From: a virus
Virus record (IMG/VR): IMGVR_UViG_3300011113_000476
Span: 1 to 57,569 of that record
DNA length: 57,569 bases
Strand: one strand, 5' to 3'
Shown: piece by piece, positions 1-57,569 of the stretch
Layout of the letters: the number at the start of each line of letters is the position of its first letter
Position numbering within the stretch: the first letter of the stretch is position 1
Notes under the pieces: generated by a model
Seen by the model: only the letters and a program-made list of their open reading frames with translations
Told to the model about the DNA's origin: nothing
Databases searched by the model: none
Made by a program: the position numbers and the translations under genes

Positions 1-726
1 GGTAGTGTATTTAACATTAATTTTAATGGTACGGATGGATCGCCTATAAAACCTGAAGATGATTGGCGAGTACGAATTAGTATGGCAAGACCCACTGCCG
101 ACTTATTCTATAATAGAATAGACAACAATATTCTTGGACCATTGCGAGAAACCAGCGGGGTAATTTTTCCATATACTCCAACAGTAGCTGTAACACACAG
201 CGCGAGATATGGGTCTACGCCATTAACTCACAGTAATTATTCTAGTTATTTCTATGAAGGCAGCGAAGTTGCTGGTATTAGTATATCCGGAGAGTTCACG
301 GTACAGAACGTCAAAGAAGGCCAGTATTTGATGGCAGTCATACAATTTTTTAGAACTGTTACCAAGATGTTTTTTGGAGCAGATCAAAATGCAGGCAGTC
401 CGCCGCCAATGGTATTTTTAGATGGATTCGGTGCAGCATATCTTCCTCATGTACCGTGTGTTGTAACGTCATTCAGTCATACCATGCCAGGAGAAGTTGA
501 TTATGTGTCAATACCAGTGGGAGCCACGTTAAATAATGCAGGGTTGCAATTGCCAACAAATGTCAATTTTGGCGGGCCAGTTCGGTTACCAACGGCTAGT
601 ACAGTGAGCATTTCATTACAACCCGTATACAGCAGACAAAATATTGCCAGAAACTTTACACTAGATAGATTCTCTAGAGGTGTGTTAATACAAAATGGCA
701 ACTCGACTATCGGAGGTTTCTTATAA
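1..726 (+). CDS. Tail-tube-associated baseplate protein, gp48/gp54-like (5' truncated)
   Basis: Partial gene. The reading frame is open to the left window edge with no stop, so the Met at position 82 is probably internal; the preceding residues include DDWRVRIS, a motif I associate with the start of these proteins. The visible part has the blocks GVIFPYTP, LTHSNYSSYFYEGS, a FTVQNVKEGQY stretch and FFRTVTKMFFG followed by PPPMVFLDGFG. These resemble the marine T4-like tail-tube cap/initiator proteins that join the baseplate hub to the tail tube. Its stop overlaps the start of the gp53-like gene by one base, and the surrounding genes are all baseplate genes, which fits. The choice between gp48 and gp54 is not settled by sequence reading alone. 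Confidence 0.7.
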   Translation, partial: GSVFNINFNGTDGSPIKPEDDWRVRISMARPTADLFYNRIDNNILGPLRETSGVIFPYTPTVAVTHSARYGSTPLTHSNYSSYFYEGSEVAGISISGEFTVQNVKEGQYLMAVIQFFRTVTKMFFGADQNAGSPPPMVFLDGFGAAYLPHVPCVVTSFSHTMPGEVDYVSIPVGATLNNAGLQLPTNVNFGGPVRLPTASTVSISLQPVYSRQNIARNFTLDRFSRGVLIQNGNSTIGGFL

Positions 727-1028
727 TGGCTGAAATTCAATATGCTCAAAATAGTTTATATTCTAAAACACCTTTTTATGGAGACTTCTTAGATCTTGCT
801 AATTTTCCAGCGATACCTAAGAATCCCGATGATGTACTTTTTGCTATAAACAAAACTTATCAATATAGGCCTGATTTATTAGCATACGATTTATATGAAG
901 ACACTGGTCTTTGGTGGGTATTTGCGCTGCGTAACCCCAATACTATTAAGGATCCTATTTTTGATATGAAAATAGGCAATAGGATATTTTTGCCTAAAAA
1001 AGCTGCAATAACCAGCGCAATAGGATAA
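726..1028 (+). CDS. 53: Baseplate wedge protein gp53-like
   Basis: A 100-residue protein carrying the compact gp53 core: YRPDLLAYDLYED, then LWWVFALRNPN and IKDPIFDMKIG ending in IFLPKK. This LysM-like baseplate wedge fold is shorter here than T4 gp53 (about 196 residues), as I recall is usual in marine T4-like phages. In T4, gp53 joins neighbouring baseplate wedges. It overlaps the upstream gene by one base (TAATGG) and is followed after four bases by the hub gene, so the three are probably co-translated. The ATG at 726 is the natural start because the motif begins about 45 residues later. Confidence 0.85.
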   Translation: MAEIQYAQNSLYSKTPFYGDFLDLANFPAIPKNPDDVLFAINKTYQYRPDLLAYDLYEDTGLWWVFALRNPNTIKDPIFDMKIGNRIFLPKKAAITSAIG

Positions 1029-1032
1029 TAAG

Positions 1033-3810
1033 ATGATAAATCCCTTAGATTCTACGGTCATCAATGCATCGGCTGTTGCTATTTCTCTTAATGAGAGACA
1101 AAACGTAACAGAAAATTTAGCAACACCATTAGTGAATACAGTATCTGAAGTAGAATTAGCAGATGCATTTTTATTAAATTCTAATTATCGATCAACCAGT
1201 GCAGCAGCACAATTTACAAGCACCACTAGACAGGGAGTAGTAGATAACCCGTTGTTGGAGTATGATTCTTATACCTATTGTCTAAGTCTGCATTTAATGG
1301 GAATTCAAACTTACAATAATTTAGTGAGTAAAAACAGTACTTTACAAAAACAGTATGTACCACAAAATGTTTTAATCAGCAGTGCAGGAAGATACGGAGA
1401 AACTTTTAAACGAGATCCTGCATTTCAAGAAGATTTTTATTTTGAAGATTTAAAAATAAAAACTGTGGTTAACACTACTGCTAGAAACAGAAACAGTAAC
1501 TTAATTGAATGCAGTTTTACGATAATCGAGCCATTAGGGTTTACTTTAATTAATAGAATGTTAGAGGCTGCAAACAGAGTTAATGCAGGATTGGGAAGTT
1601 ATTTGCAAATGCCATATATGTTACAAATTGACTTCTTTGGTAGTATAAATGGCGAGCCACCAGGACCTCTCAAAGAACATTCAAAATTTATTCCTATTAG
1701 GTTGACCAATGTTAAATCTAGATTGACTTCGAAGGGCACAGAATATCAAATTGATGCAGTTCCTTTTAATCATCAAGCATTTAATCAAATAAATGTAAGC
1801 TTACCTGTTAGCACAACAGTTACTGCTACCACAGTCAGTCAAATATTTGGCGGCCCCGCACAAGTTTCGGCCACCGACGGCGAATTTTCTGTAAAACTCG
1901 TTAATAAAGCCAATATTGAAAGACAAATCACAGAACTAAGACCATTTGCAGCATCTGCATCGGGGGGATTTGATGCTCGATTTGCGTCTCAGGCCAGATC
2001 AAAAATCAGCGACTTAACAGAGCAATTGAATAATGAATATGCAAATTTTGGAATAACTGGATTCTGTGCCGCCATCAATAGCTATTTTAGTTCATTGAAA
2101 CTACAAAATCAAATATCTAGAATCAACACAGTCAGGGTTGTATTCGATGAAAAAATAGGTAATAGTAACTTATATACAGCAGCAGGTCCTGTGAATGCAG
2201 CAGGTACTCCGGCTAGTGGAACATCCACCGCTGCACAAAGAGCACAAATACAGTCAGCATCAGGTGCTGCCAAAGGCAGTCTTCGATTCGACGGTGCAAC
2301 CGTAAATATTCCCGCAGGCACAACTATTGATAGAATGATTGATTGGGCTGTTAGAAATAGTGATTATATAGGCAAACAATTAGCAGATCCAACTGTTACC
2401 CCAGAACAAAGAACCAGTATTATCTCGGGCGGAAATCCTAATACCATCACATGGCTACGATGGTTTAAGATCATTCCTAATATCACTATCAAGGAGTATG
2501 ATCCAACACAAAACAGATATAGCATGGACGTTGTATTTTATGTAAAGCCATATAATTTATCTGCTAAACACCCATTTTATCCTAAAGGGCGTGTACCTGG
2601 ATTTGTAAAAAAATATGATTATATTTTTACAGGAAAAAACAAAGATGTCATTGATTTACAAATAGATTTCAATACACTATTTTTGGTTGAAATGACTACT
2701 AATCGTACAAAAAGTAGGCAACCACAAACAGGTACTCCAGGCGACGGCTCCAAAACTGCAAATCCCGATGCAACTTCCCCTGCAGCTCCCAATCCTAATC
2801 TACAATCACCAAATCAGAATATTGCGCCTGTTCCACTGGCACTAGTCAGTGACAATGTCGCAACTACTATGAGAGCTGGTGGTCTGCCCCAAGCGTCTGT
2901 GGACGCAGGAGATCTACAAAGATCTCTGATGCTAGGTGCTAAAGGAGATATGATAACGTTAAATTTAAAAATCGTAGGTGATCCGCAGTTTATTAAACAA
3001 GATGATTTGTTCATGGCGCAAGGATTAGAGACTCCGTCGGGTCAATTTTTAAACAACAATTCTGGCAGTAGTTTGTACATGGACGGTGGAGAGTTATATA
3101 TATTTGTAAACTTTCAAAGTCCGGTAGACTACGACGAAACTAAAGGTATAGCCGATGTAACAGCTAGTAGATATAGGTACAGTGAATTTAGCGGAGTTTA
3201 TAAAATAATCAATATCGACAATTCTTTTAGTAAAGGCAAATTCGAACAAAACTTAACTTTGGCAAAATTATTGTACGATCAAGAAGGAAAACCTGTTCCG
3301 TCAAATTCAGCACAGGAAAGAATAGAAACTGGATTAACTAATGCGCTAACTCCAACAGTGAATACAGCAATCAGATTTTCAGGACCGAGAACTAATATAT
3401 CTAGTTTACTTCCGTCTACTAATTCTTCAGCGGCAGTTAATCTTGCAGTAGCAGGCGCGGCTGCATTTGCCAATGGCCAAGGCGGCAGCTTCCTAGAAGC
3501 CATTGGAGCGCAAGTAGCAGGATCTTTAGTTAATAACATTGTTGGTCGAGGATTAAATATTGCAGTAGATAAAATAACAACTGGAATTAATGATGCACTT
3601 AAAGGTACAACTGCATTAAGTGTGGATTACAGTAATAGTTTTGATTCTGTTGGCGATTTTAAATATGCAGGAGCCTTAGACTATGCGTCTGGATTCGACT
3701 CAATCGGTAACTTTGATTTGGATGTTGGAGTAACAGACATTGATGTGACCGCAGCATTCGAAAGGTTAACTGATTTAGAATTTGACGTAGGTTTTTCTAA
3801 CTTCATTTAA
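1033..3810 (+). CDS. Baseplate hub protein, gp27-like
   Basis: A 925-residue virion protein. The N-terminal third has a FYFEDLKIKTVV segment, IECSFTIIEPLGFTLI and MPYMLQIDFFG. A middle segment has KIIPNITIKEYDP, MDVVFYVKPYN and HPFYPKGRVPGF. A later segment has GDPQFIKQDDLF and YSEFSGVYKIINID. The GDP-x-x-I pattern and beta-rich tandem domains are what gp27/gpP-type hub proteins show, and the gene lies directly before the gp5-like needle that would sit on such a hub. It is more than twice the length of T4 gp27 (391). The last 150 residues are Ala/Gly/Ser-rich and end in imperfect repeats (SFDSVGDF, GFDSIGNF, DLDVGVTD). Assignment as hub rests on motif memory and gene order. Confidence 0.6.
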   Translation: MINPLDSTVINASAVAISLNERQNVTENLATPLVNTVSEVELADAFLLNSNYRSTSAAAQFTSTTRQGVVDNPLLEYDSYTYCLSLHLMGIQTYNNLVSKNSTLQKQYVPQNVLISSAGRYGETFKRDPAFQEDFYFEDLKIKTVVNTTARNRNSNLIECSFTIIEPLGFTLINRMLEAANRVNAGLGSYLQMPYMLQIDFFGSINGEPPGPLKEHSKFIPIRLTNVKSRLTSKGTEYQIDAVPFNHQAFNQINVSLPVSTTVTATTVSQIFGGPAQVSATDGEFSVKLVNKANIERQITELRPFAASASGGFDARFASQARSKISDLTEQLNNEYANFGITGFCAAINSYFSSLKLQNQISRINTVRVVFDEKIGNSNLYTAAGPVNAAGTPASGTSTAAQRAQIQSASGAAKGSLRFDGATVNIPAGTTIDRMIDWAVRNSDYIGKQLADPTVTPEQRTSIISGGNPNTITWLRWFKIIPNITIKEYDPTQNRYSMDVVFYVKPYNLSAKHPFYPKGRVPGFVKKYDYIFTGKNKDVIDLQIDFNTLFLVEMTTNRTKSRQPQTGTPGDGSKTANPDATSPAAPNPNLQSPNQNIAPVPLALVSDNVATTMRAGGLPQASVDAGDLQRSLMLGAKGDMITLNLKIVGDPQFIKQDDLFMAQGLETPSGQFLNNNSGSSLYMDGGELYIFVNFQSPVDYDETKGIADVTASRYRYSEFSGVYKIINIDNSFSKGKFEQNLTLAKLLYDQEGKPVPSNSAQERIETGLTNALTPTVNTAIRFSGPRTNISSLLPSTNSSAAVNLAVAGAAAFANGQGGSFLEAIGAQVAGSLVNNIVGRGLNIAVDKITTGINDALKGTTALSVDYSNSFDSVGDFKYAGALDYASGFDSIGNFDLDVGVTDIDVTAAFERLTDLEFDVGFSNFI

Positions 3811-3813
3811 ATT

Positions 3814-5973
3814 ATGTCATACAATCAACCATATTTGGGTACAAAACACCCCACATTCATCGACTCTACAAAAACAGATATACCTCAACCCAGTGGAATT
3901 TATATTGGAAAAGTAAAAGCCATTGATACTAATACACGATCTGGTAGACTGCAAGTTTTTATTCCACAGTTTGGTGGCGCAAATCCTGAAAGTCCAACAA
4001 CATGGAAACTAGTATCTTATGCCAGTCCCTTTATGGGCAGTACTTCCAGTGCATTAGGGGAATACACACAGCCTGTTCCTGGTCAAAATACTTTTTCTTT
4101 ATCAACGCAGAGCTATGGATTCTATATGACACCGCCCGATATTGGCACAGAAGTGTTGTGTTGTTTTGTTCCTGGAAGTCAGGAAGGATACTGGTTTGCT
4201 TGCGTGAATTCTTCTGTAACAAGAAATATGACTCCAGCAATTGGGTCAGTAGAACTTAGTTATATTTCGCAAGAAAGTATTTCTGAATCAGGTCTAGCAC
4301 CGTATTTGTTGCCAGGAAAATTTTATCCTGTGGCAGAAACAGTGGAAAGTAAAGACATATACAGCAAAGCTGGATTTTTACCTAATTTACAAAAACCACT
4401 GCATATTCCTCAGACCATTAGATTAGTGGTACAAGGATTAGACAGCGATAATGTGCGAGGAGCAATTAGCAGCAGTAGTCAACGAGATCCAGTGAGTGCA
4501 GTATTTGGATTTAGTACCCCAGGCCGTCCATTCGGTAGTCAAGATCCCGCTACTGACCCTAATATTGCACAAAAATTAGTGTCAGGCGAATTCAATCCTG
4601 CAACGTATAATGTTACAACAAGGGTAGGCGGTCATAGTTTTGTCATGGACGACGGAGATCTATTTGGCAAAGATAATTTGATTAGATTAAAAACATCAAT
4701 GGGCCATCAGATAATGTTAAATGACACTGAAGGTTTTATATATGTTGCAAATTCTAACGGCACTGCATGGATAGAACTTACTAAAGAAGGAGACATTTTA
4801 GTCTATGGCGCAAAAGATTTTGCTTTACGGACTCAAGGCAATATTATGATGCACAGTGATAACAATATTAGCTTCTTTGCAGGTCGTAATATTAATATGC
4901 AAGCAGTGGGCAGTGTTAAAATGGCGGGACAACTAGTTCAAGCCAGTGCAGAAACTGCACTAAATCTTTATGGTAAACAAGCACAACTGAGAAGCGGCTC
5001 GGGGCTGTCTTTGGTTGCCCAACAATCTATGGGTATAAGAGCAGGTGGGTCTATCGCAGTTAATGGTGCTGCTATTGCGTTAAATGGCGGTGGCGGTGGT
5101 GGCGCAGAAATAAATCCCCCTAGTAGGATAAATTTATATCAATTACCTGATGCCAAAGTTGCTAGTCCTGGCATTTGGTTTGCTCAACAAAACTCGTTAA
5201 TTTCTACAAATTATAAAGTACCAACTCACGAACCTTATATTAGAGGAAATGCATCAGCAATATTTCAAAGTCAAAGAGAAACTGTGGCTAGCTTGCCAAA
5301 AGATGTTTTAGGCGACCCTATTAATCCTCCCACCGATATCACTGAGGTAGGGCCAACTCAAGCAGCAACAGAGAACTTAACAGGAGCAGCTCCGGCTGGA
5401 GTTTTTATCGCCCAACCCGAGCCCATTGATAGTCTTGGAAATTTAGATAAAAATCAACTTAGAGCCGTTATGGCACAAATTGGACACAGCGAAAGTGGTG
5501 GGTCGTATCAAGCACAAAACGACGCAGGATATCAGGGCAAGTATCAATTGGGGTCTCTTGCACTGCAAGATTTAGGATACATTAAGGCAGGAACACCGCA
5601 GACAGCAGAAGCATTGAATAATCCCAACAATTGGACTGGAAAAGATGGTATTTCGAGCTCAGACGCATTTAGAGAAAATGGAACTATTCAAGAAAAGGCA
5701 ATGTATAACTATACTAAAGAGAACTATGCAAGGTTACAAAAAAATGGTATTATTACAGCAGACAGTTCTGCAGAAGATGTTGCAGGCATAGTCAGTGCTG
5801 CCCATTTAGTTGGATCTGCCGCTGCAACCAATTGGTATAAAACGGGGCAACCTACCACCGATGATAATGGCAGAACTGCTTCTGCTTTTTACAATCAAGG
5901 AAAATATAGTCAAACACAGGTTCCTGTTATACAAGCCAGTGTTGAAAGCTCTAATATAACTAGCACAGGGTAA
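3814..5973 (+). CDS. 5: Tail needle/baseplate hub with OB-fold, beta-helix and C-terminal muralytic domain (gp5-like)
   Basis: A 719-residue protein in three parts. Residues about 25-135 form a gp5/VgrG OB-fold (GIYIGKVKAIDTNTRSGRLQV, then PPDIGTEVLCCFVPG and GYWFACV). Residues about 270-430 form a gp5C/VgrG beta-helix (GHSFVMDDGD, IRLKTSMGHQIMLND, GNIMMHSDNNISFFAGRNI). Residues about 550-700 form a lysozyme/transglycosylase-like domain with IGHSESGGSY, in which E560 is the likely catalytic acid, then GKYQLGSLALQDLGY. This would pierce the outer membrane and locally cut peptidoglycan during infection. In T4 gp5 the lysozyme lies between the OB-fold and the helix; here it follows the helix. 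The gene starts four bases after the hub gene. Confidence 0.8.
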   Translation: MSYNQPYLGTKHPTFIDSTKTDIPQPSGIYIGKVKAIDTNTRSGRLQVFIPQFGGANPESPTTWKLVSYASPFMGSTSSALGEYTQPVPGQNTFSLSTQSYGFYMTPPDIGTEVLCCFVPGSQEGYWFACVNSSVTRNMTPAIGSVELSYISQESISESGLAPYLLPGKFYPVAETVESKDIYSKAGFLPNLQKPLHIPQTIRLVVQGLDSDNVRGAISSSSQRDPVSAVFGFSTPGRPFGSQDPATDPNIAQKLVSGEFNPATYNVTTRVGGHSFVMDDGDLFGKDNLIRLKTSMGHQIMLNDTEGFIYVANSNGTAWIELTKEGDILVYGAKDFALRTQGNIMMHSDNNISFFAGRNINMQAVGSVKMAGQLVQASAETALNLYGKQAQLRSGSGLSLVAQQSMGIRAGGSIAVNGAAIALNGGGGGGAEINPPSRINLYQLPDAKVASPGIWFAQQNSLISTNYKVPTHEPYIRGNASAIFQSQRETVASLPKDVLGDPINPPTDITEVGPTQAATENLTGAAPAGVFIAQPEPIDSLGNLDKNQLRAVMAQIGHSESGGSYQAQNDAGYQGKYQLGSLALQDLGYIKAGTPQTAEALNNPNNWTGKDGISSSDAFRENGTIQEKAMYNYTKENYARLQKNGIITADSSAEDVAGIVSAAHLVGSAAATNWYKTGQPTTDDNGRTASAFYNQGKYSQTQVPVIQASVESSNITSTG

Positions 5974-5981
5974 ATATAGAT

Positions 5982-6359
5982 ATGGCACTGTATAACGGAT
6001 TCAGCACATTAGAAAGTAGCAAAAGATTTCGATTAACCGATTTTGAATTGGTGAAACGAGATCTACAAAATCATTTTAACATTCGCAAAGGCGAAAAGTT
6101 AATGAATCCTGAATTTGGCACCATAATATGGGATATGCTGTTCGAACCTCTGAATGAAGAAAGTAAAACTACAATAATACAGGACATAAAACGTATTGTT
6201 GCAAATGATCCAAGAATTGCGGCACAGAATGTAATTGTAACTCAGTATGACAGAGGATTACAAATAGAATTAGATTTAATCTACATTCAAACAAATCAGA
6301 CTGATAAATTGGCTATGAAGTTTGATCAGCAAATAATTCAAAATAATTCAATGCTTTAA
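5982..6359 (+). CDS. 25: Baseplate wedge protein gp25-like
   Basis: A 125-residue protein with the gp25/IraD-type core: DLQNHFNIRKGEKLMNPEFGT, whose K-G-E and NPEFGT motifs are the family hallmark, then IWDMLFEPLNEE and IKRIVANDPRI. gp25 forms part of the inner baseplate wedge core that holds the sheath's first ring and is conserved in contractile systems including type VI secretion. Length matches T4 gp25 (132). It follows the gp5-like gene after eight bases and precedes gp6, an order shared by many T4-like phages. No strong ribosome-binding site is visible before the ATG. Confidence 0.9.
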   Translation: MALYNGFSTLESSKRFRLTDFELVKRDLQNHFNIRKGEKLMNPEFGTIIWDMLFEPLNEESKTTIIQDIKRIVANDPRIAAQNVIVTQYDRGLQIELDLIYIQTNQTDKLAMKFDQQIIQNNSML

Positions 6360-6378
6360 AATACCATATTTTGTTCTC

Positions 6379-6386
6379 AATAAATA
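6379..6386 (+). promoter_or_regulatory. Possible T4-type late promoter box (AATAAATA)
   Basis: AATAAATA lies in the 45-bp gap before the gp6-like gene and differs by one base from the T4 late -10 box TATAAATA. It is 18 bases before the ATG, and a GAGG ribosome-binding site lies between. Similar boxes precede two other structural genes here. AT-rich sequence makes chance matches common. Confidence 0.3.
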
Positions 6387-6404
6387 CATAAAACGAGGAC
6401 AGGC

Positions 6405-9400
6405 ATGGCACTTACAACCAGACAAAGTAGTCTTTTAGTCAATCAAGACTGGACTATTCTTTACGAAACTTTCAGAAACGCGGACTTCCAAAGTTATGAT
6501 TTTCAAACTTTGCGTAAAACAATGCTGGATTATTTACGTATATACTATCCAGAAAATTTTAACGATTTCATCGAATCCAGCGAATATATAGCACTAATTG
6601 ACCTTATAGCATTTTTAGGGCAAAGTCTTGCATTTCGTACAGATTTAAACGCTCGTGAAAATTTTATCGATACAGCAGAACGCAGGGACAGTGTTTTAAA
6701 ATTAGCTAAATTAATTAGCTACGTGCCTAAACGTAATCAAACGGCCAATGGTTTTATAAAATTTGACAGTGTGCAAACCACTGAAAGATTACAAGACAGC
6801 AACGGTATCGACCTTACTAATCTTATTATAAATTGGAATGATAACGGAAACGTTAACTGGTACGAACAATTTATTACAATAATTAATGCAGCCCTGCCAA
6901 CCAACCAGCAAGTTGGAAAACCCAGTAACAGCAAGACTATTGCCGGAGTACTAAATGCAGAGTACAATATAAACTTACCACCCGGAACATTGCCAGTTTT
7001 TGGATATAACACACAAATTGAAAATGCAGTTTTAAATTTTGAAGTAGTTAGTGGTACTAGTGTAGACCAGAGTTACATTTACGAAGCAGCACCGGCTCCG
7101 GGTCGCCCTCTTAATGTAATTTACAAAAATGATAATTTGGGTAATGCCAGCAATAATACAGGATTTTTCTTTTATTTTAAACAGGGAAACTTGCAAACAC
7201 AGACTTTTAAGTTTCCCGAAAGCTTGCCCAATAATTTAGCCAGCATCAATTTTGATAATATTAATAATTCAGACGTATGGTTATATGAAATTGGCAGTTT
7301 AGGTAACATAGGGCAAGCTTGGAATCAAATCCCCAGTGTTAACGGAGTTAACATTATCTATAATAATAATGCAGCACAAAAAAGTTATCAAGTTAATACC
7401 AGAGCAGGAGATCAAATTGATCTAGTGTTTGGCGATGGTACTTTTGCTGCTATTCCTGTGGGAAGCTTTATAACTTATTTTAGAACTAGCACTGGATTAA
7501 GTTATAAAATTACACCCGACGAAATGACAAGTATTCGTCTGACTGTGCCTTATATTAGTCGCGCAGGCAGACTAGAAACACTAACGATTGTGGCCAGTCT
7601 AAAATATACGGTGGCTAATGCTATTCCAAGAGAAAGCATCACTGAAATAAAAACTAAAGCACCACAACTATACTATACACAAAATCGTATGGTCACTGGG
7701 GAAGATTATAATACATTTCCTTATGCAAATTATAGTACAATCAGTAAAGTAAAAGCTGTTAATCGCACTAGCAGCGGGATCAGTAGATATTTAGATATAT
7801 TTGATACCAGCGGCAGATACAGCAGCACTAATATTTTTTCAGAAGATGGAATACTATATAAAGAAGATGCCGATTCTAGTTTTAGTTTTACATTTGGAAC
7901 AACAGCAGACATTAACAGAATCATTGAAAATCAAATATTGCCTAGCGTAAGAAGTAAATCTCTTCAACATTTTTATTATGAATATTTTAATAGATTTTCT
8001 CTGACCAACTTATATTGGAATAGAAGTACCGCAGGATCTGGCAGTAGCACTGGATATTTTTTAGATTTTCCGTCTTCGGGAAATAAAGTTGCTGTGGGCA
8101 CAGGTGTTGTAGGAAATAATAGATACCTGACAGAAGGCTGTATTATTGTGTTTAGTCCCGGGCCTGGCAAATATTTTAATTCTGCCAACGAAATAGTAGC
8201 ATTGCCTTCTAATGGCCAAGTACCGCAAAATGGGCAACCTTTATTGTATGTTTCTATTACCAATTTAGTGGGCAACGGTAATCAGGGCAATTTAAGCAAC
8301 GGTGAAGGTCCTGTTAAATTAAGTTTAAATTTACCGTCAGCAGCTCAAGCTATCACAGTGATACCTACATTTAGTAATACTTTCACTACTGAGTTTATTT
8401 CTAAACTTATAGGGTTAATCAGTAATTACAGCGAATTTGGTATTAGGTATGATCAAAATACTCAAACTTGGCAAACTATTAGTGCTCAAGATTTAAATCA
8501 GACTGATCCGTTTAGTCAAATTTATCAAGGATCAACTAGCGGTCAAAACTTGGATGCAAGTTGGTTATTAAGCTTTACTGTTTCAAATTCTACGTATACA
8601 GTGCAAATTAGAGGATTAAGTTATATTTTTGAAAGTACACAAGAAACAAAATTTTATTTTGATAACAGAATAAAGATTTTTGATCCAATAACTGGGTATA
8701 CAGTTAATGACAGTGTGAATATTTTAAAAGTTAATGGAGATCCAGATACTGGACAACCACTGACAGAAAATGTACTTTGGTATATATACGATCAGATTGC
8801 AGAATCGGATGGATATGTAGATGCTAGTAAAGTTTTAGTTACATACAGTGATATAAACAATGACGGAGTTCCTGACGACCCGGACATTTTCAATACAGTG
8901 GTGCAACCAGATGTAAACAATAATCCTCCTACCAAGTTTGTTTTCTTTGAAAAAACTTATGGATATAATAGCTTTGTAACATTTACACCCATTCCTTCAT
9001 CTGCAGTTGTGATTGTCGGAAATCAACTTGAAGTCATTCCAAATATTAACAATTATATTGAAGGACAGATTTTTTATGCATACGAAGAAGAAACTTTTTA
9101 TGTTTTAAATATCGAACTTACTACACGATCATTAACTGAAAGCAATGATTATATTGCAAGAGTTGGTCGATCATCTTTGTATTTCCAATATAAACATAAT
9201 GCGCCTGGTAGTAGAAGAATAGATCCAAGTCCAAGCAATCTAATAGATTTATATGTGCTAACTAAAGAATACGAAACAGAATATCGAGCATGGGTATTGG
9301 ATACTACTGGAACAGTGCGGGAACCTGAAAAAGAAACAGGAGAAAGCTTAAAATTAGCATTTGGTGATTTAGAGAATTATAAATCAGTTAGCGATGCTAT

Positions 9401-9818
9401 CATTTATAATGCAGCGGTGTTTAAACCTTTGTTCGGTAATAAAGCCAGACCTGAACTTCAAGCCACTTTTAAGATTATTAAAAATTCAAATATTAATTTG
9501 ACTGACAGTGAAATACGAAGTCAAGTACTTGCATATATTAATGCATTTTTTGCAGTGGGTAACTGGGATTTTGGGGAAACATTTTATTTCACTGAATTGG
9601 CAACTTATATCCAACAAGGATTAGCTCCAAACATTAGCAGTATTATTATTGTGCCTAACAGTACCAGTCAAACATATGGATCATTGCAACAGATTAACAG
9701 CGAACCCAACGAAATTTTAATAAGCTGTGCTACAGTAGAAAATATTGAAATTATCAGTGCTATTACTGCGGCACAATTAAACATACAAAATTTAACGGTA
9801 AATACTATAATTAATTAA
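6405..9818 (+). CDS. 6: Baseplate wedge protein gp6-like
   Basis: A 1137-residue protein whose first 130 residues match gp6/gpJ-type wedge proteins: FQSYDFQTLRKTMLDYLRIYY, NFNDFIESSEYIALIDLIAFL, and ENFIDTAERRDSVLKLAKLI followed by YVPKRN. Later parts include VFGDGTFAAIPVGSF (about residues 345-360) and EYETEYRAWVLDTTG. gp6 dimers form the iris ring round the hub and link neighbouring wedges; a gpJ-like C-terminal domain would interact with gp53 and gp25, both encoded just upstream. It is longer than T4 gp6 (660), typical of insertions in marine relatives. A GAGGACAGGC ribosome-binding site supports the ATG. Confidence 0.9.
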   Translation: MALTTRQSSLLVNQDWTILYETFRNADFQSYDFQTLRKTMLDYLRIYYPENFNDFIESSEYIALIDLIAFLGQSLAFRTDLNARENFIDTAERRDSVLKLAKLISYVPKRNQTANGFIKFDSVQTTERLQDSNGIDLTNLIINWNDNGNVNWYEQFITIINAALPTNQQVGKPSNSKTIAGVLNAEYNINLPPGTLPVFGYNTQIENAVLNFEVVSGTSVDQSYIYEAAPAPGRPLNVIYKNDNLGNASNNTGFFFYFKQGNLQTQTFKFPESLPNNLASINFDNINNSDVWLYEIGSLGNIGQAWNQIPSVNGVNIIYNNNAAQKSYQVNTRAGDQIDLVFGDGTFAAIPVGSFITYFRTSTGLSYKITPDEMTSIRLTVPYISRAGRLETLTIVASLKYTVANAIPRESITEIKTKAPQLYYTQNRMVTGEDYNTFPYANYSTISKVKAVNRTSSGISRYLDIFDTSGRYSSTNIFSEDGILYKEDADSSFSFTFGTTADINRIIENQILPSVRSKSLQHFYYEYFNRFSLTNLYWNRSTAGSGSSTGYFLDFPSSGNKVAVGTGVVGNNRYLTEGCIIVFSPGPGKYFNSANEIVALPSNGQVPQNGQPLLYVSITNLVGNGNQGNLSNGEGPVKLSLNLPSAAQAITVIPTFSNTFTTEFISKLIGLISNYSEFGIRYDQNTQTWQTISAQDLNQTDPFSQIYQGSTSGQNLDASWLLSFTVSNSTYTVQIRGLSYIFESTQETKFYFDNRIKIFDPITGYTVNDSVNILKVNGDPDTGQPLTENVLWYIYDQIAESDGYVDASKVLVTYSDINNDGVPDDPDIFNTVVQPDVNNNPPTKFVFFEKTYGYNSFVTFTPIPSSAVVIVGNQLEVIPNINNYIEGQIFYAYEEETFYVLNIELTTRSLTESNDYIARVGRSSLYFQYKHNAPGSRRIDPSPSNLIDLYVLTKEYETEYRAWVLDTTGTVREPEKETGESLKLAFGDLENYKSVSDAIIYNAAVFKPLFGNKARPELQATFKIIKNSNINLTDSEIRSQVLAYINAFFAVGNWDFGETFYFTELATYIQQGLAPNISSIIIVPNSTSQTYGSLQQINSEPNEILISCATVENIEIISAITAAQLNIQNLTVNTIIN

Positions 9819-9826
9819 TCCAAAAG

Positions 9827-12800
9827 ATGCCAATTACTAAAACAATAAATTTTCTACCAGCAGTATTTCAGTCTGACACTAACAAGCGATTTTTAAACGC
9901 TACTCTTGATCAGTTAATGACTGAACCAAATTTGGTTCCTATTAATGGTTATGTCGGAAGAAAATTTGCCCCCGGATTTAAAGGAATCAATACCTACATT
10001 AAAGAGCCCACTGAGCTTCGTGCAGATTACCAATTGGAGCCTAGTGTAGTCGTAAAAAATAAAGACACTGGGGAAGTAGATTTTCACACTACATACCCTG
10101 AAGTTTTACAAAAAATAGATTTCTACGGCGGAAAGATTGATAATCAAGACAATCTGTGGGAAAGTAATTTTTACAGTTATAATCCAAGAATAAACGCTGA
10201 TGCATTCATTAACTTTGGTCAATATTATTGGCTACCTAACGGCCCAGAGTCTGTTGATGTATTTGCAGGCCAAGCAGATCTGTCACGTACATTTAATATC
10301 TATGCCGAAAATGGTTTGCAAGTTTATAATATAAGTGGATATAATACTGCTCCTAATCCTGATATTGTTTTGGCTCGCGGCGGAAATTATACATTTAATG
10401 TTAATCAACCTGGCAAGCCTTTTTGGATCCAAACAAGTCCGGGATTAAGTGGGCTAAGTCCTCAGACTAATTTAAGTACAAGGCAAGTGTTGGGTGTGCA
10501 AAATAACGGAACTGACGTTGGTACTGTAACTTTCTTTGTTCCGGATCCGACTGCACAGGATTTCTATATTACTATGCCAACAGTGCAAACAGTAGATTTA
10601 GTAAGCACAATAAGCTATGCTAATTTACAAGGCAAAATGTTGTCTGACATTAAAAATAATTACAGCGGCATCGACGGACAAGTTGCAAATTTAAACGGAA
10701 AATATATAATTTTTCCAAACTACAATTCAGATTCTAACTGGACTGCTAATTCTGTTACTGTGCCCGAAAATCAAAGATATGGAATTTGGACAATTGTTTT
10801 GACTCCAGTTGGTGCAGATTATATTATTAACCTAGCTTACTATTTGCCTATACCCAGCGAAAATAAAGTATTAATCTTATCGGGTGTTAGTTACGGTAAC
10901 ACTGAATGGTACACAAATTCTGAAAATTTTCTAGAACAGATACCAGTAATTACTGCTCCGTTGAATACATTATATTATCAAGATGGATCTGATGCAAATC
11001 AAGTTGGTACTATCAGACTTATAGATTCTAATAATAATATTATCAACATAGATGAGGAAGTAATCGGAAAAACAAATTATATTAGTCCCAATGGTGTTGT
11101 TTTTACCAACGGGCTAAAAATTAATTTTGACACCAGTGTTATACCTGCATCTTATCAAAATAAAGAATATTATGTTGACGGAGTAGGAACTGGAATTCGA
11201 TTAATCCCAGTAGCAGACTTAGTGGTCAATCAAGCACAGGCAAAATCGAATTATGATCCTGGTAACAACTTTGTATTGTATGCAACTGCTAATCTTAATT
11301 TAGCAGAAGATCAACTTACTATAACTACAACTGATTTTCCTGATGGAGTGAATGTAAAAGTTGGTACTTTTCCTAACAGTATTAACACAAATTATATTGT
11401 TGCTCAAGATCTCAAATTAAAATATCCGTATAGGCCTGGACTAAATGATCCAGGAGAACACGATAATCTTACATATTCGTCAGACATAATTGGAATCACT
11501 TTGCCAGGAATTCTTATTAACGGCGTGAGCAATGGGGCTTCGGTTCCTGGATTAGACGGTAGTAAATGGAACTACGATACTACTCAGGTACTAATAAATG
11601 GGCAAGACAGTTACGGCGGTTATCCATTGGAAAACGGTCGTTATGTCTATACAAATTCTAATTTCATTACAGCCAATGCATGGGGAAATGTATCAGGATT
11701 TACCAATGGATATTTAGATCCTGCAACAAATCATAGTAAACTTATAGGGTTTGCAGCAGACGGATATCCTATTTACGGACCGTTCGGGTATTCAAATCCA
11801 GTAAACGCTGGCAGCCCTATTATTCGCATGGTCAGTTCATATGAATCCACTAATGACGGACTATTCCGACCTGTGTCACAAACTGTGACTATCACGTCAG
11901 ATGTAATCAATAATAGTTTAATTACCGTATCTAGTACAAATGGATTGAATCCTGGCATGAGGATAACAATTAATTCTGGCGGTCTTGAGTCTGGCAGCGT
12001 ATGGATAATCAACAATGGTTTAAAAACAGCAACAGGATTACCGCCGTTCTTAGGCACAGCAAGTCAGATACAATTAAACAGGAATGTTACATTAACAGCT
12101 GGTACAACTTTAACGTTTGAATTTTTAGCAGGAGCCTTTATTGAGGATTATTCTTACGTACAAGGCAGTGGCACATTGGATCAATATAACGGCCGCTTTT
12201 GTGTAACACCAGAATTTCCAAACGGAACATATGCCTATTTTACAACACAGGCCAGTGATGGAACTCCAATTTATCCTTACATCATTGGAAGAGCTTTTTA
12301 CGGAAGTACAAGTATAGACACTAATACTAGTTTGTCTGAACCTGACTATATTGTGATTAGTAGAGCCAGTAGGGATCTTAATCCGTGGACTAGAAGAAAT
12401 CGATGGTTTCATAAAGATATTATCGAACTAACTAGTTTATACAATAATACTCCGCAAGTTTTTGATTCAGAACAACGAGCAAAACGGCCTATCATTGAAT
12501 TTGATGCAGATTTACAATTAATTAATTTCGGAAAAACAGCCAAACCTCCAGTTGATATATTTGATACAGTGTATACAAATGCATTTTTATCAATTGAAGG
12601 TAAGACTTCTGTTTTCGCAGACGGCATTAATCTGGTGCAAGGAATGCGTATAGTTTTTGCTGCCGACCAAGATCCATTTGTAAGAAATAAAATTTGGGAA
12701 GTGACACTGGAAAACGTATCTGGCAATCCGTTAGGATCTGCCATAATTCATCTAATTCAAGTTGATGTAATAGAAGAATTTAATACTGTCAGTGTTTTTA

Positions 12801-15800
12801 ACGGTATAGTTAATAACGGTAAAAGTTTTTACTTTCAGAACAGTGGTTGGATCGAAGGTCAAAGTAAGACTAGTATAAATCAACCACCATTATTTGATGT
12901 ATTCGATAATGAAGGAATTAGTTTTTCTGATCAAATAAAATATCCAGTTATTAACTCAGCAACTCAATTTTTGGGTACAAAGATTTTTAGTTACAGACTT
13001 GGTACTGGTACACCTGACCCTGTGCTTGGTTTTTCTTTAAGTTATAAAAATTTTAATAACATCGGTGATATACAGTTCGATAATAATTTTGATGTTGAAA
13101 CGTTTAGTTACGGGATTGATAAAGTTGTATATACCAAAAAAATAGATTCGGGTCTATTGTATAAAAACAATGCAGATTCTAGTGTCACTAAACTTAACGT
13201 ATGGACTAATGTTAATACTAACACCAGACAAATGCAAGATATACCATTTACATATGATGGTATAGATAATACATTCAAAATCGACATTACTCCAGAGGTA
13301 GCAACGGTCAAACCTAACTTGTTAGTTTATGTTAATTTTAAAGAAATATCAATCAACGATTATTTGGCATATAATGTGCCAGACGGAATTTTAATTGTCA
13401 TAAAAAGAAATAAGTTACAAGTCAATGACAGAATCGATATTCTTGTTTACAGTAAAAAAATAAGTAAGCTTGGATTTTATCAAGTACCTGACAATTTAAA
13501 TTTAAATGCACAGAACAGAACGTTAGCAAGCCCGACATTAGGAGAGCTACGTAATCATATAGGTTCATTGAGCAGAAATAGTTTGTATTTTATTGGAAAT
13601 TATCCTGGAGTAAGTAATCTCAGAGATTTGTATATCGAAAATCAGTCTGGTACTATGTTGCAGCAAAGTGCGCCAGTCAGTTTTGCTGCTATGTTCCTAA
13701 GCGATGAAAAATATAATTTTGCATCTGGATTAATTAATGCTCAACAAGAATATACAAGATTTAAAAATAAGTTTATTAACATTGCCAGTAATAGCAGTCA
13801 AATCAATCCCAGCGATCCTGTTGGAGCAGTAGACTATATTATTAAACAAATAAATTCAGTTAAAGATAAGACTTTTCCTTGGTACTATAGCGACATGGTA
13901 CCTTATGGGGATAATAAAAATGTAATTACATACAATATTTTTAATCCGCAGCAACGTAATTATGAAATTACAACTATCTTTTCAAATGAAACATTAAGCA
14001 ACAAATCTATTTTAATTTATCTAAACGGTAGTCAATTATTGTACGGACGTGATTATGAATTTTTAATAACAGGCCCTGGTGTCAGTATTAAAAATAATGT
14101 AACATTGGCAGTTGGCAATATTCTTACGATTGTTGAATATCAAGACACAGACGGTAACTGGATCCCCGAAACACCTTCAAAATTGGGTCTTTATCCAAAA
14201 TTTACACCGGCAATTTACACTGACATAACATATACCCAACCTCAACTTATGATCAGAGGTCACGATGGTAGTTTGACACCTAGTTTTGGTGATTTCAGAG
14301 ACAACATAGTTTTAGAATTAGAAAAACGCATATACAATAACATTAAGGTTCAATACAGCGATAAATTGGTATCTCCCTACGATTCTATTCCAGGCAAATT
14401 TAGAGATACTGGGTTTACGATCTCTCAATATAATAATTTATTATCTCGCTTTTATTTGCAATGGGCCAGTGTTAATAATTTAAATTATGTAGAAAATACC
14501 ACGTATCAAAATGATGCACCTTTTAGTTATAATTACAGCACTGCATTAGATATTGTCAATGGTCAGAATCTACCTGGTTCTTGGCGTGCGTGCTTTCAAT
14601 ATTTTTATGATACTCAACGACCTAATACTGCTCCGTGGGAAATGTTAGGATTCAGTGAAGAACCAGACTGGTGGAGATCTACTTACGGACCTGCACCTTA
14701 TACATCTGGCAATAAAATTTTATGGGACGATTTAGAAGCTGGTTTTATTGCAGCTGGGCCCCGAGCAGGAGTTGACGCCAGATTTGCAAGACCCGGACTA
14801 AACGAATTTATTCCAGTAAATGAAAACGGACAATTATTGCCACCTATCGGTCTTTTAACTAACAAGTATGATTCTACCCAATTCAATGATAATTGGAATA
14901 TGGGGCAGTATAGTCCGATTGAAACTGCTTGGAGGAATAGCAGCGAATATCCGTTTGCAGTACAATACACTTCTGCCATAATTAATCCTGGAAAATATTT
15001 TGCGTATGGGATTACAACAAACAAATACCGATACAATCCTGATTTAGATCAATATTTGATAACAGGTACAAATAATAGAATTACGCAGGAAGACATCGAC
15101 GTCAATGGATATGTAAATTCGTCGGGGGATATATCCAGATCTTCGGGATATTTAAATTGGATCAGTGATTATCAAGTAGCTCGCGGAGCAACAGACAAAA
15201 CTCCATTACTAAATTTTGTCAGAGACTATTCTATTCAATTGTCTTATAGAATGGCAGGATTTAGCGGTAAAAATTATTTAAAGATATTAGCTGAACAAAA
15301 CAGTCCAAACAGCAGCAATGAAACTATTATTATTCCAGACGATAATTATGCTTTAACATTAAATAAGTCCACTCCTGTTTTTAATTCTAGATATAGTGCT
15401 GTGATAATAGAAAAAACCGGCAACGGCTTTACTATTTCTGGCTATGATAATGCAAAGCCGTATTTTACAATTGTTCCGCCTTCTCAGACTGGCAATTATC
15501 TACTAGTTACATCGGAAGGTCAAAGTGTAAATTACTATAATGAATTTACAAATTTTAAAATTAATATACCGTACGGCACTGAACTAACTACCTTACAACA
15601 AGTTGCAAACTTTATAAGCGGATACGAAAGATATTTGCAACTGCAAGGTTTTAAATTTGAATACTATGACGAAACACTGGCCCAAATTAAAGATTGGCAA
15701 CTAAGTGTAAAAGAATTTTTATTCTGGGTACAACAAGGGTGGACAAATAACAGTGTCATAGTATTAAGTCCCGCTTCTAATAATTTAAAATTATTCAATA

Positions 15801-18800
15801 ATAATGCAGTAGTGGATGGAATCAATAATACATTCTATGGCACAAAAGTATTAAACCAAAACTATAAAGTTTTGAATACAGATAACTATACTGTAACTAG
15901 AGATAATAACACATTTGCCTTATCGTTAACTAGCACCACTGATCTAATAGGATATGTGGATCTTAATTTAGTACAATATGAACATGTTTTGATTTTTGAT
16001 AACAGAACACAGTTCAATGATATTATATACGATCCTATAATGGGACAACGTCAGTACCGTTTAAAACTTATTGGTTCTAAAACAGGAGAGTGGACCGGAA
16101 CACTGTCTGCACCAGGATTTATTTATAACCAACCAGGTGTGGCTGCGTGGAGACAAAATAAAGATTATTTACAAGGCGACTTGGTTGAATATAAGAGTTT
16201 TTATTACACTGCCAGCAAAAACTTACCAGGAGTGTCTGAGTTTAAATTTAGTGATTGGTTACCTGTAGACAAGAATAAAATTAGAACAGGATTATTAAAC
16301 AATTTTGCTCGTAATTCAGGAATTGGGGAAACATTTTATAATGTCGATAAAGTTAACTTAGAAAGCGAATTTGATCAATACGCATTAGGGTTAATTGGCT
16401 ATAGAAATAGAAATTATTTAAATGATTTAGGCCTAGATGATACTAGCCAGGTTAAATTCTATCAAGGTTTCATTAAAGAAAAGGGTACACTAAATGCTAT
16501 TAACGCTTTAGGTAAAGTTAGCTTTAGTGGTCGCCCAAGTGATGTAACTATCAGTGAAGATTGGGCATTTAGAGTTGGATCTTACGGTAGTACCGGAACA
16601 AATCGATCTGTAGAACTAGTTCTCGACGAGAGATACGTATTAAGTAATCCTACTAGCTTAGAAGTTCGATCAAATAATTCTGTATTGTTTAGCTCTCTTT
16701 ATAATGATAGTCAAGGATTGTATAAAACTAGTTTAGTACCATGGTCACCACCATTTTTAATAAACAGAACAACCGACAGTGATTACAGTGATGATATTCA
16801 AACGGCTGGATATGTTAGTGTAGACGATATCGATTTTACACTTTTTGATTTAACTAATATTTCTACATTAAATGCAGATATAGCCGACATAACTGCCGGG
16901 TCGACAATTTGGATAGCAAAAGATTATGAACAAAATTGGAACGTATACAGAGTATCTGATTCAGAATCTAATGTTATAAGTTTAAGTAATGCTTTGAATA
17001 CAAGGGTTCAAGTAACTACAAATAAATCACATGGCCTAGTAAAAAATGACACTATTCTATTAACCGGGTTAGATAAATTTACTGGATTTTATAAAGTTCA
17101 AAGTATTATTGGATTAACCAGTTTTGTAATTGAGTTTACTGGTGATCTGAGAGGATTTAGCACATTCAATCAAACTGGTCAATTGTTTAAATTAATCAGT
17201 ATGAAAACTGAAAATCCTCTTGGCATTATGGAATTAACTCCGAGATTAGGGTGGAGTGTTAATAATAAAGTATGGGTAAATTCTTATAATTCTGCAGGTG
17301 ATTGGGCCGTTTATAATAAGACAAATCCGTGGGAATTAACCACCGCATTGCAAAAAGGAACATTGGAAAATAATTTTCAATTTGGTGCAGCAGTAAATCT
17401 TGCAAGCGACGATAATTTTGCAGTAATTGGACAACCTGGATATAACGGCAATGTTGGTGCTATTACCAATTATGTTATTAATTTCAATGGAATTCTAGTA
17501 GAAGATGTGACTCTTACTTCCAGCGCAAATGCCACAGTTGGTTTGGGATCTGTTATCGAAAGTGGAAATACCAAAGTAATAACGGGCGCTCCAGACAGTG
17601 GCAACGGTGTCGGATATGTGTTTGTTTATGAAAGAGAAAACATCGGAACATTGTCTGATATTCAGATATTATCACCAGTCAGCGCCAACATCGGACGATT
17701 TGGAACTAGTATTGCTATTAGCGCAGATGATAACTGGTTATATATCGGTGCACCGGACGATGACATTGTTTACATATATGGGTTTGATAACACTGTACCT
17801 GAACAGGCAGTAGTAACATTGACTCCCAACGGATCAGTTAGTTCATTTACTCTACCGTACGAGCCAGTGAGTGCAGAAACTATCTATGTTCAGGGATCGT
17901 CAGCAACGTATGTTCCCCATAGGGACTATACTGTAAGTTCTTCGACTATTACTTTTACATCTCCTCCCCCTGCAGGAACAATAATCATTTCCCAAGGTCC
18001 AGGCTACAACCTAATAGGAACAATCTCAGGTAATGCAGGTAGTCAATTTGGTTACAGTTTGAGTGCTACTGTTGACGGGTCACAGATTATGATTGGCGCT
18101 CCTTTAGAAGATGTAACAGCTAATATCAGCGGTAATATTACAACATATACAGATTCTGGTGCAATACATTTATGGAATAGATCAATTAATAATTTTATTG
18201 TTCAAGATAATTTTACTGTTACATTCGCCGCTATTGCACCCGTTACCAACTATACAAGAGTATACGTTGATAACATAGAAAAATTTGTTGGAGAAGATTG
18301 GTATGTTAGTAATAGTACACTGAATTTAATAACATTTTACAGCCCACCTGGACAAAGTAAAATATTAACTATAGAAACAAATGTATTTCATCTAATTCAA
18401 ACTATAGTGCCAGCACAGCCATACACTGATCAACAATTTGGTTATAGTGTTGATATATGCACAAACAGTTGTAGTTTATATGCCGGAGCCCCTTATCAGT
18501 CTCAGGTCAACTTATATAATGGGGCAGTTTATCGCTTTTTGAATCAGGGAAAAGTGTACGGCGAGATACTAGGAACTAAAGCTAATGCTACAGTAAACAG
18601 TGGGGATTCTATTAGAATTAATAACTATGCAGTGCAATTCACTGACACATCGTTGTCGAGTGTAGTTAATGCAATCAACAATGTAAATGCACTGGGTGAA
18701 CCTATTGGTCCTAAGATTCCTGGGGTTACTGCAAGCATTGAAAACAATAAACTAAAATTAGTCAGTGATTCAGAAGTTACATTTAACAAATTAAATGTGT

Positions 18801-21800
18801 TACCTGGTATAGGAACAGCGATTGCAGATTTAGGTTTAGATATTTTTCCTGAAGTTGATATCATTTATAATAATTCAACTAAATCCTATGATTATTTTGG
18901 AAAACTTGTTAAGGTAAACAACAACAGTGATATACTAGTGGTAGCCAGCGATATTGCAGCAACACTGCAATCTACCGTTTTTGATAATTCTAAAATATAT
19001 ACACCAAGTCCAACAACGTTTGACGGAGAATTAACAATTTTCAGTGAACCTGTAGATGATAGCGGTGCAGTTTGGATTTATTCATATCTGCCAAATGATA
19101 TATCTACTATAGAATCTCCTGGTACGTTTACTTTCATTCAGCAGTTAACTCCTACCACTACAAATGACGGATTAAAGACAAATGATAGATTTGGTAGCGC
19201 TGTATCTATCAGTAAATATGAATTGATTGTTGGATCTAAGAATAATAAACAGTTAGCATTTAATGGAGGAAGAGTTTATAAGTTTGCTAACCCAACAAAT
19301 CTTCTAGGATGGGATGTATTCAGAAGTCAAGAACCCACTGTTGATATTAATGGTATTATTAAATCATATACCTATAATGCACTAAAGCAAACAGTTCAAT
19401 ACAACTTAGATTATATAGATCCAGCAAAAGGTAAAATTCTTGGCCTAGCCGAGCAGGAACTTACTTATAAGATTGATTATGATCCGGCTATCTATAATAA
19501 TGCTAGCGTTGATAATGTAAGTGTTAATAATAATCTTTATTGGACTGACCAACAAGTAGGACAATTGTGGTGGGATTTAAGCACTGTTAGATATATCGAT
19601 TATGAGCAAGGTAGTATCAAATATAGAACCACAAATTGGGGACGAGTATTCCCAGGCAGTAGCATAGACGTCTACGAATGGGTAGAAAGTTTATATCCTC
19701 CTAACCAATATGTTGCAAACGGCGGTGATGGAGAACCCAAATACAATGGAAATGGTGCATATGTAACATTAAACTATGTAGATCCTGCTACAAATTTTGC
19801 CACAGTAAAATATTATTTCTGGGTAAAAAATAAAACAACCGTATCTACTAATCAATTTGGAAGAACTATTCCCACAACAACAGTGGCCAGCTATATTGAA
19901 TCTCCTAAAAATAGTGGAGTGAAATATTTTGCCGCAGTGAGAAATGATTCAATTGCTCTTTACAATATGGTCAACGAAACAGTGGGCAGGGATGTTATAT
20001 TTCATTTAGATTATGCAACATTGTTAAACAGTAATATCATCCATAATGAATATGCATTGTTATCGGCCACCAATAACAAGTCTGAAAATATACCAAATAA
20101 TATATACAATAAATTATTAGATAGTGCCAGCGGAATTGATAGATTTGGTAATCCTGTTCCGGATCCGACGCTTGCAGTGCAAAATAGATATGGCATTGAT
20201 ATCAGGCCTCGACAAAGTATGTTCATTGATAGAAATGAAGCAATTCGAGAAATGGTTCTATATGTTAATTCTATTTTTGACTTAAACGTTATTAGTCAGG
20301 GCTATGATTTAACCAGATTAAGCCAAGGCGAACCCGAACCTGCTCCTAATTCTGGAGCTTATAATTTAATAGTATCTAATCTTGAAGAATTAAGTTATGT
20401 AAATATTGCAATTCTTCCAATGGGATATAAAGTATTAGTCCAGAGCGATAGTTCAGTGGATAATTTATGGACCATCTATATTAAAGATGGAGTAGTTGAG
20501 AATTGGCAACCAAACACTCGATATTTAACAAACACAGTTATTGACTATAACAGTATCACGTATACTGTAAATCAGACTATTACAACTGGTGCAACGTTTG
20601 ATGTAAACGATTACACTTACTATCAAGTACAAAACGAATGGAATTTGATTAGGGTACAAAGTTACGCAACCAGTGAATACTGGCAATATAAAGATTGGTA
20701 CGCTCCTGGATTTGATAGAACAGTAAAACCAACTTATACTATCGAAACTAGTGCTCAATTGAACGATTTAACTTTGCGGTCAAAAGATCTTGTTAAAATT
20801 AATAACAACGGCCAAGGCAAATGGTTCCTGATTCAGGTATATCCTAACACGGTGACCACAGTGGGGATTCAAGATGGCACTATCGAACTTAAGAAAAATC
20901 TTTACGCATTAGAAGAATTTGGACTTGGTTTTGATTCAGCTAATTTTGACACCACAAGATTCGATCAAAATCCTGGAATTGAAACGCGACAGATTATTCA
21001 AACTCTTAAAGATGATATTTTTATCGATCAACTTGATTCTGATTTCTTAAATTTATTCTTTGTATTCATTAACTATATACTAGATGAACAAAAGTATGTG
21101 GATTGGTTATTTAAAACTAGTTTCATTAATGTATTGCAAAAGATACAAGGATTAAATCAGCCTGCAATTTACATCAAAGAAAATCAAGAATTCTATAAAC
21201 AATACATAGAAGAAGTTAAACCTTACAAAACTACTCTACGAGAGTATGTAGTAGATTATCAGGGCTACGATAATTATAACAGTTATGTTTCAGATTTTGA
21301 TGTTCCACCAACTTACGATAGTGTATTAAAAACTACAAGAAGTCCCAGCGGCGAATTTATTCAGGATGCGAGATTGTTGCAGCAGCCCGAATATGCCAAC
21401 TGGTTATCTAATTATGCTTATAGCATTGCGTCTATAGATATTATAGATGGGGGATCGGGATATACACTACCTCCAATTATTACTATTACAGGTAGCAGAA
21501 ATGGAAATAATGCAGTAGCCCGGGCACTAATAACCAGCGGAGTACTAACAAGAATAATATTATTATATCCTGGAAGTGATTATGTTACAACCCCAGTAGT
21601 TACTATAACAGGCGGCAACGGTTCGGGCGCTATAGCTCGCGCTAATTTAATCAATAACTTAGTCAGAAATATTAAAACTACTTTGGTGTATGACAGATAT
21701 ACATATTCTACTACCATTGTGGATTGGAAACCAGACACTACATTTACTCAAGGTACAATAATTGATTACAACGGTGTTGCTTATATTGTAAATCAAACAT

Positions 21801-23848
21801 TTACGTCACCTCCGACATTCGATTCGAACGTTATTACTAATCTGACTGTGTACCCAGTTGATAACATCAATAATGCAAACGATAGAATTCAAGCATATTA
21901 TCAACCTGAATTAGGCCAGCCTGGAAAAGATCTGTCATTGCTGCAATCGGGTATTGATTATCCTGGGGTAAAAATAGAAGGCCCAACTTTCAGTGATAAC
22001 GGAGGTTTTGGCGGGTCAGGTCCTGAGCCCCCACTACCTGGAATCAGTGCTGCTGATGGCTTTGATGCCACTCTATTTGATCCATTGGAATTTGACGAAA
22101 ACGGAATTCCTATTTTAAGTGATGCTATCTTAGATTCTAAAGTAACCAGTACTTTCAATGATATCACTTTAGGGACAAAACCAGAAGACATTATTGTTGA
22201 CGGGGGCCCTTTTGTTTATAGTTACTTTACCGAGTGGAAAGCTAATAGATATTATGACAAAGGGGATTTAATTTCTTACAACGATAAAGTGTGGTATGTG
22301 GTCACACCAACTACTACAGGAAATGTATTTTCTACAGCTAACTTGACCATTTATAATGTGGGGCCATATGCAAGTCATGCTCCTGAAGAAATGATTCCCG
22401 GAAGAGTGTATGATACACTAGATATGACAGTTACCACTATAGCAACAGATCCCACTGCTACTTATTATACTGACTGGTCGACGGCCGGCGGAATTCAACT
22501 TGATTATATACAAATTATCGATCCAGGCAGCGGATATTCCCCAGCAGATATTGGTGTAACTATAGTAGGCGGTTCGTATTTTACACAAGCTCAAGCTCAG
22601 GTAATATTGAACTCAAACGGATCTGCAACATCATTCCAAGTAGTTAATAATGGTGGGGGGTATGATACTACTCCCGAAGTAGTAGTAACAGGAGCTAATA
22701 CATCACCGATAATTGCCACAGCGGTGATGAAATTAAGTGTTTCTCCGAATGGAAACGCATGGCCAATGATGTCTTATCGAATCTTTAAAGATATGAATGA
22801 TAACTTTACATATCTCAGAGAGGACGGTGCAAGTACCACCACATTAGCCGCAAATTTAAGTCTAACAGATACTACTATTCGAGTAACAGATGCAAGTAAA
22901 TTAGCTACCCCATCTTCGAATGGGGGCCAACCTGGAGTTGTATACATTAACGGCGAACGGATTACCTATTATTCTAAGGACAACGCAACTAATACTTTAG
23001 GAAGAATTCGCAGAGGGACCAGCGGCACCGGAGCTAAAAATCATTTTGCAGGAAATACAGTAATTGACGGAAGTCAAAATCAAATTATACCAAAGTCTGG
23101 AAATTATGTTTGGTATGCAAGATCGCAAGGCACTGGCACAATAAATGTAAATGTCTATAGTAGTACATTAGAAGGAGTAGGCACTACATTTACAACATTG
23201 ACTCCAGGAACACAAATATTTGCAGGGGTGAATGACGAAAATGTAGTAGAATCGACTTTGGGAAATTCTAGTATAAAGTCCACGACTACTGGACAACAAT
23301 TAATAGGTACTATTAGTAGTGTAATAAGTGATACAGTTGCAGTACTGGCAGTTACAAAGAGAAATCCAGATGTGCCAGAAGGAAATCCTGTTGAATGGGC
23401 ATATATTTCTGCAAATAATGCACCGTACTATGTAGCTGCAAATATATCTAATGTTACTGTTCGGTATACAGGAAATATTACAGCAACTACCAGCAGCAAC
23501 ATTATTACTGGAAATGGTACAATATTTTTAGCTGAGCTAAATGTGGGCAATGATTTATACGATAATGGTGGTAATATAATAGGAACTATCAGTAATGTAA
23601 TCAGCAATACCTCTGCGTATATTAGTAGTAATTCTTCAGTGACCTTGGCAGATGAAAGGTTTACCACATATTATACATTCGAATCCAATGTTGCTTATGT
23701 ACAAACTAATATTTGGTATAGTTTGGGCAATTCAGCTCAAGCAAATGCCACTGGAGTGTTAGGAAATACAACAGCTACAAATGCAAAAGGATTGTTTAAT
23801 GCCAATACTTTACCGGTAAGCTTCTTAAAACAAGGATTACAAGGGTAA
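9827..23848 (+). CDS. Giant modular baseplate/tail protein (4673 residues)
   Basis: This one gene fills a quarter of the window. The N-terminus (NFLPAVFQSDTNKRFLNATLD, then YVGRKFAPGF) resembles large uncharacterised marine-phage structural proteins, and the gene sits where T4 has gp7/gp8. Residues about 570-825 look like a YHYH domain (SKLIGFAADGYPIYGP, then YNGRFCVTPEFPNGTYAYF). Residues about 2510-3140 hold about six FG-GAP-like blades (FGAAVNLASDDNFAVIGQPG, FGTSIAISADDNWLYIGAPD, FGYSVDICTNSCSLYAGAP). Four W-x5-Y/F-x2-G/N chitin-binding-like modules lie near 2105, 3556, 3965 and 4134. Pairs of GGSGY...P-x-I-T-I-T-G repeats occur near 3870-3920 and 4228-4285. I infer a baseplate-attached adhesin or giant fibre; no catalytic motif was recognised. 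No frameshift breaks it. Confidence 0.75.
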   Translation: MPITKTINFLPAVFQSDTNKRFLNATLDQLMTEPNLVPINGYVGRKFAPGFKGINTYIKEPTELRADYQLEPSVVVKNKDTGEVDFHTTYPEVLQKIDFYGGKIDNQDNLWESNFYSYNPRINADAFINFGQYYWLPNGPESVDVFAGQADLSRTFNIYAENGLQVYNISGYNTAPNPDIVLARGGNYTFNVNQPGKPFWIQTSPGLSGLSPQTNLSTRQVLGVQNNGTDVGTVTFFVPDPTAQDFYITMPTVQTVDLVSTISYANLQGKMLSDIKNNYSGIDGQVANLNGKYIIFPNYNSDSNWTANSVTVPENQRYGIWTIVLTPVGADYIINLAYYLPIPSENKVLILSGVSYGNTEWYTNSENFLEQIPVITAPLNTLYYQDGSDANQVGTIRLIDSNNNIINIDEEVIGKTNYISPNGVVFTNGLKINFDTSVIPASYQNKEYYVDGVGTGIRLIPVADLVVNQAQAKSNYDPGNNFVLYATANLNLAEDQLTITTTDFPDGVNVKVGTFPNSINTNYIVAQDLKLKYPYRPGLNDPGEHDNLTYSSDIIGITLPGILINGVSNGASVPGLDGSKWNYDTTQVLINGQDSYGGYPLENGRYVYTNSNFITANAWGNVSGFTNGYLDPATNHSKLIGFAADGYPIYGPFGYSNPVNAGSPIIRMVSSYESTNDGLFRPVSQTVTITSDVINNSLITVSSTNGLNPGMRITINSGGLESGSVWIINNGLKTATGLPPFLGTASQIQLNRNVTLTAGTTLTFEFLAGAFIEDYSYVQGSGTLDQYNGRFCVTPEFPNGTYAYFTTQASDGTPIYPYIIGRAFYGSTSIDTNTSLSEPDYIVISRASRDLNPWTRRNRWFHKDIIELTSLYNNTPQVFDSEQRAKRPIIEFDADLQLINFGKTAKPPVDIFDTVYTNAFLSIEGKTSVFADGINLVQGMRIVFAADQDPFVRNKIWEVTLENVSGNPLGSAIIHLIQVDVIEEFNTVSVFNGIVNNGKSFYFQNSGWIEGQSKTSINQPPLFDVFDNEGISFSDQIKYPVINSATQFLGTKIFSYRLGTGTPDPVLGFSLSYKNFNNIGDIQFDNNFDVETFSYGIDKVVYTKKIDSGLLYKNNADSSVTKLNVWTNVNTNTRQMQDIPFTYDGIDNTFKIDITPEVATVKPNLLVYVNFKEISINDYLAYNVPDGILIVIKRNKLQVNDRIDILVYSKKISKLGFYQVPDNLNLNAQNRTLASPTLGELRNHIGSLSRNSLYFIGNYPGVSNLRDLYIENQSGTMLQQSAPVSFAAMFLSDEKYNFASGLINAQQEYTRFKNKFINIASNSSQINPSDPVGAVDYIIKQINSVKDKTFPWYYSDMVPYGDNKNVITYNIFNPQQRNYEITTIFSNETLSNKSILIYLNGSQLLYGRDYEFLITGPGVSIKNNVTLAVGNILTIVEYQDTDGNWIPETPSKLGLYPKFTPAIYTDITYTQPQLMIRGHDGSLTPSFGDFRDNIVLELEKRIYNNIKVQYSDKLVSPYDSIPGKFRDTGFTISQYNNLLSRFYLQWASVNNLNYVENTTYQNDAPFSYNYSTALDIVNGQNLPGSWRACFQYFYDTQRPNTAPWEMLGFSEEPDWWRSTYGPAPYTSGNKILWDDLEAGFIAAGPRAGVDARFARPGLNEFIPVNENGQLLPPIGLLTNKYDSTQFNDNWNMGQYSPIETAWRNSSEYPFAVQYTSAIINPGKYFAYGITTNKYRYNPDLDQYLITGTNNRITQEDIDVNGYVNSSGDISRSSGYLNWISDYQVARGATDKTPLLNFVRDYSIQLSYRMAGFSGKNYLKILAEQNSPNSSNETIIIPDDNYALTLNKSTPVFNSRYSAVIIEKTGNGFTISGYDNAKPYFTIVPPSQTGNYLLVTSEGQSVNYYNEFTNFKINIPYGTELTTLQQVANFISGYERYLQLQGFKFEYYDETLAQIKDWQLSVKEFLFWVQQGWTNNSVIVLSPASNNLKLFNNNAVVDGINNTFYGTKVLNQNYKVLNTDNYTVTRDNNTFALSLTSTTDLIGYVDLNLVQYEHVLIFDNRTQFNDIIYDPIMGQRQYRLKLIGSKTGEWTGTLSAPGFIYNQPGVAAWRQNKDYLQGDLVEYKSFYYTASKNLPGVSEFKFSDWLPVDKNKIRTGLLNNFARNSGIGETFYNVDKVNLESEFDQYALGLIGYRNRNYLNDLGLDDTSQVKFYQGFIKEKGTLNAINALGKVSFSGRPSDVTISEDWAFRVGSYGSTGTNRSVELVLDERYVLSNPTSLEVRSNNSVLFSSLYNDSQGLYKTSLVPWSPPFLINRTTDSDYSDDIQTAGYVSVDDIDFTLFDLTNISTLNADIADITAGSTIWIAKDYEQNWNVYRVSDSESNVISLSNALNTRVQVTTNKSHGLVKNDTILLTGLDKFTGFYKVQSIIGLTSFVIEFTGDLRGFSTFNQTGQLFKLISMKTENPLGIMELTPRLGWSVNNKVWVNSYNSAGDWAVYNKTNPWELTTALQKGTLENNFQFGAAVNLASDDNFAVIGQPGYNGNVGAITNYVINFNGILVEDVTLTSSANATVGLGSVIESGNTKVITGAPDSGNGVGYVFVYERENIGTLSDIQILSPVSANIGRFGTSIAISADDNWLYIGAPDDDIVYIYGFDNTVPEQAVVTLTPNGSVSSFTLPYEPVSAETIYVQGSSATYVPHRDYTVSSSTITFTSPPPAGTIIISQGPGYNLIGTISGNAGSQFGYSLSATVDGSQIMIGAPLEDVTANISGNITTYTDSGAIHLWNRSINNFIVQDNFTVTFAAIAPVTNYTRVYVDNIEKFVGEDWYVSNSTLNLITFYSPPGQSKILTIETNVFHLIQTIVPAQPYTDQQFGYSVDICTNSCSLYAGAPYQSQVNLYNGAVYRFLNQGKVYGEILGTKANATVNSGDSIRINNYAVQFTDTSLSSVVNAINNVNALGEPIGPKIPGVTASIENNKLKLVSDSEVTFNKLNVLPGIGTAIADLGLDIFPEVDIIYNNSTKSYDYFGKLVKVNNNSDILVVASDIAATLQSTVFDNSKIYTPSPTTFDGELTIFSEPVDDSGAVWIYSYLPNDISTIESPGTFTFIQQLTPTTTNDGLKTNDRFGSAVSISKYELIVGSKNNKQLAFNGGRVYKFANPTNLLGWDVFRSQEPTVDINGIIKSYTYNALKQTVQYNLDYIDPAKGKILGLAEQELTYKIDYDPAIYNNASVDNVSVNNNLYWTDQQVGQLWWDLSTVRYIDYEQGSIKYRTTNWGRVFPGSSIDVYEWVESLYPPNQYVANGGDGEPKYNGNGAYVTLNYVDPATNFATVKYYFWVKNKTTVSTNQFGRTIPTTTVASYIESPKNSGVKYFAAVRNDSIALYNMVNETVGRDVIFHLDYATLLNSNIIHNEYALLSATNNKSENIPNNIYNKLLDSASGIDRFGNPVPDPTLAVQNRYGIDIRPRQSMFIDRNEAIREMVLYVNSIFDLNVISQGYDLTRLSQGEPEPAPNSGAYNLIVSNLEELSYVNIAILPMGYKVLVQSDSSVDNLWTIYIKDGVVENWQPNTRYLTNTVIDYNSITYTVNQTITTGATFDVNDYTYYQVQNEWNLIRVQSYATSEYWQYKDWYAPGFDRTVKPTYTIETSAQLNDLTLRSKDLVKINNNGQGKWFLIQVYPNTVTTVGIQDGTIELKKNLYALEEFGLGFDSANFDTTRFDQNPGIETRQIIQTLKDDIFIDQLDSDFLNLFFVFINYILDEQKYVDWLFKTSFINVLQKIQGLNQPAIYIKENQEFYKQYIEEVKPYKTTLREYVVDYQGYDNYNSYVSDFDVPPTYDSVLKTTRSPSGEFIQDARLLQQPEYANWLSNYAYSIASIDIIDGGSGYTLPPIITITGSRNGNNAVARALITSGVLTRIILLYPGSDYVTTPVVTITGGNGSGAIARANLINNLVRNIKTTLVYDRYTYSTTIVDWKPDTTFTQGTIIDYNGVAYIVNQTFTSPPTFDSNVITNLTVYPVDNINNANDRIQAYYQPELGQPGKDLSLLQSGIDYPGVKIEGPTFSDNGGFGGSGPEPPLPGISAADGFDATLFDPLEFDENGIPILSDAILDSKVTSTFNDITLGTKPEDIIVDGGPFVYSYFTEWKANRYYDKGDLISYNDKVWYVVTPTTTGNVFSTANLTIYNVGPYASHAPEEMIPGRVYDTLDMTVTTIATDPTATYYTDWSTAGGIQLDYIQIIDPGSGYSPADIGVTIVGGSYFTQAQAQVILNSNGSATSFQVVNNGGGYDTTPEVVVTGANTSPIIATAVMKLSVSPNGNAWPMMSYRIFKDMNDNFTYLREDGASTTTLAANLSLTDTTIRVTDASKLATPSSNGGQPGVVYINGERITYYSKDNATNTLGRIRRGTSGTGAKNHFAGNTVIDGSQNQIIPKSGNYVWYARSQGTGTINVNVYSSTLEGVGTTFTTLTPGTQIFAGVNDENVVESTLGNSSIKSTTTGQQLIGTISSVISDTVAVLAVTKRNPDVPEGNPVEWAYISANNAPYYVAANISNVTVRYTGNITATTSSNIITGNGTIFLAELNVGNDLYDNGGNIIGTISNVISNTSAYISSNSSVTLADERFTTYYTFESNVAYVQTNIWYSLGNSAQANATGVLGNTTATNAKGLFNANTLPVSFLKQGLQG

Positions 23849-23853
23849 AAACA

Positions 23854-23861
23854 AATAAATA
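23854..23861 (+). promoter_or_regulatory. Possible T4-type late promoter box (AATAAATA)
   Basis: AATAAATA directly follows the stop of the giant gene and lies 24 bases before the 50-residue gene. It has one mismatch to TATAAATA. It would allow separate late transcription of the short downstream structural genes. Confidence 0.3.
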
Positions 23862-23885
23862 TTAACAACGAGCACATAGAATACC

Positions 23886-24038
23886 ATGATAAATAACCAT
23901 ACAAACACTGATTTGGAACAAAAACTTGAAAATGTTGTTCCAGAAAAACCAAACGAATCTACAGGAATTTATATGCGTGGTTTTGTAAAAATTACAGATC
24001 CAGAATCTGGTGATGTAATAGTAGAAACCGGAAATTAA
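23886..24038 (+). CDS. Small protein resembling the N-terminus of the next gene product
   Basis: A 50-residue reading frame begins MINNHTNTDLEQKLE and ends at TAA 24036-24038. Its second half (GFVKITDPESGDVIVETGN) resembles residues 11-29 of the next protein (GHIKIWDPVTGEIFRDKPN): G, K, I, D-P, G and N are shared. It lies between two structural genes in the same direction, with a ten-base gap to the next. It may be a free-standing copy of the virion-assembly motif found at the start of that family, or the remnant of a duplicated gene. Function unknown; coding status rests on the similarity. Confidence 0.55.
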   Translation: MINNHTNTDLEQKLENVVPEKPNESTGIYMRGFVKITDPESGDVIVETGN

Positions 24039-24048
24039 TGGATCACTT

Positions 24049-24642
24049 ATGCTAGATAAAACAAATACAATGATACAAGGACACATTAAAATTTGGGATC
24101 CTGTGACCGGAGAAATTTTCAGAGATAAACCCAATGCTATTCATTATGAAAATATGAGTGAAGCATTAGCACAAAGCATTGCGAACAAAGGTATTGGGTA
24201 CATACAAAATATGGCGTTTGGAAACGGTGCAACCGCGGTAGACAGTACTGGTGTTATTACGTATCTGCCAACTAACACTTTTGGACAAAATGCCAGTTTG
24301 TACAACCAAACATACAGTAAAATCGTTGATAATACCAGCGCATTAAACACAGATCCAGCAAGAAATTATATCGAAGTAAGACATACTCCAGGTCTGATTT
24401 ATACTGATATTTTTGTAAGTTGTTTACTAGATTACACCGAACCCGCAGGGCAGCAAGCATTTGATAATAGTGCAACAATGAGCGGAACCTACGTATTTGA
24501 CGAATTGGGGTTAATCAGTGAAAGCGGAAAATTACTAACTCATGTAATTTTTCACCCGGTGCAAAAAGCACTTAATAGACTTATTCAAATTGATTATACA
24601 ATTCGAATTCAGACTTTGACTAATTTGAGTACGAATTTGTAA
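24049..24642 (+). CDS. Conserved virion structural protein
   Basis: A 197-residue protein of a type I recall from marine T4-like phages, with no assigned mechanism. The N-terminal MIQGHIKIWDPVTGEIF, then NAIHYENMSEAL, is the recognisable part, and GIGYIQNMAFGNG follows. The rest is beta-rich with TYVFDELGLISESGKLLTHVIF towards the end. Position between the giant baseplate protein and the fibre genes suggests a tail, baseplate or fibre-connector role. It lacks signal peptide, membrane segments and catalytic motifs. ATG 24049 is ten bases after the previous stop; a Met seven residues later (24070) is a possible alternative. Confidence 0.65.
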   Translation: MLDKTNTMIQGHIKIWDPVTGEIFRDKPNAIHYENMSEALAQSIANKGIGYIQNMAFGNGATAVDSTGVITYLPTNTFGQNASLYNQTYSKIVDNTSALNTDPARNYIEVRHTPGLIYTDIFVSCLLDYTEPAGQQAFDNSATMSGTYVFDELGLISESGKLLTHVIFHPVQKALNRLIQIDYTIRIQTLTNLSTNL

Positions 24643-24653
24643 TTAAAAAGAAA

Positions 24654-24661
24654 TATAAATA
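24654..24661 (+). promoter_or_regulatory. T4-type late promoter box (TATAAATA)
   Basis: An exact TATAAATA occurs in the 40-bp gap before the fibre-like gene, 22 bases ahead of its ATG. In T4 this octamer is the whole late promoter recognised by gp55-containing polymerase. The exact match next to a virion gene makes this the best late-promoter candidate in the window. Confidence 0.5.
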
Positions 24662-24682
24662 CACTAAACGGATACACGAACG

Positions 24683-26335
24683 ATGGCCTATACAATAACT
24701 TTAAGTAACGGTACACTTTTAACTACAATTCAAGATGGTACTGTTAATCAAACTAGTACCAGTTTAGCTCTAATAGGTAAAAACTATGCAGGCTACGGAA
24801 CATTTTTGAATTCTGACTTAGTACACATGTTGGAAAATTTTGCCAGTGTGGCTACTGGCGGAGGAGATAGTTCGGCCATCCCCAATCCATTGACTGGTCA
24901 GTTATGGTGGGATCTTGCTGGAAACTTAAAAGTTTATACAGGGTCTACTTGGCGTACAATGGGAACGATGACGTCCAGCAATACACAGCCCACTGGATCT
25001 AAAACAGGAAATGCATGGTGGGATACAAATTCCCAACAATTGAACATCTATAATGGATCGAGTTGGGTGTTGATTGGACCAGCATTCACAAGTAACGTCG
25101 GTCAGTCTGGTGTCAGCGTGGGACAAATTGCAGACAGTAATCCATTAGTAGCAGATCACGTTGCAGTTAACGTATTTGTTGGCACAACCTTAGTGGGTAT
25201 CATTAGTAGAGACCAAGAGTATACACCCGCAGACAGTCCAACTGGATTTACGACCATTAAACCTGGATTTAATCTAGCATCAACATCGGTGGTTGGAAAT
25301 ATTGCATTCGTAGGCAATGCAACCAACGCTAATAATTTAGGTAGCCAACCTGCTAGTAGTTATGCTAGAACAGATATTGCTACCACTTTTGCCAATACAA
25401 TTAATATAAACAATAACAGCGGATTAACCGTTGGCACAGGTAATAATTTTACAGTTTCTATTACAGGTAACACAACTCAACTTGTAAACAATGTGAATGG
25501 TGGAAACTTACAAGTTGTAGCTAATGTATTAGGTACTCTTACTCCGGCACTAACTGTAAACGGCCAAAACGGCGTTACTAGCATTGCAAATTTAAATACA
25601 ACTGGCGCATTCGTTACTTCAGGTTTTATACAGACTACACAGGGCGACAACGCCACCAGCAATGTCACTGGAGCTATTAGGGTTACAGGTGGAATTGGTT
25701 TAACTGGAAATCTGTTTACATCAAACAGTGTTATAACTTCTGGAAATGTAGTAGCCAGTGGTAGAGTACAAGCCACTGGGAATGTATCAACAGCCGCTTA
25801 CTTACTAGTAACTGGCGGCGAAAATGCTACTAGTAACGTAACAGGTGCTGTGCGTATAACCGGCGGAATGGGATTAAGCGGGTCAATATTTGCACAAGGA
25901 AATGTGAATGGAGCATATTTTAATGGTGTTGCAATTAATGCACTGTATGCTGACTTAGCAGAACGATTCGAAGCAGACGCATACTATCAGCCTGGTACAG
26001 TATTAACCATGGGCGGCGAAAAAGAAGTTACGTTAGCTGATGAAGAACTCAGTGATGAAGTATTTGGCGTGGTAAGTACGCGAGCAGCTTACTTGATGAA
26101 TAGTCAGGCGGGCTCAAATGAAACTCATCCACCTATTGCAGTTAGTGGTCGTGTTCCTGTTCTAGTTACAGGAAAAATTAAAAAAGGTGATAGATTGGTA
26201 AGTGCTGGCCGGGGAATGGCTCGTGCTGCTAGCAAAACTGAAGTTACGCCATTTAATGTAATTGGTAGAGCATTAGAAAATAAATTAGACGATGGTGAAG
26301 GCACTATATACGCTATTGTATCTTTAAATAGTTAA
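24683..26335 (+). CDS. Tail-fibre-like protein with tandem repeats
   Basis: A 550-residue protein. The N-terminal part (TLLTTIQDGTVNQTSTSLALI, then GKNYAGYG) is a recurring phage fibre start, followed by two PLTGQLWWD / KTGNAWWD...Y.GS.W units near residues 70-125. Two long repeats of about 58 residues follow (GDNATSNVTGAIRVTGGIGL near 322, GENATSNVTGAVRITGGMGL near 380), as in beta-structured fibre shafts. From about 421 a globular end begins (YADLAERFEADAYYQPGT, DEVFGVVSTRAAYLMN, VPVLVTGKIKKGDRLVSAG), which resembles C-terminal domains of marine-phage fibres and may be a folding or self-cleaving module. Role: host recognition or fibre shaft. The gene follows an exact late-promoter box. Confidence 0.65.
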   Translation: MAYTITLSNGTLLTTIQDGTVNQTSTSLALIGKNYAGYGTFLNSDLVHMLENFASVATGGGDSSAIPNPLTGQLWWDLAGNLKVYTGSTWRTMGTMTSSNTQPTGSKTGNAWWDTNSQQLNIYNGSSWVLIGPAFTSNVGQSGVSVGQIADSNPLVADHVAVNVFVGTTLVGIISRDQEYTPADSPTGFTTIKPGFNLASTSVVGNIAFVGNATNANNLGSQPASSYARTDIATTFANTININNNSGLTVGTGNNFTVSITGNTTQLVNNVNGGNLQVVANVLGTLTPALTVNGQNGVTSIANLNTTGAFVTSGFIQTTQGDNATSNVTGAIRVTGGIGLTGNLFTSNSVITSGNVVASGRVQATGNVSTAAYLLVTGGENATSNVTGAVRITGGMGLSGSIFAQGNVNGAYFNGVAINALYADLAERFEADAYYQPGTVLTMGGEKEVTLADEELSDEVFGVVSTRAAYLMNSQAGSNETHPPIAVSGRVPVLVTGKIKKGDRLVSAGRGMARAASKTEVTPFNVIGRALENKLDDGEGTIYAIVSLNS

Positions 26336-26347
26336 ACAGGAACAAAT

Positions 26348-27280
26348 ATGACATACGCATCCGGCGGATTAATCGAAGCTAGTGATTTCAATAATATAGT
26401 GGGCGGAAGTGTGGCCAACGTGAGCACTCAGCTTAATACAGTATGGGCTACTGGAAGACAAACTCGGGGATATGGTCAAACGGCCGTTTCCAATGTGTCA
26501 GTATCAGGGTCAGTGGCAGCCACTGATTGGGCCACTCTTATTAATAGATTAAACTCTGCAAGAATTCATCAAAGCGGATCTGGATCAGGACTTAGTGCTC
26601 CAACAGCAGGTACCACTGTTACATTTCTTGGAACTTTAACAACCGCAGTCAGTTCTGCTTATAACAATGCATTATCTGCGGCATCGTTTGGTCCGGTATC
26701 GACTTTTGCCACGGTTACTAAATCAATGATTGCCGCGGCCGCTGTGTCAAATACCCAAACATGGACCACAACTTTTACTTTTGCCAGTGCAGATCAAGCA
26801 AGATATTTTTTTAATGCAGGCGGATATGTTGCTGTACAAGATCAGACTTATACCAATGTTAATGGACAAAGAAGAAGTCAAAGTATAGGTAATATTGTAA
26901 CTGGAACTACATTTGGCACAATCCAGGCCGTAAGTAGTAGTGCAATGTCCACAAACGTCACCGTGGGTATCAATTCAACAACATTGGGTTATTATCAACT
27001 GTCTGTAAGTCCTACAACATATAATTCAGTAACAGCAACAGGATATTATACTGGTGACACTGCAACAATGACGGCGAGAACAAATGCATCAAACGTTGCA
27101 GGTAATCAAGATAATGGAACCGTAGTTACTATTGTTTCAACTCTTTTTAGTGCAACCACAGGTAGTACTCAACCATCAGATGCATTAAATTGTACAGTGG
27201 GACTTGCACCAGTTGTAAGATTCCCAGAAACAACAAATCTGGCAAATACCTGGGGTGCTGTAACAGTCAGCATGGTCTAA
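26348..27280 (+). CDS. Putative tail/fibre structural protein
   Basis: A 310-residue Ser/Thr/Ala-rich protein. It starts MTYASGGLIEASDFNNIVGG, and the middle contains TWTTTFTFASADQARYFFNAG, which I recall as a conserved block of marine phage structural proteins. The C-terminal half is beta-rich with no charge clusters, signal peptide or enzyme motif. A CAGGAA sequence eight bases before the ATG may serve for ribosome binding. It is the last virion gene before the 18-bp hairpin and the accessory cassette, 12 bases after the fibre-like gene. Probably a fibre or tail-tip component; exact role unknown. Confidence 0.55.
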   Translation: MTYASGGLIEASDFNNIVGGSVANVSTQLNTVWATGRQTRGYGQTAVSNVSVSGSVAATDWATLINRLNSARIHQSGSGSGLSAPTAGTTVTFLGTLTTAVSSAYNNALSAASFGPVSTFATVTKSMIAAAAVSNTQTWTTTFTFASADQARYFFNAGGYVAVQDQTYTNVNGQRRSQSIGNIVTGTTFGTIQAVSSSAMSTNVTVGINSTTLGYYQLSVSPTTYNSVTATGYYTGDTATMTARTNASNVAGNQDNGTVVTIVSTLFSATTGSTQPSDALNCTVGLAPVVRFPETTNLANTWGAVTVSMV

Positions 27281-27290
27281 GAAATTTTAG

Positions 27291-27320
27291 TTGACAAAGA
27301 GTACAGGTATATAGTAATAT
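27291..27320 (+). promoter_or_regulatory. Possible sigma70-type promoter of the accessory cassette
   Basis: TTGACA (27291-27296) and TAATAT (27315-27320) are 18 bases apart. Transcription would start about 16 bases before the first gene of the cassette. The -10 element lies in the loop and right arm of the hairpin at 27296-27335, so terminator and promoter share the same bases. Two other TTGACA promoters occur on the minus strand of this window, which supports reality. Confidence 0.5.
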
Positions 27321-27335
27321 ATACCTGTACTCTTT
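27296..27335 (+). terminator. Perfect 18-bp hairpin with GTAA loop, probable terminator
   Basis: The left arm (27296-27313) and right arm (27318-27335) are exact reverse complements, closed by GTAA, a GNRA tetraloop in RNA. The right arm ends in TCTTT and continues with one more T. It lies 15 bases after the stop of the last virion gene, as expected for a factor-independent terminator; since the left arm begins AAAGA it could work in both directions. It may also be an operator, because a possible promoter overlaps it. Confidence 0.7.
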
Positions 27336-27342
27336 TATACAT

Positions 27343-27657
27343 ATGACTCAAATCGAAGAAATTGCAATTCAAGTTAAACAAGCCACTGATTTTCAATCAA
27401 ATAAACGCACACTTAGAGAACGAATTTTAACCGATCTACACTTGCCTTACAATAACGGTCTGTTTAAAATTACACCAGAGTTGTTGGCATTTGCAGCCAC
27501 TTGGCCCAATGATAAATTTTATCTTGAAGATGTATATCAAAATCCAATTGAAATCGACCGGCAGACATTTTTGGTAAAAGCTCAACAACATTATCACAGT
27601 GTAATGAATGAATGGCATCAACAACATGACGAACTTAAAAAAATCCGCAAAGTCTAA
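27343..27657 (+). CDS. Conserved phage protein of unknown function (104 residues)
   Basis: A small soluble protein, first gene after the hairpin. Conserved-looking stretches are DLHLPYNNGLFKITPELLAF, WPNDKFYLEDVYQNPIEID and HYHSVMNEWHQQHDE with a basic end (LKKIRKV). I recall similar unnamed proteins in marine T4-like phages. No domain recognised; the C-terminal third is probably helical. The ATG (27343) comes seven bases after the hairpin and has no clear Shine-Dalgarno sequence. Its last 32 bases overlap the start of the next gene, so the two are probably translationally coupled. Confidence 0.6.
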   Translation: MTQIEEIAIQVKQATDFQSNKRTLRERILTDLHLPYNNGLFKITPELLAFAATWPNDKFYLEDVYQNPIEIDRQTFLVKAQQHYHSVMNEWHQQHDELKKIRKV

Positions 27658-28447
27658 CGGTGTCGTATTATTTGCATTTAATACTAAAAATGTTGACTAT
27701 GTAAAATTAGCAGATAGATCTAGTCGATTAATTGAAAAATATCTAAATCTACCAATTACTTTAGTCACGGATGAAGATTCTAATCCAAAATTTAATTACG
27801 ATAAAATTATAAGATATAACGCTCAAACAGGAAATGTCCGTTACGATTTAAATTTTCAATTACAGGAATGGAAAAACTTCGATAGATATTCTGTATATCA
27901 ATTAAGTCCCTATGATACAACATTGCTGATAGATGTTGATTATTTTATTTTCGATCGAAATCTACTAAAACTGTTCGATCAAAATTTCGATTTTCGGTTA
28001 ATGTATCAAATGCAAACGCCTGAACGTATTGATGGCGGGGACATGGCGCCAGCCAGTTTGCCAATGGTATGGGCCACTGTTATGTTGTTCAAAAAAACAA
28101 AACGCAGTGAAATGTTTTTTAATTTAATCGGCAGAATTCAACGTAACTATAATTATTATAGACTATTATTTGGTATCAGAGATACCAATTTTAGAAATGA
28201 TTTTGCGTTTAGTATGGCTAATATTATAATAAATGGATATAGCTTAGTACCTGAAACCAGCATACCTTGGAAGTTAATGACCATCGAACATCGATTAAAA
28301 GAAATTTACAGCAAAGATAATTTTTTTGTTGTACGTACAGAAAATCGCTGCGATGTAGTATCTCGGCAAAGTTTACATATCATGGATAAGAATTACATTC
28401 TGTCAGATGAGTTCGGTCAATTAATTGATAAGGTATGTCATGAATAA
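27626..28447 (+). CDS. Glycosyltransferase-like protein with DVD motif
   Basis: A 273-residue protein read from ATG 27626, which overlaps the previous gene; a GTAATGAATG further upstream gives a six-residue longer option. The N-terminus (NGVVLFAFNTKNVDYVKLA) and the strand-ending LLIDVDYFIFD (D103 and D105) resemble GT-A nucleotide-sugar transferases, where D-x-D binds the metal and sugar nucleotide. It is homologous in its first half to the next gene product. No signal peptide or membrane segment, so a cytoplasmic enzyme is likely. Donor and acceptor sugars are unknown. I base the assignment on the DxD context, not on a full family match. Confidence 0.5.
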   Translation: MTNLKKSAKSNGVVLFAFNTKNVDYVKLADRSSRLIEKYLNLPITLVTDEDSNPKFNYDKIIRYNAQTGNVRYDLNFQLQEWKNFDRYSVYQLSPYDTTLLIDVDYFIFDRNLLKLFDQNFDFRLMYQMQTPERIDGGDMAPASLPMVWATVMLFKKTKRSEMFFNLIGRIQRNYNYYRLLFGIRDTNFRNDFAFSMANIIINGYSLVPETSIPWKLMTIEHRLKEIYSKDNFFVVRTENRCDVVSRQSLHIMDKNYILSDEFGQLIDKVCHE

Positions 28448-29282
28448 ATCGGGTATCGGGTTTTTAACATTTGCACAAAATACTGACAATGTAGACTATC
28501 TTAAATTGGCATATGTTCAGGCATTGAATGTAAAATCTCTACATCCAACTTTTGGATATGCAGTAGTAGTTGATTCTAAGACTGCAAAATCAGTCACAGA
28601 ACAACATAAAAAAGTATTCGATTATGTTGTTGAATTAAGTGAGGAGCAAAGTGCAGCACCTGTGTTTGCCAACGAATACCGTGCATTTCGATTAAGTCCG
28701 TTCAAGGAAACAATTAAACTAGAAAGTGATTTATTGTTTACTCGAAATATTGAGCATTGGTTACCAGCATTCAGACTAAAAAATATTGTGTTAAGCCATG
28801 GCTGCAAAAACTATAAACAATATCCTGGTACATCGAGGCTGCATAGAAAATTTTTCGACGACAATTTACTGCCCGATGTATATAACGGATTGATGTACTT
28901 TAGGCATAGTGTAGAAGCACAACAATTCTTTCACCTGGCAGAAAATATTTTAACCAACTGGGAATATTTAAAAAATAATGTTCTTAAAAATTGTAGAGAA
29001 GACAGTCCTAGCACAGATGTATTGTATGCAATAACTGCTCAAGTTTATGGCATAGAAAACTGCACTATACCTACCATGGATTTTATAAATTTTGTTCATA
29101 TGAAATCGCATATGCAAAATTGGTCAGACCATAGACTATGGACTGACATTGTAAACAATAATTTTGACGAAGGTATGATAAGAATTAATAATTTGAATCA
29201 GTATCACCCCGTTCATTACTATGATAAAAAATTTATTACAGATGAGGTAGTTGATTATTATGAGCAAACATATAGATCCTGA
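28440..29282 (+). CDS. Glycosyltransferase-like paralogue with altered acidic motif
   Basis: A 280-residue protein from ATG 28440, eight bases inside the previous gene. Its start (GIGFLTFAQNTDNVDYLKLA) parallels the previous protein, and FRLSPFKETIKLESDLLF aligns with YQLSPYDTTLLIDVDYFIF there; the metal-binding DVD becomes E95-S-D97. The middle has LPDVYNGLMYFRHS, as in family-8-like transferases (a conserved Asn-Gly before the active site), and later PTMDFINFVHMKSHMQNW. It could be an active enzyme with an unusual acid pair or a partner subunit of the upstream enzyme. Overlapping genes suggest matched expression. Confidence 0.45.
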   Translation: MNKSGIGFLTFAQNTDNVDYLKLAYVQALNVKSLHPTFGYAVVVDSKTAKSVTEQHKKVFDYVVELSEEQSAAPVFANEYRAFRLSPFKETIKLESDLLFTRNIEHWLPAFRLKNIVLSHGCKNYKQYPGTSRLHRKFFDDNLLPDVYNGLMYFRHSVEAQQFFHLAENILTNWEYLKNNVLKNCREDSPSTDVLYAITAQVYGIENCTIPTMDFINFVHMKSHMQNWSDHRLWTDIVNNNFDEGMIRINNLNQYHPVHYYDKKFITDEVVDYYEQTYRS

Positions 29283-29631
29283 ATTATTAAAAGCGTTTCA
29301 AGAATTAATTAAACCTGTTCCTAACATTGAAGTTGAATACAGGGCATACCATAATGACAAAGGCGAAATCATCAGTGTATGTTCTGAACCCAAAGACAAT
29401 CCAATGGCAGAAAACAGCATTGTTATAAATGCAGAAGTTTATGAAAAATCTCATAAGTTTCTCGTCATTAACAAAGAAATTGTGGCCAAATTTTCAGAAG
29501 ATTTGGGAGTAAGACCAGATTTGATTAAAAGTAAAACAGGATTTAAAGTAGTAAAAAATAATCCTGCTTTGTTAGTTGAAAACGAAGAAAATTACACAAA
29601 TATAGAATACTATGAGTACAGAAATAATTGA
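29260..29631 (+). CDS. Small unknown protein (123 residues)
   Basis: The ATG at 29260 overlaps the end of the previous gene by 23 bases; a TTG nine bases earlier (29251) is a weaker start. The sequence begins MSKHIDPELLKAFQELIKP and has NIEVEYRAYHNDKGEIISVC, then EVYEKSHKFLVINKEIV. It is acidic and soluble, with no motif I recognise. The end overlaps the next gene by 20 bases. Position inside a run of transferase-like genes suggests an accessory role, but nothing in the sequence states which. Confidence 0.5.
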   Translation: MSKHIDPELLKAFQELIKPVPNIEVEYRAYHNDKGEIISVCSEPKDNPMAENSIVINAEVYEKSHKFLVINKEIVAKFSEDLGVRPDLIKSKTGFKVVKNNPALLVENEENYTNIEYYEYRNN

Positions 29632-30538
29632 TATTGCAGATCTCGATTGTATATTTTTAACCTACGACGAACCGAAAAAAGAAGAATTTTGGATTAAGAT
29701 TCAAAATTTAATTCCATGGGTGAAACGTGTAGATGGTGTTAAAGGCAGCGATGCTGCACATAAAGCCGCCGCCGCGGCCAGCGATACTGATAGGTTTGTA
29801 CTTATAGACGGAGATAACATACCAGACGCTGAATTTTTCAATCTTCAGCTTAAACTTGACCACCATAATCATGACTGTGTATTCAGATGGAAAGCTCGTA
29901 ATCATATCAATGGTTTGATGTACGGCAACGGTGGGATAAGTTGTTGGACTAAAGAATTCGTTAACAATATGCGAACACATGAGGCCACCGACGGCAGAGA
30001 TGAAACTGTAATAGAGTTTTGTTTTGACCCCAAGTATATCCCCATGCATGATTGTTATAGTACTACTTTTCCTAATGCAACACCTTTCCAAGCTTGGCGA
30101 GCTGGGTTCCGAGAAGGTGTTAAGATGTGTTTAGATCGCGGAAAGAAACCCAGCTTACAAGAATTCGAACAAAAAGTTCATGCTCGTAATTACGATCATC
30201 TATGTATTTGGCAAAGTGTTGGTCGAGATGTAGAAAATGGTCGATGGGCTATATACGGCGCTCGATTGGGTACGTATATGACTATGTTGAGAGAATGGGA
30301 CTATAAACAAGTACAAGATTTTGATCACCTTGCATACCTTTGGAACAGTTTTGGCAAAGACGACGAATCTGCCTGTGAAAATATTGGACAAACATTGCGT
30401 ACACGATTGGGATTGTCAATCATTGACATGGACGCAGATCAAAGTGCATTTTTTAAGCATCATTATAAAGCAGTGCATCGCAATATGGGAACAACAATGA
30501 CTGAATTAGATGTTATTCGACGAGTAGAAGGTTGGTAA
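29612..30538 (+). CDS. DxD protein related to the C-terminal part of the 45243-46913 product
   Basis: A 308-residue protein with an N-terminal strand (LDCIFLTYDEP) and RFVLIDGDNIPD (D66-G-D68), a layout typical of GT-A sugar-nucleotide enzymes. RWKARNHINGLMYGNGG and PFQAWRAGFREGVKMCLDRGK follow, then NGRWAIYGARLGTYM. The same blocks recur in the last 240 residues of the protein encoded at 45243-46913 (FHARNPVNGLVYGHQAM, WTTWRTAFREVVKLKHF, FGEWSICGAQDAI). I have no family name; a glycosyltransferase or sugar-nucleotide-binding role is an inference. ATG 29612 overlaps the upstream gene by 20 bases; the next gene begins after one base. Confidence 0.5.
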   Translation: MSTEIIDIADLDCIFLTYDEPKKEEFWIKIQNLIPWVKRVDGVKGSDAAHKAAAAASDTDRFVLIDGDNIPDAEFFNLQLKLDHHNHDCVFRWKARNHINGLMYGNGGISCWTKEFVNNMRTHEATDGRDETVIEFCFDPKYIPMHDCYSTTFPNATPFQAWRAGFREGVKMCLDRGKKPSLQEFEQKVHARNYDHLCIWQSVGRDVENGRWAIYGARLGTYMTMLREWDYKQVQDFDHLAYLWNSFGKDDESACENIGQTLRTRLGLSIIDMDADQSAFFKHHYKAVHRNMGTTMTELDVIRRVEGW

Positions 30539-30539
30539 T

Positions 30540-31100
30540 ATGAAACTATATGTAGATGGGTGTAGTTTTTTTTATGGTCATTGTTTAGATAGAAACTATG
30601 CATTAGGTTCATTGTTATCTGCAACGGTTGATAAGTCTGGGCCGGGGAAAAGTAACATTTCGATGCTAGAAGATTTATATAAAAATATTAACGATTACGA
30701 TACATTTATAATTGGGTTTACATTTTCCCTTAGGTACTCATTTAACTACTTAGGTAAAAGGCTTTGCATACATCCTAATAAAAAAATTCCTAATTTAGGC
30801 GATCACTCGGGGGCGTCCATTGATGAAGATCTTTTTAAAAAACTAGTAGACTTATATTACTATTTTTCTGACTTAACAGTATTAGACTTGCGATCGGACA
30901 TATATATAGATTCTGCTATAAGATTACTAGAACAACATAATAAAAAATTTATAATTGCAAGTTGGGAACCTCGCAATATAAAACATAAAAATTTATTTTA
31001 TCCTAGAAAAATGTTGTCTGCAGATATGCTACTGCCGGATGCACATTTAAATGAAAAAGGTATGACATGGTTAGCAAATAAAATCAAGGAAATGATGTGA
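30540..31100 (+). CDS. SGNH-hydrolase-like protein
   Basis: A 186-residue protein starting MKLYVDGCSFFYGH. The G-C-S-F turn after a first strand is the block-I serine position in phage SGNH/GDSL proteins (S9). Near the C-terminus LPDAHLNEKG (D167, H169, N171) sits where block V with the catalytic Asp and His is expected, although the spacing is D-x-H instead of the usual D-x-x-H. The middle (YDTFIIGFTFSLRY) corresponds to a block with substrate-contact residues. It may be an esterase or deacetylase acting on a glycan or acyl group, or an inactive relative. A second SGNH protein is at 50046-50693. It overlaps the next gene by four bases (GTGA). Confidence 0.5.
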   Translation: MKLYVDGCSFFYGHCLDRNYALGSLLSATVDKSGPGKSNISMLEDLYKNINDYDTFIIGFTFSLRYSFNYLGKRLCIHPNKKIPNLGDHSGASIDEDLFKKLVDLYYYFSDLTVLDLRSDIYIDSAIRLLEQHNKKFIIASWEPRNIKHKNLFYPRKMLSADMLLPDAHLNEKGMTWLANKIKEMM

Positions 31101-32485
31101 AAAGTGTATTTTTAACTAGTGCAGAAGATGCAAAAGAAAAATTAGGGCCGGCGATGTGCTTGGCTAAATGGAAACAAGTCAGTCTGCATTTGCCCACAGG
31201 TCTTAATAACAGTTGTTATCATCCGCCCTTACACAAAATTGACTCAACGCTATTAAAAGATAATCCCAGCGCATTGCATAATACTCTTTATAAAAAAGAA
31301 CAGCGCAAAATTATGTTACGTAACGAACGTCCACAGGAATGTAGCTATTGTTGGACACAAGAAGATTTGGGAAATTTAAGCGATAGACATTACCGCAGTG
31401 GCGAACCCTGGGCAGCAAAAGATTTTGAAACAATATCTAATTCGACCGGAGATGAAGATGCAGTGCCTTCTTATGTAGAAGTTAATTTTAATAATGCTTG
31501 CAACCTAGCTTGTAGTTATTGTAGTCCTCAATATTCCAGCAGTTGGGCCAGTGACATAGAACGTAATGGCGCCTTCCCTACTAATCCGCCGCACAATGAT
31601 CCCAATCATTTTATGGGAGATAGAAAAGTTATACCTGCAAGGGAAGATAATCCTTATGTTGATGCTTTTTGGTCTTGGTGGCCGAAATTATACTCCGAGT
31701 TAGAACATTTTAGAATGACAGGTGGCGAACCGTTAATGGATAAAAATACATATCGTGTGTTCGATTATGTATTAGAAAATCCTAGCCCCAAATTACATTT
31801 AAACGTAACTTCTAATTTCAGCGTTGAGTCTGCATTGTTTGACAAGTATTTGGATTATGTAAAAAGACTTTGTGACAATGAAAATAAAAAAATCGAGCAT
31901 TTCATGCAGTATGTCAGTATAGATGCCACTTTCATGCAGGCTGAATATATCAGACATGGATTAAACTTTGAAAGATTTTGGAACAATATCAACAGATTTT
32001 TATATGAAGTTCCTAATCGTAGTAGTTTGACGTTCATAATTACTATGAATAACTTAAATGTGATGGGACTTCAAAATTTATTAGGCTGTATACTTGGACT
32101 TAGGCAAATACACAGTAAAACATATCAACGTGTTTGGTTTGATACTCCGATTCTTCGCAAACCAGAATGGCAAAGTTTGCAACTATTACCTGAAAGCTAT
32201 GTCGATCAGCTGGAGACATCTTGGAGTTTCATGATTACAAAAATGGAACAGCCCGAAACTCCATTTCACGGATTCAAAGACTACGAAGTTCAGCGGTTAC
32301 AACGAGTAATCGATTGGATGAGAGAAGGTAGCAAGTTGGATCCTGAATATGTTAAAATGCAAAAAGCAAATTTTTATAAATTTTTTAATGAACATGATCG
32401 ACGTCGGGGGACTAATTTTATTTTGGCATTTCCTGAAATGGTAGAATTTTGGAAGGAATGCAAATTCTATGCAAAAACTGCCTGA
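31097..32485 (+). CDS. Radical SAM enzyme 1 with N-terminal twitch/SPASM-like module
   Basis: A 462-residue enzyme read from GTG 31097 (GTGA overlap with the previous gene). The CxxxCxxC [4Fe-4S]/SAM motif is C135-C139-C142 (NACNLACSYCSP), and the SAM-binding GGEP is at 209-212 (RMTGGEPLM). Ahead of it is a Cys-rich module: C21 in MCLAKW, C40 in NSCYHPP, C82 and C85 in ECSYCW. This resembles a SPASM/twitch auxiliary-cluster region placed before instead of after the radical domain. In this copy only one Cys stands at the central position, followed by YHP, instead of the CC seen in others. Generic chemistry: 5'-deoxyadenosyl radical formation; substrate unknown. First of six paralogues. Confidence 0.85.
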   Translation: MKSVFLTSAEDAKEKLGPAMCLAKWKQVSLHLPTGLNNSCYHPPLHKIDSTLLKDNPSALHNTLYKKEQRKIMLRNERPQECSYCWTQEDLGNLSDRHYRSGEPWAAKDFETISNSTGDEDAVPSYVEVNFNNACNLACSYCSPQYSSSWASDIERNGAFPTNPPHNDPNHFMGDRKVIPAREDNPYVDAFWSWWPKLYSELEHFRMTGGEPLMDKNTYRVFDYVLENPSPKLHLNVTSNFSVESALFDKYLDYVKRLCDNENKKIEHFMQYVSIDATFMQAEYIRHGLNFERFWNNINRFLYEVPNRSSLTFIITMNNLNVMGLQNLLGCILGLRQIHSKTYQRVWFDTPILRKPEWQSLQLLPESYVDQLETSWSFMITKMEQPETPFHGFKDYEVQRLQRVIDWMREGSKLDPEYVKMQKANFYKFFNEHDRRRGTNFILAFPEMVEFWKECKFYAKTA

Positions 32486-33614
32486 TACCTTCTGTCCAGC
32501 TAAATGGGACGAGCTAATCATTAATACTAGTTATAATTATGTGTATGGTTGCTGTAAAGCAAGACCGGAAAAATTTATCAACGACTATAATGAAATAATC
32601 GATTATCAAAAACAAAATTTATTAAACAACGTACAAGATCCCAGTTGTTCGTACTGTTGGAATTCTGAGAAAACAAACGGTACCAGTCTTAGAACTCAAT
32701 TATTAAAGAAATTCGAAGTATCGAAATTCGATGAATATAAAAATAATAAATCGCCTAAAGTAATTGAAATTAATGTTGGCAATGCTTGCAATATGCAATG
32801 CATGTATTGTAATCCAAAGTTTAGCAGTCAATGGGAAAAAGATATACAAAATCAAAAATATCAATTGTTTACAGATAGACATGTCTACAGTGTAGATATT
32901 AAAAATAAGCAATTAGTAGATGAAAATTTAGAATTGTTAACCACTCTGAAATTTGAAACTCTGAGAATAATAGGCGGCGAACCATTAATAAATAAAAATT
33001 TTTTTAGTATCTTAGATACAATAGAACATAAAGGAATTTTAGATGTAACTTCAAATTTAATGGTCGATAAAAAATCAATAGATAAACTACTATCTAATAA
33101 AAATAAATTCAAATATATTATAATAAATGTCAGTTTAGATGCTTGCAAGGAAATATCAGAATTTGTTAGGTATGGTCTCGATTATGATTTATTTTTGAAA
33201 AATTTAGACTATCTATTAGAACGCAGTGAAGAAAATATCAAAATTAATATATTGAGTTTGATGACTAATTTAACTCTCTGCGATATTGAACACTTTTCAT
33301 CTAGTGTAATACTGCCCAGAATAGAAAAATATAAAGATAAATTTCATTGGGCATTGTCGTATGGTCAAAATCCCAGAATTCAAAGCATTGAAGCAACTCC
33401 GGATAACATTAAAAAACAAGCAGAGACTGTGTTATTAACTTTGTTAGATAATAAAAATATAAAGAATGTTGACATTGTGTTAAGTATATTGTCTTCAACC
33501 AAATTTAATAAAACTTTATTTTCAGAATTTTTACACTTTTTAAAACAATGGGAAGATAGAAAAAACATAACTCTTCCTAACAAAGTCAAGGATCTTTTAA
33601 ATGCAAAAGATTAA
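32469..33614 (+). CDS. Radical SAM enzyme 2 with N-terminal twitch/SPASM-like module
   Basis: A 381-residue enzyme, the shortest of the six. The N-terminal module has C9 (FCPAKW), C28-C29 (YGCCKARP), and C60/C63 (SCSYCW). The radical SAM motif is C107-C111-C114 (NACNMQCMYCNP), and GGEP is at 169-172 (RIIGGEPLI). The ATG at 32469 overlaps the previous gene by 17 bases. The coding sequence is visibly more AT-rich and Lys/Asn-rich than its radical SAM neighbours, as is the next gene, so the two may have arrived together or diverged faster. The C-terminal part lacks any added Cys cluster. Target unknown. Confidence 0.85.
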   Translation: MQKLPDTFCPAKWDELIINTSYNYVYGCCKARPEKFINDYNEIIDYQKQNLLNNVQDPSCSYCWNSEKTNGTSLRTQLLKKFEVSKFDEYKNNKSPKVIEINVGNACNMQCMYCNPKFSSQWEKDIQNQKYQLFTDRHVYSVDIKNKQLVDENLELLTTLKFETLRIIGGEPLINKNFFSILDTIEHKGILDVTSNLMVDKKSIDKLLSNKNKFKYIIINVSLDACKEISEFVRYGLDYDLFLKNLDYLLERSEENIKINILSLMTNLTLCDIEHFSSSVILPRIEKYKDKFHWALSYGQNPRIQSIEATPDNIKKQAETVLLTLLDNKNIKNVDIVLSILSSTKFNKTLFSEFLHFLKQWEDRKNITLPNKVKDLLNAKD

Positions 33615-34638
33615 AATTAATTCGTTACAAGGAGAAGATGTAAATTTTTTTAGCTGGTATCCTAATAATTTTAATATCATCGAACACGAATCGATTGATG
33701 CCTTACTATCCTCAAATGATATAATCATTTTAACTAAAAATATTTTAAAAAAATACGGCATACCTGATTGTAATAAAATTTTTATATTAAACATATTACA
33801 AGAAGGAACAAATACAGTAATAGATACATTACACCGGTGTAATTGGATAGATCAAAAAACATGGCCGTTTATATTATCTTCGGGGGATTTACCTGATACT
33901 GTGAATCATTTCAATTTGGATATATTTAAATTTATATTAGGAAATACTACCGATATTTTGCATAAACGCGATTCAGAAATTTGTGAAAAAATTTTTGAAA
34001 AAAGAAATAAACCTTTTTTATTTAATTTTTTAAATGGAGTTAGTAGGCCGCACAGATCTTCATTAATTGAAAAATTAAATAAAAAAGATCTATTAGAAAA
34101 AAGCTTGTGGTCAGCTTTATACGATAACAAATTTTTGCCTGATGATTACTGCTTTCAATTTAAAAAAGACACAGTGGTTAACGGAAATTACATTTTTGAT
34201 GACTGGCCTGCAGGGCAACTTTTTTCAAATATATTTGAAGACAGTTACTTCAGTCTTGTCACAGAAACGAACTTTTATCTGCCTTATAGTTTTAGGACAG
34301 AAAAAATTTACAAGCCTATTAAAGTAGGACATCCGTTTATTGCAGTTGCAAATTATGGATTCTATAGAGATTTACACAATCTTGGATTTAAAACTTTTAA
34401 TCATTTAATCGATGAATCCTTTGATCTAATAGATAATAATGATGATAGATTAACTCGAATTTCGGACATAGTTGAAGATTTATGTAAATCTAATTTAGAG
34501 GATTTTTTATCCGCAGCCGAACAAAACTGTCGACACAATAGAGAACTTTTGATGTCGACTAATACTCCCAATGAAGACATTGATGTAGTAAATAAATTTT
34601 TAATAAAATTTGAACAATATGCCAAGAATAAACAATGA
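33601..34638 (+). CDS. Glycosyltransferase-like protein (TEK motif) inside the radical SAM array
   Basis: A 345-residue protein with ATG 33601 overlapping the upstream gene by 14 bases. The C-terminal half has SLVTETNFYLPYSFRTEKIYK (T233-E-K235) followed by PIKVGHPFIAVANYGFYRDL and LGFKTF, then ESFDLI. A T-E-K followed by a P-x-x-x-G-x-P-F/V block is the nucleotide-sugar-binding pattern of GT10- and exostosin-like transferases, and the rest fits a GT-B-like protein. The N-terminal half (FFSWYPNNFNIIEHESID) has no clear motif. It is Lys/Asn-rich and very AT-rich like radical SAM enzyme 2. The sugar and acceptor are unknown. Confidence 0.5.
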   Translation: MQKIKINSLQGEDVNFFSWYPNNFNIIEHESIDALLSSNDIIILTKNILKKYGIPDCNKIFILNILQEGTNTVIDTLHRCNWIDQKTWPFILSSGDLPDTVNHFNLDIFKFILGNTTDILHKRDSEICEKIFEKRNKPFLFNFLNGVSRPHRSSLIEKLNKKDLLEKSLWSALYDNKFLPDDYCFQFKKDTVVNGNYIFDDWPAGQLFSNIFEDSYFSLVTETNFYLPYSFRTEKIYKPIKVGHPFIAVANYGFYRDLHNLGFKTFNHLIDESFDLIDNNDDRLTRISDIVEDLCKSNLEDFLSAAEQNCRHNRELLMSTNTPNEDIDVVNKFLIKFEQYAKNKQ

Positions 34639-35968
34639 AACAGACTTAGATTACAAACGCAGAGTAATCGACATTAAATCAAATTCTTTTTGCGGAGCTA
34701 AGTGGTATAATGCTACTATATGGTTGGGCAGCGGTATGACCACAAGTTGTCACCATCCGTTGCCGCACAAAGTAGAAATTGACGACGTTGAACGAAATCC
34801 CAAGGCATTGCATAATACACAAAAAAAGAAAATGGAGCGCGAACAGATGCAAAAAGGGGAGCGCCCATCTGGTTGCGAATACTGCTGGAAGATTGAGGAC
34901 ATGGGCCGAGATGCAGTCAGCGATCGTGTATACAAAACTGTAATTTACACTGATGAAGACTTGGCATATGCATATAGAACACCTGCCCGAGAAGATTTCA
35001 ATCTTAAAACTCTTGAAATTGCTTTTGACAGAACTTGTCAGTTTGCTTGTAGTTATTGTAACCCTGCTTTTAGTAGCACATGGGTCAACGATATTAAACG
35101 CAACGGACCTTATACTAATCTGGTCAGTGATGGTAGAAATCATTTTACACACACCCATGATAGTTCACAACTTTACAAATTCGGCGAAGCCAATCCATAT
35201 GTCGAAGCATTTCATAAATGGTGGGAAAGTGATCTTCATAAAACACTGGGCGAATTACGCATTACCGGTGGAGAGCCGTTAATGAGTGCAGAAACTTGGA
35301 AATTATTAGATTGGTTTAAAGCAAATAAAGGTCGTAGCAAAACTCGACTTGCCATCAATAGTAATTTAGGATATCAAGTTGATATAGATAGACTAATTGA
35401 CAGTGTGGATGGACTTGAAATAGATTTGTACACTAGCAATGAAAGCGAATATGATCAAGCAGAATATATACGCGATGGGTTGAATTACAATCTATGGTTG
35501 GAAAATGTTATAAAACTTGCAGAAAGTAAAAAGTTTTATAGACTGCATGTGATGTGTACGATCAATGCATTATGTTTAGATACATTGCCTGATTTCTTAG
35601 ATTCGATGGTTAATTTAAAAAAAGATTTTGGCCGAGACTTTCCTAATTTTACATTAAACATTTTACGTTTCCCAAGTTTTCAAAGTCCATTAATATTGCC
35701 AGACGAAATTAAAACAAAATATCGTAATCGATTAATTGATTTTATTGTCCGACACAAAGGGCATAACTATTTACATGAGCATGAAATAAATCATGTATCG
35801 CGTTTAATAGATTATTTGGATGTTGTTAAGACACCCCACAGTGATTCTTTTGAATTACCAAAATTAACAAACGATTTTAAACAATTTTACACACAATACG
35901 ATCAACGCAGAGGCAAAGATTTCTGTAAGACGTTTCCTGCACTAGCAGATTGGTACAATACATTATGA
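34619..35968 (+). CDS. Radical SAM enzyme 3 with N-terminal twitch/SPASM-like module
   Basis: A 449-residue enzyme from ATG 34619, overlapping the previous gene by 20 bases; a TTG at 34610 would add three residues. N-terminal module: C25 (FCGAKW), C44 (SCHHPLPHK), C86 and C89 (GCEYCW). Radical SAM motif: C140-C144-C147 (RTCQFACSYCNP); GGEP at 217-220 (RITGGEPLM). It is most like enzyme 1: both have C-x-HP and an HK, a shared ALHNT stretch, and a final FYxxYDQRRG-type end (FYTQYDQRRGKDF against KFFNEHDRRRGTNF). The two probably result from an internal duplication. The start overlaps by ATGA with the next gene at its end. Confidence 0.85.
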   Translation: MPRINNETDLDYKRRVIDIKSNSFCGAKWYNATIWLGSGMTTSCHHPLPHKVEIDDVERNPKALHNTQKKKMEREQMQKGERPSGCEYCWKIEDMGRDAVSDRVYKTVIYTDEDLAYAYRTPAREDFNLKTLEIAFDRTCQFACSYCNPAFSSTWVNDIKRNGPYTNLVSDGRNHFTHTHDSSQLYKFGEANPYVEAFHKWWESDLHKTLGELRITGGEPLMSAETWKLLDWFKANKGRSKTRLAINSNLGYQVDIDRLIDSVDGLEIDLYTSNESEYDQAEYIRDGLNYNLWLENVIKLAESKKFYRLHVMCTINALCLDTLPDFLDSMVNLKKDFGRDFPNFTLNILRFPSFQSPLILPDEIKTKYRNRLIDFIVRHKGHNYLHEHEINHVSRLIDYLDVVKTPHSDSFELPKLTNDFKQFYTQYDQRRGKDFCKTFPALADWYNTL

Positions 35969-37302
35969 GTGAAGACAAAAAAACTGATAGATTTTATAAA
36001 CGCGGCTACGACTACAATAGTCGAAAACCACTGTTTATAGATTCAGATTCTCTCACAGAAACACAGATTAATAGACTGACAAATAGTAAGTCTTTCTGTA
36101 TGTTACCGTGGGTACATCAACATGCTTATCCAGATGGCAGAGTGTATCCTTGTTGTTTTGCAGAATACTTTCATCCCATTGGTAATCTTAAAAACAACAC
36201 TATGCGAGAAGTTTGGAATCAAGAAGGTTACAAAGAGATTCGACGGTCGATGCTTGAAGACAAACCTGTAAAACAATGTACTAAATGCTATGAACAGGAA
36301 GCCAATGGCTTTTTTAGTATGCGTTACGATGCTAATAGAAGCTACGGACATAATATTGCAGAAGTCGACAAAACTCTGCCAGACGGCACACATCCTGAAT
36401 TTAAAATTAGATATTGGGACGTTAGATTTAGCAATCTCTGCAATTTTCGTTGCAGAACTTGCGGCCCAGTTTTTAGCAGTAACTGGTATAATGATCATGT
36501 TAAATTATTCAACAGAGTGCCAGATGTAAATGGCAAAGATCTGGCCAGAATTGAATATGCTGCTGGCGACGAAGAACATATGATTCGTCAAATGGAAGAA
36601 CATATTCCTTATCTAGAACAAGTTTATTTTGCTGGTGGCGAACCTTTAATTATGAAGGAACACTACTATCTATTAGAAAAACTTATCGAAGCAGGTCGTA
36701 CTGACGTTTGTATTCAATACAATACAAATTTTAGTGAACTAGCGTTTAAAGACAAACATGTATTCGAATACTGGAAACATTTCAGAACTGTGGGAGTAGG
36801 AGCCAGTTTAGATGCCAGTGGGGCCAGAGCAGAATTAATGAGAAAAGGCACAGACTGGAAACAAACAGTTCGCAATCGTGAACGTATGTTAGAAGAGGTA
36901 CCGCATGTAGATTTTTATATTGCATCTACTATTAGTGCTATGAATGTGTTACATATTTTAGATTTTCATAAAGAATGGGTTGATATGGGATTTATTAAGC
37001 CCAAAGATTTTAATGTGAATATTTGTCAAAGTCCCGAATGGTATAGGATTGATTTATTTCCACAAGAATTTAAAGAGCGAGTTATTAAACCCGCGTATGA
37101 ACAACACATTGAATGGTTAGAACCTCGGGACTCATTGAAACGAGCAACGACTGGGTTTAAGAGTGCTATTAATTTTTTAATGGCCACCGATGGTACGCAG
37201 CATTGGAATAAATTTAGACAAGAAATCGAGTTACTAGACAATCTCAGAGGGGAGAATTTTTGGAGTACTTTCCCCGAATTAAATGAATTAAAAAATAAAT
37301 GA
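35965..37302 (+). CDS. Radical SAM enzyme 4 with N-terminal SPASM-like module
   Basis: A 445-residue enzyme from ATG 35965 (ATGA overlap). This copy shows the N-terminal module most clearly: C45 (FCMLPW), a Gly-turn before C63-C64 (DGRVYPCC), then IGNLKNNTMREVWN and an R-S-M-L segment before C105/C108 (QCTKCYEQEANG). That is the classical SPASM/twitch order, here placed ahead of the radical domain. Radical SAM motif: C159-C163-C166 (NLCNFRCRTCGP); GGEP at 224-227 (YFAGGEPLI). The domain after it contains GASLDASGARAELMRKGTDW, the usual late strand motif. Substrate unknown, possibly a peptide or sugar. Confidence 0.9.
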   Translation: MSEDKKTDRFYKRGYDYNSRKPLFIDSDSLTETQINRLTNSKSFCMLPWVHQHAYPDGRVYPCCFAEYFHPIGNLKNNTMREVWNQEGYKEIRRSMLEDKPVKQCTKCYEQEANGFFSMRYDANRSYGHNIAEVDKTLPDGTHPEFKIRYWDVRFSNLCNFRCRTCGPVFSSNWYNDHVKLFNRVPDVNGKDLARIEYAAGDEEHMIRQMEEHIPYLEQVYFAGGEPLIMKEHYYLLEKLIEAGRTDVCIQYNTNFSELAFKDKHVFEYWKHFRTVGVGASLDASGARAELMRKGTDWKQTVRNRERMLEEVPHVDFYIASTISAMNVLHILDFHKEWVDMGFIKPKDFNVNICQSPEWYRIDLFPQEFKERVIKPAYEQHIEWLEPRDSLKRATTGFKSAINFLMATDGTQHWNKFRQEIELLDNLRGENFWSTFPELNELKNK

Positions 37303-38504
37303 CATTACCTAATACTATTTGTATGCTACCTTGGATTAGTATAGAGTCTAGTCCAACAGGAACTTCTAGGCCGTGTTGTTTGGCTAGAGAAGAAATTACA
37401 GGCATCGATTTGCGAATGCATACATTAGAAGATGCATATAAAAGTGACTATATGCAGAATCTACGTAGGCAATTTCGTGCAGGAGAAAAACCTGCAACCT
37501 GTAAACTGTGTTGGGATGAAGAAGCAGCAGGCCGGGACAGTAAACGTATACACAGTCAAGTTAGACTCAAAGAACTGTACCCATTGGTCGATTGGCAAAA
37601 TGATTTACCAGATCAATTATGGTTTATTGATTTAAAACTAGGTAATATTTGCAATTTGAAATGTAGAATATGCGGAAGCTGGAGTAGTAGCAAGTGGGCA
37701 GCAGAAGAATTAGATTATCTCCCACAAGGGTACGATAGAAAAAAACATATTGCATACACTTGGCTTAAGCAAGGCCGATGGCCAGAGGAAAGTCCCGATT
37801 TCTGGAAGAACTTAAAATCATTGCTGCCTAATATTAAGTATTTTGAATTTACTGGGGGTGAACCTTGGTTAATCGAAGAACATTGGGATTTACTACGATA
37901 TGCCGTGACTACAGGCGACAGCAAACACATCGATATTCATTATAATACCAATGCAACTGTGGATGGGTTAGGTATACAAAAATCAGCTTTATGGAATCAT
38001 TTTGGTCGTGTAGACATTGCATTTAGCATCGACAATGTTGGTGCAAGATTTGAATATGAACGATATGGCGCAGATTGGGACAAGGCCAACGAAATAATCG
38101 ATGGCGTTCATTTTGCACGAGCCGTCGACACACCTAATATTACTACTCAACTTTGTTTTACAATTAATATTCAAAACGTCTACTACATAGATGAACTACT
38201 AGCCTGGGCAAGTACTAAAACTTTCGACAGCATTTATTTTAATATGTTACACAGCCCTGATCATATGAGTATTCAACGATTAACTCCTACAGCCAAAGAA
38301 TTAGTTTTGAATAAACTTAAAACAACTTTTTGGAATACAAAGGAACATCACCAAGAAATTGAGAATGTAATTAAATTTATCGAAAACGGTATAGGCAGTG
38401 ACGGACAAGAATTTTTAAACAACATGAAACGGACAGATCAATATCGTAAACAAAATTTTATGGATACGCACCCAGAAATAGCCAAGGCCATGGGTTATGA
38501 TTAA
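37299..38504 (+). CDS. Radical SAM enzyme 5 with N-terminal SPASM-like module
   Basis: A 401-residue enzyme starting at ATG 37299 (ATGA overlap with enzyme 4). N-terminal module: C8 (ICMLPW), C26-C27 (SRPCCLAREE), C68 and C71 (TCKLCWDEEAAGRD). Radical SAM motif: C118-C122-C125 (NICNLKCRICGS); GGEP at 186-189 (EFTGGEPWL). The late-strand motif reads AFSIDNVGARFEYERYGADW. It ends with MDTHPEIAKAMGYD, and the last codons overlap the next start by eight bases. It groups with enzymes 4 and 6 by the double Cys. No extra domain is visible. Confidence 0.9.
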   Translation: MTLPNTICMLPWISIESSPTGTSRPCCLAREEITGIDLRMHTLEDAYKSDYMQNLRRQFRAGEKPATCKLCWDEEAAGRDSKRIHSQVRLKELYPLVDWQNDLPDQLWFIDLKLGNICNLKCRICGSWSSSKWAAEELDYLPQGYDRKKHIAYTWLKQGRWPEESPDFWKNLKSLLPNIKYFEFTGGEPWLIEEHWDLLRYAVTTGDSKHIDIHYNTNATVDGLGIQKSALWNHFGRVDIAFSIDNVGARFEYERYGADWDKANEIIDGVHFARAVDTPNITTQLCFTINIQNVYYIDELLAWASTKTFDSIYFNMLHSPDHMSIQRLTPTAKELVLNKLKTTFWNTKEHHQEIENVIKFIENGIGSDGQEFLNNMKRTDQYRKQNFMDTHPEIAKAMGYD

Positions 38505-39795
38505 ACCTGATACGCTTTGTATGGCTCCGTGGACGCACACATACTTAAGTCCACAAACGGAAAGACGTATGTGCTGTGCAAGTCGAGAACCAGCACAAAA
38601 TTTTCAACAATACATAGACACAAAATCTGGTACAGGAAAATATATACCGATCACGCTGGATGATCATTGGAACGGGGAGCACATGCGGTCCGTGCGCTTA
38701 CGTATGATGCGTGGAGAAACTCTGCCAGAGTGCGAAGTATGTAATGACAAATTGCTGAACACCAGCGTTTACCGTAGTTATTTTAATCAATTATTTGGTC
38801 ATAAGTACAATGAAGCGATGGAGAAAACTCGCTATGATGGTTCAACGGATATGAAGCCTGTGAGCTGGGATTACAGATTTAGTAATCTTTGCAATTTCAA
38901 ATGTCGCATGTGCGGAGACATGTTAAGCAGTGCGTGGGAAAGTGAGCAACGACAACACAACATGATCAATTGGTCGGATTCAAAAAATAATTGGATGCGA
39001 CTCGAAGTCAAAAAACAAATTGAACAGTTTCAAGACACACAAATTGAGGCAGAGTTTAATCAAGCCGTCGAAGAGCACAGAGTTGAAGAAGTGTATTGGG
39101 TGGGCGGAGAGCCTCTCATGTATGAGCAACATTGGAGATACATGCAGAGGATAATAGAATTAGGAGACGGCCCAAATGTTTATGCTAGATATAATACAAA
39201 CTTATCAAGAATTAATTATAAAGGTATCAATCTTTATAATGATATTCTCAGCAGGCTTCGTGATTGGCAGATTTGTGCAAGTATCGACGGAACAGGCCCG
39301 ATTGGCGAATATATTAGAACAGGCCTTGACTACAATGCATGGCTTGAAAACTTCCGTCAAGGAGTTGCAATTACTAGTCACAGACGTCAAATGCGAATTG
39401 ACTTTACGCTCACTCTGCCCGGCATGTTCGAAATTATTAATATCCAGCGACTTGCAGAAGAAGAAAAAGTCGATATTCTCGCGAAAGTAATTTTTAGTTT
39501 TAGTCCAGACATAGTTATGTCACCTTTAGCACTACCTAGATTTATCTTAGATCCTTGGGTAGATGAAACAATAGGCCGTTTGCCGAGTGGTAGCAACCCG
39601 TTAAAGGATATCTTAGTCCAGCTAAAAACTAGACCCACTTTCGAAGAACAATGGCCCACCGACTATCGAGTTGGTTTGCGTAAAGGAAAAGCAAGAATCG
39701 AAAGACTTGAACAAATTCGAAATGATAGTTATACTATGAGAAATATACTGTCGGCAAAACCCAAAGTATTAGAATGGTGGGATTCAATTGAATAA
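38497..39795 (+). CDS. Radical SAM enzyme 6 with N-terminal SPASM-like module
   Basis: A 432-residue enzyme from ATG 38497. N-terminal module: C8 (LCMAPW), C26-C27 (RRMCCASRE), C79/C82 (ECEVCNDK), separated by a longer insert with HWNGEHMRSVRLRM. Radical SAM motif: C132-C136-C139 (NLCNFKCRMCGD); GGEP at 203-206 (YWVGGEPLM). The late strand reads ICASIDGTGPIGEYIRTGLDY. It is the last of the array and overlaps the start of the 366-residue gene by eight bases, so the two are probably translated together. Same generic chemistry as the other five; the target cannot be read from sequence. Confidence 0.9.
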   Translation: MIKPDTLCMAPWTHTYLSPQTERRMCCASREPAQNFQQYIDTKSGTGKYIPITLDDHWNGEHMRSVRLRMMRGETLPECEVCNDKLLNTSVYRSYFNQLFGHKYNEAMEKTRYDGSTDMKPVSWDYRFSNLCNFKCRMCGDMLSSAWESEQRQHNMINWSDSKNNWMRLEVKKQIEQFQDTQIEAEFNQAVEEHRVEEVYWVGGEPLMYEQHWRYMQRIIELGDGPNVYARYNTNLSRINYKGINLYNDILSRLRDWQICASIDGTGPIGEYIRTGLDYNAWLENFRQGVAITSHRRQMRIDFTLTLPGMFEIINIQRLAEEEKVDILAKVIFSFSPDIVMSPLALPRFILDPWVDETIGRLPSGSNPLKDILVQLKTRPTFEEQWPTDYRVGLRKGKARIERLEQIRNDSYTMRNILSAKPKVLEWWDSIE

Positions 39796-40888
39796 AGTAA
39801 TTGTAACATTGCGTAATCCGTTAGAAAAAACAAAAACATTAGATTATATTATTGATGTTTACGATCACCCAATGGCACAACGATGGTTTGATGCTCTTAA
39901 AGAGATACTGAATCAAAATAGATACTTAGAAAAAAATTTTTGTTTTTTAGGCTTTCCTGACAGTCAACGCGATTTAAACTATATTTGCCAAGAATTGTGT
40001 TGGGCTAAAAACGAAATTAATAATTTTTTTCGTGGTGAGTACGAGATAGAAGAAGATTACTTCCCCGATACTCTACGTGATCTTAAAACATTAAATCCTA
40101 ATCAAGATTTAATGAACAAATTGCATAATCATTTCGAGATTTTGCAAGGAACTGTGTGGGGACTCAGTGATTATTATAAACGAGCAAATTATATAACTAA
40201 ATTTGCTATCAGACAATTGAATAATTTATGTCACGAAGCAGAGAGTTTAATGCTGAGTCAACGTAAACAGGCAACATTGCCTGAGTGGGTTAGGCCTAGT
40301 CAAATCACTACATTTCTAAATGCCTCGCGATACGAATTTCCGTCAACATATAAAACTAATTTTAAAGAATCCAGGTATGATAGAAAATTCGGGGAAGTCT
40401 ACTTACATTGGACACAGATTGGCAAAACACTGTTTGAAGTTTATAGAGATGAAAAAGGAGTCGACATCGACAAGGTAACCTGCGATGCTATTACACATCT
40501 ACGTTACTACAGCGGCGAGTTTGATATCGAATGGGCACAGGACGTATGTTATAATGGGCCTCACCCTTGGTACACCAAAGAAATGTCTGGGTTTAAATCA
40601 TGGCTTGAACGAAATGGATTCGATCCCGAAGATACTCAATATAATTTCGGCTATCATTCAGTGGGTCAAGTTGATCTGCGTAGAAGTTTTGGAACAAGCA
40701 AATACAGTGAAGTTTGGCCTATGCTGTCAAGACACTTAGACATATATTCAATCCAATGTGATGACGGGTCAGGAAATATTTTACGCTCTGTCTATTCTTA
40801 TACTTGGTCGGACAAAGACTACTATGATCAACAAATCGAAAGATTAAAACCTGGTTACGATTACAGCAGTAGTTTACTCAATAAATAA
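39788..40888 (+). CDS. Unknown protein following the radical SAM array (366 residues)
   Basis: Read from TTG 39788, which overlaps the stop of radical SAM enzyme 6; the first in-frame Met lies about 29 residues later, after a conserved-looking start (IVTLRNPLEKTKTLDYII), so the TTG is favoured. Recognisable stretches are LEKNFCFLGFPDSQRDLNYI, FEILQGTVWGLSDYY and YDRKFGEVYLHWTQIGKTLFE. The protein is rich in Tyr, Trp and His, with no signal peptide and no domain I can name. Its fixed place directly after six radical SAM genes makes it a candidate partner, substrate carrier or downstream enzyme. Confidence 0.6.
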   Translation: MNKVIVTLRNPLEKTKTLDYIIDVYDHPMAQRWFDALKEILNQNRYLEKNFCFLGFPDSQRDLNYICQELCWAKNEINNFFRGEYEIEEDYFPDTLRDLKTLNPNQDLMNKLHNHFEILQGTVWGLSDYYKRANYITKFAIRQLNNLCHEAESLMLSQRKQATLPEWVRPSQITTFLNASRYEFPSTYKTNFKESRYDRKFGEVYLHWTQIGKTLFEVYRDEKGVDIDKVTCDAITHLRYYSGEFDIEWAQDVCYNGPHPWYTKEMSGFKSWLERNGFDPEDTQYNFGYHSVGQVDLRRSFGTSKYSEVWPMLSRHLDIYSIQCDDGSGNILRSVYSYTWSDKDYYDQQIERLKPGYDYSSSLLNK

Positions 40889-40892
40889 TATC

Positions 40893-40994
40893 ATGAAATG
40901 GCTTAAAAATTTATACTACAGAATTAAATTAGAAATCACTTATCGTCGCAAACTCAAAGAATTGCGAAAGCGAGATCCTTTTATCTATAAATGA
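40893..40994 (+). CDS. Small basic protein ending DPFIYK (33 residues)
   Basis: An ATG at 40893 opens a 33-codon frame, MKWLKNLYYRIKLEITYRRK..., ending KRDPFIYK at TGA 40992-40994. The stop overlaps the carbamoyltransferase ATG (ATGA), the same coupling used by neighbouring genes. The sequence is very basic and amphipathic, with alternating aromatic and Lys/Arg residues. I recall small marine-phage proteins with a similar DPFIYK end. It could bind nucleic acid or membrane; function unknown. It fills what would otherwise be an unexplained 100-base gap. Confidence 0.6.
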   Translation: MKWLKNLYYRIKLEITYRRKLKELRKRDPFIYK

Positions 40995-42472
40995 ATATTC
41001 TGGGAATATCTGCAGGATTTCATGATGCTGCATTAAGTGTCATTGACTATCATGGAAATATATTATATGCGGGTCACAGTGAACGCTATAGTAAAATTAA
41101 AAATGATCCAAATTTAAGTCCTGGTATAATTAAAGAAATAGTTAATTATAGAATTGACCATGTTGCTTACTATGAACGACCATGGAATAAACAGTTAAGA
41201 CAACTATACAGCGGCCAAGGCATCGAATGGAATAAACTTACAGCTCGACAAATTCTTACCAAGCAAATAGGCAAAGAATTTTCTAAATTCCCAGGTCTAA
41301 TTTCAACGCACAACCATCATCTATGCCACGCGGCTGCAGGGTTTCAGACAAGCCCATTTGACAAAGCCACGGTGGTTGTAATCGACGCCATTGGGGAATG
41401 GGACACAATAAGTATTTGGGCAGCAGAATACGTTCAAGGAAAAGCCGTTTATAAAAGATTATGGCGCCAAAAATATCCGCATAGTATAGGATTGTTTTAC
41501 AGTGCAATGACAGAACGGGTTGGACTTAAACCCAATGAAGAAGAATATATTCTTATGGGTATGGCAGCATATGGTGCACCTGCGTTCACTGATTTATTTA
41601 AATCCAAATTTTTACACAATGAGTGGGACATTAAATTTAAAGAAAATCTTCACGCCGGCATAGAACAAACGTATTTGTCCTATGTTGGGGATATGGATAT
41701 TGCGGCCAGCGCACAAGACTTAACAGAAGAATTGGTATTAAATATAATGCGTCGCGCAAAAGATTTTAATTGGAGCAACAATTTAGTCTATATGGGCGGT
41801 GTTGCTCTTAATTGTAGTATTAATCGTAGATTAGGGGAATACTTTGAAGATATTTGGATTATGCCTAATCCTGGTGATGCTGGGTCTAGTCTTGGCGCCG
41901 CTGCACTTGCTTATCGCGACAGGATTAATTGGCGCAATGCTTATTTGGGTCACAATATCCCTGGTGCTTACCCTGTTAATGCTGCCCTGGATGCTCTTTT
42001 GCATGGTGGTATTGTTGGTGTGGCTAGTGGCCGAGCCGAGTTCGGACCGAGGGCACTAGGCAATAGAAGCTTATTAGCAGATCCCCGGGGCCCTGATATA
42101 AAGAATCGAGTAAATGAAATCAAACGTAGACAAAAATTCAGACCCTTTGCGCCAGTTATTTTGGAGGAATTGGCTGATAATTATTTCGATATCCCTCGCA
42201 ACTGGAATAACAGTAGGTATATGCAAGTCGTCGGTCAGTGCAGGAATCCTGACTTATTTCCTGCTATTGTGCATCATGACGGAACTAGTCGTATTCAGAC
42301 TGTGCCCAAGGACGGATCGGGAATCAGAGAACTCTTAGAAAAATGGTTTATTGTCACAGGCTGCCCTATGCTATTAAATACTAGTCTAAACATTCGAGGT
42401 GAGCCCATGGTCAATGACCGCAGGGACGCTGATAGATTCGAACAATTATATGGGGTAAAAGTATTGTCGTGA
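40991..42472 (+). CDS. Carbamoyltransferase (NodU/CmcH/TobZ family)
   Basis: A 493-residue enzyme that uses carbamoyl phosphate and ATP to make O-carbamoyl groups on sugars or natural products. The N-terminal Kae1-like domain starts MNILGISAGFHDAALSVI and has HNHHLCHAAAGF (metal-binding His pair) and VVVIDAIGEWDT; MGGVALNCSINRRL and NPGDAGSSLGAAALAY follow. The C-terminal YrdC-like domain has ASGRAEFGPRALGNRSLLAD, then KRRQKFRPFAPVIL and LLNTSLNIRGEPMV. All the catalytic landmarks are present. It is somewhat shorter than bacterial members (about 550-600). Neighbours suggest that a sugar in a phage-made glycan is the substrate. It overlaps genes on both sides by ATGA/GTGA. Confidence 0.9.
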   Translation: MNILGISAGFHDAALSVIDYHGNILYAGHSERYSKIKNDPNLSPGIIKEIVNYRIDHVAYYERPWNKQLRQLYSGQGIEWNKLTARQILTKQIGKEFSKFPGLISTHNHHLCHAAAGFQTSPFDKATVVVIDAIGEWDTISIWAAEYVQGKAVYKRLWRQKYPHSIGLFYSAMTERVGLKPNEEEYILMGMAAYGAPAFTDLFKSKFLHNEWDIKFKENLHAGIEQTYLSYVGDMDIAASAQDLTEELVLNIMRRAKDFNWSNNLVYMGGVALNCSINRRLGEYFEDIWIMPNPGDAGSSLGAAALAYRDRINWRNAYLGHNIPGAYPVNAALDALLHGGIVGVASGRAEFGPRALGNRSLLADPRGPDIKNRVNEIKRRQKFRPFAPVILEELADNYFDIPRNWNNSRYMQVVGQCRNPDLFPAIVHHDGTSRIQTVPKDGSGIRELLEKWFIVTGCPMLLNTSLNIRGEPMVNDRRDADRFEQLYGVKVLS

Positions 42473-43089
42473 CCTTTAATGCTGAAATAGTTGTAACAAA
42501 TCCAAATTTGGGGCAGGCTTGCACTACTGCTCATTTAATTTATTTACGGAACTATCGATGTGTTTCTTCTTTATTTTATAACAATTTTATAAATGGTATG
42601 AAATGGGAGCCAATGGAATATAAAGATATAGATTGGGGAAATAAATTAATTTTTAGCCACTTAGCCGATCCGATTGAACGTAGGCATAAAGGAATTGCTC
42701 ATTGGTTGATTCGTAACAATTTACACACAGAATTCAGAGTAAATGAAGAATTCCAAGATTATATTATAAATCTTCCGTATATTGACAATCATAGCGCAAG
42801 TTATCATGAAATGTTAGGTGAAAAGATTACAAAAATTCGATGGATTATCTGTGATTATGACAATTATGATAAAACTATAGAAAACACAGACAAATTTCTT
42901 CAATCACAAAAAATACTTGGATGGACAAATTTTGATTGGCGATTTAAAAATATAGCAGGGGTTGATCAACGATCTTTAACAAGAGAAATAAAACAAAGAT
43001 TCACAGAGAATAAAAACAACACACATATCTTAGACTATTTTAGAAAAGATATAGAATTATTTGAAAACTTAAGAAAGGAAACACAATGA
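42469..43089 (+). CDS. Sulfotransferase-like protein A
   Basis: A 206-residue protein from GTG 42469 (GTGA overlap with the carbamoyltransferase stop). RCVSSLFYNNFI near residue 32 corresponds to KCGSSFLTATFN in the paralogue at 44094-44789, and FSHLADPIERRHKGIAHWLI corresponds to FTLMTDPLTRRYKAIAEWLF. The first block looks like a sulfotransferase 5'-phosphate loop (K-x-G-S-S) and the second like the 3'-phosphate-binding R-x-P-x-x-R helix. Here the Gly of the loop is replaced by Val (C-V-S-S), so this copy may be less active. PAPS-dependent sulfation is inferred from these motifs and from the kinase gene that follows. Confidence 0.45.
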   Translation: MTFNAEIVVTNPNLGQACTTAHLIYLRNYRCVSSLFYNNFINGMKWEPMEYKDIDWGNKLIFSHLADPIERRHKGIAHWLIRNNLHTEFRVNEEFQDYIINLPYIDNHSASYHEMLGEKITKIRWIICDYDNYDKTIENTDKFLQSQKILGWTNFDWRFKNIAGVDQRSLTREIKQRFTENKNNTHILDYFRKDIELFENLRKETQ

Positions 43090-43880
43090 ACACATCAAAG
43101 ATTTTAATAATGGGCCTTCCCGGCGCAGGGAAAACTTACTTGGCAACAGAATTAAAAAAGTTGCTGGAAGCCAATGGCAAAACAGTAACATGGTTCAATG
43201 CTGACGAGATTCGAAAGAAATTTGATGACTGGGATTTCAGCGAAGCAGGGCGCATTAGACAAAGTAAACGTATGTTCGATTTGTCGATGTCATGCAACAC
43301 AGATTATGCATTGTGTGACTTTGTTGCGCCGCTAGTAGAAATGCGTAACAATTTTAAAGCAGACTGGACAGTATGGATGGACACTATACGCGAAGGTCGC
43401 TACGCTGATACTAATAAAATGTTTGTAGAACCTGATGTTTATGATTTTCGGGTCACTGAACAAAACGCTGCTAAGTGGGCAGATTTTATTGCTGAACATA
43501 TAGTCGACAATAGACGCCGTCCTGCATTTGATTGGCGTAAAGAAACTGTGCAAATGTTGGGCCGCTGGCAACCATGGCATGATGGCCACCGGGCACTGTT
43601 CGAAAGATTATTACAACGTACTGGCCAAGTTATAATTCAAGTTAGAGACGTACAGGGGTGGCAAGGATCAAATCCGTTTGAAGTAGAAAAAGTCAAATCA
43701 TTTATCCGTCGAGACTTAGATCCACTATACCAAGGACAGTACGACATACAAGTAGTTCCAAATATTGTACATATAGGATGGGGTCGTGGCGTGGGATATT
43801 CGGCAGGAGAAGAAACTTTTGACGAATCAATCACTGAAATTTCTGCAACTAAAATACGAAAAGAATTGGGACTAAAGTGA
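43086..43880 (+). CDS. Adenylylsulfate-kinase-like / nucleotidylyltransferase fusion
   Basis: A 264-residue two-domain protein. Residues 1-150 are a P-loop kinase of the CysC type: GLPGAGKT (10-17), FNADEIRKKFDDWDFSEAGR at the APS-binding D-x-D-x-x-R place (here N-A-D-E-I-R) and APLVEMR. Residues about 155-264 are a cytidylyl/adenylyltransferase-type domain: GRWQPWHDGH with the H-x-G-H pair H165/H168, and ISATKIRKELG at the end. Together they could make PAPS from ATP and sulfate-derived APS, or activate another small acid. The neighbours on both sides are sulfotransferase-like, which favours the PAPS reading. An alternative is a NadR-like kinase/NMN adenylyltransferase pair. Starts by ATGA overlap. 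Confidence 0.7.
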   Translation: MNTSKILIMGLPGAGKTYLATELKKLLEANGKTVTWFNADEIRKKFDDWDFSEAGRIRQSKRMFDLSMSCNTDYALCDFVAPLVEMRNNFKADWTVWMDTIREGRYADTNKMFVEPDVYDFRVTEQNAAKWADFIAEHIVDNRRRPAFDWRKETVQMLGRWQPWHDGHRALFERLLQRTGQVIIQVRDVQGWQGSNPFEVEKVKSFIRRDLDPLYQGQYDIQVVPNIVHIGWGRGVGYSAGEETFDESITEISATKIRKELGLK

Positions 43881-44092
43881 CCGACAGTGTCCAGCGAAGT
43901 TTATTTAAAACGATTAGTTGGAGATTGACTGGGAGCGGTTCTACGTTTATAATATCATATATTATTACCGGTAATTTTTCAATCGCAAGTAGTATTGCTT
44001 TTTTACAAATAACTGTGAATACCCTGTTATATTTTTTACACGAAAGAGTTTGGAACTTAATTAGATGGGGTAAACGAATATCTATAGATTAA
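43877..44092 (+). CDS. DUF2061 membrane protein
   Basis: A 71-residue protein from GTG 43877 (GTGA overlap with the kinase fusion). It has the DUF2061 pattern: SLFKTISWRLTGSGSTFIIS, an ITGNFSIASSIAF hydrophobic helix, and LLYFLHERVWNLIRWG at the end. Two membrane helices are likely (about residues 20-35 and 38-55). The domain's function is unknown; I recall bacterial copies near sulfate-activation genes, which would match its place here, but I cannot verify that. It may carry a precursor or place the pathway at the inner membrane. Confidence 0.8.
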   Translation: MTDSVQRSLFKTISWRLTGSGSTFIISYIITGNFSIASSIAFLQITVNTLLYFLHERVWNLIRWGKRISID

Positions 44093-44093
44093 C

Positions 44094-44789
44094 ATGGACA
44101 TAACTCCTTATATTTTAGAAGTTGAAGAATTTAATAAATTTGAAAGAAGTCCTGGAGCCACAGCAGCAGTATATACCTGCGAAGTATTAACATGCATTGC
44201 AACTTTAAAATGCGGTTCCAGTTTTTTGACTGCTACTTTTAATCAAAACTGTCGATGGAGGCAGATACCGTTTTCAGAAATTAATTGGGACAACAGTCAT
44301 GTTTTTACTTTGATGACAGATCCATTGACCAGACGGTATAAAGCAATAGCAGAATGGTTATTTCAAAAGAATCTGATAACTGAATATTATAAAAATATTG
44401 ATTTGCAAAATTTTGTTTTGAGTACTCCTATATTAGATATACACTCATATGGGTATGTTTATAACTATTACGAAAATTTCTGTGATCGGATAGATTGGAT
44501 TCCGTTAGAATCTGTAAAAAATCATGATGGGGTAAAATGGGCAATTGCAAAACTCTTAGAAAAATATAAAATTTACATATCTTATTATTGGGCAAATGAT
44601 CGAGAGTCAAATATTTCATCTAAGGTAAAAAAGAATCTTGAAGCAGATATAAAAGAAAAATTTAAGTCTTCTCCCAATGAAAAAATAATGGAATATTTAT
44701 TACCTGATATTGATTTATATAATAGAGTTTCTAATAAATTTAATCCTAATGGTGATATTTGGGATGAAATAAGTTGGTTAAGAAAATGA
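44094..44789 (+). CDS. Sulfotransferase-like protein B
   Basis: A 231-residue paralogue of the product at 42469-43089. Motifs are clearer here: LKCGSSFLTATFN (phosphosulfate-loop-like), WRQIPFSEINWDNSHVFTLM, then DPLTRRYKAIAEWL (3'-phosphate-binding-like), and ILDIHSYGYVYNYYENF followed by IDWIPLESV, which fits the later D-x-H...(I)DW pattern of type-2 sulfotransferases. It has no signal peptide or membrane segment. With the kinase fusion and DUF2061 between the two copies this forms a compact unit. The likely acceptor is a carbohydrate, but that is inference. The stop overlaps the deaminase ATG. Confidence 0.5.
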   Translation: MDITPYILEVEEFNKFERSPGATAAVYTCEVLTCIATLKCGSSFLTATFNQNCRWRQIPFSEINWDNSHVFTLMTDPLTRRYKAIAEWLFQKNLITEYYKNIDLQNFVLSTPILDIHSYGYVYNYYENFCDRIDWIPLESVKNHDGVKWAIAKLLEKYKIYISYYWANDRESNISSKVKKNLEADIKEKFKSSPNEKIMEYLLPDIDLYNRVSNKFNPNGDIWDEISWLRK

Positions 44790-45250
44790 AGGAAAAATTA
44801 ATTCAAGCATACATGCAAACTGCAAAAATATTTGCTGAACTCAGTCATGCTCGGCGTCTGCATGTGGGTGCAATAGTGGTTAAAGATGATAGAATTATCA
44901 GTATTGGTTACAACGGCATGCCTGCTGGATGGGATAATAACTGTGAACACGAAGATATGGGATTCTCAGATGCTGTATTCGGAGAACCACAAACTGTAAT
45001 TAATAGAGGATTAAAAACACGACCTGAAGTTCTCCACGCAGAATCGAATGCCATTAGTAAACTAGCACGAAGTAGTGAAAGCGGAGACGGGGCAACGATG
45101 TTTATTACTCATGCTCCTTGTATGGAGTGTTCTAAACTGATTTATCAAAGCGGAATAAAAAAAGTTTATTTTGGGCAAGCTTATCGTGATACTTCCGGTG
45201 TTGAATTTTTAAACAAGTGTAAAATTACAGTAGAACAAATCGATGTTTGA
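44786..45250 (+). CDS. dCMP deaminase
   Basis: A 154-residue zinc-dependent deaminase read from ATG 44786 (ATGA overlap); a TTG at 44774 would only add four residues. The catalytic H84-A-E86 (EVLHAESNAI) and the Cys pair C112/C115 (APCMECSKLI) bind zinc. The early ARRLHVGAIVVKDDRII and YNGMPAGWDNNCE are typical of T4-like dCMP deaminases, which convert dCMP to dUMP for thymidylate synthesis. That links it with the thymidylate synthase and dihydrofolate reductase on the other strand. It is odd that it lies inside the modification cassette and not with these partners. Confidence 0.92.
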   Translation: MKEKLIQAYMQTAKIFAELSHARRLHVGAIVVKDDRIISIGYNGMPAGWDNNCEHEDMGFSDAVFGEPQTVINRGLKTRPEVLHAESNAISKLARSSESGDGATMFITHAPCMECSKLIYQSGIKKVYFGQAYRDTSGVEFLNKCKITVEQIDV

Positions 45251-46913
45251 TGTATTTTACAAAGGACCCAAGCCTGGTTTGTTTGCGTTTGAACGACCAG
45301 CAGCCTCACTCGACGAGGCTGATGCACTGTGTCGGACCGAATATTTTTGGTATATAGACGGTCACAATGACTATAGAGAATTCGACTTTTATTGGAGACC
45401 CATCAGTTACGAAGCAACACATACACATGTTTGGTCCAGTCAATGGCAACAAAATGGAGGCACTTGCTTGGTGCTCAAAGGCACCAAGGAACATCAATGG
45501 AATTGGCATGATCGTGAAAAAGAAGGACATATCGGCAGAGTTAAGTCCACCGACATCTTTTACATGGATTTTATGAATCCCGATAGTCAAGAACAACTTT
45601 TAGTCCTTAAACTTCGCTGTCCCAATATCAAATCTACTAGATATGTATCAGATCATTTAAACGTGCTAAAACGTATAGTAAATTTGGCTACTACAGAATA
45701 TGTGTGGGTGATCAGCAGCATCTGTGATTATCGAGATTTCGACTTTACTTGGCATCCTGCTCAATGGCAAGAAGAAATGATTCACTGTTTTCCCAGTAAT
45801 AATCAAAAACGCGGAGATACATTTTATATTCACGTGGAATCATTTAAACGACAAATGGTTGATTTGGAATTACTAGATTGGTTTAATGTTATCAATTATT
45901 GTGAAGATCAAAAAGTCTATCGATATACATGCCCAAAAGTATATTATAACCACGACGATCTAGTGGGGGAAATTCGTAGATATGATTTTAAATTTCCTTA
46001 TGCAGCATTTTCAAATCAGCCCAGTATTTTGTTTAACAGTGAGATTTGCTTATGGACTGAAAAAGATAGGGCTGTAGAAAGTTTTACAGAAAGTAATGCG
46101 GTCTGTATAGTACCACGGGACGTTAAGACACATTTACGCACACAAATCTACGATTATCCTTATGTAAACGTCAGAAAAAAGGGTGAATCTATACATACAG
46201 AAGACGATTTAGATATAGTCTATATTAGCAACAATGAGCCAGAAGCAGAACATTGGTACGATCATTTGTGCGACATCATAGGACAGGAAACTACAGGTTT
46301 TCCGATGCTAAAATTTGCCAATATTATTAAACGGGTTAAAAATGTAAACGGACGAATGGCAGCATATAAAGCAGCCGCAGAGAAAAGCGAAACACCTTGG
46401 TTTTTTGCAGTATTTGCTAAATTAGAAGTTGATCCTAAATTTGATTGGGGATGGAAACCTGACTATTTTCAAGAACCAAAACACTATATTTTTCATGCCC
46501 GAAACCCAGTAAACGGGTTAGTCTACGGCCATCAAGCAATGATTGCTTATAATAAACGTTTAGTACTGGAAACAATAGAAAGTGGATTGGATTTTACTCT
46601 AAGTAAAGCTCACGAAGTTGTGCCTATCTTAAGTGGTATAGCACATTATGATCAAGATGCTTGGACTACTTGGAGAACAGCATTTCGAGAAGTTGTTAAG
46701 TTAAAACATTTTAGTATTACGCAACCTAGTGTTGAAACTGAATTTAGGCTTAAAAAATGGCTTACAGTAGGCAACGGTAAATTCGGTGAATGGAGTATTT
46801 GTGGCGCACAGGACGCAATAGAATATTACACTACAGTTAACGGGGATTACAACAAACTAATGCTCAGCTACGAGTGGGATTGGCTTAAACAGTATTATGC
46901 TACTAAATACTGA
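45243..46913 (+). CDS. Multi-unit protein related to the DxD protein at 29612-30538
   Basis: A 556-residue protein of apparently four units. Two similar units lie at about 1-100 (TEYFWYIDGHNDYREFDFYW) and 125-215 (TEYVWVISSICDYRDFDFTW), each followed by an H-V/F-x-S-x-x-Q-x-x-G-G/D-T stretch. A more diverged unit (KFPYAAFSNQPSILFNSEI) covers about 225-310. The last 240 residues match the 308-residue protein at 29612 (FHARNPVNGLVYGHQAM, TWRTAFREVVKLKHF, GEWSICGAQDAIEYY). The metal-binding-like DGD there becomes AKLEVDP here, so the C-terminal unit may not be catalytic. No family name is known to me. ATG 45243 overlaps the deaminase by eight bases. Confidence 0.5.
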   Translation: MFDVFYKGPKPGLFAFERPAASLDEADALCRTEYFWYIDGHNDYREFDFYWRPISYEATHTHVWSSQWQQNGGTCLVLKGTKEHQWNWHDREKEGHIGRVKSTDIFYMDFMNPDSQEQLLVLKLRCPNIKSTRYVSDHLNVLKRIVNLATTEYVWVISSICDYRDFDFTWHPAQWQEEMIHCFPSNNQKRGDTFYIHVESFKRQMVDLELLDWFNVINYCEDQKVYRYTCPKVYYNHDDLVGEIRRYDFKFPYAAFSNQPSILFNSEICLWTEKDRAVESFTESNAVCIVPRDVKTHLRTQIYDYPYVNVRKKGESIHTEDDLDIVYISNNEPEAEHWYDHLCDIIGQETTGFPMLKFANIIKRVKNVNGRMAAYKAAAEKSETPWFFAVFAKLEVDPKFDWGWKPDYFQEPKHYIFHARNPVNGLVYGHQAMIAYNKRLVLETIESGLDFTLSKAHEVVPILSGIAHYDQDAWTTWRTAFREVVKLKHFSITQPSVETEFRLKKWLTVGNGKFGEWSICGAQDAIEYYTTVNGDYNKLMLSYEWDWLKQYYATKY

Positions 46914-47774
46914 ATGCGTATCAATGAGATATTAACTGAAAGCCTAAGTCGTATAGCGTTTCATTACACCAGTAATAAAACAGCGTTATCCATTTTAACC
47001 TCTGGAGTCTTTCAATTAAGTAGCACCTTAGGTAGTGTAGAGCAACAGTATGCCCCCAAAGGACATCCTTATTTCTTAAGTACTACTAGAACTCGCCGCG
47101 GCGGATATCATAGAATAATAGGTCAACAAGCTACACTGTTTGTATTAGACGGTAATTGGTTTAATAATCATTATATTTCTAAACCCATGGATTACTGGGA
47201 AAATAGAAATCCATCACTACCTCATCACAGAGAACATGAAGCAGAAGATCGAGTATTCAGTAAAGAACCTGCGATATCAATCGAAGGTATATCTGCTGTA
47301 CATATGTATTGCGACCCCGAAGCAGACCCAGAAGTTAAAGCATGGACTCGACAAGCTTTAATCGTTGCTAAACGTAGAAATATTCCTGCCTATTTTTACA
47401 CAGACAAAGAAGCATGGAGAAACTTTGATACTCGTAAACAAGGTGATGTTTCTGTGCTGTCGGGGCAGGAAAAAACTGGCGGGCATATAAGTCGTCACAG
47501 AGGGTTTTTGATACCTTGGATGGAATTATTGCAAGCTAACGATAAATCACAATTAAGCAAACGTGCAGATCAATTACGCTATAATTTACAATACGGATAT
47601 GATAAAGAAAATGCTGTTCAAAGTTTAAACACGGATTTAAGCAATGCTCGCAAACCTAATGCTGGTGCAGATCGTAACAATGCGATTAGAATAATTAAAT
47701 TTATGCAACAAAATAATTTACCAACTATTAAAGATTTTGTTGAAGCACTAGCAAATAAATGGAAATCTAATTAA
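46914..47774 (+). CDS. Putative ADP-ribosyltransferase-fold protein with capsid-targeting-like start
   Basis: A 286-residue protein. MRINEILTESL resembles the short N-terminal signal that sends T4 internal proteins and Alt into the prohead (pattern M-K/R-x-x-E-x-x-x-E). Next come FHYTSNKTALSILTSGVFQL, YFLSTTRTRRGGYH and HREHEAEDRVFS, positions that fit the H-Y-E catalytic triad of ADP-ribosyltransferase or RNA phosphotransferase folds; GGHISRHRGFLIPW lies later. If both readings are right, it is packaged and injected to modify a host target, as Alt does in T4. Neither has been tested here. It is the last + strand gene and meets the aminotransferase gene tail to tail with an eight-base overlap. 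Confidence 0.45.
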   Translation: MRINEILTESLSRIAFHYTSNKTALSILTSGVFQLSSTLGSVEQQYAPKGHPYFLSTTRTRRGGYHRIIGQQATLFVLDGNWFNNHYISKPMDYWENRNPSLPHHREHEAEDRVFSKEPAISIEGISAVHMYCDPEADPEVKAWTRQALIVAKRRNIPAYFYTDKEAWRNFDTRKQGDVSVLSGQEKTGGHISRHRGFLIPWMELLQANDKSQLSKRADQLRYNLQYGYDKENAVQSLNTDLSNARKPNAGADRNNAIRIIKFMQQNNLPTIKDFVEALANKWKSN

Positions 47775-48876
47775 AAAATTCTTTAACTTTATCAACAATA
47801 TATTCAGCTTCTGAATCTGTTACTTCTGGATAAATTGGCAAACTTAAACATTCTTGGCAAAAAGCACTGGCTTCTCTGTATAACTCTGCTGCATAGTTAA
47901 TATAGGGATAACCCACCGGATGTTCATACAACGGGGATTCATAATGTATTTTAGTTTCTACACCGTTAATTGCTAAATGATGTTTTAATCCATTTCTGTC
48001 ATTTAGTTTTATTACATATTTGTGCCATGCGTGAACAGTGCCTTCTGTGGTCTTTGGTATGTCGACATAATTGCATAATTCTGCGTTGTAGTATTCTGCA
48101 AGTTGTCGTCGACGACTTTGCCAAGAATCAAAATATTTAAGTTTAACTAACATCTGAGCGCAATCTGCCTCGCTCATTTTACTGTTAGTACCTGGGATTT
48201 CATGCCCGCTGGTTTTACCGTTGTCGCGCAGATCTCTGAGAGAATTGGCTATTTGTAAATCATCCGTCAATACCATGCCACCAGAACCATAGTTGGGCAA
48301 ATTTTTAGTAGGATCAAAACTCAGCACACTGATATCACCTAGTGCTCCGCTGGGTATTCCTTTATAAATAGCTCCGAAACTTTGTGCAGCATCTTCGATA
48401 ATTTTTAGATTCTGATTAAAGAAATCTGTGGTCATCCTAAATCTGTCCCAGTCGACTGTGTTGCCAAACAAGTTAACATACATGATACTTTGTACTCCAG
48501 TGCCCTTGAGAGCGTAGTCTAAACTTTCTAAATTTATTAATGCTTGATCATCCGTGTCGCACAATACTGGTTCGTTGCCGTTCAGTAATACACTGTTGAT
48601 AGTAGATACAAAGCTAATAGTGGGAATGAGAATTTTCGTATTCTCTAAGAATAAAACTTGTTGAGCAAATATCAAACCTTGACTACAACTGTTGACAGCA
48701 ACAGCATATCTACGATGACATCTTTTTGCAATCTGTCTTTCAAATTCTTTAGTATAGTTTCCATCCAGCACTTGACCTGTACTGTATACCTTGTCTGTTG
48801 TGTCTAGTATTTCTTTTCGTAAATTGGCGTATTGCCGTTTTACTCCAAAAAATGGAATTATAATTTTGACTTCCAA
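47767..48876 (-). CDS. DegT/DnrJ/EryC1/StrS sugar aminotransferase
   Basis: A 369-residue PLP enzyme that adds an amino group to a keto sugar nucleotide. Motifs: IPFFGVKRQYANLR at the start, STGQVLDGNYTKEFE, NSCSQGLIFA (PLP phosphate pocket), IIEDAAQSFGA (the Asp that holds the pyridine nitrogen) and SFDPTKNLPNYGSGGM with Schiff-base K191. The SEADCAQML stretch, usually M-S-x-x-x-A-A, is slightly altered. It starts at TTG 48876; no in-frame ATG lies near, and the family's IPFFG start follows at once. The start overlaps the epimerase gene by 19 bases, so both act in one sugar-nucleotide pathway, perhaps feeding the glycosyltransferase-like genes. Confidence 0.88.
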   Translation of the reverse strand: MEVKIIIPFFGVKRQYANLRKEILDTTDKVYSTGQVLDGNYTKEFERQIAKRCHRRYAVAVNSCSQGLIFAQQVLFLENTKILIPTISFVSTINSVLLNGNEPVLCDTDDQALINLESLDYALKGTGVQSIMYVNLFGNTVDWDRFRMTTDFFNQNLKIIEDAAQSFGAIYKGIPSGALGDISVLSFDPTKNLPNYGSGGMVLTDDLQIANSLRDLRDNGKTSGHEIPGTNSKMSEADCAQMLVKLKYFDSWQSRRRQLAEYYNAELCNYVDIPKTTEGTVHAWHKYVIKLNDRNGLKHHLAINGVETKIHYESPLYEHPVGYPYINYAAELYREASAFCQECLSLPIYPEVTDSEAEYIVDKVKEFFN

Positions 48877-49826
48877 AATTTACTTTCAGAAAACCAGTCA
48901 TGATATCGTTGAAAACCTTCTTCGACATCTACTGTAGGATTAAAACCAAAGTCGCTGCGAGCTGCATCTATGTTTAATGCACCCCTTGAAGGAAAATCTG
49001 CATCTTTGTCTCTGCATTCAATTGATCCCCGGCCTGCAATTTTTACTGCTAAATTTGCAGCATCTAGTAGACTATGACTGTGGCTTTTTGTGATGTTATA
49101 CGTTTTGTTAATAGCATTATTGCTTAACGTAGCCTGAACTATGCCTCTGGCTGCATCTTCAACGTAAGTAAAATCCAATGTTTCATTGGCTCCGTTGACT
49201 TTAAGAGTTTGTCCTCGCATTGCAGATAACATAAATTTAGATATTACCCGATCTTCAACATCATATTCACCATAAACAGCACTGGGTCGAATAATAACAT
49301 GATTAAAACATTTTCTTCGCGAATAATCAGAAACTAACCATTCACCCATTAATTTCATAATACCATATTGACCTTGTGGTTTACAGATAAAATCTTCTTT
49401 TACTTGATCGGTAAAATCTCCATATACCATACTGCTGCTAATATAAACAAATTTAGGAATTCGGCTAATTTTTGTTAGTTCTAATAGATTTACTAAAGCA
49501 GTGCTCATTACTTCACTGCCCCAAATTGGATTTTGATTAACTACTTTTTGTCTAGGAAAACTTGCCAAATGAATAACAGCATCACAGGTATACCCAAAAG
49601 TTTTAAAAACTGTTTCTAACTTCGAATAATCTCTGATATCTAAATGATGAACTGTACTGCGAATTCTATTTTGTCGAGCCTTAAACAAATACGCCAGTTC
49701 ATCTTTTTGTACGAACCCATAATCAGTGACACTGTCAATCACAAAACATTCATGACCCAACTGTTCTAATTGTCTTACAACATTGTGTCCTATGAACCCT
49801 GCACCACCCGTTATTAAAAATTTCAT
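48858..49826 (-). CDS. NAD-dependent epimerase/dehydratase
   Basis: A 322-residue extended short-chain dehydrogenase. The Rossmann GGAGFIG is at residues 7-13, followed by a D in VIDSV that would bind the NAD ribose; HLASFPRQKV carries the NAD-binding A-x-x block, VYISSSMVYG holds the catalytic Ser, and the Y-x-x-x-K is YGIMK. RPSAVYGEYD and ETLDFTYVEDAARG bind the sugar nucleotide. Such enzymes make 4-keto or epimerised UDP/GDP sugars. The gene partner downstream is the DegT aminotransferase, so the pair likely makes an amino sugar nucleotide. Start and stop overlap neighbours by a few bases. Confidence 0.9.
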   Translation of the reverse strand: MKFLITGGAGFIGHNVVRQLEQLGHECFVIDSVTDYGFVQKDELAYLFKARQNRIRSTVHHLDIRDYSKLETVFKTFGYTCDAVIHLASFPRQKVVNQNPIWGSEVMSTALVNLLELTKISRIPKFVYISSSMVYGDFTDQVKEDFICKPQGQYGIMKLMGEWLVSDYSRRKCFNHVIIRPSAVYGEYDVEDRVISKFMLSAMRGQTLKVNGANETLDFTYVEDAARGIVQATLSNNAINKTYNITKSHSHSLLDAANLAVKIAGRGSIECRDKDADFPSRGALNIDAARSDFGFNPTVDVEEGFQRYHDWFSESKFWKSKL

Positions 49827-50065
49827 TTAACTCCCCATTTAAGATTAAAATATGTTAGATCTTTTTCTGTTAAATCCGCTACAATAACCACGCGAGTCGA
49901 AAAAGTATTATGATCCCATCCTGAATGCCACGAAGGGGTATTTACAGCATTGGCCATGACCCACTGTCCTTGTTCGCTCTTTTCCCATTTATACAAAGGA
50001 TCAGCAACATAAATTTCAAAGTCATCTACATCGCTCATTAAAAATTCATGTACTTTTATCTTCAT
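49823..50065 (-). CDS. Small protein ending in a Y-F-x-L-K-W motif (80 residues)
   Basis: The protein has MKIKVHEFLMSDVDDFEIYV, WEKSEQGQWVMANAVN and WHSGWDHNTFSTRVVI before LTEKDLTYFNLKW. Its end resembles two other small phage proteins in this window (57163-57456 and 55522-55821), which finish with F-x-LKWL. The FEIYVADPLYKWEKSEQGQWV part looks like a beta-hairpin that could bind another protein. Function unknown. It starts 19 bases inside the SGNH gene end and overlaps the epimerase start by four bases. Confidence 0.55.
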   Translation of the reverse strand: MKIKVHEFLMSDVDDFEIYVADPLYKWEKSEQGQWVMANAVNTPSWHSGWDHNTFSTRVVIVADLTEKDLTYFNLKWGVK

Positions 50066-50693
50066 TTATTGCTTTTAAAATTTTTTGAGCATAAATCTGA
50101 TGTTGCTTTGGACCTGGATGCTGTTGATCATGTCCAACATCAATAAATGAATAGTTATGAATATCATATAACATAATGGCGTAATCTAAATTAGAAACAT
50201 AGTTATAAATTTTTAAATCGTACGACGGCGTATTACAGGGCATCGCGGCCAGAATAAATTTCGACGATATTTTTTTTAAAAAATTAAAAACTTGTTCTGT
50301 GCTAGAAATAGCATCATACATTAAATGATTGCTAACTAGTATTTGTTCTTGAAAATAATTTTTTATGTTTTTTGTGGAATTAAAATTATTTGTGTTTACA
50401 TGATGTAATATGTTAGATTCATCTAAGTATGGAAACCTTGAAACTCCTGTTAGTCCCCAAACTACTATATCATCTTTTCTTATATCAGATCTTAAAATCT
50501 GATCAGCAGCCCATCGAATTGATGATCCTGGTTGTGTTAAAAACGTCACAGGCAAATTCAATTTATCACTTAGCAGTTGCCCATATCTTTCATTACTATT
50601 TACACCACTTCCGTGGCTAAAACTGCATCCCACAATCCATAATTGAGCAGAGTCGGACTTACGTGATTCAGTTAAGTATAGAAAATTATTCAT
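50046..50693 (-). CDS. SGNH/GDSL-type hydrolase
   Basis: A 215-residue protein with QLWIVGCSFSHGSGV (block I; the Ser of G-C-S-F is the nucleophile candidate), LTQPGSSIRWAADQIL (block II Gly region), DDIVVWGLTGVSRFPYL (block III-like) and VGHDQQHPGPKQHQIYAQKIL with the catalytic D-x-x-H. Family members remove acyl groups from lipids or glycans; phage copies are mostly untested. Its neighbours are sugar-nucleotide genes, so carbohydrate esterase activity is a reasonable guess. Its stop overlaps the 80-residue gene start by 20 bases, and its ATG overlaps the thymidylate synthase stop by four. Confidence 0.7.
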   Translation of the reverse strand: MNNFLYLTESRKSDSAQLWIVGCSFSHGSGVNSNERYGQLLSDKLNLPVTFLTQPGSSIRWAADQILRSDIRKDDIVVWGLTGVSRFPYLDESNILHHVNTNNFNSTKNIKNYFQEQILVSNHLMYDAISSTEQVFNFLKKISSKFILAAMPCNTPSYDLKIYNYVSNLDYAIMLYDIHNYSFIDVGHDQQHPGPKQHQIYAQKILKAINEDKST

Positions 50694-51595
50694 ACTGCCA
50701 TATCTGCCTTGATGGCACCGTGACTTTGATAGTTGTGTAGCACAATATCACCCATGGTAAAGTCAGTGATTTTGTCTATGCCCGGACTTAGCAAAAGAGT
50801 AGGGGCAGGCAAGGGTTCACGTGATAATTGCTCTTTTACCTGGTCTACATGATTTAAGTATATGTGTGCATCTCCCAGTACATGAACAAACTCTCCGACT
50901 TGAAGACCACACACTTGCGCCACAAGATGTGTTAATAGGCTGTAACTTGCAATATTGAAAGGTACACCTAAAAACATGTCGCAACTTCTTTGATACATTT
51001 GGCAAGACAACTTCCCATCGGCAACATAAAACTGAGCAAAGCAGTGGCACGGTGGCAGGGCCATGGCTTCTAATTCGCCTGGATTCCATGCAGTTAGTAT
51101 ATGTCGTCTTCCGTGCGGGTCTGCTTTTATTCCATTAATTAATTCAGTGAGTTGATCGACTTCAACATTGATTAGATCATTATTTTCTGAGTTTAGTGTT
51201 CGCTCACTGGTGCGCCAGTGTCGCCATTGCACACCATAAACACGACCTAAGTCGCCTTCGTATTGCGGTCCTCGTGGGGGGAACTTTTTATATCTATTAG
51301 TCCAATAAGGTGCTGTGGCATTGGCAGACCAGATGGTTGTTTTTTCTGTGTGTTTGCTACCATGTAGAATCTCTCGCAAACGAGTTTCGTCCCCCGACCC
51401 TTCAATGAACCACAGCAATTCTGATACAACAGATTTCCATGCTAGTTTCTTAGTTGTTACAGCTGGAAATCCATGTTGTAAGTTGTAGCGTTGTTGCATA
51501 CCAAACACGCTAATAGTGCCAGTACCGGTCCGGTCGGATTTGTTAGTGCCGTTTTCGAGCACATATTTTAATGCATCTAAGTATTGTTGTTCCAT
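50690..51595 (-). CDS. thyA: Thymidylate synthase (ThyA type)
   Basis: A 301-residue enzyme converting dUMP to dTMP with methylene-tetrahydrofolate. Features: RTGTGTISVFGMQQRYNLQ, LLWFIEGSGDETRLRE, LPPCHCFAQFYVADGKLSC with catalytic C183, QRSCDMFLGVPFNIASYSLL. The Asn in PFNIASY is the residue that selects dUMP; the dCMP hydroxymethylases have Asp there, so a hydroxymethylase is unlikely. Length matches the longer phage forms (E. coli has 264). It has its own TTGACA promoter inside the end of the dihydrofolate reductase gene, which supplies the reduced folate. Confidence 0.95.
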   Translation of the reverse strand: MEQQYLDALKYVLENGTNKSDRTGTGTISVFGMQQRYNLQHGFPAVTTKKLAWKSVVSELLWFIEGSGDETRLREILHGSKHTEKTTIWSANATAPYWTNRYKKFPPRGPQYEGDLGRVYGVQWRHWRTSERTLNSENNDLINVEVDQLTELINGIKADPHGRRHILTAWNPGELEAMALPPCHCFAQFYVADGKLSCQMYQRSCDMFLGVPFNIASYSLLTHLVAQVCGLQVGEFVHVLGDAHIYLNHVDQVKEQLSREPLPAPTLLLSPGIDKITDFTMGDIVLHNYQSHGAIKADMAV

Positions 51596-51601
51596 GCATT
51601 A

Positions 51602-51630
51602 AGTATAATTTTATTGACGAAATATGTCAA
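51602..51630 (-). promoter_or_regulatory. sigma70-type promoter of the thymidylate synthase gene
   Basis: Read on the minus strand, TTGACA (51630-51625), 17 bases, TATACT (51607-51602). Transcription would begin roughly where the thyA ATG (51595) begins, so the message would be leaderless or nearly so unless it starts slightly earlier. The -35 element lies within the last codons of the dihydrofolate reductase gene. The match is 11 of 12 to the consensus at ideal spacing. Confidence 0.6.
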
Positions 51631-52117
51631 TATTTTTATAAGTCATCCAACTACATTTTTTATCTAAACTGGTAGCAGCACTAGTAGCTCTGAATAAACT
51701 TAAATATTTTCGTAAGTCAATTTGTCGATCAGTTCTGAACTGACCTTTGAAATGAGTGATATGAACTTGATCTACTAGATCTCGAGTTTCCATTAAAATG
51801 TCGGGTCCGCCGATAATCCAAATTGTTTTTGTTGGATATGCATGTTGAATTTTACGAATATTTTCCTGCAGATCTCCACGGATAGTAGTAATGCCATAAC
51901 CAAAAATAGGTTTGTTTGTTGCTACATAATTTATTCTACCGGGCAAAGGCTTAGGCATCTTGGGATCGTCCCAAGTTTTTCTTCCCATGACGACAATGTC
52001 TCCCATGGTCTGTTCTTTGAAATATTGTAAATCTTCAGGATGGTGGGGCCACGGCAACGAACCGTTTAACCCCATTCCTCCCCAGTGATCTACAGCAAAA
52101 ATTGATTTAATTGTCAT
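51611..52117 (-). CDS. folA: Dihydrofolate reductase
   Basis: A 168-residue enzyme that reduces dihydrofolate made by thymidylate synthase. SIFAVDHWGGMGLNGSLPWP is the N-terminal substrate/NADPH loop, HHPEDLQYFKEQTMGDIVVMG carries the catalytic Asp, then GRKTWDDP, LPGRINYVATNK and IWIIGGPDILME (the GG nucleotide-binding turn). All key positions are in place and the length is usual. Its ATG overlaps the end of the endonuclease gene by 11 bases. It precedes thyA by 15 bases in transcription order. Confidence 0.93.
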   Translation of the reverse strand: MTIKSIFAVDHWGGMGLNGSLPWPHHPEDLQYFKEQTMGDIVVMGRKTWDDPKMPKPLPGRINYVATNKPIFGYGITTIRGDLQENIRKIQHAYPTKTIWIIGGPDILMETRDLVDQVHITHFKGQFRTDRQIDLRKYLSLFRATSAATSLDKKCSWMTYKNIDIFRQ

Positions 52118-52694
52118 ATTGTTTACAATTATTAAAATGATATCTTTGCATATTTACTCTACTACTTTTGCCACAATGTGGACAAGTTAGTATTGGGCGT
52201 TTTAAATTTGCTTCGGACATCTTTTTCTTAGTTTCTTCACTGCGAAGAACTCCTCGCATCGAATTACTCATTTTTATTTTTGTTTCTTCGGATGCTTTGT
52301 GACGTACTACCTTCTTCTGTGCAATACTCATTCTTTTACGCTGCTCGTCGGAATATTTTTTGCCTTTATGAGACTCTGACATTTTCTTACGTATAGATTC
52401 TGGTTGCGATCCGCCCATAAGCCCGTCTTCTTCTTTAAGGTTCGCCCACTCATTGGATTCTATTATGTTGTTAGTTTTAGAAAATTCTTTCGCAAATTCT
52501 ACTAGGCTTTCTTTAGTTTCGAATTTCTTGGCCCACGTAGTAGTAACATTATTGCCGTGTTTCTTGACATGACGAGTCCAATAAACACCGGAACCAATAT
52601 AAGTAAACGGATCCCTTATTGTTTTTCCGAAATATTTTAATCCTGTGATATTATGTTGTTTAATATATAGCCACGTAGGCTTATAAATACTCAT
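52107..52694 (-). CDS. Putative GIY-YIG homing endonuclease with NUMOD3 repeats
   Basis: A 195-residue protein. The N-terminal half (TWLYIKQHNITGLKYFGKTI, then TYIGSGVYWTRHVKKHGNN and a WANLKEEDG block) matches the degenerate GIY-YIG region of phage Seg-type enzymes. The second half has repeated DNA-binding NUMOD3-like units (ESIRKKMSESHKGKKYSDEQR, SEETKIKMSNSMRGVLRS, SEETKKKMSEAN), and the end holds a C-P-x-C-G zinc-knuckle (TCPHCGKSSR) with H/C later. Such genes spread between related phages by cutting DNA that lacks them. It is inserted before dihydrofolate reductase and has a structured leader. A GGAG ribosome-binding site lies 12 bases before the ATG. Confidence 0.7.
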   Translation of the reverse strand: MSIYKPTWLYIKQHNITGLKYFGKTIRDPFTYIGSGVYWTRHVKKHGNNVTTTWAKKFETKESLVEFAKEFSKTNNIIESNEWANLKEEDGLMGGSQPESIRKKMSESHKGKKYSDEQRKRMSIAQKKVVRHKASEETKIKMSNSMRGVLRSEETKKKMSEANLKRPILTCPHCGKSSRVNMQRYHFNNCKQYDN

Positions 52695-52710
52695 GCTGTT
52701 GTTTCTCCAA

Positions 52711-52769
52711 TAAACGATAGAGCAGTTGGGAACGCCAATTCCGCGAACTGCACTTTTATTTATCGTTTA
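52711..52769 (-). repeat. Nested inverted repeat in the endonuclease gene leader
   Basis: The outer arms TAAACGATA (52711-52719) and TATCGTTTA (52761-52769) are exact reverse complements. Inside them GCAGTT (52722-52727) pairs with AACTGC (52746-52751), and GGAA (52729-52732) pairs with TTCC (52739-52742). Transcribed leftwards this gives a long two-part hairpin that ends three bases before the GGAG ribosome-binding site of the endonuclease gene. A late-type GATAAATA (52764-52757) lies in the same region, so promoter and hairpin may be alternatives. It could be a terminator of the upstream genes or a translation control element. Confidence 0.5.
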
Positions 52770-52778
52770 AGTGACTTT

Positions 52779-53117
52779 TTACAGCTTACTCAATAACCTG
52801 TCTGTTTCTGGTTGTACTGTTTTTTCTACTAGATCGATGTCTACAAAAAAATCTACATTGTCTATGTATAGATCTAATTCTTCTAGTCTGCTAGAAACAT
52901 GTTTTTCTATTTCGTCGGGATCGGCGCCTTCGGCTATCAGTCTTTTAATATCCACTGTGACCATAGTGCCATCTTTAAGATATACCATAAGTTTTTCTAA
53001 AACATGTATAGGTACTTCTTTTTTCTCGACTTCTTTAAGTATGTTTCTCCAAGCAGTTTTTGTATTTAAATTAAGCTTCTTTGGCTTTGACTGTTTTTTT
53101 GGATTTTGTTGTGCCAT
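52779..53117 (-). CDS. Small unknown phage protein (112 residues)
   Basis: A soluble protein with a basic N-terminus (MAQQNPKKQSKPKKLNLNTK) and an acidic end (YIDNVDFFVDIDLVEKTVQ). The middle contains WRNILKEVEKKEVPIHVLEKL and KDGTMVTVDIKRLIAEGADP, which looks like a beta-hairpin followed by helices. I have no family for it. Its start lies 47 bases inside the end of the upstream gene, and the last gene before the endonuclease leader is this one. Similar overlap and order recur in marine T4-like phages as I recall, with no known function. Confidence 0.6.
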   Translation of the reverse strand: MAQQNPKKQSKPKKLNLNTKTAWRNILKEVEKKEVPIHVLEKLMVYLKDGTMVTVDIKRLIAEGADPDEIEKHVSSRLEELDLYIDNVDFFVDIDLVEKTVQPETDRLLSKL

Positions 53118-53757
53118 TTTTTGCTGCGGGACCGTTAAGTTTTAATGCTTCTTCTTGCAAACGAGCTGCTTCTGCTAACAATGCTTTGGCGTCCGATTGC
53201 AGCTTCTGTGCTTGAGCTAGACGTTGTGTGGCAAGGTCTTCGTCTGACAGCACATCATTAATACTTATGTTATTTGTAATCTGAGCAGGAGTACTGCGAG
53301 ATTCGCGCGGTGCTCGCACTTCGCCAGGTTCCAAGCCTTCGCGTACACGACGTTTGTTTATCATACCAGAATTTTTATCTAAATCAGCCAGGGCCTTGAC
53401 AGCTTCTTCGCCTTGTGACAACTTTGATAAAATTGAATTAAGTTCATCTAATCTTACAGTGCTTTTAGCATTTGGTGTAACGATAACTTGATTAGTCGGT
53501 ACTTTTTTAATCATGCCTTCTTTGTGTAAAGTTTCTAATGCATTGTTGCCATCTTGTAGTGTGTATCTAAATAGATAATCACTGAACTCTTTGGCCTGTT
53601 GTCCAGAATCGCTTTCCAGCGCAGTCATTACATCGTCATGGATATGACGGGGCAATGTATCAGGATATATGACCAAACACATATGCTCTTCTCCTGGTAC
53701 TGTTTTAAATAAAATAACACATTTTTTATTACTGTGTTTACCTACATGTTTAATCAT
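53071..53757 (-). CDS. Conserved phage protein with coiled-coil tail (228 residues)
   Basis: The N-terminal 95 residues (KKCVILFKTVPGEEHMCLVIY, then PDTLPRHIHDDVM and KEGMIKKVPTNQVIVTP) are folded and look strongly conserved. Residues about 165-210 form an Ala/Gln/Leu-rich coiled coil (LATQRLAQAQKLQSDAKALLAE), and the end is Lys-rich (KSKKTVKAKEA). I recall related unnamed proteins in marine T4-like phages. The design suggests a globular domain linked to an oligomerising helix, perhaps a structural assembly or DNA-linked factor; neither is shown. It starts nine bases after the next upstream gene. Confidence 0.65.
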   Translation of the reverse strand: MIKHVGKHSNKKCVILFKTVPGEEHMCLVIYPDTLPRHIHDDVMTALESDSGQQAKEFSDYLFRYTLQDGNNALETLHKEGMIKKVPTNQVIVTPNAKSTVRLDELNSILSKLSQGEEAVKALADLDKNSGMINKRRVREGLEPGEVRAPRESRSTPAQITNNISINDVLSDEDLATQRLAQAQKLQSDAKALLAEAARLQEEALKLNGPAAKNGTTKSKKTVKAKEA

Positions 53758-53766
53758 AATAAATCC

Positions 53767-53973
53767 TTATTGATTGGGGGTTTCTGTAGCGGCTGGCGCT
53801 GGTGCAATAACATTCAGATCGACTAAAAAGGCATATAGTGCCTGATATGCTGATCCGATTTCCGTAAATTCTTCAGGCCTGAATGCACCACGACTGCTGG
53901 CCAACTGCATACTAGATAAAATTGTAAGAAGTTCTTTAGAAGGAACTTGGACTTGTTTAGACTCAGTGCTCAT
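53767..53973 (-). CDS. Small unknown protein (68 residues)
   Basis: A short soluble protein beginning MSTESKQVQVPSKELLTILS with ASSRGAFRPEEFTEIGSAYQ and ending in an Ala/Pro-rich stretch. Probably helical, with a conserved-looking centre. The ATG has a good CGGAG ribosome-binding site directly after the palindrome at 53982-54017, so that palindrome forms part of its leader. It is nine bases before the 228-residue gene and probably co-expressed with it. Function unknown. Confidence 0.55.
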   Translation of the reverse strand: MSTESKQVQVPSKELLTILSSMQLASSRGAFRPEEFTEIGSAYQALYAFLVDLNVIAPAPAATETPNQ

Positions 53974-53981
53974 TACTACTC

Positions 53982-54017
53982 CGATGATATACAGTTATTT
54001 AACCTAGTATATCATCG
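53982..54017 (-). repeat. 11-bp inverted repeat before the 68-residue gene
   Basis: CGATGATATAC (53982-53992) and GTATATCATCG (54007-54017) are exact reverse complements with a 14-base loop, in a 76-base gap between two leftward genes. On the plus strand a T-rich stretch follows; on the minus strand it is followed by the GGAG site and ATG of the 68-residue gene. It could be an operator, an attenuator or a terminator reading rightwards. No convincing -35/-10 pair is visible beside it, though TATACT occurs in the loop. Confidence 0.45.
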
Positions 54018-54049
54018 AAGAAATTTTTTAGATTTAACCAGAGATATGG

Positions 54050-54322
54050 TTATTGTTGATAAACATTAAAGGAGTCTATCATCAGCATAAAATAACTGGC
54101 TTCGCTTTTGATTTCAAAAGCAGCACATTTACACAAAGTATTTTTATCGTCGTAAAAATCACCAAACCAAAATCTGCCGATTAGATTTTCGTAGATCCAA
54201 TCGGTGATATTTTTTTCACTGGTACGTAAATCGAAATGTACTTTTTCAAAATGCGGAGGACAATGGTCCGTCCTTCGCAGCCCGAACACATTCAAAGGAT
54301 TGATTTCACCGTACTTTAGCAT
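54050..54322 (-). CDS. Small protein of the same general type as the LKW proteins (90 residues)
   Basis: I choose ATG 54322 (MLKYGEINPLNVFGLRRTDH) over an upstream start at 54388, which would overlap the previous gene by 83 bases instead of 17. The protein has CPPHFEKVHFDL, then ITDWIYENLIGRFWFGDFY and AAFEIKSEASYFMLMIDSF. The order of W-I-Y-E-N-L-x-G-R-F-W helix, then a beta hairpin and an F-E-x-K-x-x-A-x-x-F end, parallels the 99-residue protein at 55522-55821 (DWAYQHCQGEF, YIFEDKRDATLFALKW). Probably paralogues. Function unknown. Confidence 0.55.
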   Translation of the reverse strand: MLKYGEINPLNVFGLRRTDHCPPHFEKVHFDLRTSEKNITDWIYENLIGRFWFGDFYDDKNTLCKCAAFEIKSEASYFMLMIDSFNVYQQ

Positions 54323-54776
54323 CAGTTTGATCCGCACATAGTTTACACACCAATTGAAACTGTTCGTAGGCTGCTCGCACACTTGCATGTTTCATCAATT
54401 TGTCGGCTTCTTCTTGTAGTGCCTTTAGTCCTGCTTCGGCAATATCGCGAGCACTATCGATATGTAAGGTAGCCAAATCATCGCCGAACTCTTTGGCAAG
54501 TTTATTCCATGCCTTGCGCTGTCCTTCTGTAACTAGTGTTCGTTGTGGGCGTAACTCGCTGGCTTTACGAACAGCTTGACTCATTGCATCTTCAGCAACA
54601 CGGGCCGCAGCAATTAGGGCCGCATAGTTAGGGTCAATATTATATCGCCGGCTTTGTCCGCCTGGGTAACACATAACAATATGATTACCTTTTGGAAAGC
54701 CATCCAACAACATCTGATCGTATTCGTACACAGGTTTATACCTGCGTCCAACTTTTTCGTAGAAAATCTTTTTCAT
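54306..54776 (-). CDS. Conserved phage protein of unknown function (156 residues)
   Basis: Well conserved in appearance: MKKIFYEKVGRRYKPVYEYD, PKGNHIVMCYPGGQSRRYNID and AALIAAARVAEDAMSQAV, then SELRPQRTLVTEGQRKAWNKL. I recall near relatives in marine T4-like phages, always unnamed. It starts with a small beta domain and continues in long helices. No enzyme motif seen. Its ATG overlaps the stop of the 75-residue gene by four bases, so these genes form one unit with the neighbours on both sides. Confidence 0.65.
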   Translation of the reverse strand: MKKIFYEKVGRRYKPVYEYDQMLLDGFPKGNHIVMCYPGGQSRRYNIDPNYAALIAAARVAEDAMSQAVRKASELRPQRTLVTEGQRKAWNKLAKEFGDDLATLHIDSARDIAEAGLKALQEEADKLMKHASVRAAYEQFQLVCKLCADQTDAKVR

Positions 54777-55000
54777 TCAAATTGCTTAATTACTGTAGTC
54801 AATGCTTCAATTACACGAATGTTGATAGCAACATCTTCGGGGTGTAACCACTGACCGCCAGGGTTGGTGTCTGTTCGGGGATTCTTTTTCCACTCACTGA
54901 GTTCTTTTTTAAGAAAGCTACGATACTCTTTTAAGTTTAACAAAGTAATACGATCCGCAGCATCACCGTCTAGTGTAATAGGTCCAACTCTTTTGCTCAT
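54773..55000 (-). CDS. Conserved small phage protein (75 residues)
   Basis: A short protein with KRVGPITLDGDAADRITLLN, EYRSFLKKELSEWKKNPR and GGQWLHPEDVAINIRVIEAL. The helical tail and the H-P-E-D-V block look conserved, and I recall similar unnamed marine-phage proteins. It ends with the coupled start of the 156-residue gene (four-base overlap). ATG 55000 is about 20 bases after the preceding small gene ends. Function unknown. Confidence 0.6.
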   Translation of the reverse strand: MSKRVGPITLDGDAADRITLLNLKEYRSFLKKELSEWKKNPRTDTNPGGQWLHPEDVAINIRVIEALTTVIKQFE

Positions 55001-55020
55001 AGTTTACTCGCTAAATTATT

Positions 55021-55200
55021 TTACAGAAACTCTTTGTCGTCTTCGTCTCGATAACGAGGAAGGCGATTCTTGTTTGATTTTTTATTGTTTAAATTTTTAT
55101 TCGACTTTTTATAAAAGTCATCTTCTGTCGCTCGATGTTTTTTGTTATAAAATTCATCTTCATCCATCGCATCGCGAAGATCAATTTTCATTCTTTTCAT
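55021..55200 (-). CDS. Small charged protein (59 residues)
   Basis: A frame of 60 codons from ATG 55200 to TAA 55023-55021: MKRMKIDLRDAMDEDEFYNK, two E/D-D-x-F-Y-x-K units (DEDEFYNKKH, TEDDFYKKS), an Asn/Lys-rich linker, and RYRDEDDKEFL at the end. It overlaps the end of the 98-residue gene by 20 bases and fills an otherwise unexplained 180-base gap. Probably disordered. The repeat-like EFY/DFY units and the operon position support it being a gene. Function unknown. Confidence 0.5.
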   Translation of the reverse strand: MKRMKIDLRDAMDEDEFYNKKHRATEDDFYKKSNKNLNNKKSNKNRLPRYRDEDDKEFL

Positions 55201-55477
55201 TTGGTGGAATTCCGTTACTATGCTTGTCGGTGACTTTGTCGGTGTCTTGATAAAACCTTTTCTCTTGAATTGTCAATTTATCTTTATGTGTTTTTCGAGG
55301 ATTGCCGCAAAGATAACATTCTGGGTTACCACAATCCATGGCATGTTTTTTATGCAATCGATGTGGTTCTGTGACTGGAGCACCGTGTTCTTTAGCAATC
55401 TTGGTCTGTTTTTTTACAGCATTTTCATCTTCGAATCTACGTTTACTGTTTTTGAGTTTGTCTTGTTCGTGACTCAT
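55181..55477 (-). CDS. Small Cys-containing conserved phage protein (98 residues)
   Basis: I use ATG 55477 (MSHEQDKLKNSKRRFEDENA); a GTG at 55492 would add five residues. The recognisable block is AMDCGNPECYLCGNPRKTHK with three Cys (C-x4-C-x2-C), a possible zinc knuckle if His residues before it (HRLHKKHAMDC) take part, followed by LTIQEKRFYQD. Very basic N-terminus. I recall this block in marine T4-like phages. A nucleic-acid or protein-binding role fits, without proof. It ends with the coupled 59-residue gene. Confidence 0.6.
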   Translation of the reverse strand: MSHEQDKLKNSKRRFEDENAVKKQTKIAKEHGAPVTEPHRLHKKHAMDCGNPECYLCGNPRKTHKDKLTIQEKRFYQDTDKVTDKHSNGIPPNEKNEN

Positions 55478-55521
55478 ATATACCTTCGACACACTAACAA
55501 TATTTACGTCTTAGTAAGATA

Positions 55522-55821
55522 TTACAACCATTTCAACGCAAATAATGTAGCATCCCTTTTATCTTCAAAAATATAGCGACCACCAAAATTTCCAAAATGT
55601 TCGAATTCTCCCTGGCAGTGTTGATACGCCCAGTCTACAATGTCTGACGATTTATATCGACTATCAAATGGCGGAAGATCCACAATAGACCAACCGCAAT
55701 TAGACAACTGCTCTACTAGAATATCAAAGTCGATTTCTTTGTCTATATCTTCTGCTATTTTATTCATAATATCGCCTACAATATCTTTTGGAACTGTAGT
55801 AACGTTTTTATGCGTGAGCAT
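55522..55821 (-). CDS. Small LKW-ending protein (99 residues)
   Basis: Read from ATG 55821 (MLTHKNVTTVPKDIVGDIMN), which overlaps the metallopeptidase stop by 14 bases; an upstream start would run 117 bases deeper into that gene. It has VEQLSNCGWSIVDLPPFDSR, IVDWAYQHCQGEFEHFGNFG and GRYIFEDKRDATLFALKWL. The end (YIFEDKRDATLFALKWL) matches the end of the 97-residue protein at 57163-57456 (YIYLAGPKQLELFTLKWL). Probably an alpha/beta sandwich binding a phage partner. Function unknown. Its coupling to the metallopeptidase suggests a common purpose. Confidence 0.6.
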   Translation of the reverse strand: MLTHKNVTTVPKDIVGDIMNKIAEDIDKEIDFDILVEQLSNCGWSIVDLPPFDSRYKSSDIVDWAYQHCQGEFEHFGNFGGRYIFEDKRDATLFALKWL

Positions 55822-57100
55822 GTTTCTTTGCCTCTTCGTAATGAGCCCAAACACCAAACTCAGGTTCTGCATCAGGGTTGCCTTTAATAACCCAAACAGT
55901 ATCACAGTAATCTTGCACACTGGCAGGATCCCAACCAAAGAAGCAAAAGTCAGTAAACATAATCAGCTTCTTAGGTTCAATGTCATTGTCTTTGAGCCAT
56001 TCCCATACACAATGAGGATCAGTACCACCACCGCCTCCGGGGGTATAACTAGTAATATCCGACATGTTATCACTGGTAAATTCTTCAGGATTGTATACTG
56101 CGGTATCCCAAGTAATAACACGAATCTTATATTCGTCATAAGATTCCATGATACCTTTAACTTCGCTCAGAAAGTCTTTAAGATCCTTTTCGCTGATAGA
56201 GCCTGATGTATCAATGGCAACACAGACATCAATTTGAGTGCCTGGCTTCATGCCTGGCATGACTGCATCCATGTGCCAGCCACGACGGTTAGGGCGCATC
56301 CAGCTAAAGTCATCTTTTACAGTGCTTTGGATTTGTTGTTGCAACAGTTCACGCCAGTTCACAACGGGCTTGGTCAGATCCTTAATAAGACGTTTGACAC
56401 CACCCGGCAAGTTTCCTGTGCCTACAGCCTGTGCAGCCTGCAACAGTGCTTCACGAATCTCGTCCTTGATCTGTCGCTTTTCTTCTTCACTGAGACGAGG
56501 ACGACCTTTGCCTTTTTTATCACCGTCTTCGCCATCTCCGTCGGATTGCTCGTCGCCGTCCATGTGCTCGTCCAACACTTGCTGAACTAGATCACTGATG
56601 TCGATCTTTTCTGCTTTGTCATAAAGGTCGTCGTAGACTTCTTCAGCACTCCAGCCTTTGTATTTTGGATCGTAGAGGCAAGGGGTAATCTTGTCACCAA
56701 TCTTTTGTTCGATAAGATCACTGTTTACGCAAAAGTCTGCGGCGCAGTTAAACAGTCGGCGGTCACGAAAATCTCCAGTGCGGCCGATATGATCATAGAC
56801 ATTGTGCAAAACTTCATGCCCAAAAAGAAACTCAACTTCTTTAGGCTTGAGTTTGTTTACGAATTCAGTATTGTAATAGAAATTGCGACCATCTGTAGCC
56901 GCAGTGCCCAGCCAGCTATCAGCATTAACTAGTTTCAAACGAGTTGCAAGATTGCCAAAAAATGGAGCACGAAGGAGCAGACCAATCCGAGCCGTAACAA
57001 GTTTTTCACGCACTGCGGCGTCCAGCCGGGGGTCTGTATGCTCGGTCAAACGACCTGCAAGTTTATGTTCTGATTTCTTTTCGCTAGAAGTAGTAGCCAT
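55808..57100 (-). CDS. vWA-domain putative metallopeptidase (DUF2201-like)
   Basis: A 430-residue protein. The N-terminal part has a zinc-peptidase motif H95-E-V-L-H99-x4-H104 (FGHEVLHNVYDHIGR), then NCAADFCVNSDLI as in DUF2201 proteins. A charged linker (residues about 170-215) leads to a von Willebrand A domain with DxSxS metal site D297-S299-S301 (AIDTSGSISEKD), TPGGGGGTDP and MFTDFCFFGWDP. Such proteins usually work with a MoxR-type AAA+ ATPase as a chaperone or metal-insertion pair. In T4-like phages the role is unknown. AAGGAG lies before the ATG, behind a consensus promoter. Confidence 0.85.
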   Translation of the reverse strand: MATTSSEKKSEHKLAGRLTEHTDPRLDAAVREKLVTARIGLLLRAPFFGNLATRLKLVNADSWLGTAATDGRNFYYNTEFVNKLKPKEVEFLFGHEVLHNVYDHIGRTGDFRDRRLFNCAADFCVNSDLIEQKIGDKITPCLYDPKYKGWSAEEVYDDLYDKAEKIDISDLVQQVLDEHMDGDEQSDGDGEDGDKKGKGRPRLSEEEKRQIKDEIREALLQAAQAVGTGNLPGGVKRLIKDLTKPVVNWRELLQQQIQSTVKDDFSWMRPNRRGWHMDAVMPGMKPGTQIDVCVAIDTSGSISEKDLKDFLSEVKGIMESYDEYKIRVITWDTAVYNPEEFTSDNMSDITSYTPGGGGGTDPHCVWEWLKDNDIEPKKLIMFTDFCFFGWDPASVQDYCDTVWVIKGNPDAEPEFGVWAHYEEAKKHAHA

Positions 57101-57124
57101 TTAGTGCTCCTTGTTTATGTGTAT

Positions 57125-57153
57125 ATTATAATTGAAAATGGATTTATTGTCAA
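57125..57153 (-). promoter_or_regulatory. Consensus sigma70 promoter of the metallopeptidase gene
   Basis: Read on the minus strand: TTGACA (57153-57148), exactly 17 bases, TATAAT (57130-57125). All 12 consensus bases match at the ideal spacing. It lies in the 62-base gap between the 97-residue gene and the metallopeptidase ATG (57100), with AAGGAG between. This suggests strong early transcription by unmodified host polymerase for the small-protein run downstream. Confidence 0.8.
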
Positions 57154-57162
57154 AAGTAATTT

Positions 57163-57456
57163 TTATAACCATTTTAATGTAAACAATTCTAACTGCTTTG
57201 GTCCTGCCAGATAAATGTAGCAGTAATTAAACTTTTCATCGTAATGCCATGCCCACTCTACGGACCCTACGTTATCCTGTCCAAGTGATAAAAAGATTTC
57301 TCGCTCACAGCTCGGGCCCCATGTTTCCCAACACCATTGTCGCACTTGACAGAAATCTTGGAATTTAGTTGGTTTAGCACCGTTTACCAAAACTCTATAT
57401 TTTAAACGGTTGAGCCCTTTATGTCTACCGTCTAATTTTTCTAATGAAAGTTTCAT
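57163..57456 (-). CDS. Small LKW-ending protein (97 residues)
   Basis: A soluble protein: MKLSLEKLDGRHKGLNRLKY, FQDFCQVRQWCWETWGPSCE and YIYLAGPKQLELFTLKWL. The C-terminal block resembles the ends of the proteins at 55522-55821 and 49823-50065, so it belongs to a small phage family of this window. The middle is Trp- and Cys-rich (QWCWETWGPSCE). Function unknown. ATG 57456 has no clear Shine-Dalgarno sequence; a GGGAGG/CCTCCC stem lies nine bases upstream of the ATG. Confidence 0.6.
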   Translation of the reverse strand: MKLSLEKLDGRHKGLNRLKYRVLVNGAKPTKFQDFCQVRQWCWETWGPSCEREIFLSLGQDNVGSVEWAWHYDEKFNYCYIYLAGPKQLELFTLKWL

Positions 57457-57464
57457 AATAAATA

Positions 57465-57503
57465 GGGAGGACTTACGGTGAAAGGAGTAAAGCCCTGCCT
57501 CCC
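57465..57503 (-). terminator. Possible stem-loop after the right-edge gene
   Basis: GGGAGG (57465-57470) and CCTCCC (57498-57503) are reverse complements around a 27-base loop whose CTTAC and GTAAAG parts may also pair. Reading leftwards it lies seven bases after the stop of the partial gene and is followed by TATTTATT, not a clean T-run. Terminator or leader structure of the 97-residue gene; weak. Confidence 0.3.
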
Positions 57504-57510
57504 TTGAATT

Positions 57511-57569
57511 TTACTTTTGGCTAGCAGCCACAATATACTTGCCGAAACGCTTATGGAATTCGTCAAAGT
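57511..57569 (-). CDS. C-terminal end of a gene cut by the window edge
   Basis: The last 18 codons, FDEFHKRFGKYIVAASQK, end at TAA 57513-57511 on the minus strand. A reading frame of this length could occur by chance, but the orientation and the position upstream of the metallopeptidase run fit a real gene. vWA proteins commonly lie beside a MoxR-type ATPase gene, so that is one candidate, but nothing in 18 residues identifies it. Confidence 0.4.
   Translation of the reverse strand, partial: FDEFHKRFGKYIVAASQK

Follow-up and report, generated by a model that had tools for sequence, protein, structure and literature searches.

Five N-twitch radical SAM genes kept in fixed order with a partner gene in phages: a candidate multi-step tailoring pathway

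The viral record IMGVR_UViG_3300011113_000476, whose 57,569 nucleotides are the window analysed here, carries six open reading frames (ORFs), A to F, in one row on the plus strand between positions 31097 and 39795 (Table 1). All six have CxxxCxxC and GGEP motifs and a preceding Cys module (C-x2-K/P-W, CxxC), as the preliminary description had reported; its term "tandem" holds for the row and fails for strict adjacency, because u33 separates B from C. CxxxCxxC occurs in none of the 25 other stop-to-stop frames of at least 200 aa in the rest of the window. Placement in the radical SAM (rSAM) superfamily follows from CxxxCxxC and a GGEP-type motif in each ORF and from the model of D, the only one of the six folded, which resembles rSAM barrels with Z up to 12.3 (rmsd 3.7, 220 aligned). 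The NF033640 profile matches every ORF nearly full length and above its curated cut-off of 170 bits (range 193.5-410.6), which excludes chance. At E 0.001 it also has matches in 14 of 14 control genomes, above its cut-off in none, so other rSAM proteins contribute to NF033640 counts made at that threshold. The paralogues are 20-33% identical to A and their clades include bacterial members, on which grounds a recent local duplication of one gene was rejected. Consecutive genes from 31097 to 40888 overlap by 4-29 bases with the starts listed; a later ATG is possible for C and for D, which might shorten the overlaps of these two. Promoter and terminator scans gave no excess over chance level, and Rfam and tRNA searches returned none.

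Table 1. Coordinates and assignments of the rSAM row and neighbouring genes in the window
Feature	Position	Strand	Assignment	Evidence and distribution
gt1	27608..28447	+	putative GT-A-like	related to gt2 by hhalign (prob 98.4, E 5.7e-15)
gt2	28425..29282	+	weakly glycogenin/GT8-like	glycogenin-1 chains, best E 0.0076
s29	29251..29631	+	small conserved ORF	in 55/72 loci; relatives 26-38% identical to window copy
gt3	29612..30538	+	putative glycosyltransferase, conserved	DGDN motif; in 60/72 loci
rSAM A	31097..32485	+	462 aa, N-terminal twitch, core	NF033640 320.1 bits; twitch Cys in 63/63 orthologues with letters there; extra Cys C455 63/63
rSAM B	32469..33614	+	381 aa, accessory	NF033640 193.5 bits; orthologues in 9/72 loci; own clade, long branch
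u33	33601..34638	+	345-aa ORF between B and C	place of family in cassette varies
rSAM C	34610..35968	+	452 aa, core, start uncertain	NF033640 294.1 bits; extra Cys C322 71/71
rSAM D	35950..37302	+	450 aa, core, start uncertain	NF033640 410.6 bits; Pfam SPASM residues 50-114, E 8.5e-14; model pLDDT 93.9
rSAM E	37299..38504	+	401 aa, core	NF033640 338.5 bits; extra Cys C286 70/70
rSAM F	38497..39795	+	432 aa, core	NF033640 288.3 bits; extra Cys C260 65/65
u39	39788..40888	+	366 aa, conserved partner	weakly cyclophilin-like model, pLDDT 89.5
O-carbamoyltransferase	40991..42472	+	NodU/TobZ-type	Carbam_trans_N PF02543 4.8e-41, 141.8 bits; Carbam_trans_C PF16861 4e-47, 160.4 bits; in 58/72 loci

The Cys module precedes CxxxCxxC in all six proteins rather than taking the classical C-terminal placement. 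When the module alone is compared with the PDB, only one match falls below E 0.1, the C-terminal twitch of BtrN (E 0.0058), with four aligned cysteines that are presumably cluster ligands. BtrN residue numbers were counted from this alignment; the accessible portions of two published accounts state four cysteines for the BtrN twitch, residue numbers not being given there (PMC9012708; PMC6231123). Pfam SPASM matches the front of D, E and F, with E and F just under the Pfam cut-off. The module has four or five conserved cysteines in place of the seven-Cys motif (AuxI plus AuxII) of two-cluster SPASM enzymes, and each orthologue group has at most one invariant Cys outside the module and the rSAM motif. 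Earlier taken for a SPASM-type domain, the module is instead, on the pattern of its residues, a relocated one-cluster twitch with a putative cluster site. A strict twitch motif (C, 9-16 residues, G, 4 residues, C) is found in four of the six ORFs; B and F depart from it because the glycine is absent, their cysteines being retained. The four twitch cysteines are invariant in all six orthologue groups, so the preliminary description withstands the sequence check that it had proposed, a general lack of N-terminal cysteines among homologues. A, C, E and F each have one extra invariant Cys. These counts set aside 34 divergent rSAM copies, many of them in alignment A6, where C50, C68 and C113 are invariant and C110 is conserved in at least 90%. 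Novelty of the module-first architecture was rejected, since the NF033640 profile itself starts with the module.

The gene downstream of the row, u39, lies directly 3' of F in 78 of 80 loci anchored on it, 19 of which overlap another locus set as judged by contig names; one small ORF intervenes in the remaining two. The best VIA match listed for the u39 model has Z 8.5 (rmsd 3.5, 133 aligned), and the titles of most of the 50 VIA matches listed name cyclophilins or prolyl isomerases (Z 8.5-7.3, rmsd 3.2-4.2, 129-149 aligned). Foldseek against the PDB gave nothing under E 0.001, and the cyclophilin likeness of the model may be only a common arrangement. The intervening u33 has no match in Pfam, NCBIfam or PHROGs, its family profile has no PDB match and single members give only weak ones; 71 relatives longer than 250 aa occur in 49 of 72 loci, mainly in the slots E-F (24) and gt3-A (22).

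Both Pfam domains of the carbamoyltransferase score above the gathering threshold, and carbamoyltransferase-like ORFs with 29-34% identity are present in five further stretches (L098, L101, L110, L112, L114). The three putative glycosyltransferases upstream are less clear-cut. No credible Pfam match or PDB relative was found for gt1, and gt2 gives no credible alignment with a GT8 protein of Vibrio phage K566. For gt3 there is no Pfam match and the PDB search is uninformative (five weak rows of unrelated kinds); we take its DGDN motif as a glycosyltransferase sign. Homologues of gt3 adjoin an N-twitch rSAM gene, or lie one gene away, in three of six bacterial loci (L242, L243, L245). Also upstream of the row are a tail-fibre or adhesin protein ORF (26348-27280) and the small conserved ORF s27; s29 has a C-terminal tyrosine cluster and no Cys-rich core. 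Tail-fibre ORFs are found upstream of the cassette in 45 of 72 loci, within the stretch fetched. Nucleotide-metabolism genes lie elsewhere in the window.

D or u39 served to select the related phage loci, and gene order was counted in the D-chosen loci from plus-strand ORFs with at least 50% identity to A, C, D, E or F (30% for u39). Every IMG/VR locus with enough room (48 of 48) keeps the order A-C-D-E-F-u39, near-identical records included; the other 24 of 72 loci had too little and were left uncounted. Extra rSAM copies below 50% identity, 28 in 24 of the 72 loci, were ignored in this count. Genes lying between the A, C, D, E and F orthologues vary among loci. The conserved core therefore numbers five, and a "six-enzyme unit" was rejected because B orthologues are present in only 9 of 72 loci. 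All six genes are under purifying selection, with dN 0.02-0.15 (D up to 0.235) against dS 0.27-3.81 when B is compared with four relatives and the others with seven where found, saturated dS being set aside; two distant paralogues are among the rows, a D copy in L073 (its second row, dN 0.765) and a u33 copy in L051 (0.859). Among 50,697 phage records, D has matches in three, and u39 and gt3 in none. NF033640 matches number 4 to 16 per record at E 0.001.

The five clades also meet outside the near phages. Locus L087, from a Bacteriovoracaceae genome, holds members of the A, C, D, E and F clades within 12 kb (support 100/99, 100/100, 95/92, 100/98 and 100/100, respectively), and among 78 GTDB loci only it and the phage-like L080, L082 and L083 have the full five. 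Partial sets occur in L149, L086 and L104, and 57 of the 78 have a single rSAM gene. In phage-like L133 the five-clade set is replaced by A and three D-like genes, and more distant phage-like contigs have E and F swapped or lack C, E and F. In the bacterial order of UBA6144, a single genome can have as many as 28 NF033640 matches. No recognisable glycosyltransferase lies among the rSAM genes of L087, and neither NCBIfam nor the PDB gives a match for its 320-aa ORF; its nearest sugar gene, a nucleotide-sugar pyrophosphorylase-like ORF, is about 4 kb off, behind rplU-, rpmA- and obgE-like ORFs. In 121 of 165 listed neighbours of bacterial homologues, a list trimmed by hand for size, the largest Pfam classes are Radical_SAM (8), TPR_19 (6), PhyH (5), TPR_12 (5), GDSL lipase (5) and GT2 (Glycos_transf_2, 4), and no clear pathway emerges. 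Among four N-twitch-type genes, Vibrio phage K566 has two GT8 genes that pass the cut-off and a GT4-like gene that scores below it.

The retention of five clades together and in order in near phages supports the earlier view that several enzymes cooperate, as opposed to carrying out one modification. The core A, C, D, E and F, with B as accessory and u39 as partner, might form a multi-step tailoring pathway with a surface glycan or glycosylated tail part as putative substrate, a reading that we hold with a little under even confidence. More tentative is the fuller proposal that five N-twitch enzymes work one after another on a single biopolymer (a glycan or glycoprotein of the virion or host surface), that u39 is their dedicated partner in phages, and that phages share the set with bacteria from a predatory lineage. 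Enzyme family, cysteines, gene order, selection and shared clades are observed directly; for cluster binding, chemistry, order of steps and substrate we infer the following scheme. Each enzyme would cleave SAM at the CxxxCxxC cluster and abstract hydrogen from its own position on the substrate. The resulting radical might pass an electron to the N-terminal auxiliary cluster, giving net oxidation as proposed for BtrN, or be quenched by a conserved cysteine, for which the extra invariant Cys of A, C, E and F would be the candidate. The putative glycosyltransferases nearby would assemble the substrate, and the O-carbamoyltransferase would complete it.

A surface glycan or glycosylated tail part is the most likely substrate and a peptide less likely. 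The carbamoyltransferase, the weak GT8 likeness of gt2, the gt3 homologues near N-twitch genes and the glycosyltransferase genes of K566 count for a glycan; only 4 of 121 bacterial-homologue neighbours match Glycos_transf_2, which counts against it, as does the L087 set with no recognised glycosyltransferase among its rSAM genes. That bacterial set also fits a less likely alternative in which the five enzymes install cross-links, epimers or oxidations on the tail-fibre or adhesin protein, s29 or s27, in a RiPP-like maturation of a virion part. Tail-fibre ORFs do lie upstream in many loci, s29 and s27 are small, conserved and, lying upstream of the row, candidate precursors, and the portions available of two published accounts indicate that SPASM/twitch enzymes often act on peptides, as do two of four enzymes reviewed (PMC9012708) and SkfB (PMC6231123). 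Sugar enzymes (BlsE, DesII) and peptide enzymes (CteB, SkfB, anSME) cannot be told apart by structural Z-score. Against modification of a peptide, the overlapping genes from 31097 to 40888 leave no room for a precursor between them, s29 offers just its tyrosine cluster, and the neighbouring carbamoyltransferase is of a sugar type.

The paralogues might instead be independent, each with a different substrate, their synteny reflecting a stable block behind the tail fibres and no single pathway. The variable copy number, the divergent extra copies, the mostly single-copy bacterial loci and the other combination in L133 would suit this, yet the five clades sit together in one bacterial genome and orthologue order is identical in 48 of 48 loci despite varying intervening genes. 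We regard independence as improbable. Least probable by far is a viperin-like route to a small molecule (modified nucleotide or signal) by which host defence or rivals would be blocked. Viperins appear among the structural matches, and nucleotide-metabolism genes are present in the window; the viperin model NF038283 gives weak barrel matches to five of the six (15.4-34.4 bits, none listed for C), far below its cut-off of 180. Viperins are not known to have the auxiliary cluster, and to our knowledge no five-step phage pathway makes such a small molecule.

If the tailoring of a surface glycan or tail part is borne out, it would show phages reshaping, by oxygen-sensitive radical chemistry, the features that hosts or rival phages recognise. 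NF033640 has no named function in its record, yet is multi-copy in these phages. The fixed-order block offers a tractable entry, with the full set in one short stretch, a named partner gene and four of five enzymes with their own invariant extra Cys.

We found no description of the ordered A-C-D-E-F-u39 system. Many rSAM genes in one phage are already in print: the T4-like marine phage TARA_ERS488813_N000010 has 12 in one genome, an account that, in the portion available, gives no gene order, family or function (PMC5332604). Abundance of such genes in one phage is therefore not new. The host-recognition cluster of Pelagimyophages provides a similar setting, with rSAM cassettes in a region that also has tail-fibre and glycosyltransferase genes, whereas the freshwater group has no rSAM genes; the available text holds no gene-level description for comparison (PMC7029224). 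The closest family is NF033640 (N_Twi_rSAM), which takes in all six members and has the Cys module at its profile start, although its description includes neither a function nor the ordered five-gene set with u39. The peptide enzymes anSME, CteB and SkfB share the barrel fold with the D model (Z 11.5-11.8) and SPASM with the front of D, E and F; the cassette differs in its module-first layout, its one predicted cluster site and the lack of a precursor peptide between its genes. BtrN, a 2-deoxy-scyllo-inosamine dehydrogenase, has one auxiliary cluster site with the four-Cys pattern also seen here, but its twitch is C-terminal in chains of 269-270 residues, whereas here the module comes first in proteins of 381-462 residues.

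All six radical SAM (rSAM) ORFs, A-F, carry the CxxxCxxC, GGEP, C-x2-K/P-W and CxxC motifs that the preliminary description assigned to them, and CxxxCxxC occurs in 0/25 long frames elsewhere in the window. The six do lie within one interval as proposed, but a further gene, u33, interrupts the tandem between B and C. Each scores above the cut-off of NF033640 (NCBIfam N_Twi_rSAM, an N-terminal twitch rSAM family); control genomes match this profile at a loose threshold in 14/14 cases and above the cut-off in 0/14. The Cys module does precede the radical domain, but this arrangement is not peculiar to the phage: because the NF033640 profile itself opens with the module, this order belongs to the curated family as a whole.

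The module aligns with a twitch domain. Searched against the PDB at E < 0.1, a module-only profile of 32 sequences matches just the two chains of BtrN, an rSAM enzyme with a C-terminal twitch (E 0.0058 and 0.0059), and a full-length profile recovers the same enzyme (E 3.6e-5). The four module Cys align with BtrN C169, C187, C232 and C235 (residues counted by hand in the alignment). The available text of PMC6231123 and PMC9012708 describes twitch as a shortened form of the SPASM domain that has a single auxiliary cluster, bound in BtrN through four Cys ligands. The predicted structure of D (mean pLDDT 93.9) fits these descriptions: C50 and C68 are separated by two short strands, and C110/C113 follow a helix at residues 92-102. 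Loss of the Cys among homologues had been suggested as a check; the four are invariant in all orthologue groups, counting rows with letters (D 73/73, E 70/70, F 65/65, A 63/63, B 10/10, C 68/68 to 70/70), and B, D, E and F each have one additional Cys adjacent to these.

Features of the window and their occurrence among 72 related phage loci
Feature	Position	Description	Loci with a best-hit ORF (n = 72)
4673-aa ORF	9827-23848	Single ORF flanked by baseplate and tail-fibre genes	
Tail protein	26348-27280	Comparison for dN	
gt1	27608-28447	Related to gt2	56
gt2	28425-29282		56
s29	29251-29631		55
gt3	29612-30538		60
A-F	31097-39795	Six rSAM ORFs	A 66, B 10 (9 as orthologue), C 72, D 72, E 72, F 67
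u33	33601-34638	Between B and C	
u39	39788-40888	Partner gene after F	65
Carbamoyltransferase	40991-42472	NodU/TobZ-type	58
Two-part protein	43086-43880	APS-kinase-like N-part, nucleotidyltransferase-like C-part	Present in 47
gt3-like ORF	45243-46913	Second half gt3-like, judged by eye	Present in 27
Minus-strand genes	47767-57100	After strand switch: DegT aminotransferase, NDP-sugar epimerase-like protein, thymidylate synthase, DHFR, DUF2201/VWA metallopeptidase-like protein	

The IMG/VR virus record (57,569 bases) is classed linear. Its long ORFs run mainly on the plus strand from 24 kb to 47.8 kb, where tail genes are followed by gt1, gt2, s29, gt3, a 186-aa ORF, A-F, u39, the carbamoyltransferase and a kinase-like protein; with the listed starts, ORFs overlap by 4-29 bases throughout 31097-40888. 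Phage families are recovered for the baseplate genes. Identity of the wedge protein to its counterparts in large phages, Salicola phage SCTP-2 and Agrobacterium phage Atu_ph07 among them, is 32-35% across the 20 of 82 records listed, and the largest related records reach 374 kb. We infer that the window is a piece of a larger, T4-like myophage genome. The two-part protein perhaps activates a sugar or similar compound.

A D-based scan of IMG/VR returned 76 matching stretches, all relatives, and 72 loci of 52-93% identity, near-duplicate records being retained in the counts. Every record (50/50 + 22/22) has between 4 and 16 matches to NF033640 at E 0.001, and at least one above the cut-off. Orthologues keep the order and strand A-C-D-E-F-u39 in 48/48 loci with room on both sides, although intervening genes come and go: u33-type genes occupy the E-F (24), gt3-A (22) and A-C (7) gaps, and 28 weaker rSAM copies are spread over 24 loci. 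Phage-like contigs that are more distant, and are assigned to bacterial MAGs, have the order A-C-D-F-E (L080, L082, L083) or one A-like and three D-like genes beside the same kinds of tail gene and gt3 (L133); E and F can thus trade places, and not all distant relatives carry the complete set. These contigs and L081 are filed under Betaproteobacteria, Verrucomicrobia, Pelagibacter, Rickettsiales and Rhodobacteraceae, yet their phage tail-type and rSAM genes make them look like wrongly binned phage contigs. In L069 and L077 (records G063 and G071), a single 1019-aa open frame contains two successive N-twitch rSAM matches and looks like a natural fusion; its row also shows a short, weak match containing a stop.

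F lies immediately upstream of u39 in 78/80 u39-anchored loci (19/80 contigs already in the D-anchored set), with one small ORF between them in the other two. At least 529 stretches among the 600 matches listed encode u39 relatives. Family-profile searches gave u39 no family match; its predicted structure is cyclophilin-like (VIA Z 8.5-7.3), apart from a large insert. u39 occurs in 1/9 bacterial genomes, on a different contig from the rSAM genes.

Compared with at most seven near relatives each (four in the case of B), all six enzymes show dN of 0.02-0.15 (D up to 0.235) and dS of 0.27-3.81 where unsaturated, against dN of 0.16-0.60 for the tail protein. By this comparison, all six look like maintained enzymes.

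A scan of bacterial genome contigs found 188 relatives among 246 stretches, and 57 of the 78 loci kept have a single N-twitch rSAM gene. L087, a Bacteriovoracaceae contig, carries eight in 12 kb, flanked at one end by ORFs interpreted as ribosomal proteins L21 and L27 and ObgE, and at the other by one interpreted as Lgt. In a 60-row bootstrapped tree its genes join the clades of A (100/99), C (100/100, two copies), D (95/92), E (100/98) and F (100/100); a 124-row tree gives a similar picture. Partial sets occur in L149, L086 and L104. Within the order of L087, NF033640 exceeds its cut-off in 31/57 genomes, and a genome can have as many as 28 matches at E 0.001. Outside these phages, then, the five clades are found together at least once, and they look older than the phages. 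In L241-L245 (order of UBA6144), bacterial N-twitch genes adjoin other rSAM types, one weakly STM4011-like (41 bits, cut-off 200), and three loci have gt3 homologues nearby, forming mixed radical clusters.

The constancy of the set in near phages and its reappearance in L087 speak for a single pathway. We tentatively favour a glycan as its substrate. An O-carbamoyltransferase lies in the cassette neighbourhood, gt2 is weakly GT8-like (E 0.0076) and related to gt1, gt3 homologues adjoin or lie one gene from N-twitch genes in 3/6 bacterial loci, and five bacterial stretches have carbamoyltransferase-like ORFs. Vibrio phage K566 likewise has two GT8 genes above cut-off and one GT4-like gene below amid four N-twitch-type genes (two above the NF033640 cut-off, two below). 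Against a glycan, no glycosyltransferase was recognised among the L087 rSAM genes, and neighbours of bacterial homologues have no strong theme. L087 does have a nucleotide-sugar pyrophosphorylase-like ORF (E 9.8e-13) some 4 kb off, beyond the ribosomal-protein genes; NCBIfam and PDB searches gave no match for a 320-aa ORF of this contig. The alternative, a protein or peptide substrate, is somewhat less likely. Structural matches to BlsE (Z 12.3), DesII (12.0), CteB (11.8), SkfB (11.7), anSME (11.5) and MoaA (11.3), at rmsd 3.6-4.2 over 211-234 aligned residues, span only 1.0 in Z, so the fold does not decide the substrate.

A search of mainly open-access journal papers found, in the available text, no published account of this gene order, of u39 or of what the system does. 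In their accessible portions, other reports describe 12 rSAM genes in one T4-like phage (PMC5332604), pelagimyophages with rSAM cassettes within a host-recognition cluster (PMC7029224) and rSAM enrichment in Tasman Sea phages (PMC7150976). The available text of PMC9301287 doubts viral 'ahbD' calls: among 261 from the Baltic Sea, SPASM and radical SAM domains occur together on only three contigs. Some of the 261 calls may be misnamed N-twitch enzymes. The system described here is real, conserved and apparently functional, and is made from a known family: the module-first architecture was already curated, and the finding lies in the multi-enzyme cassette and its bacterial counterpart.
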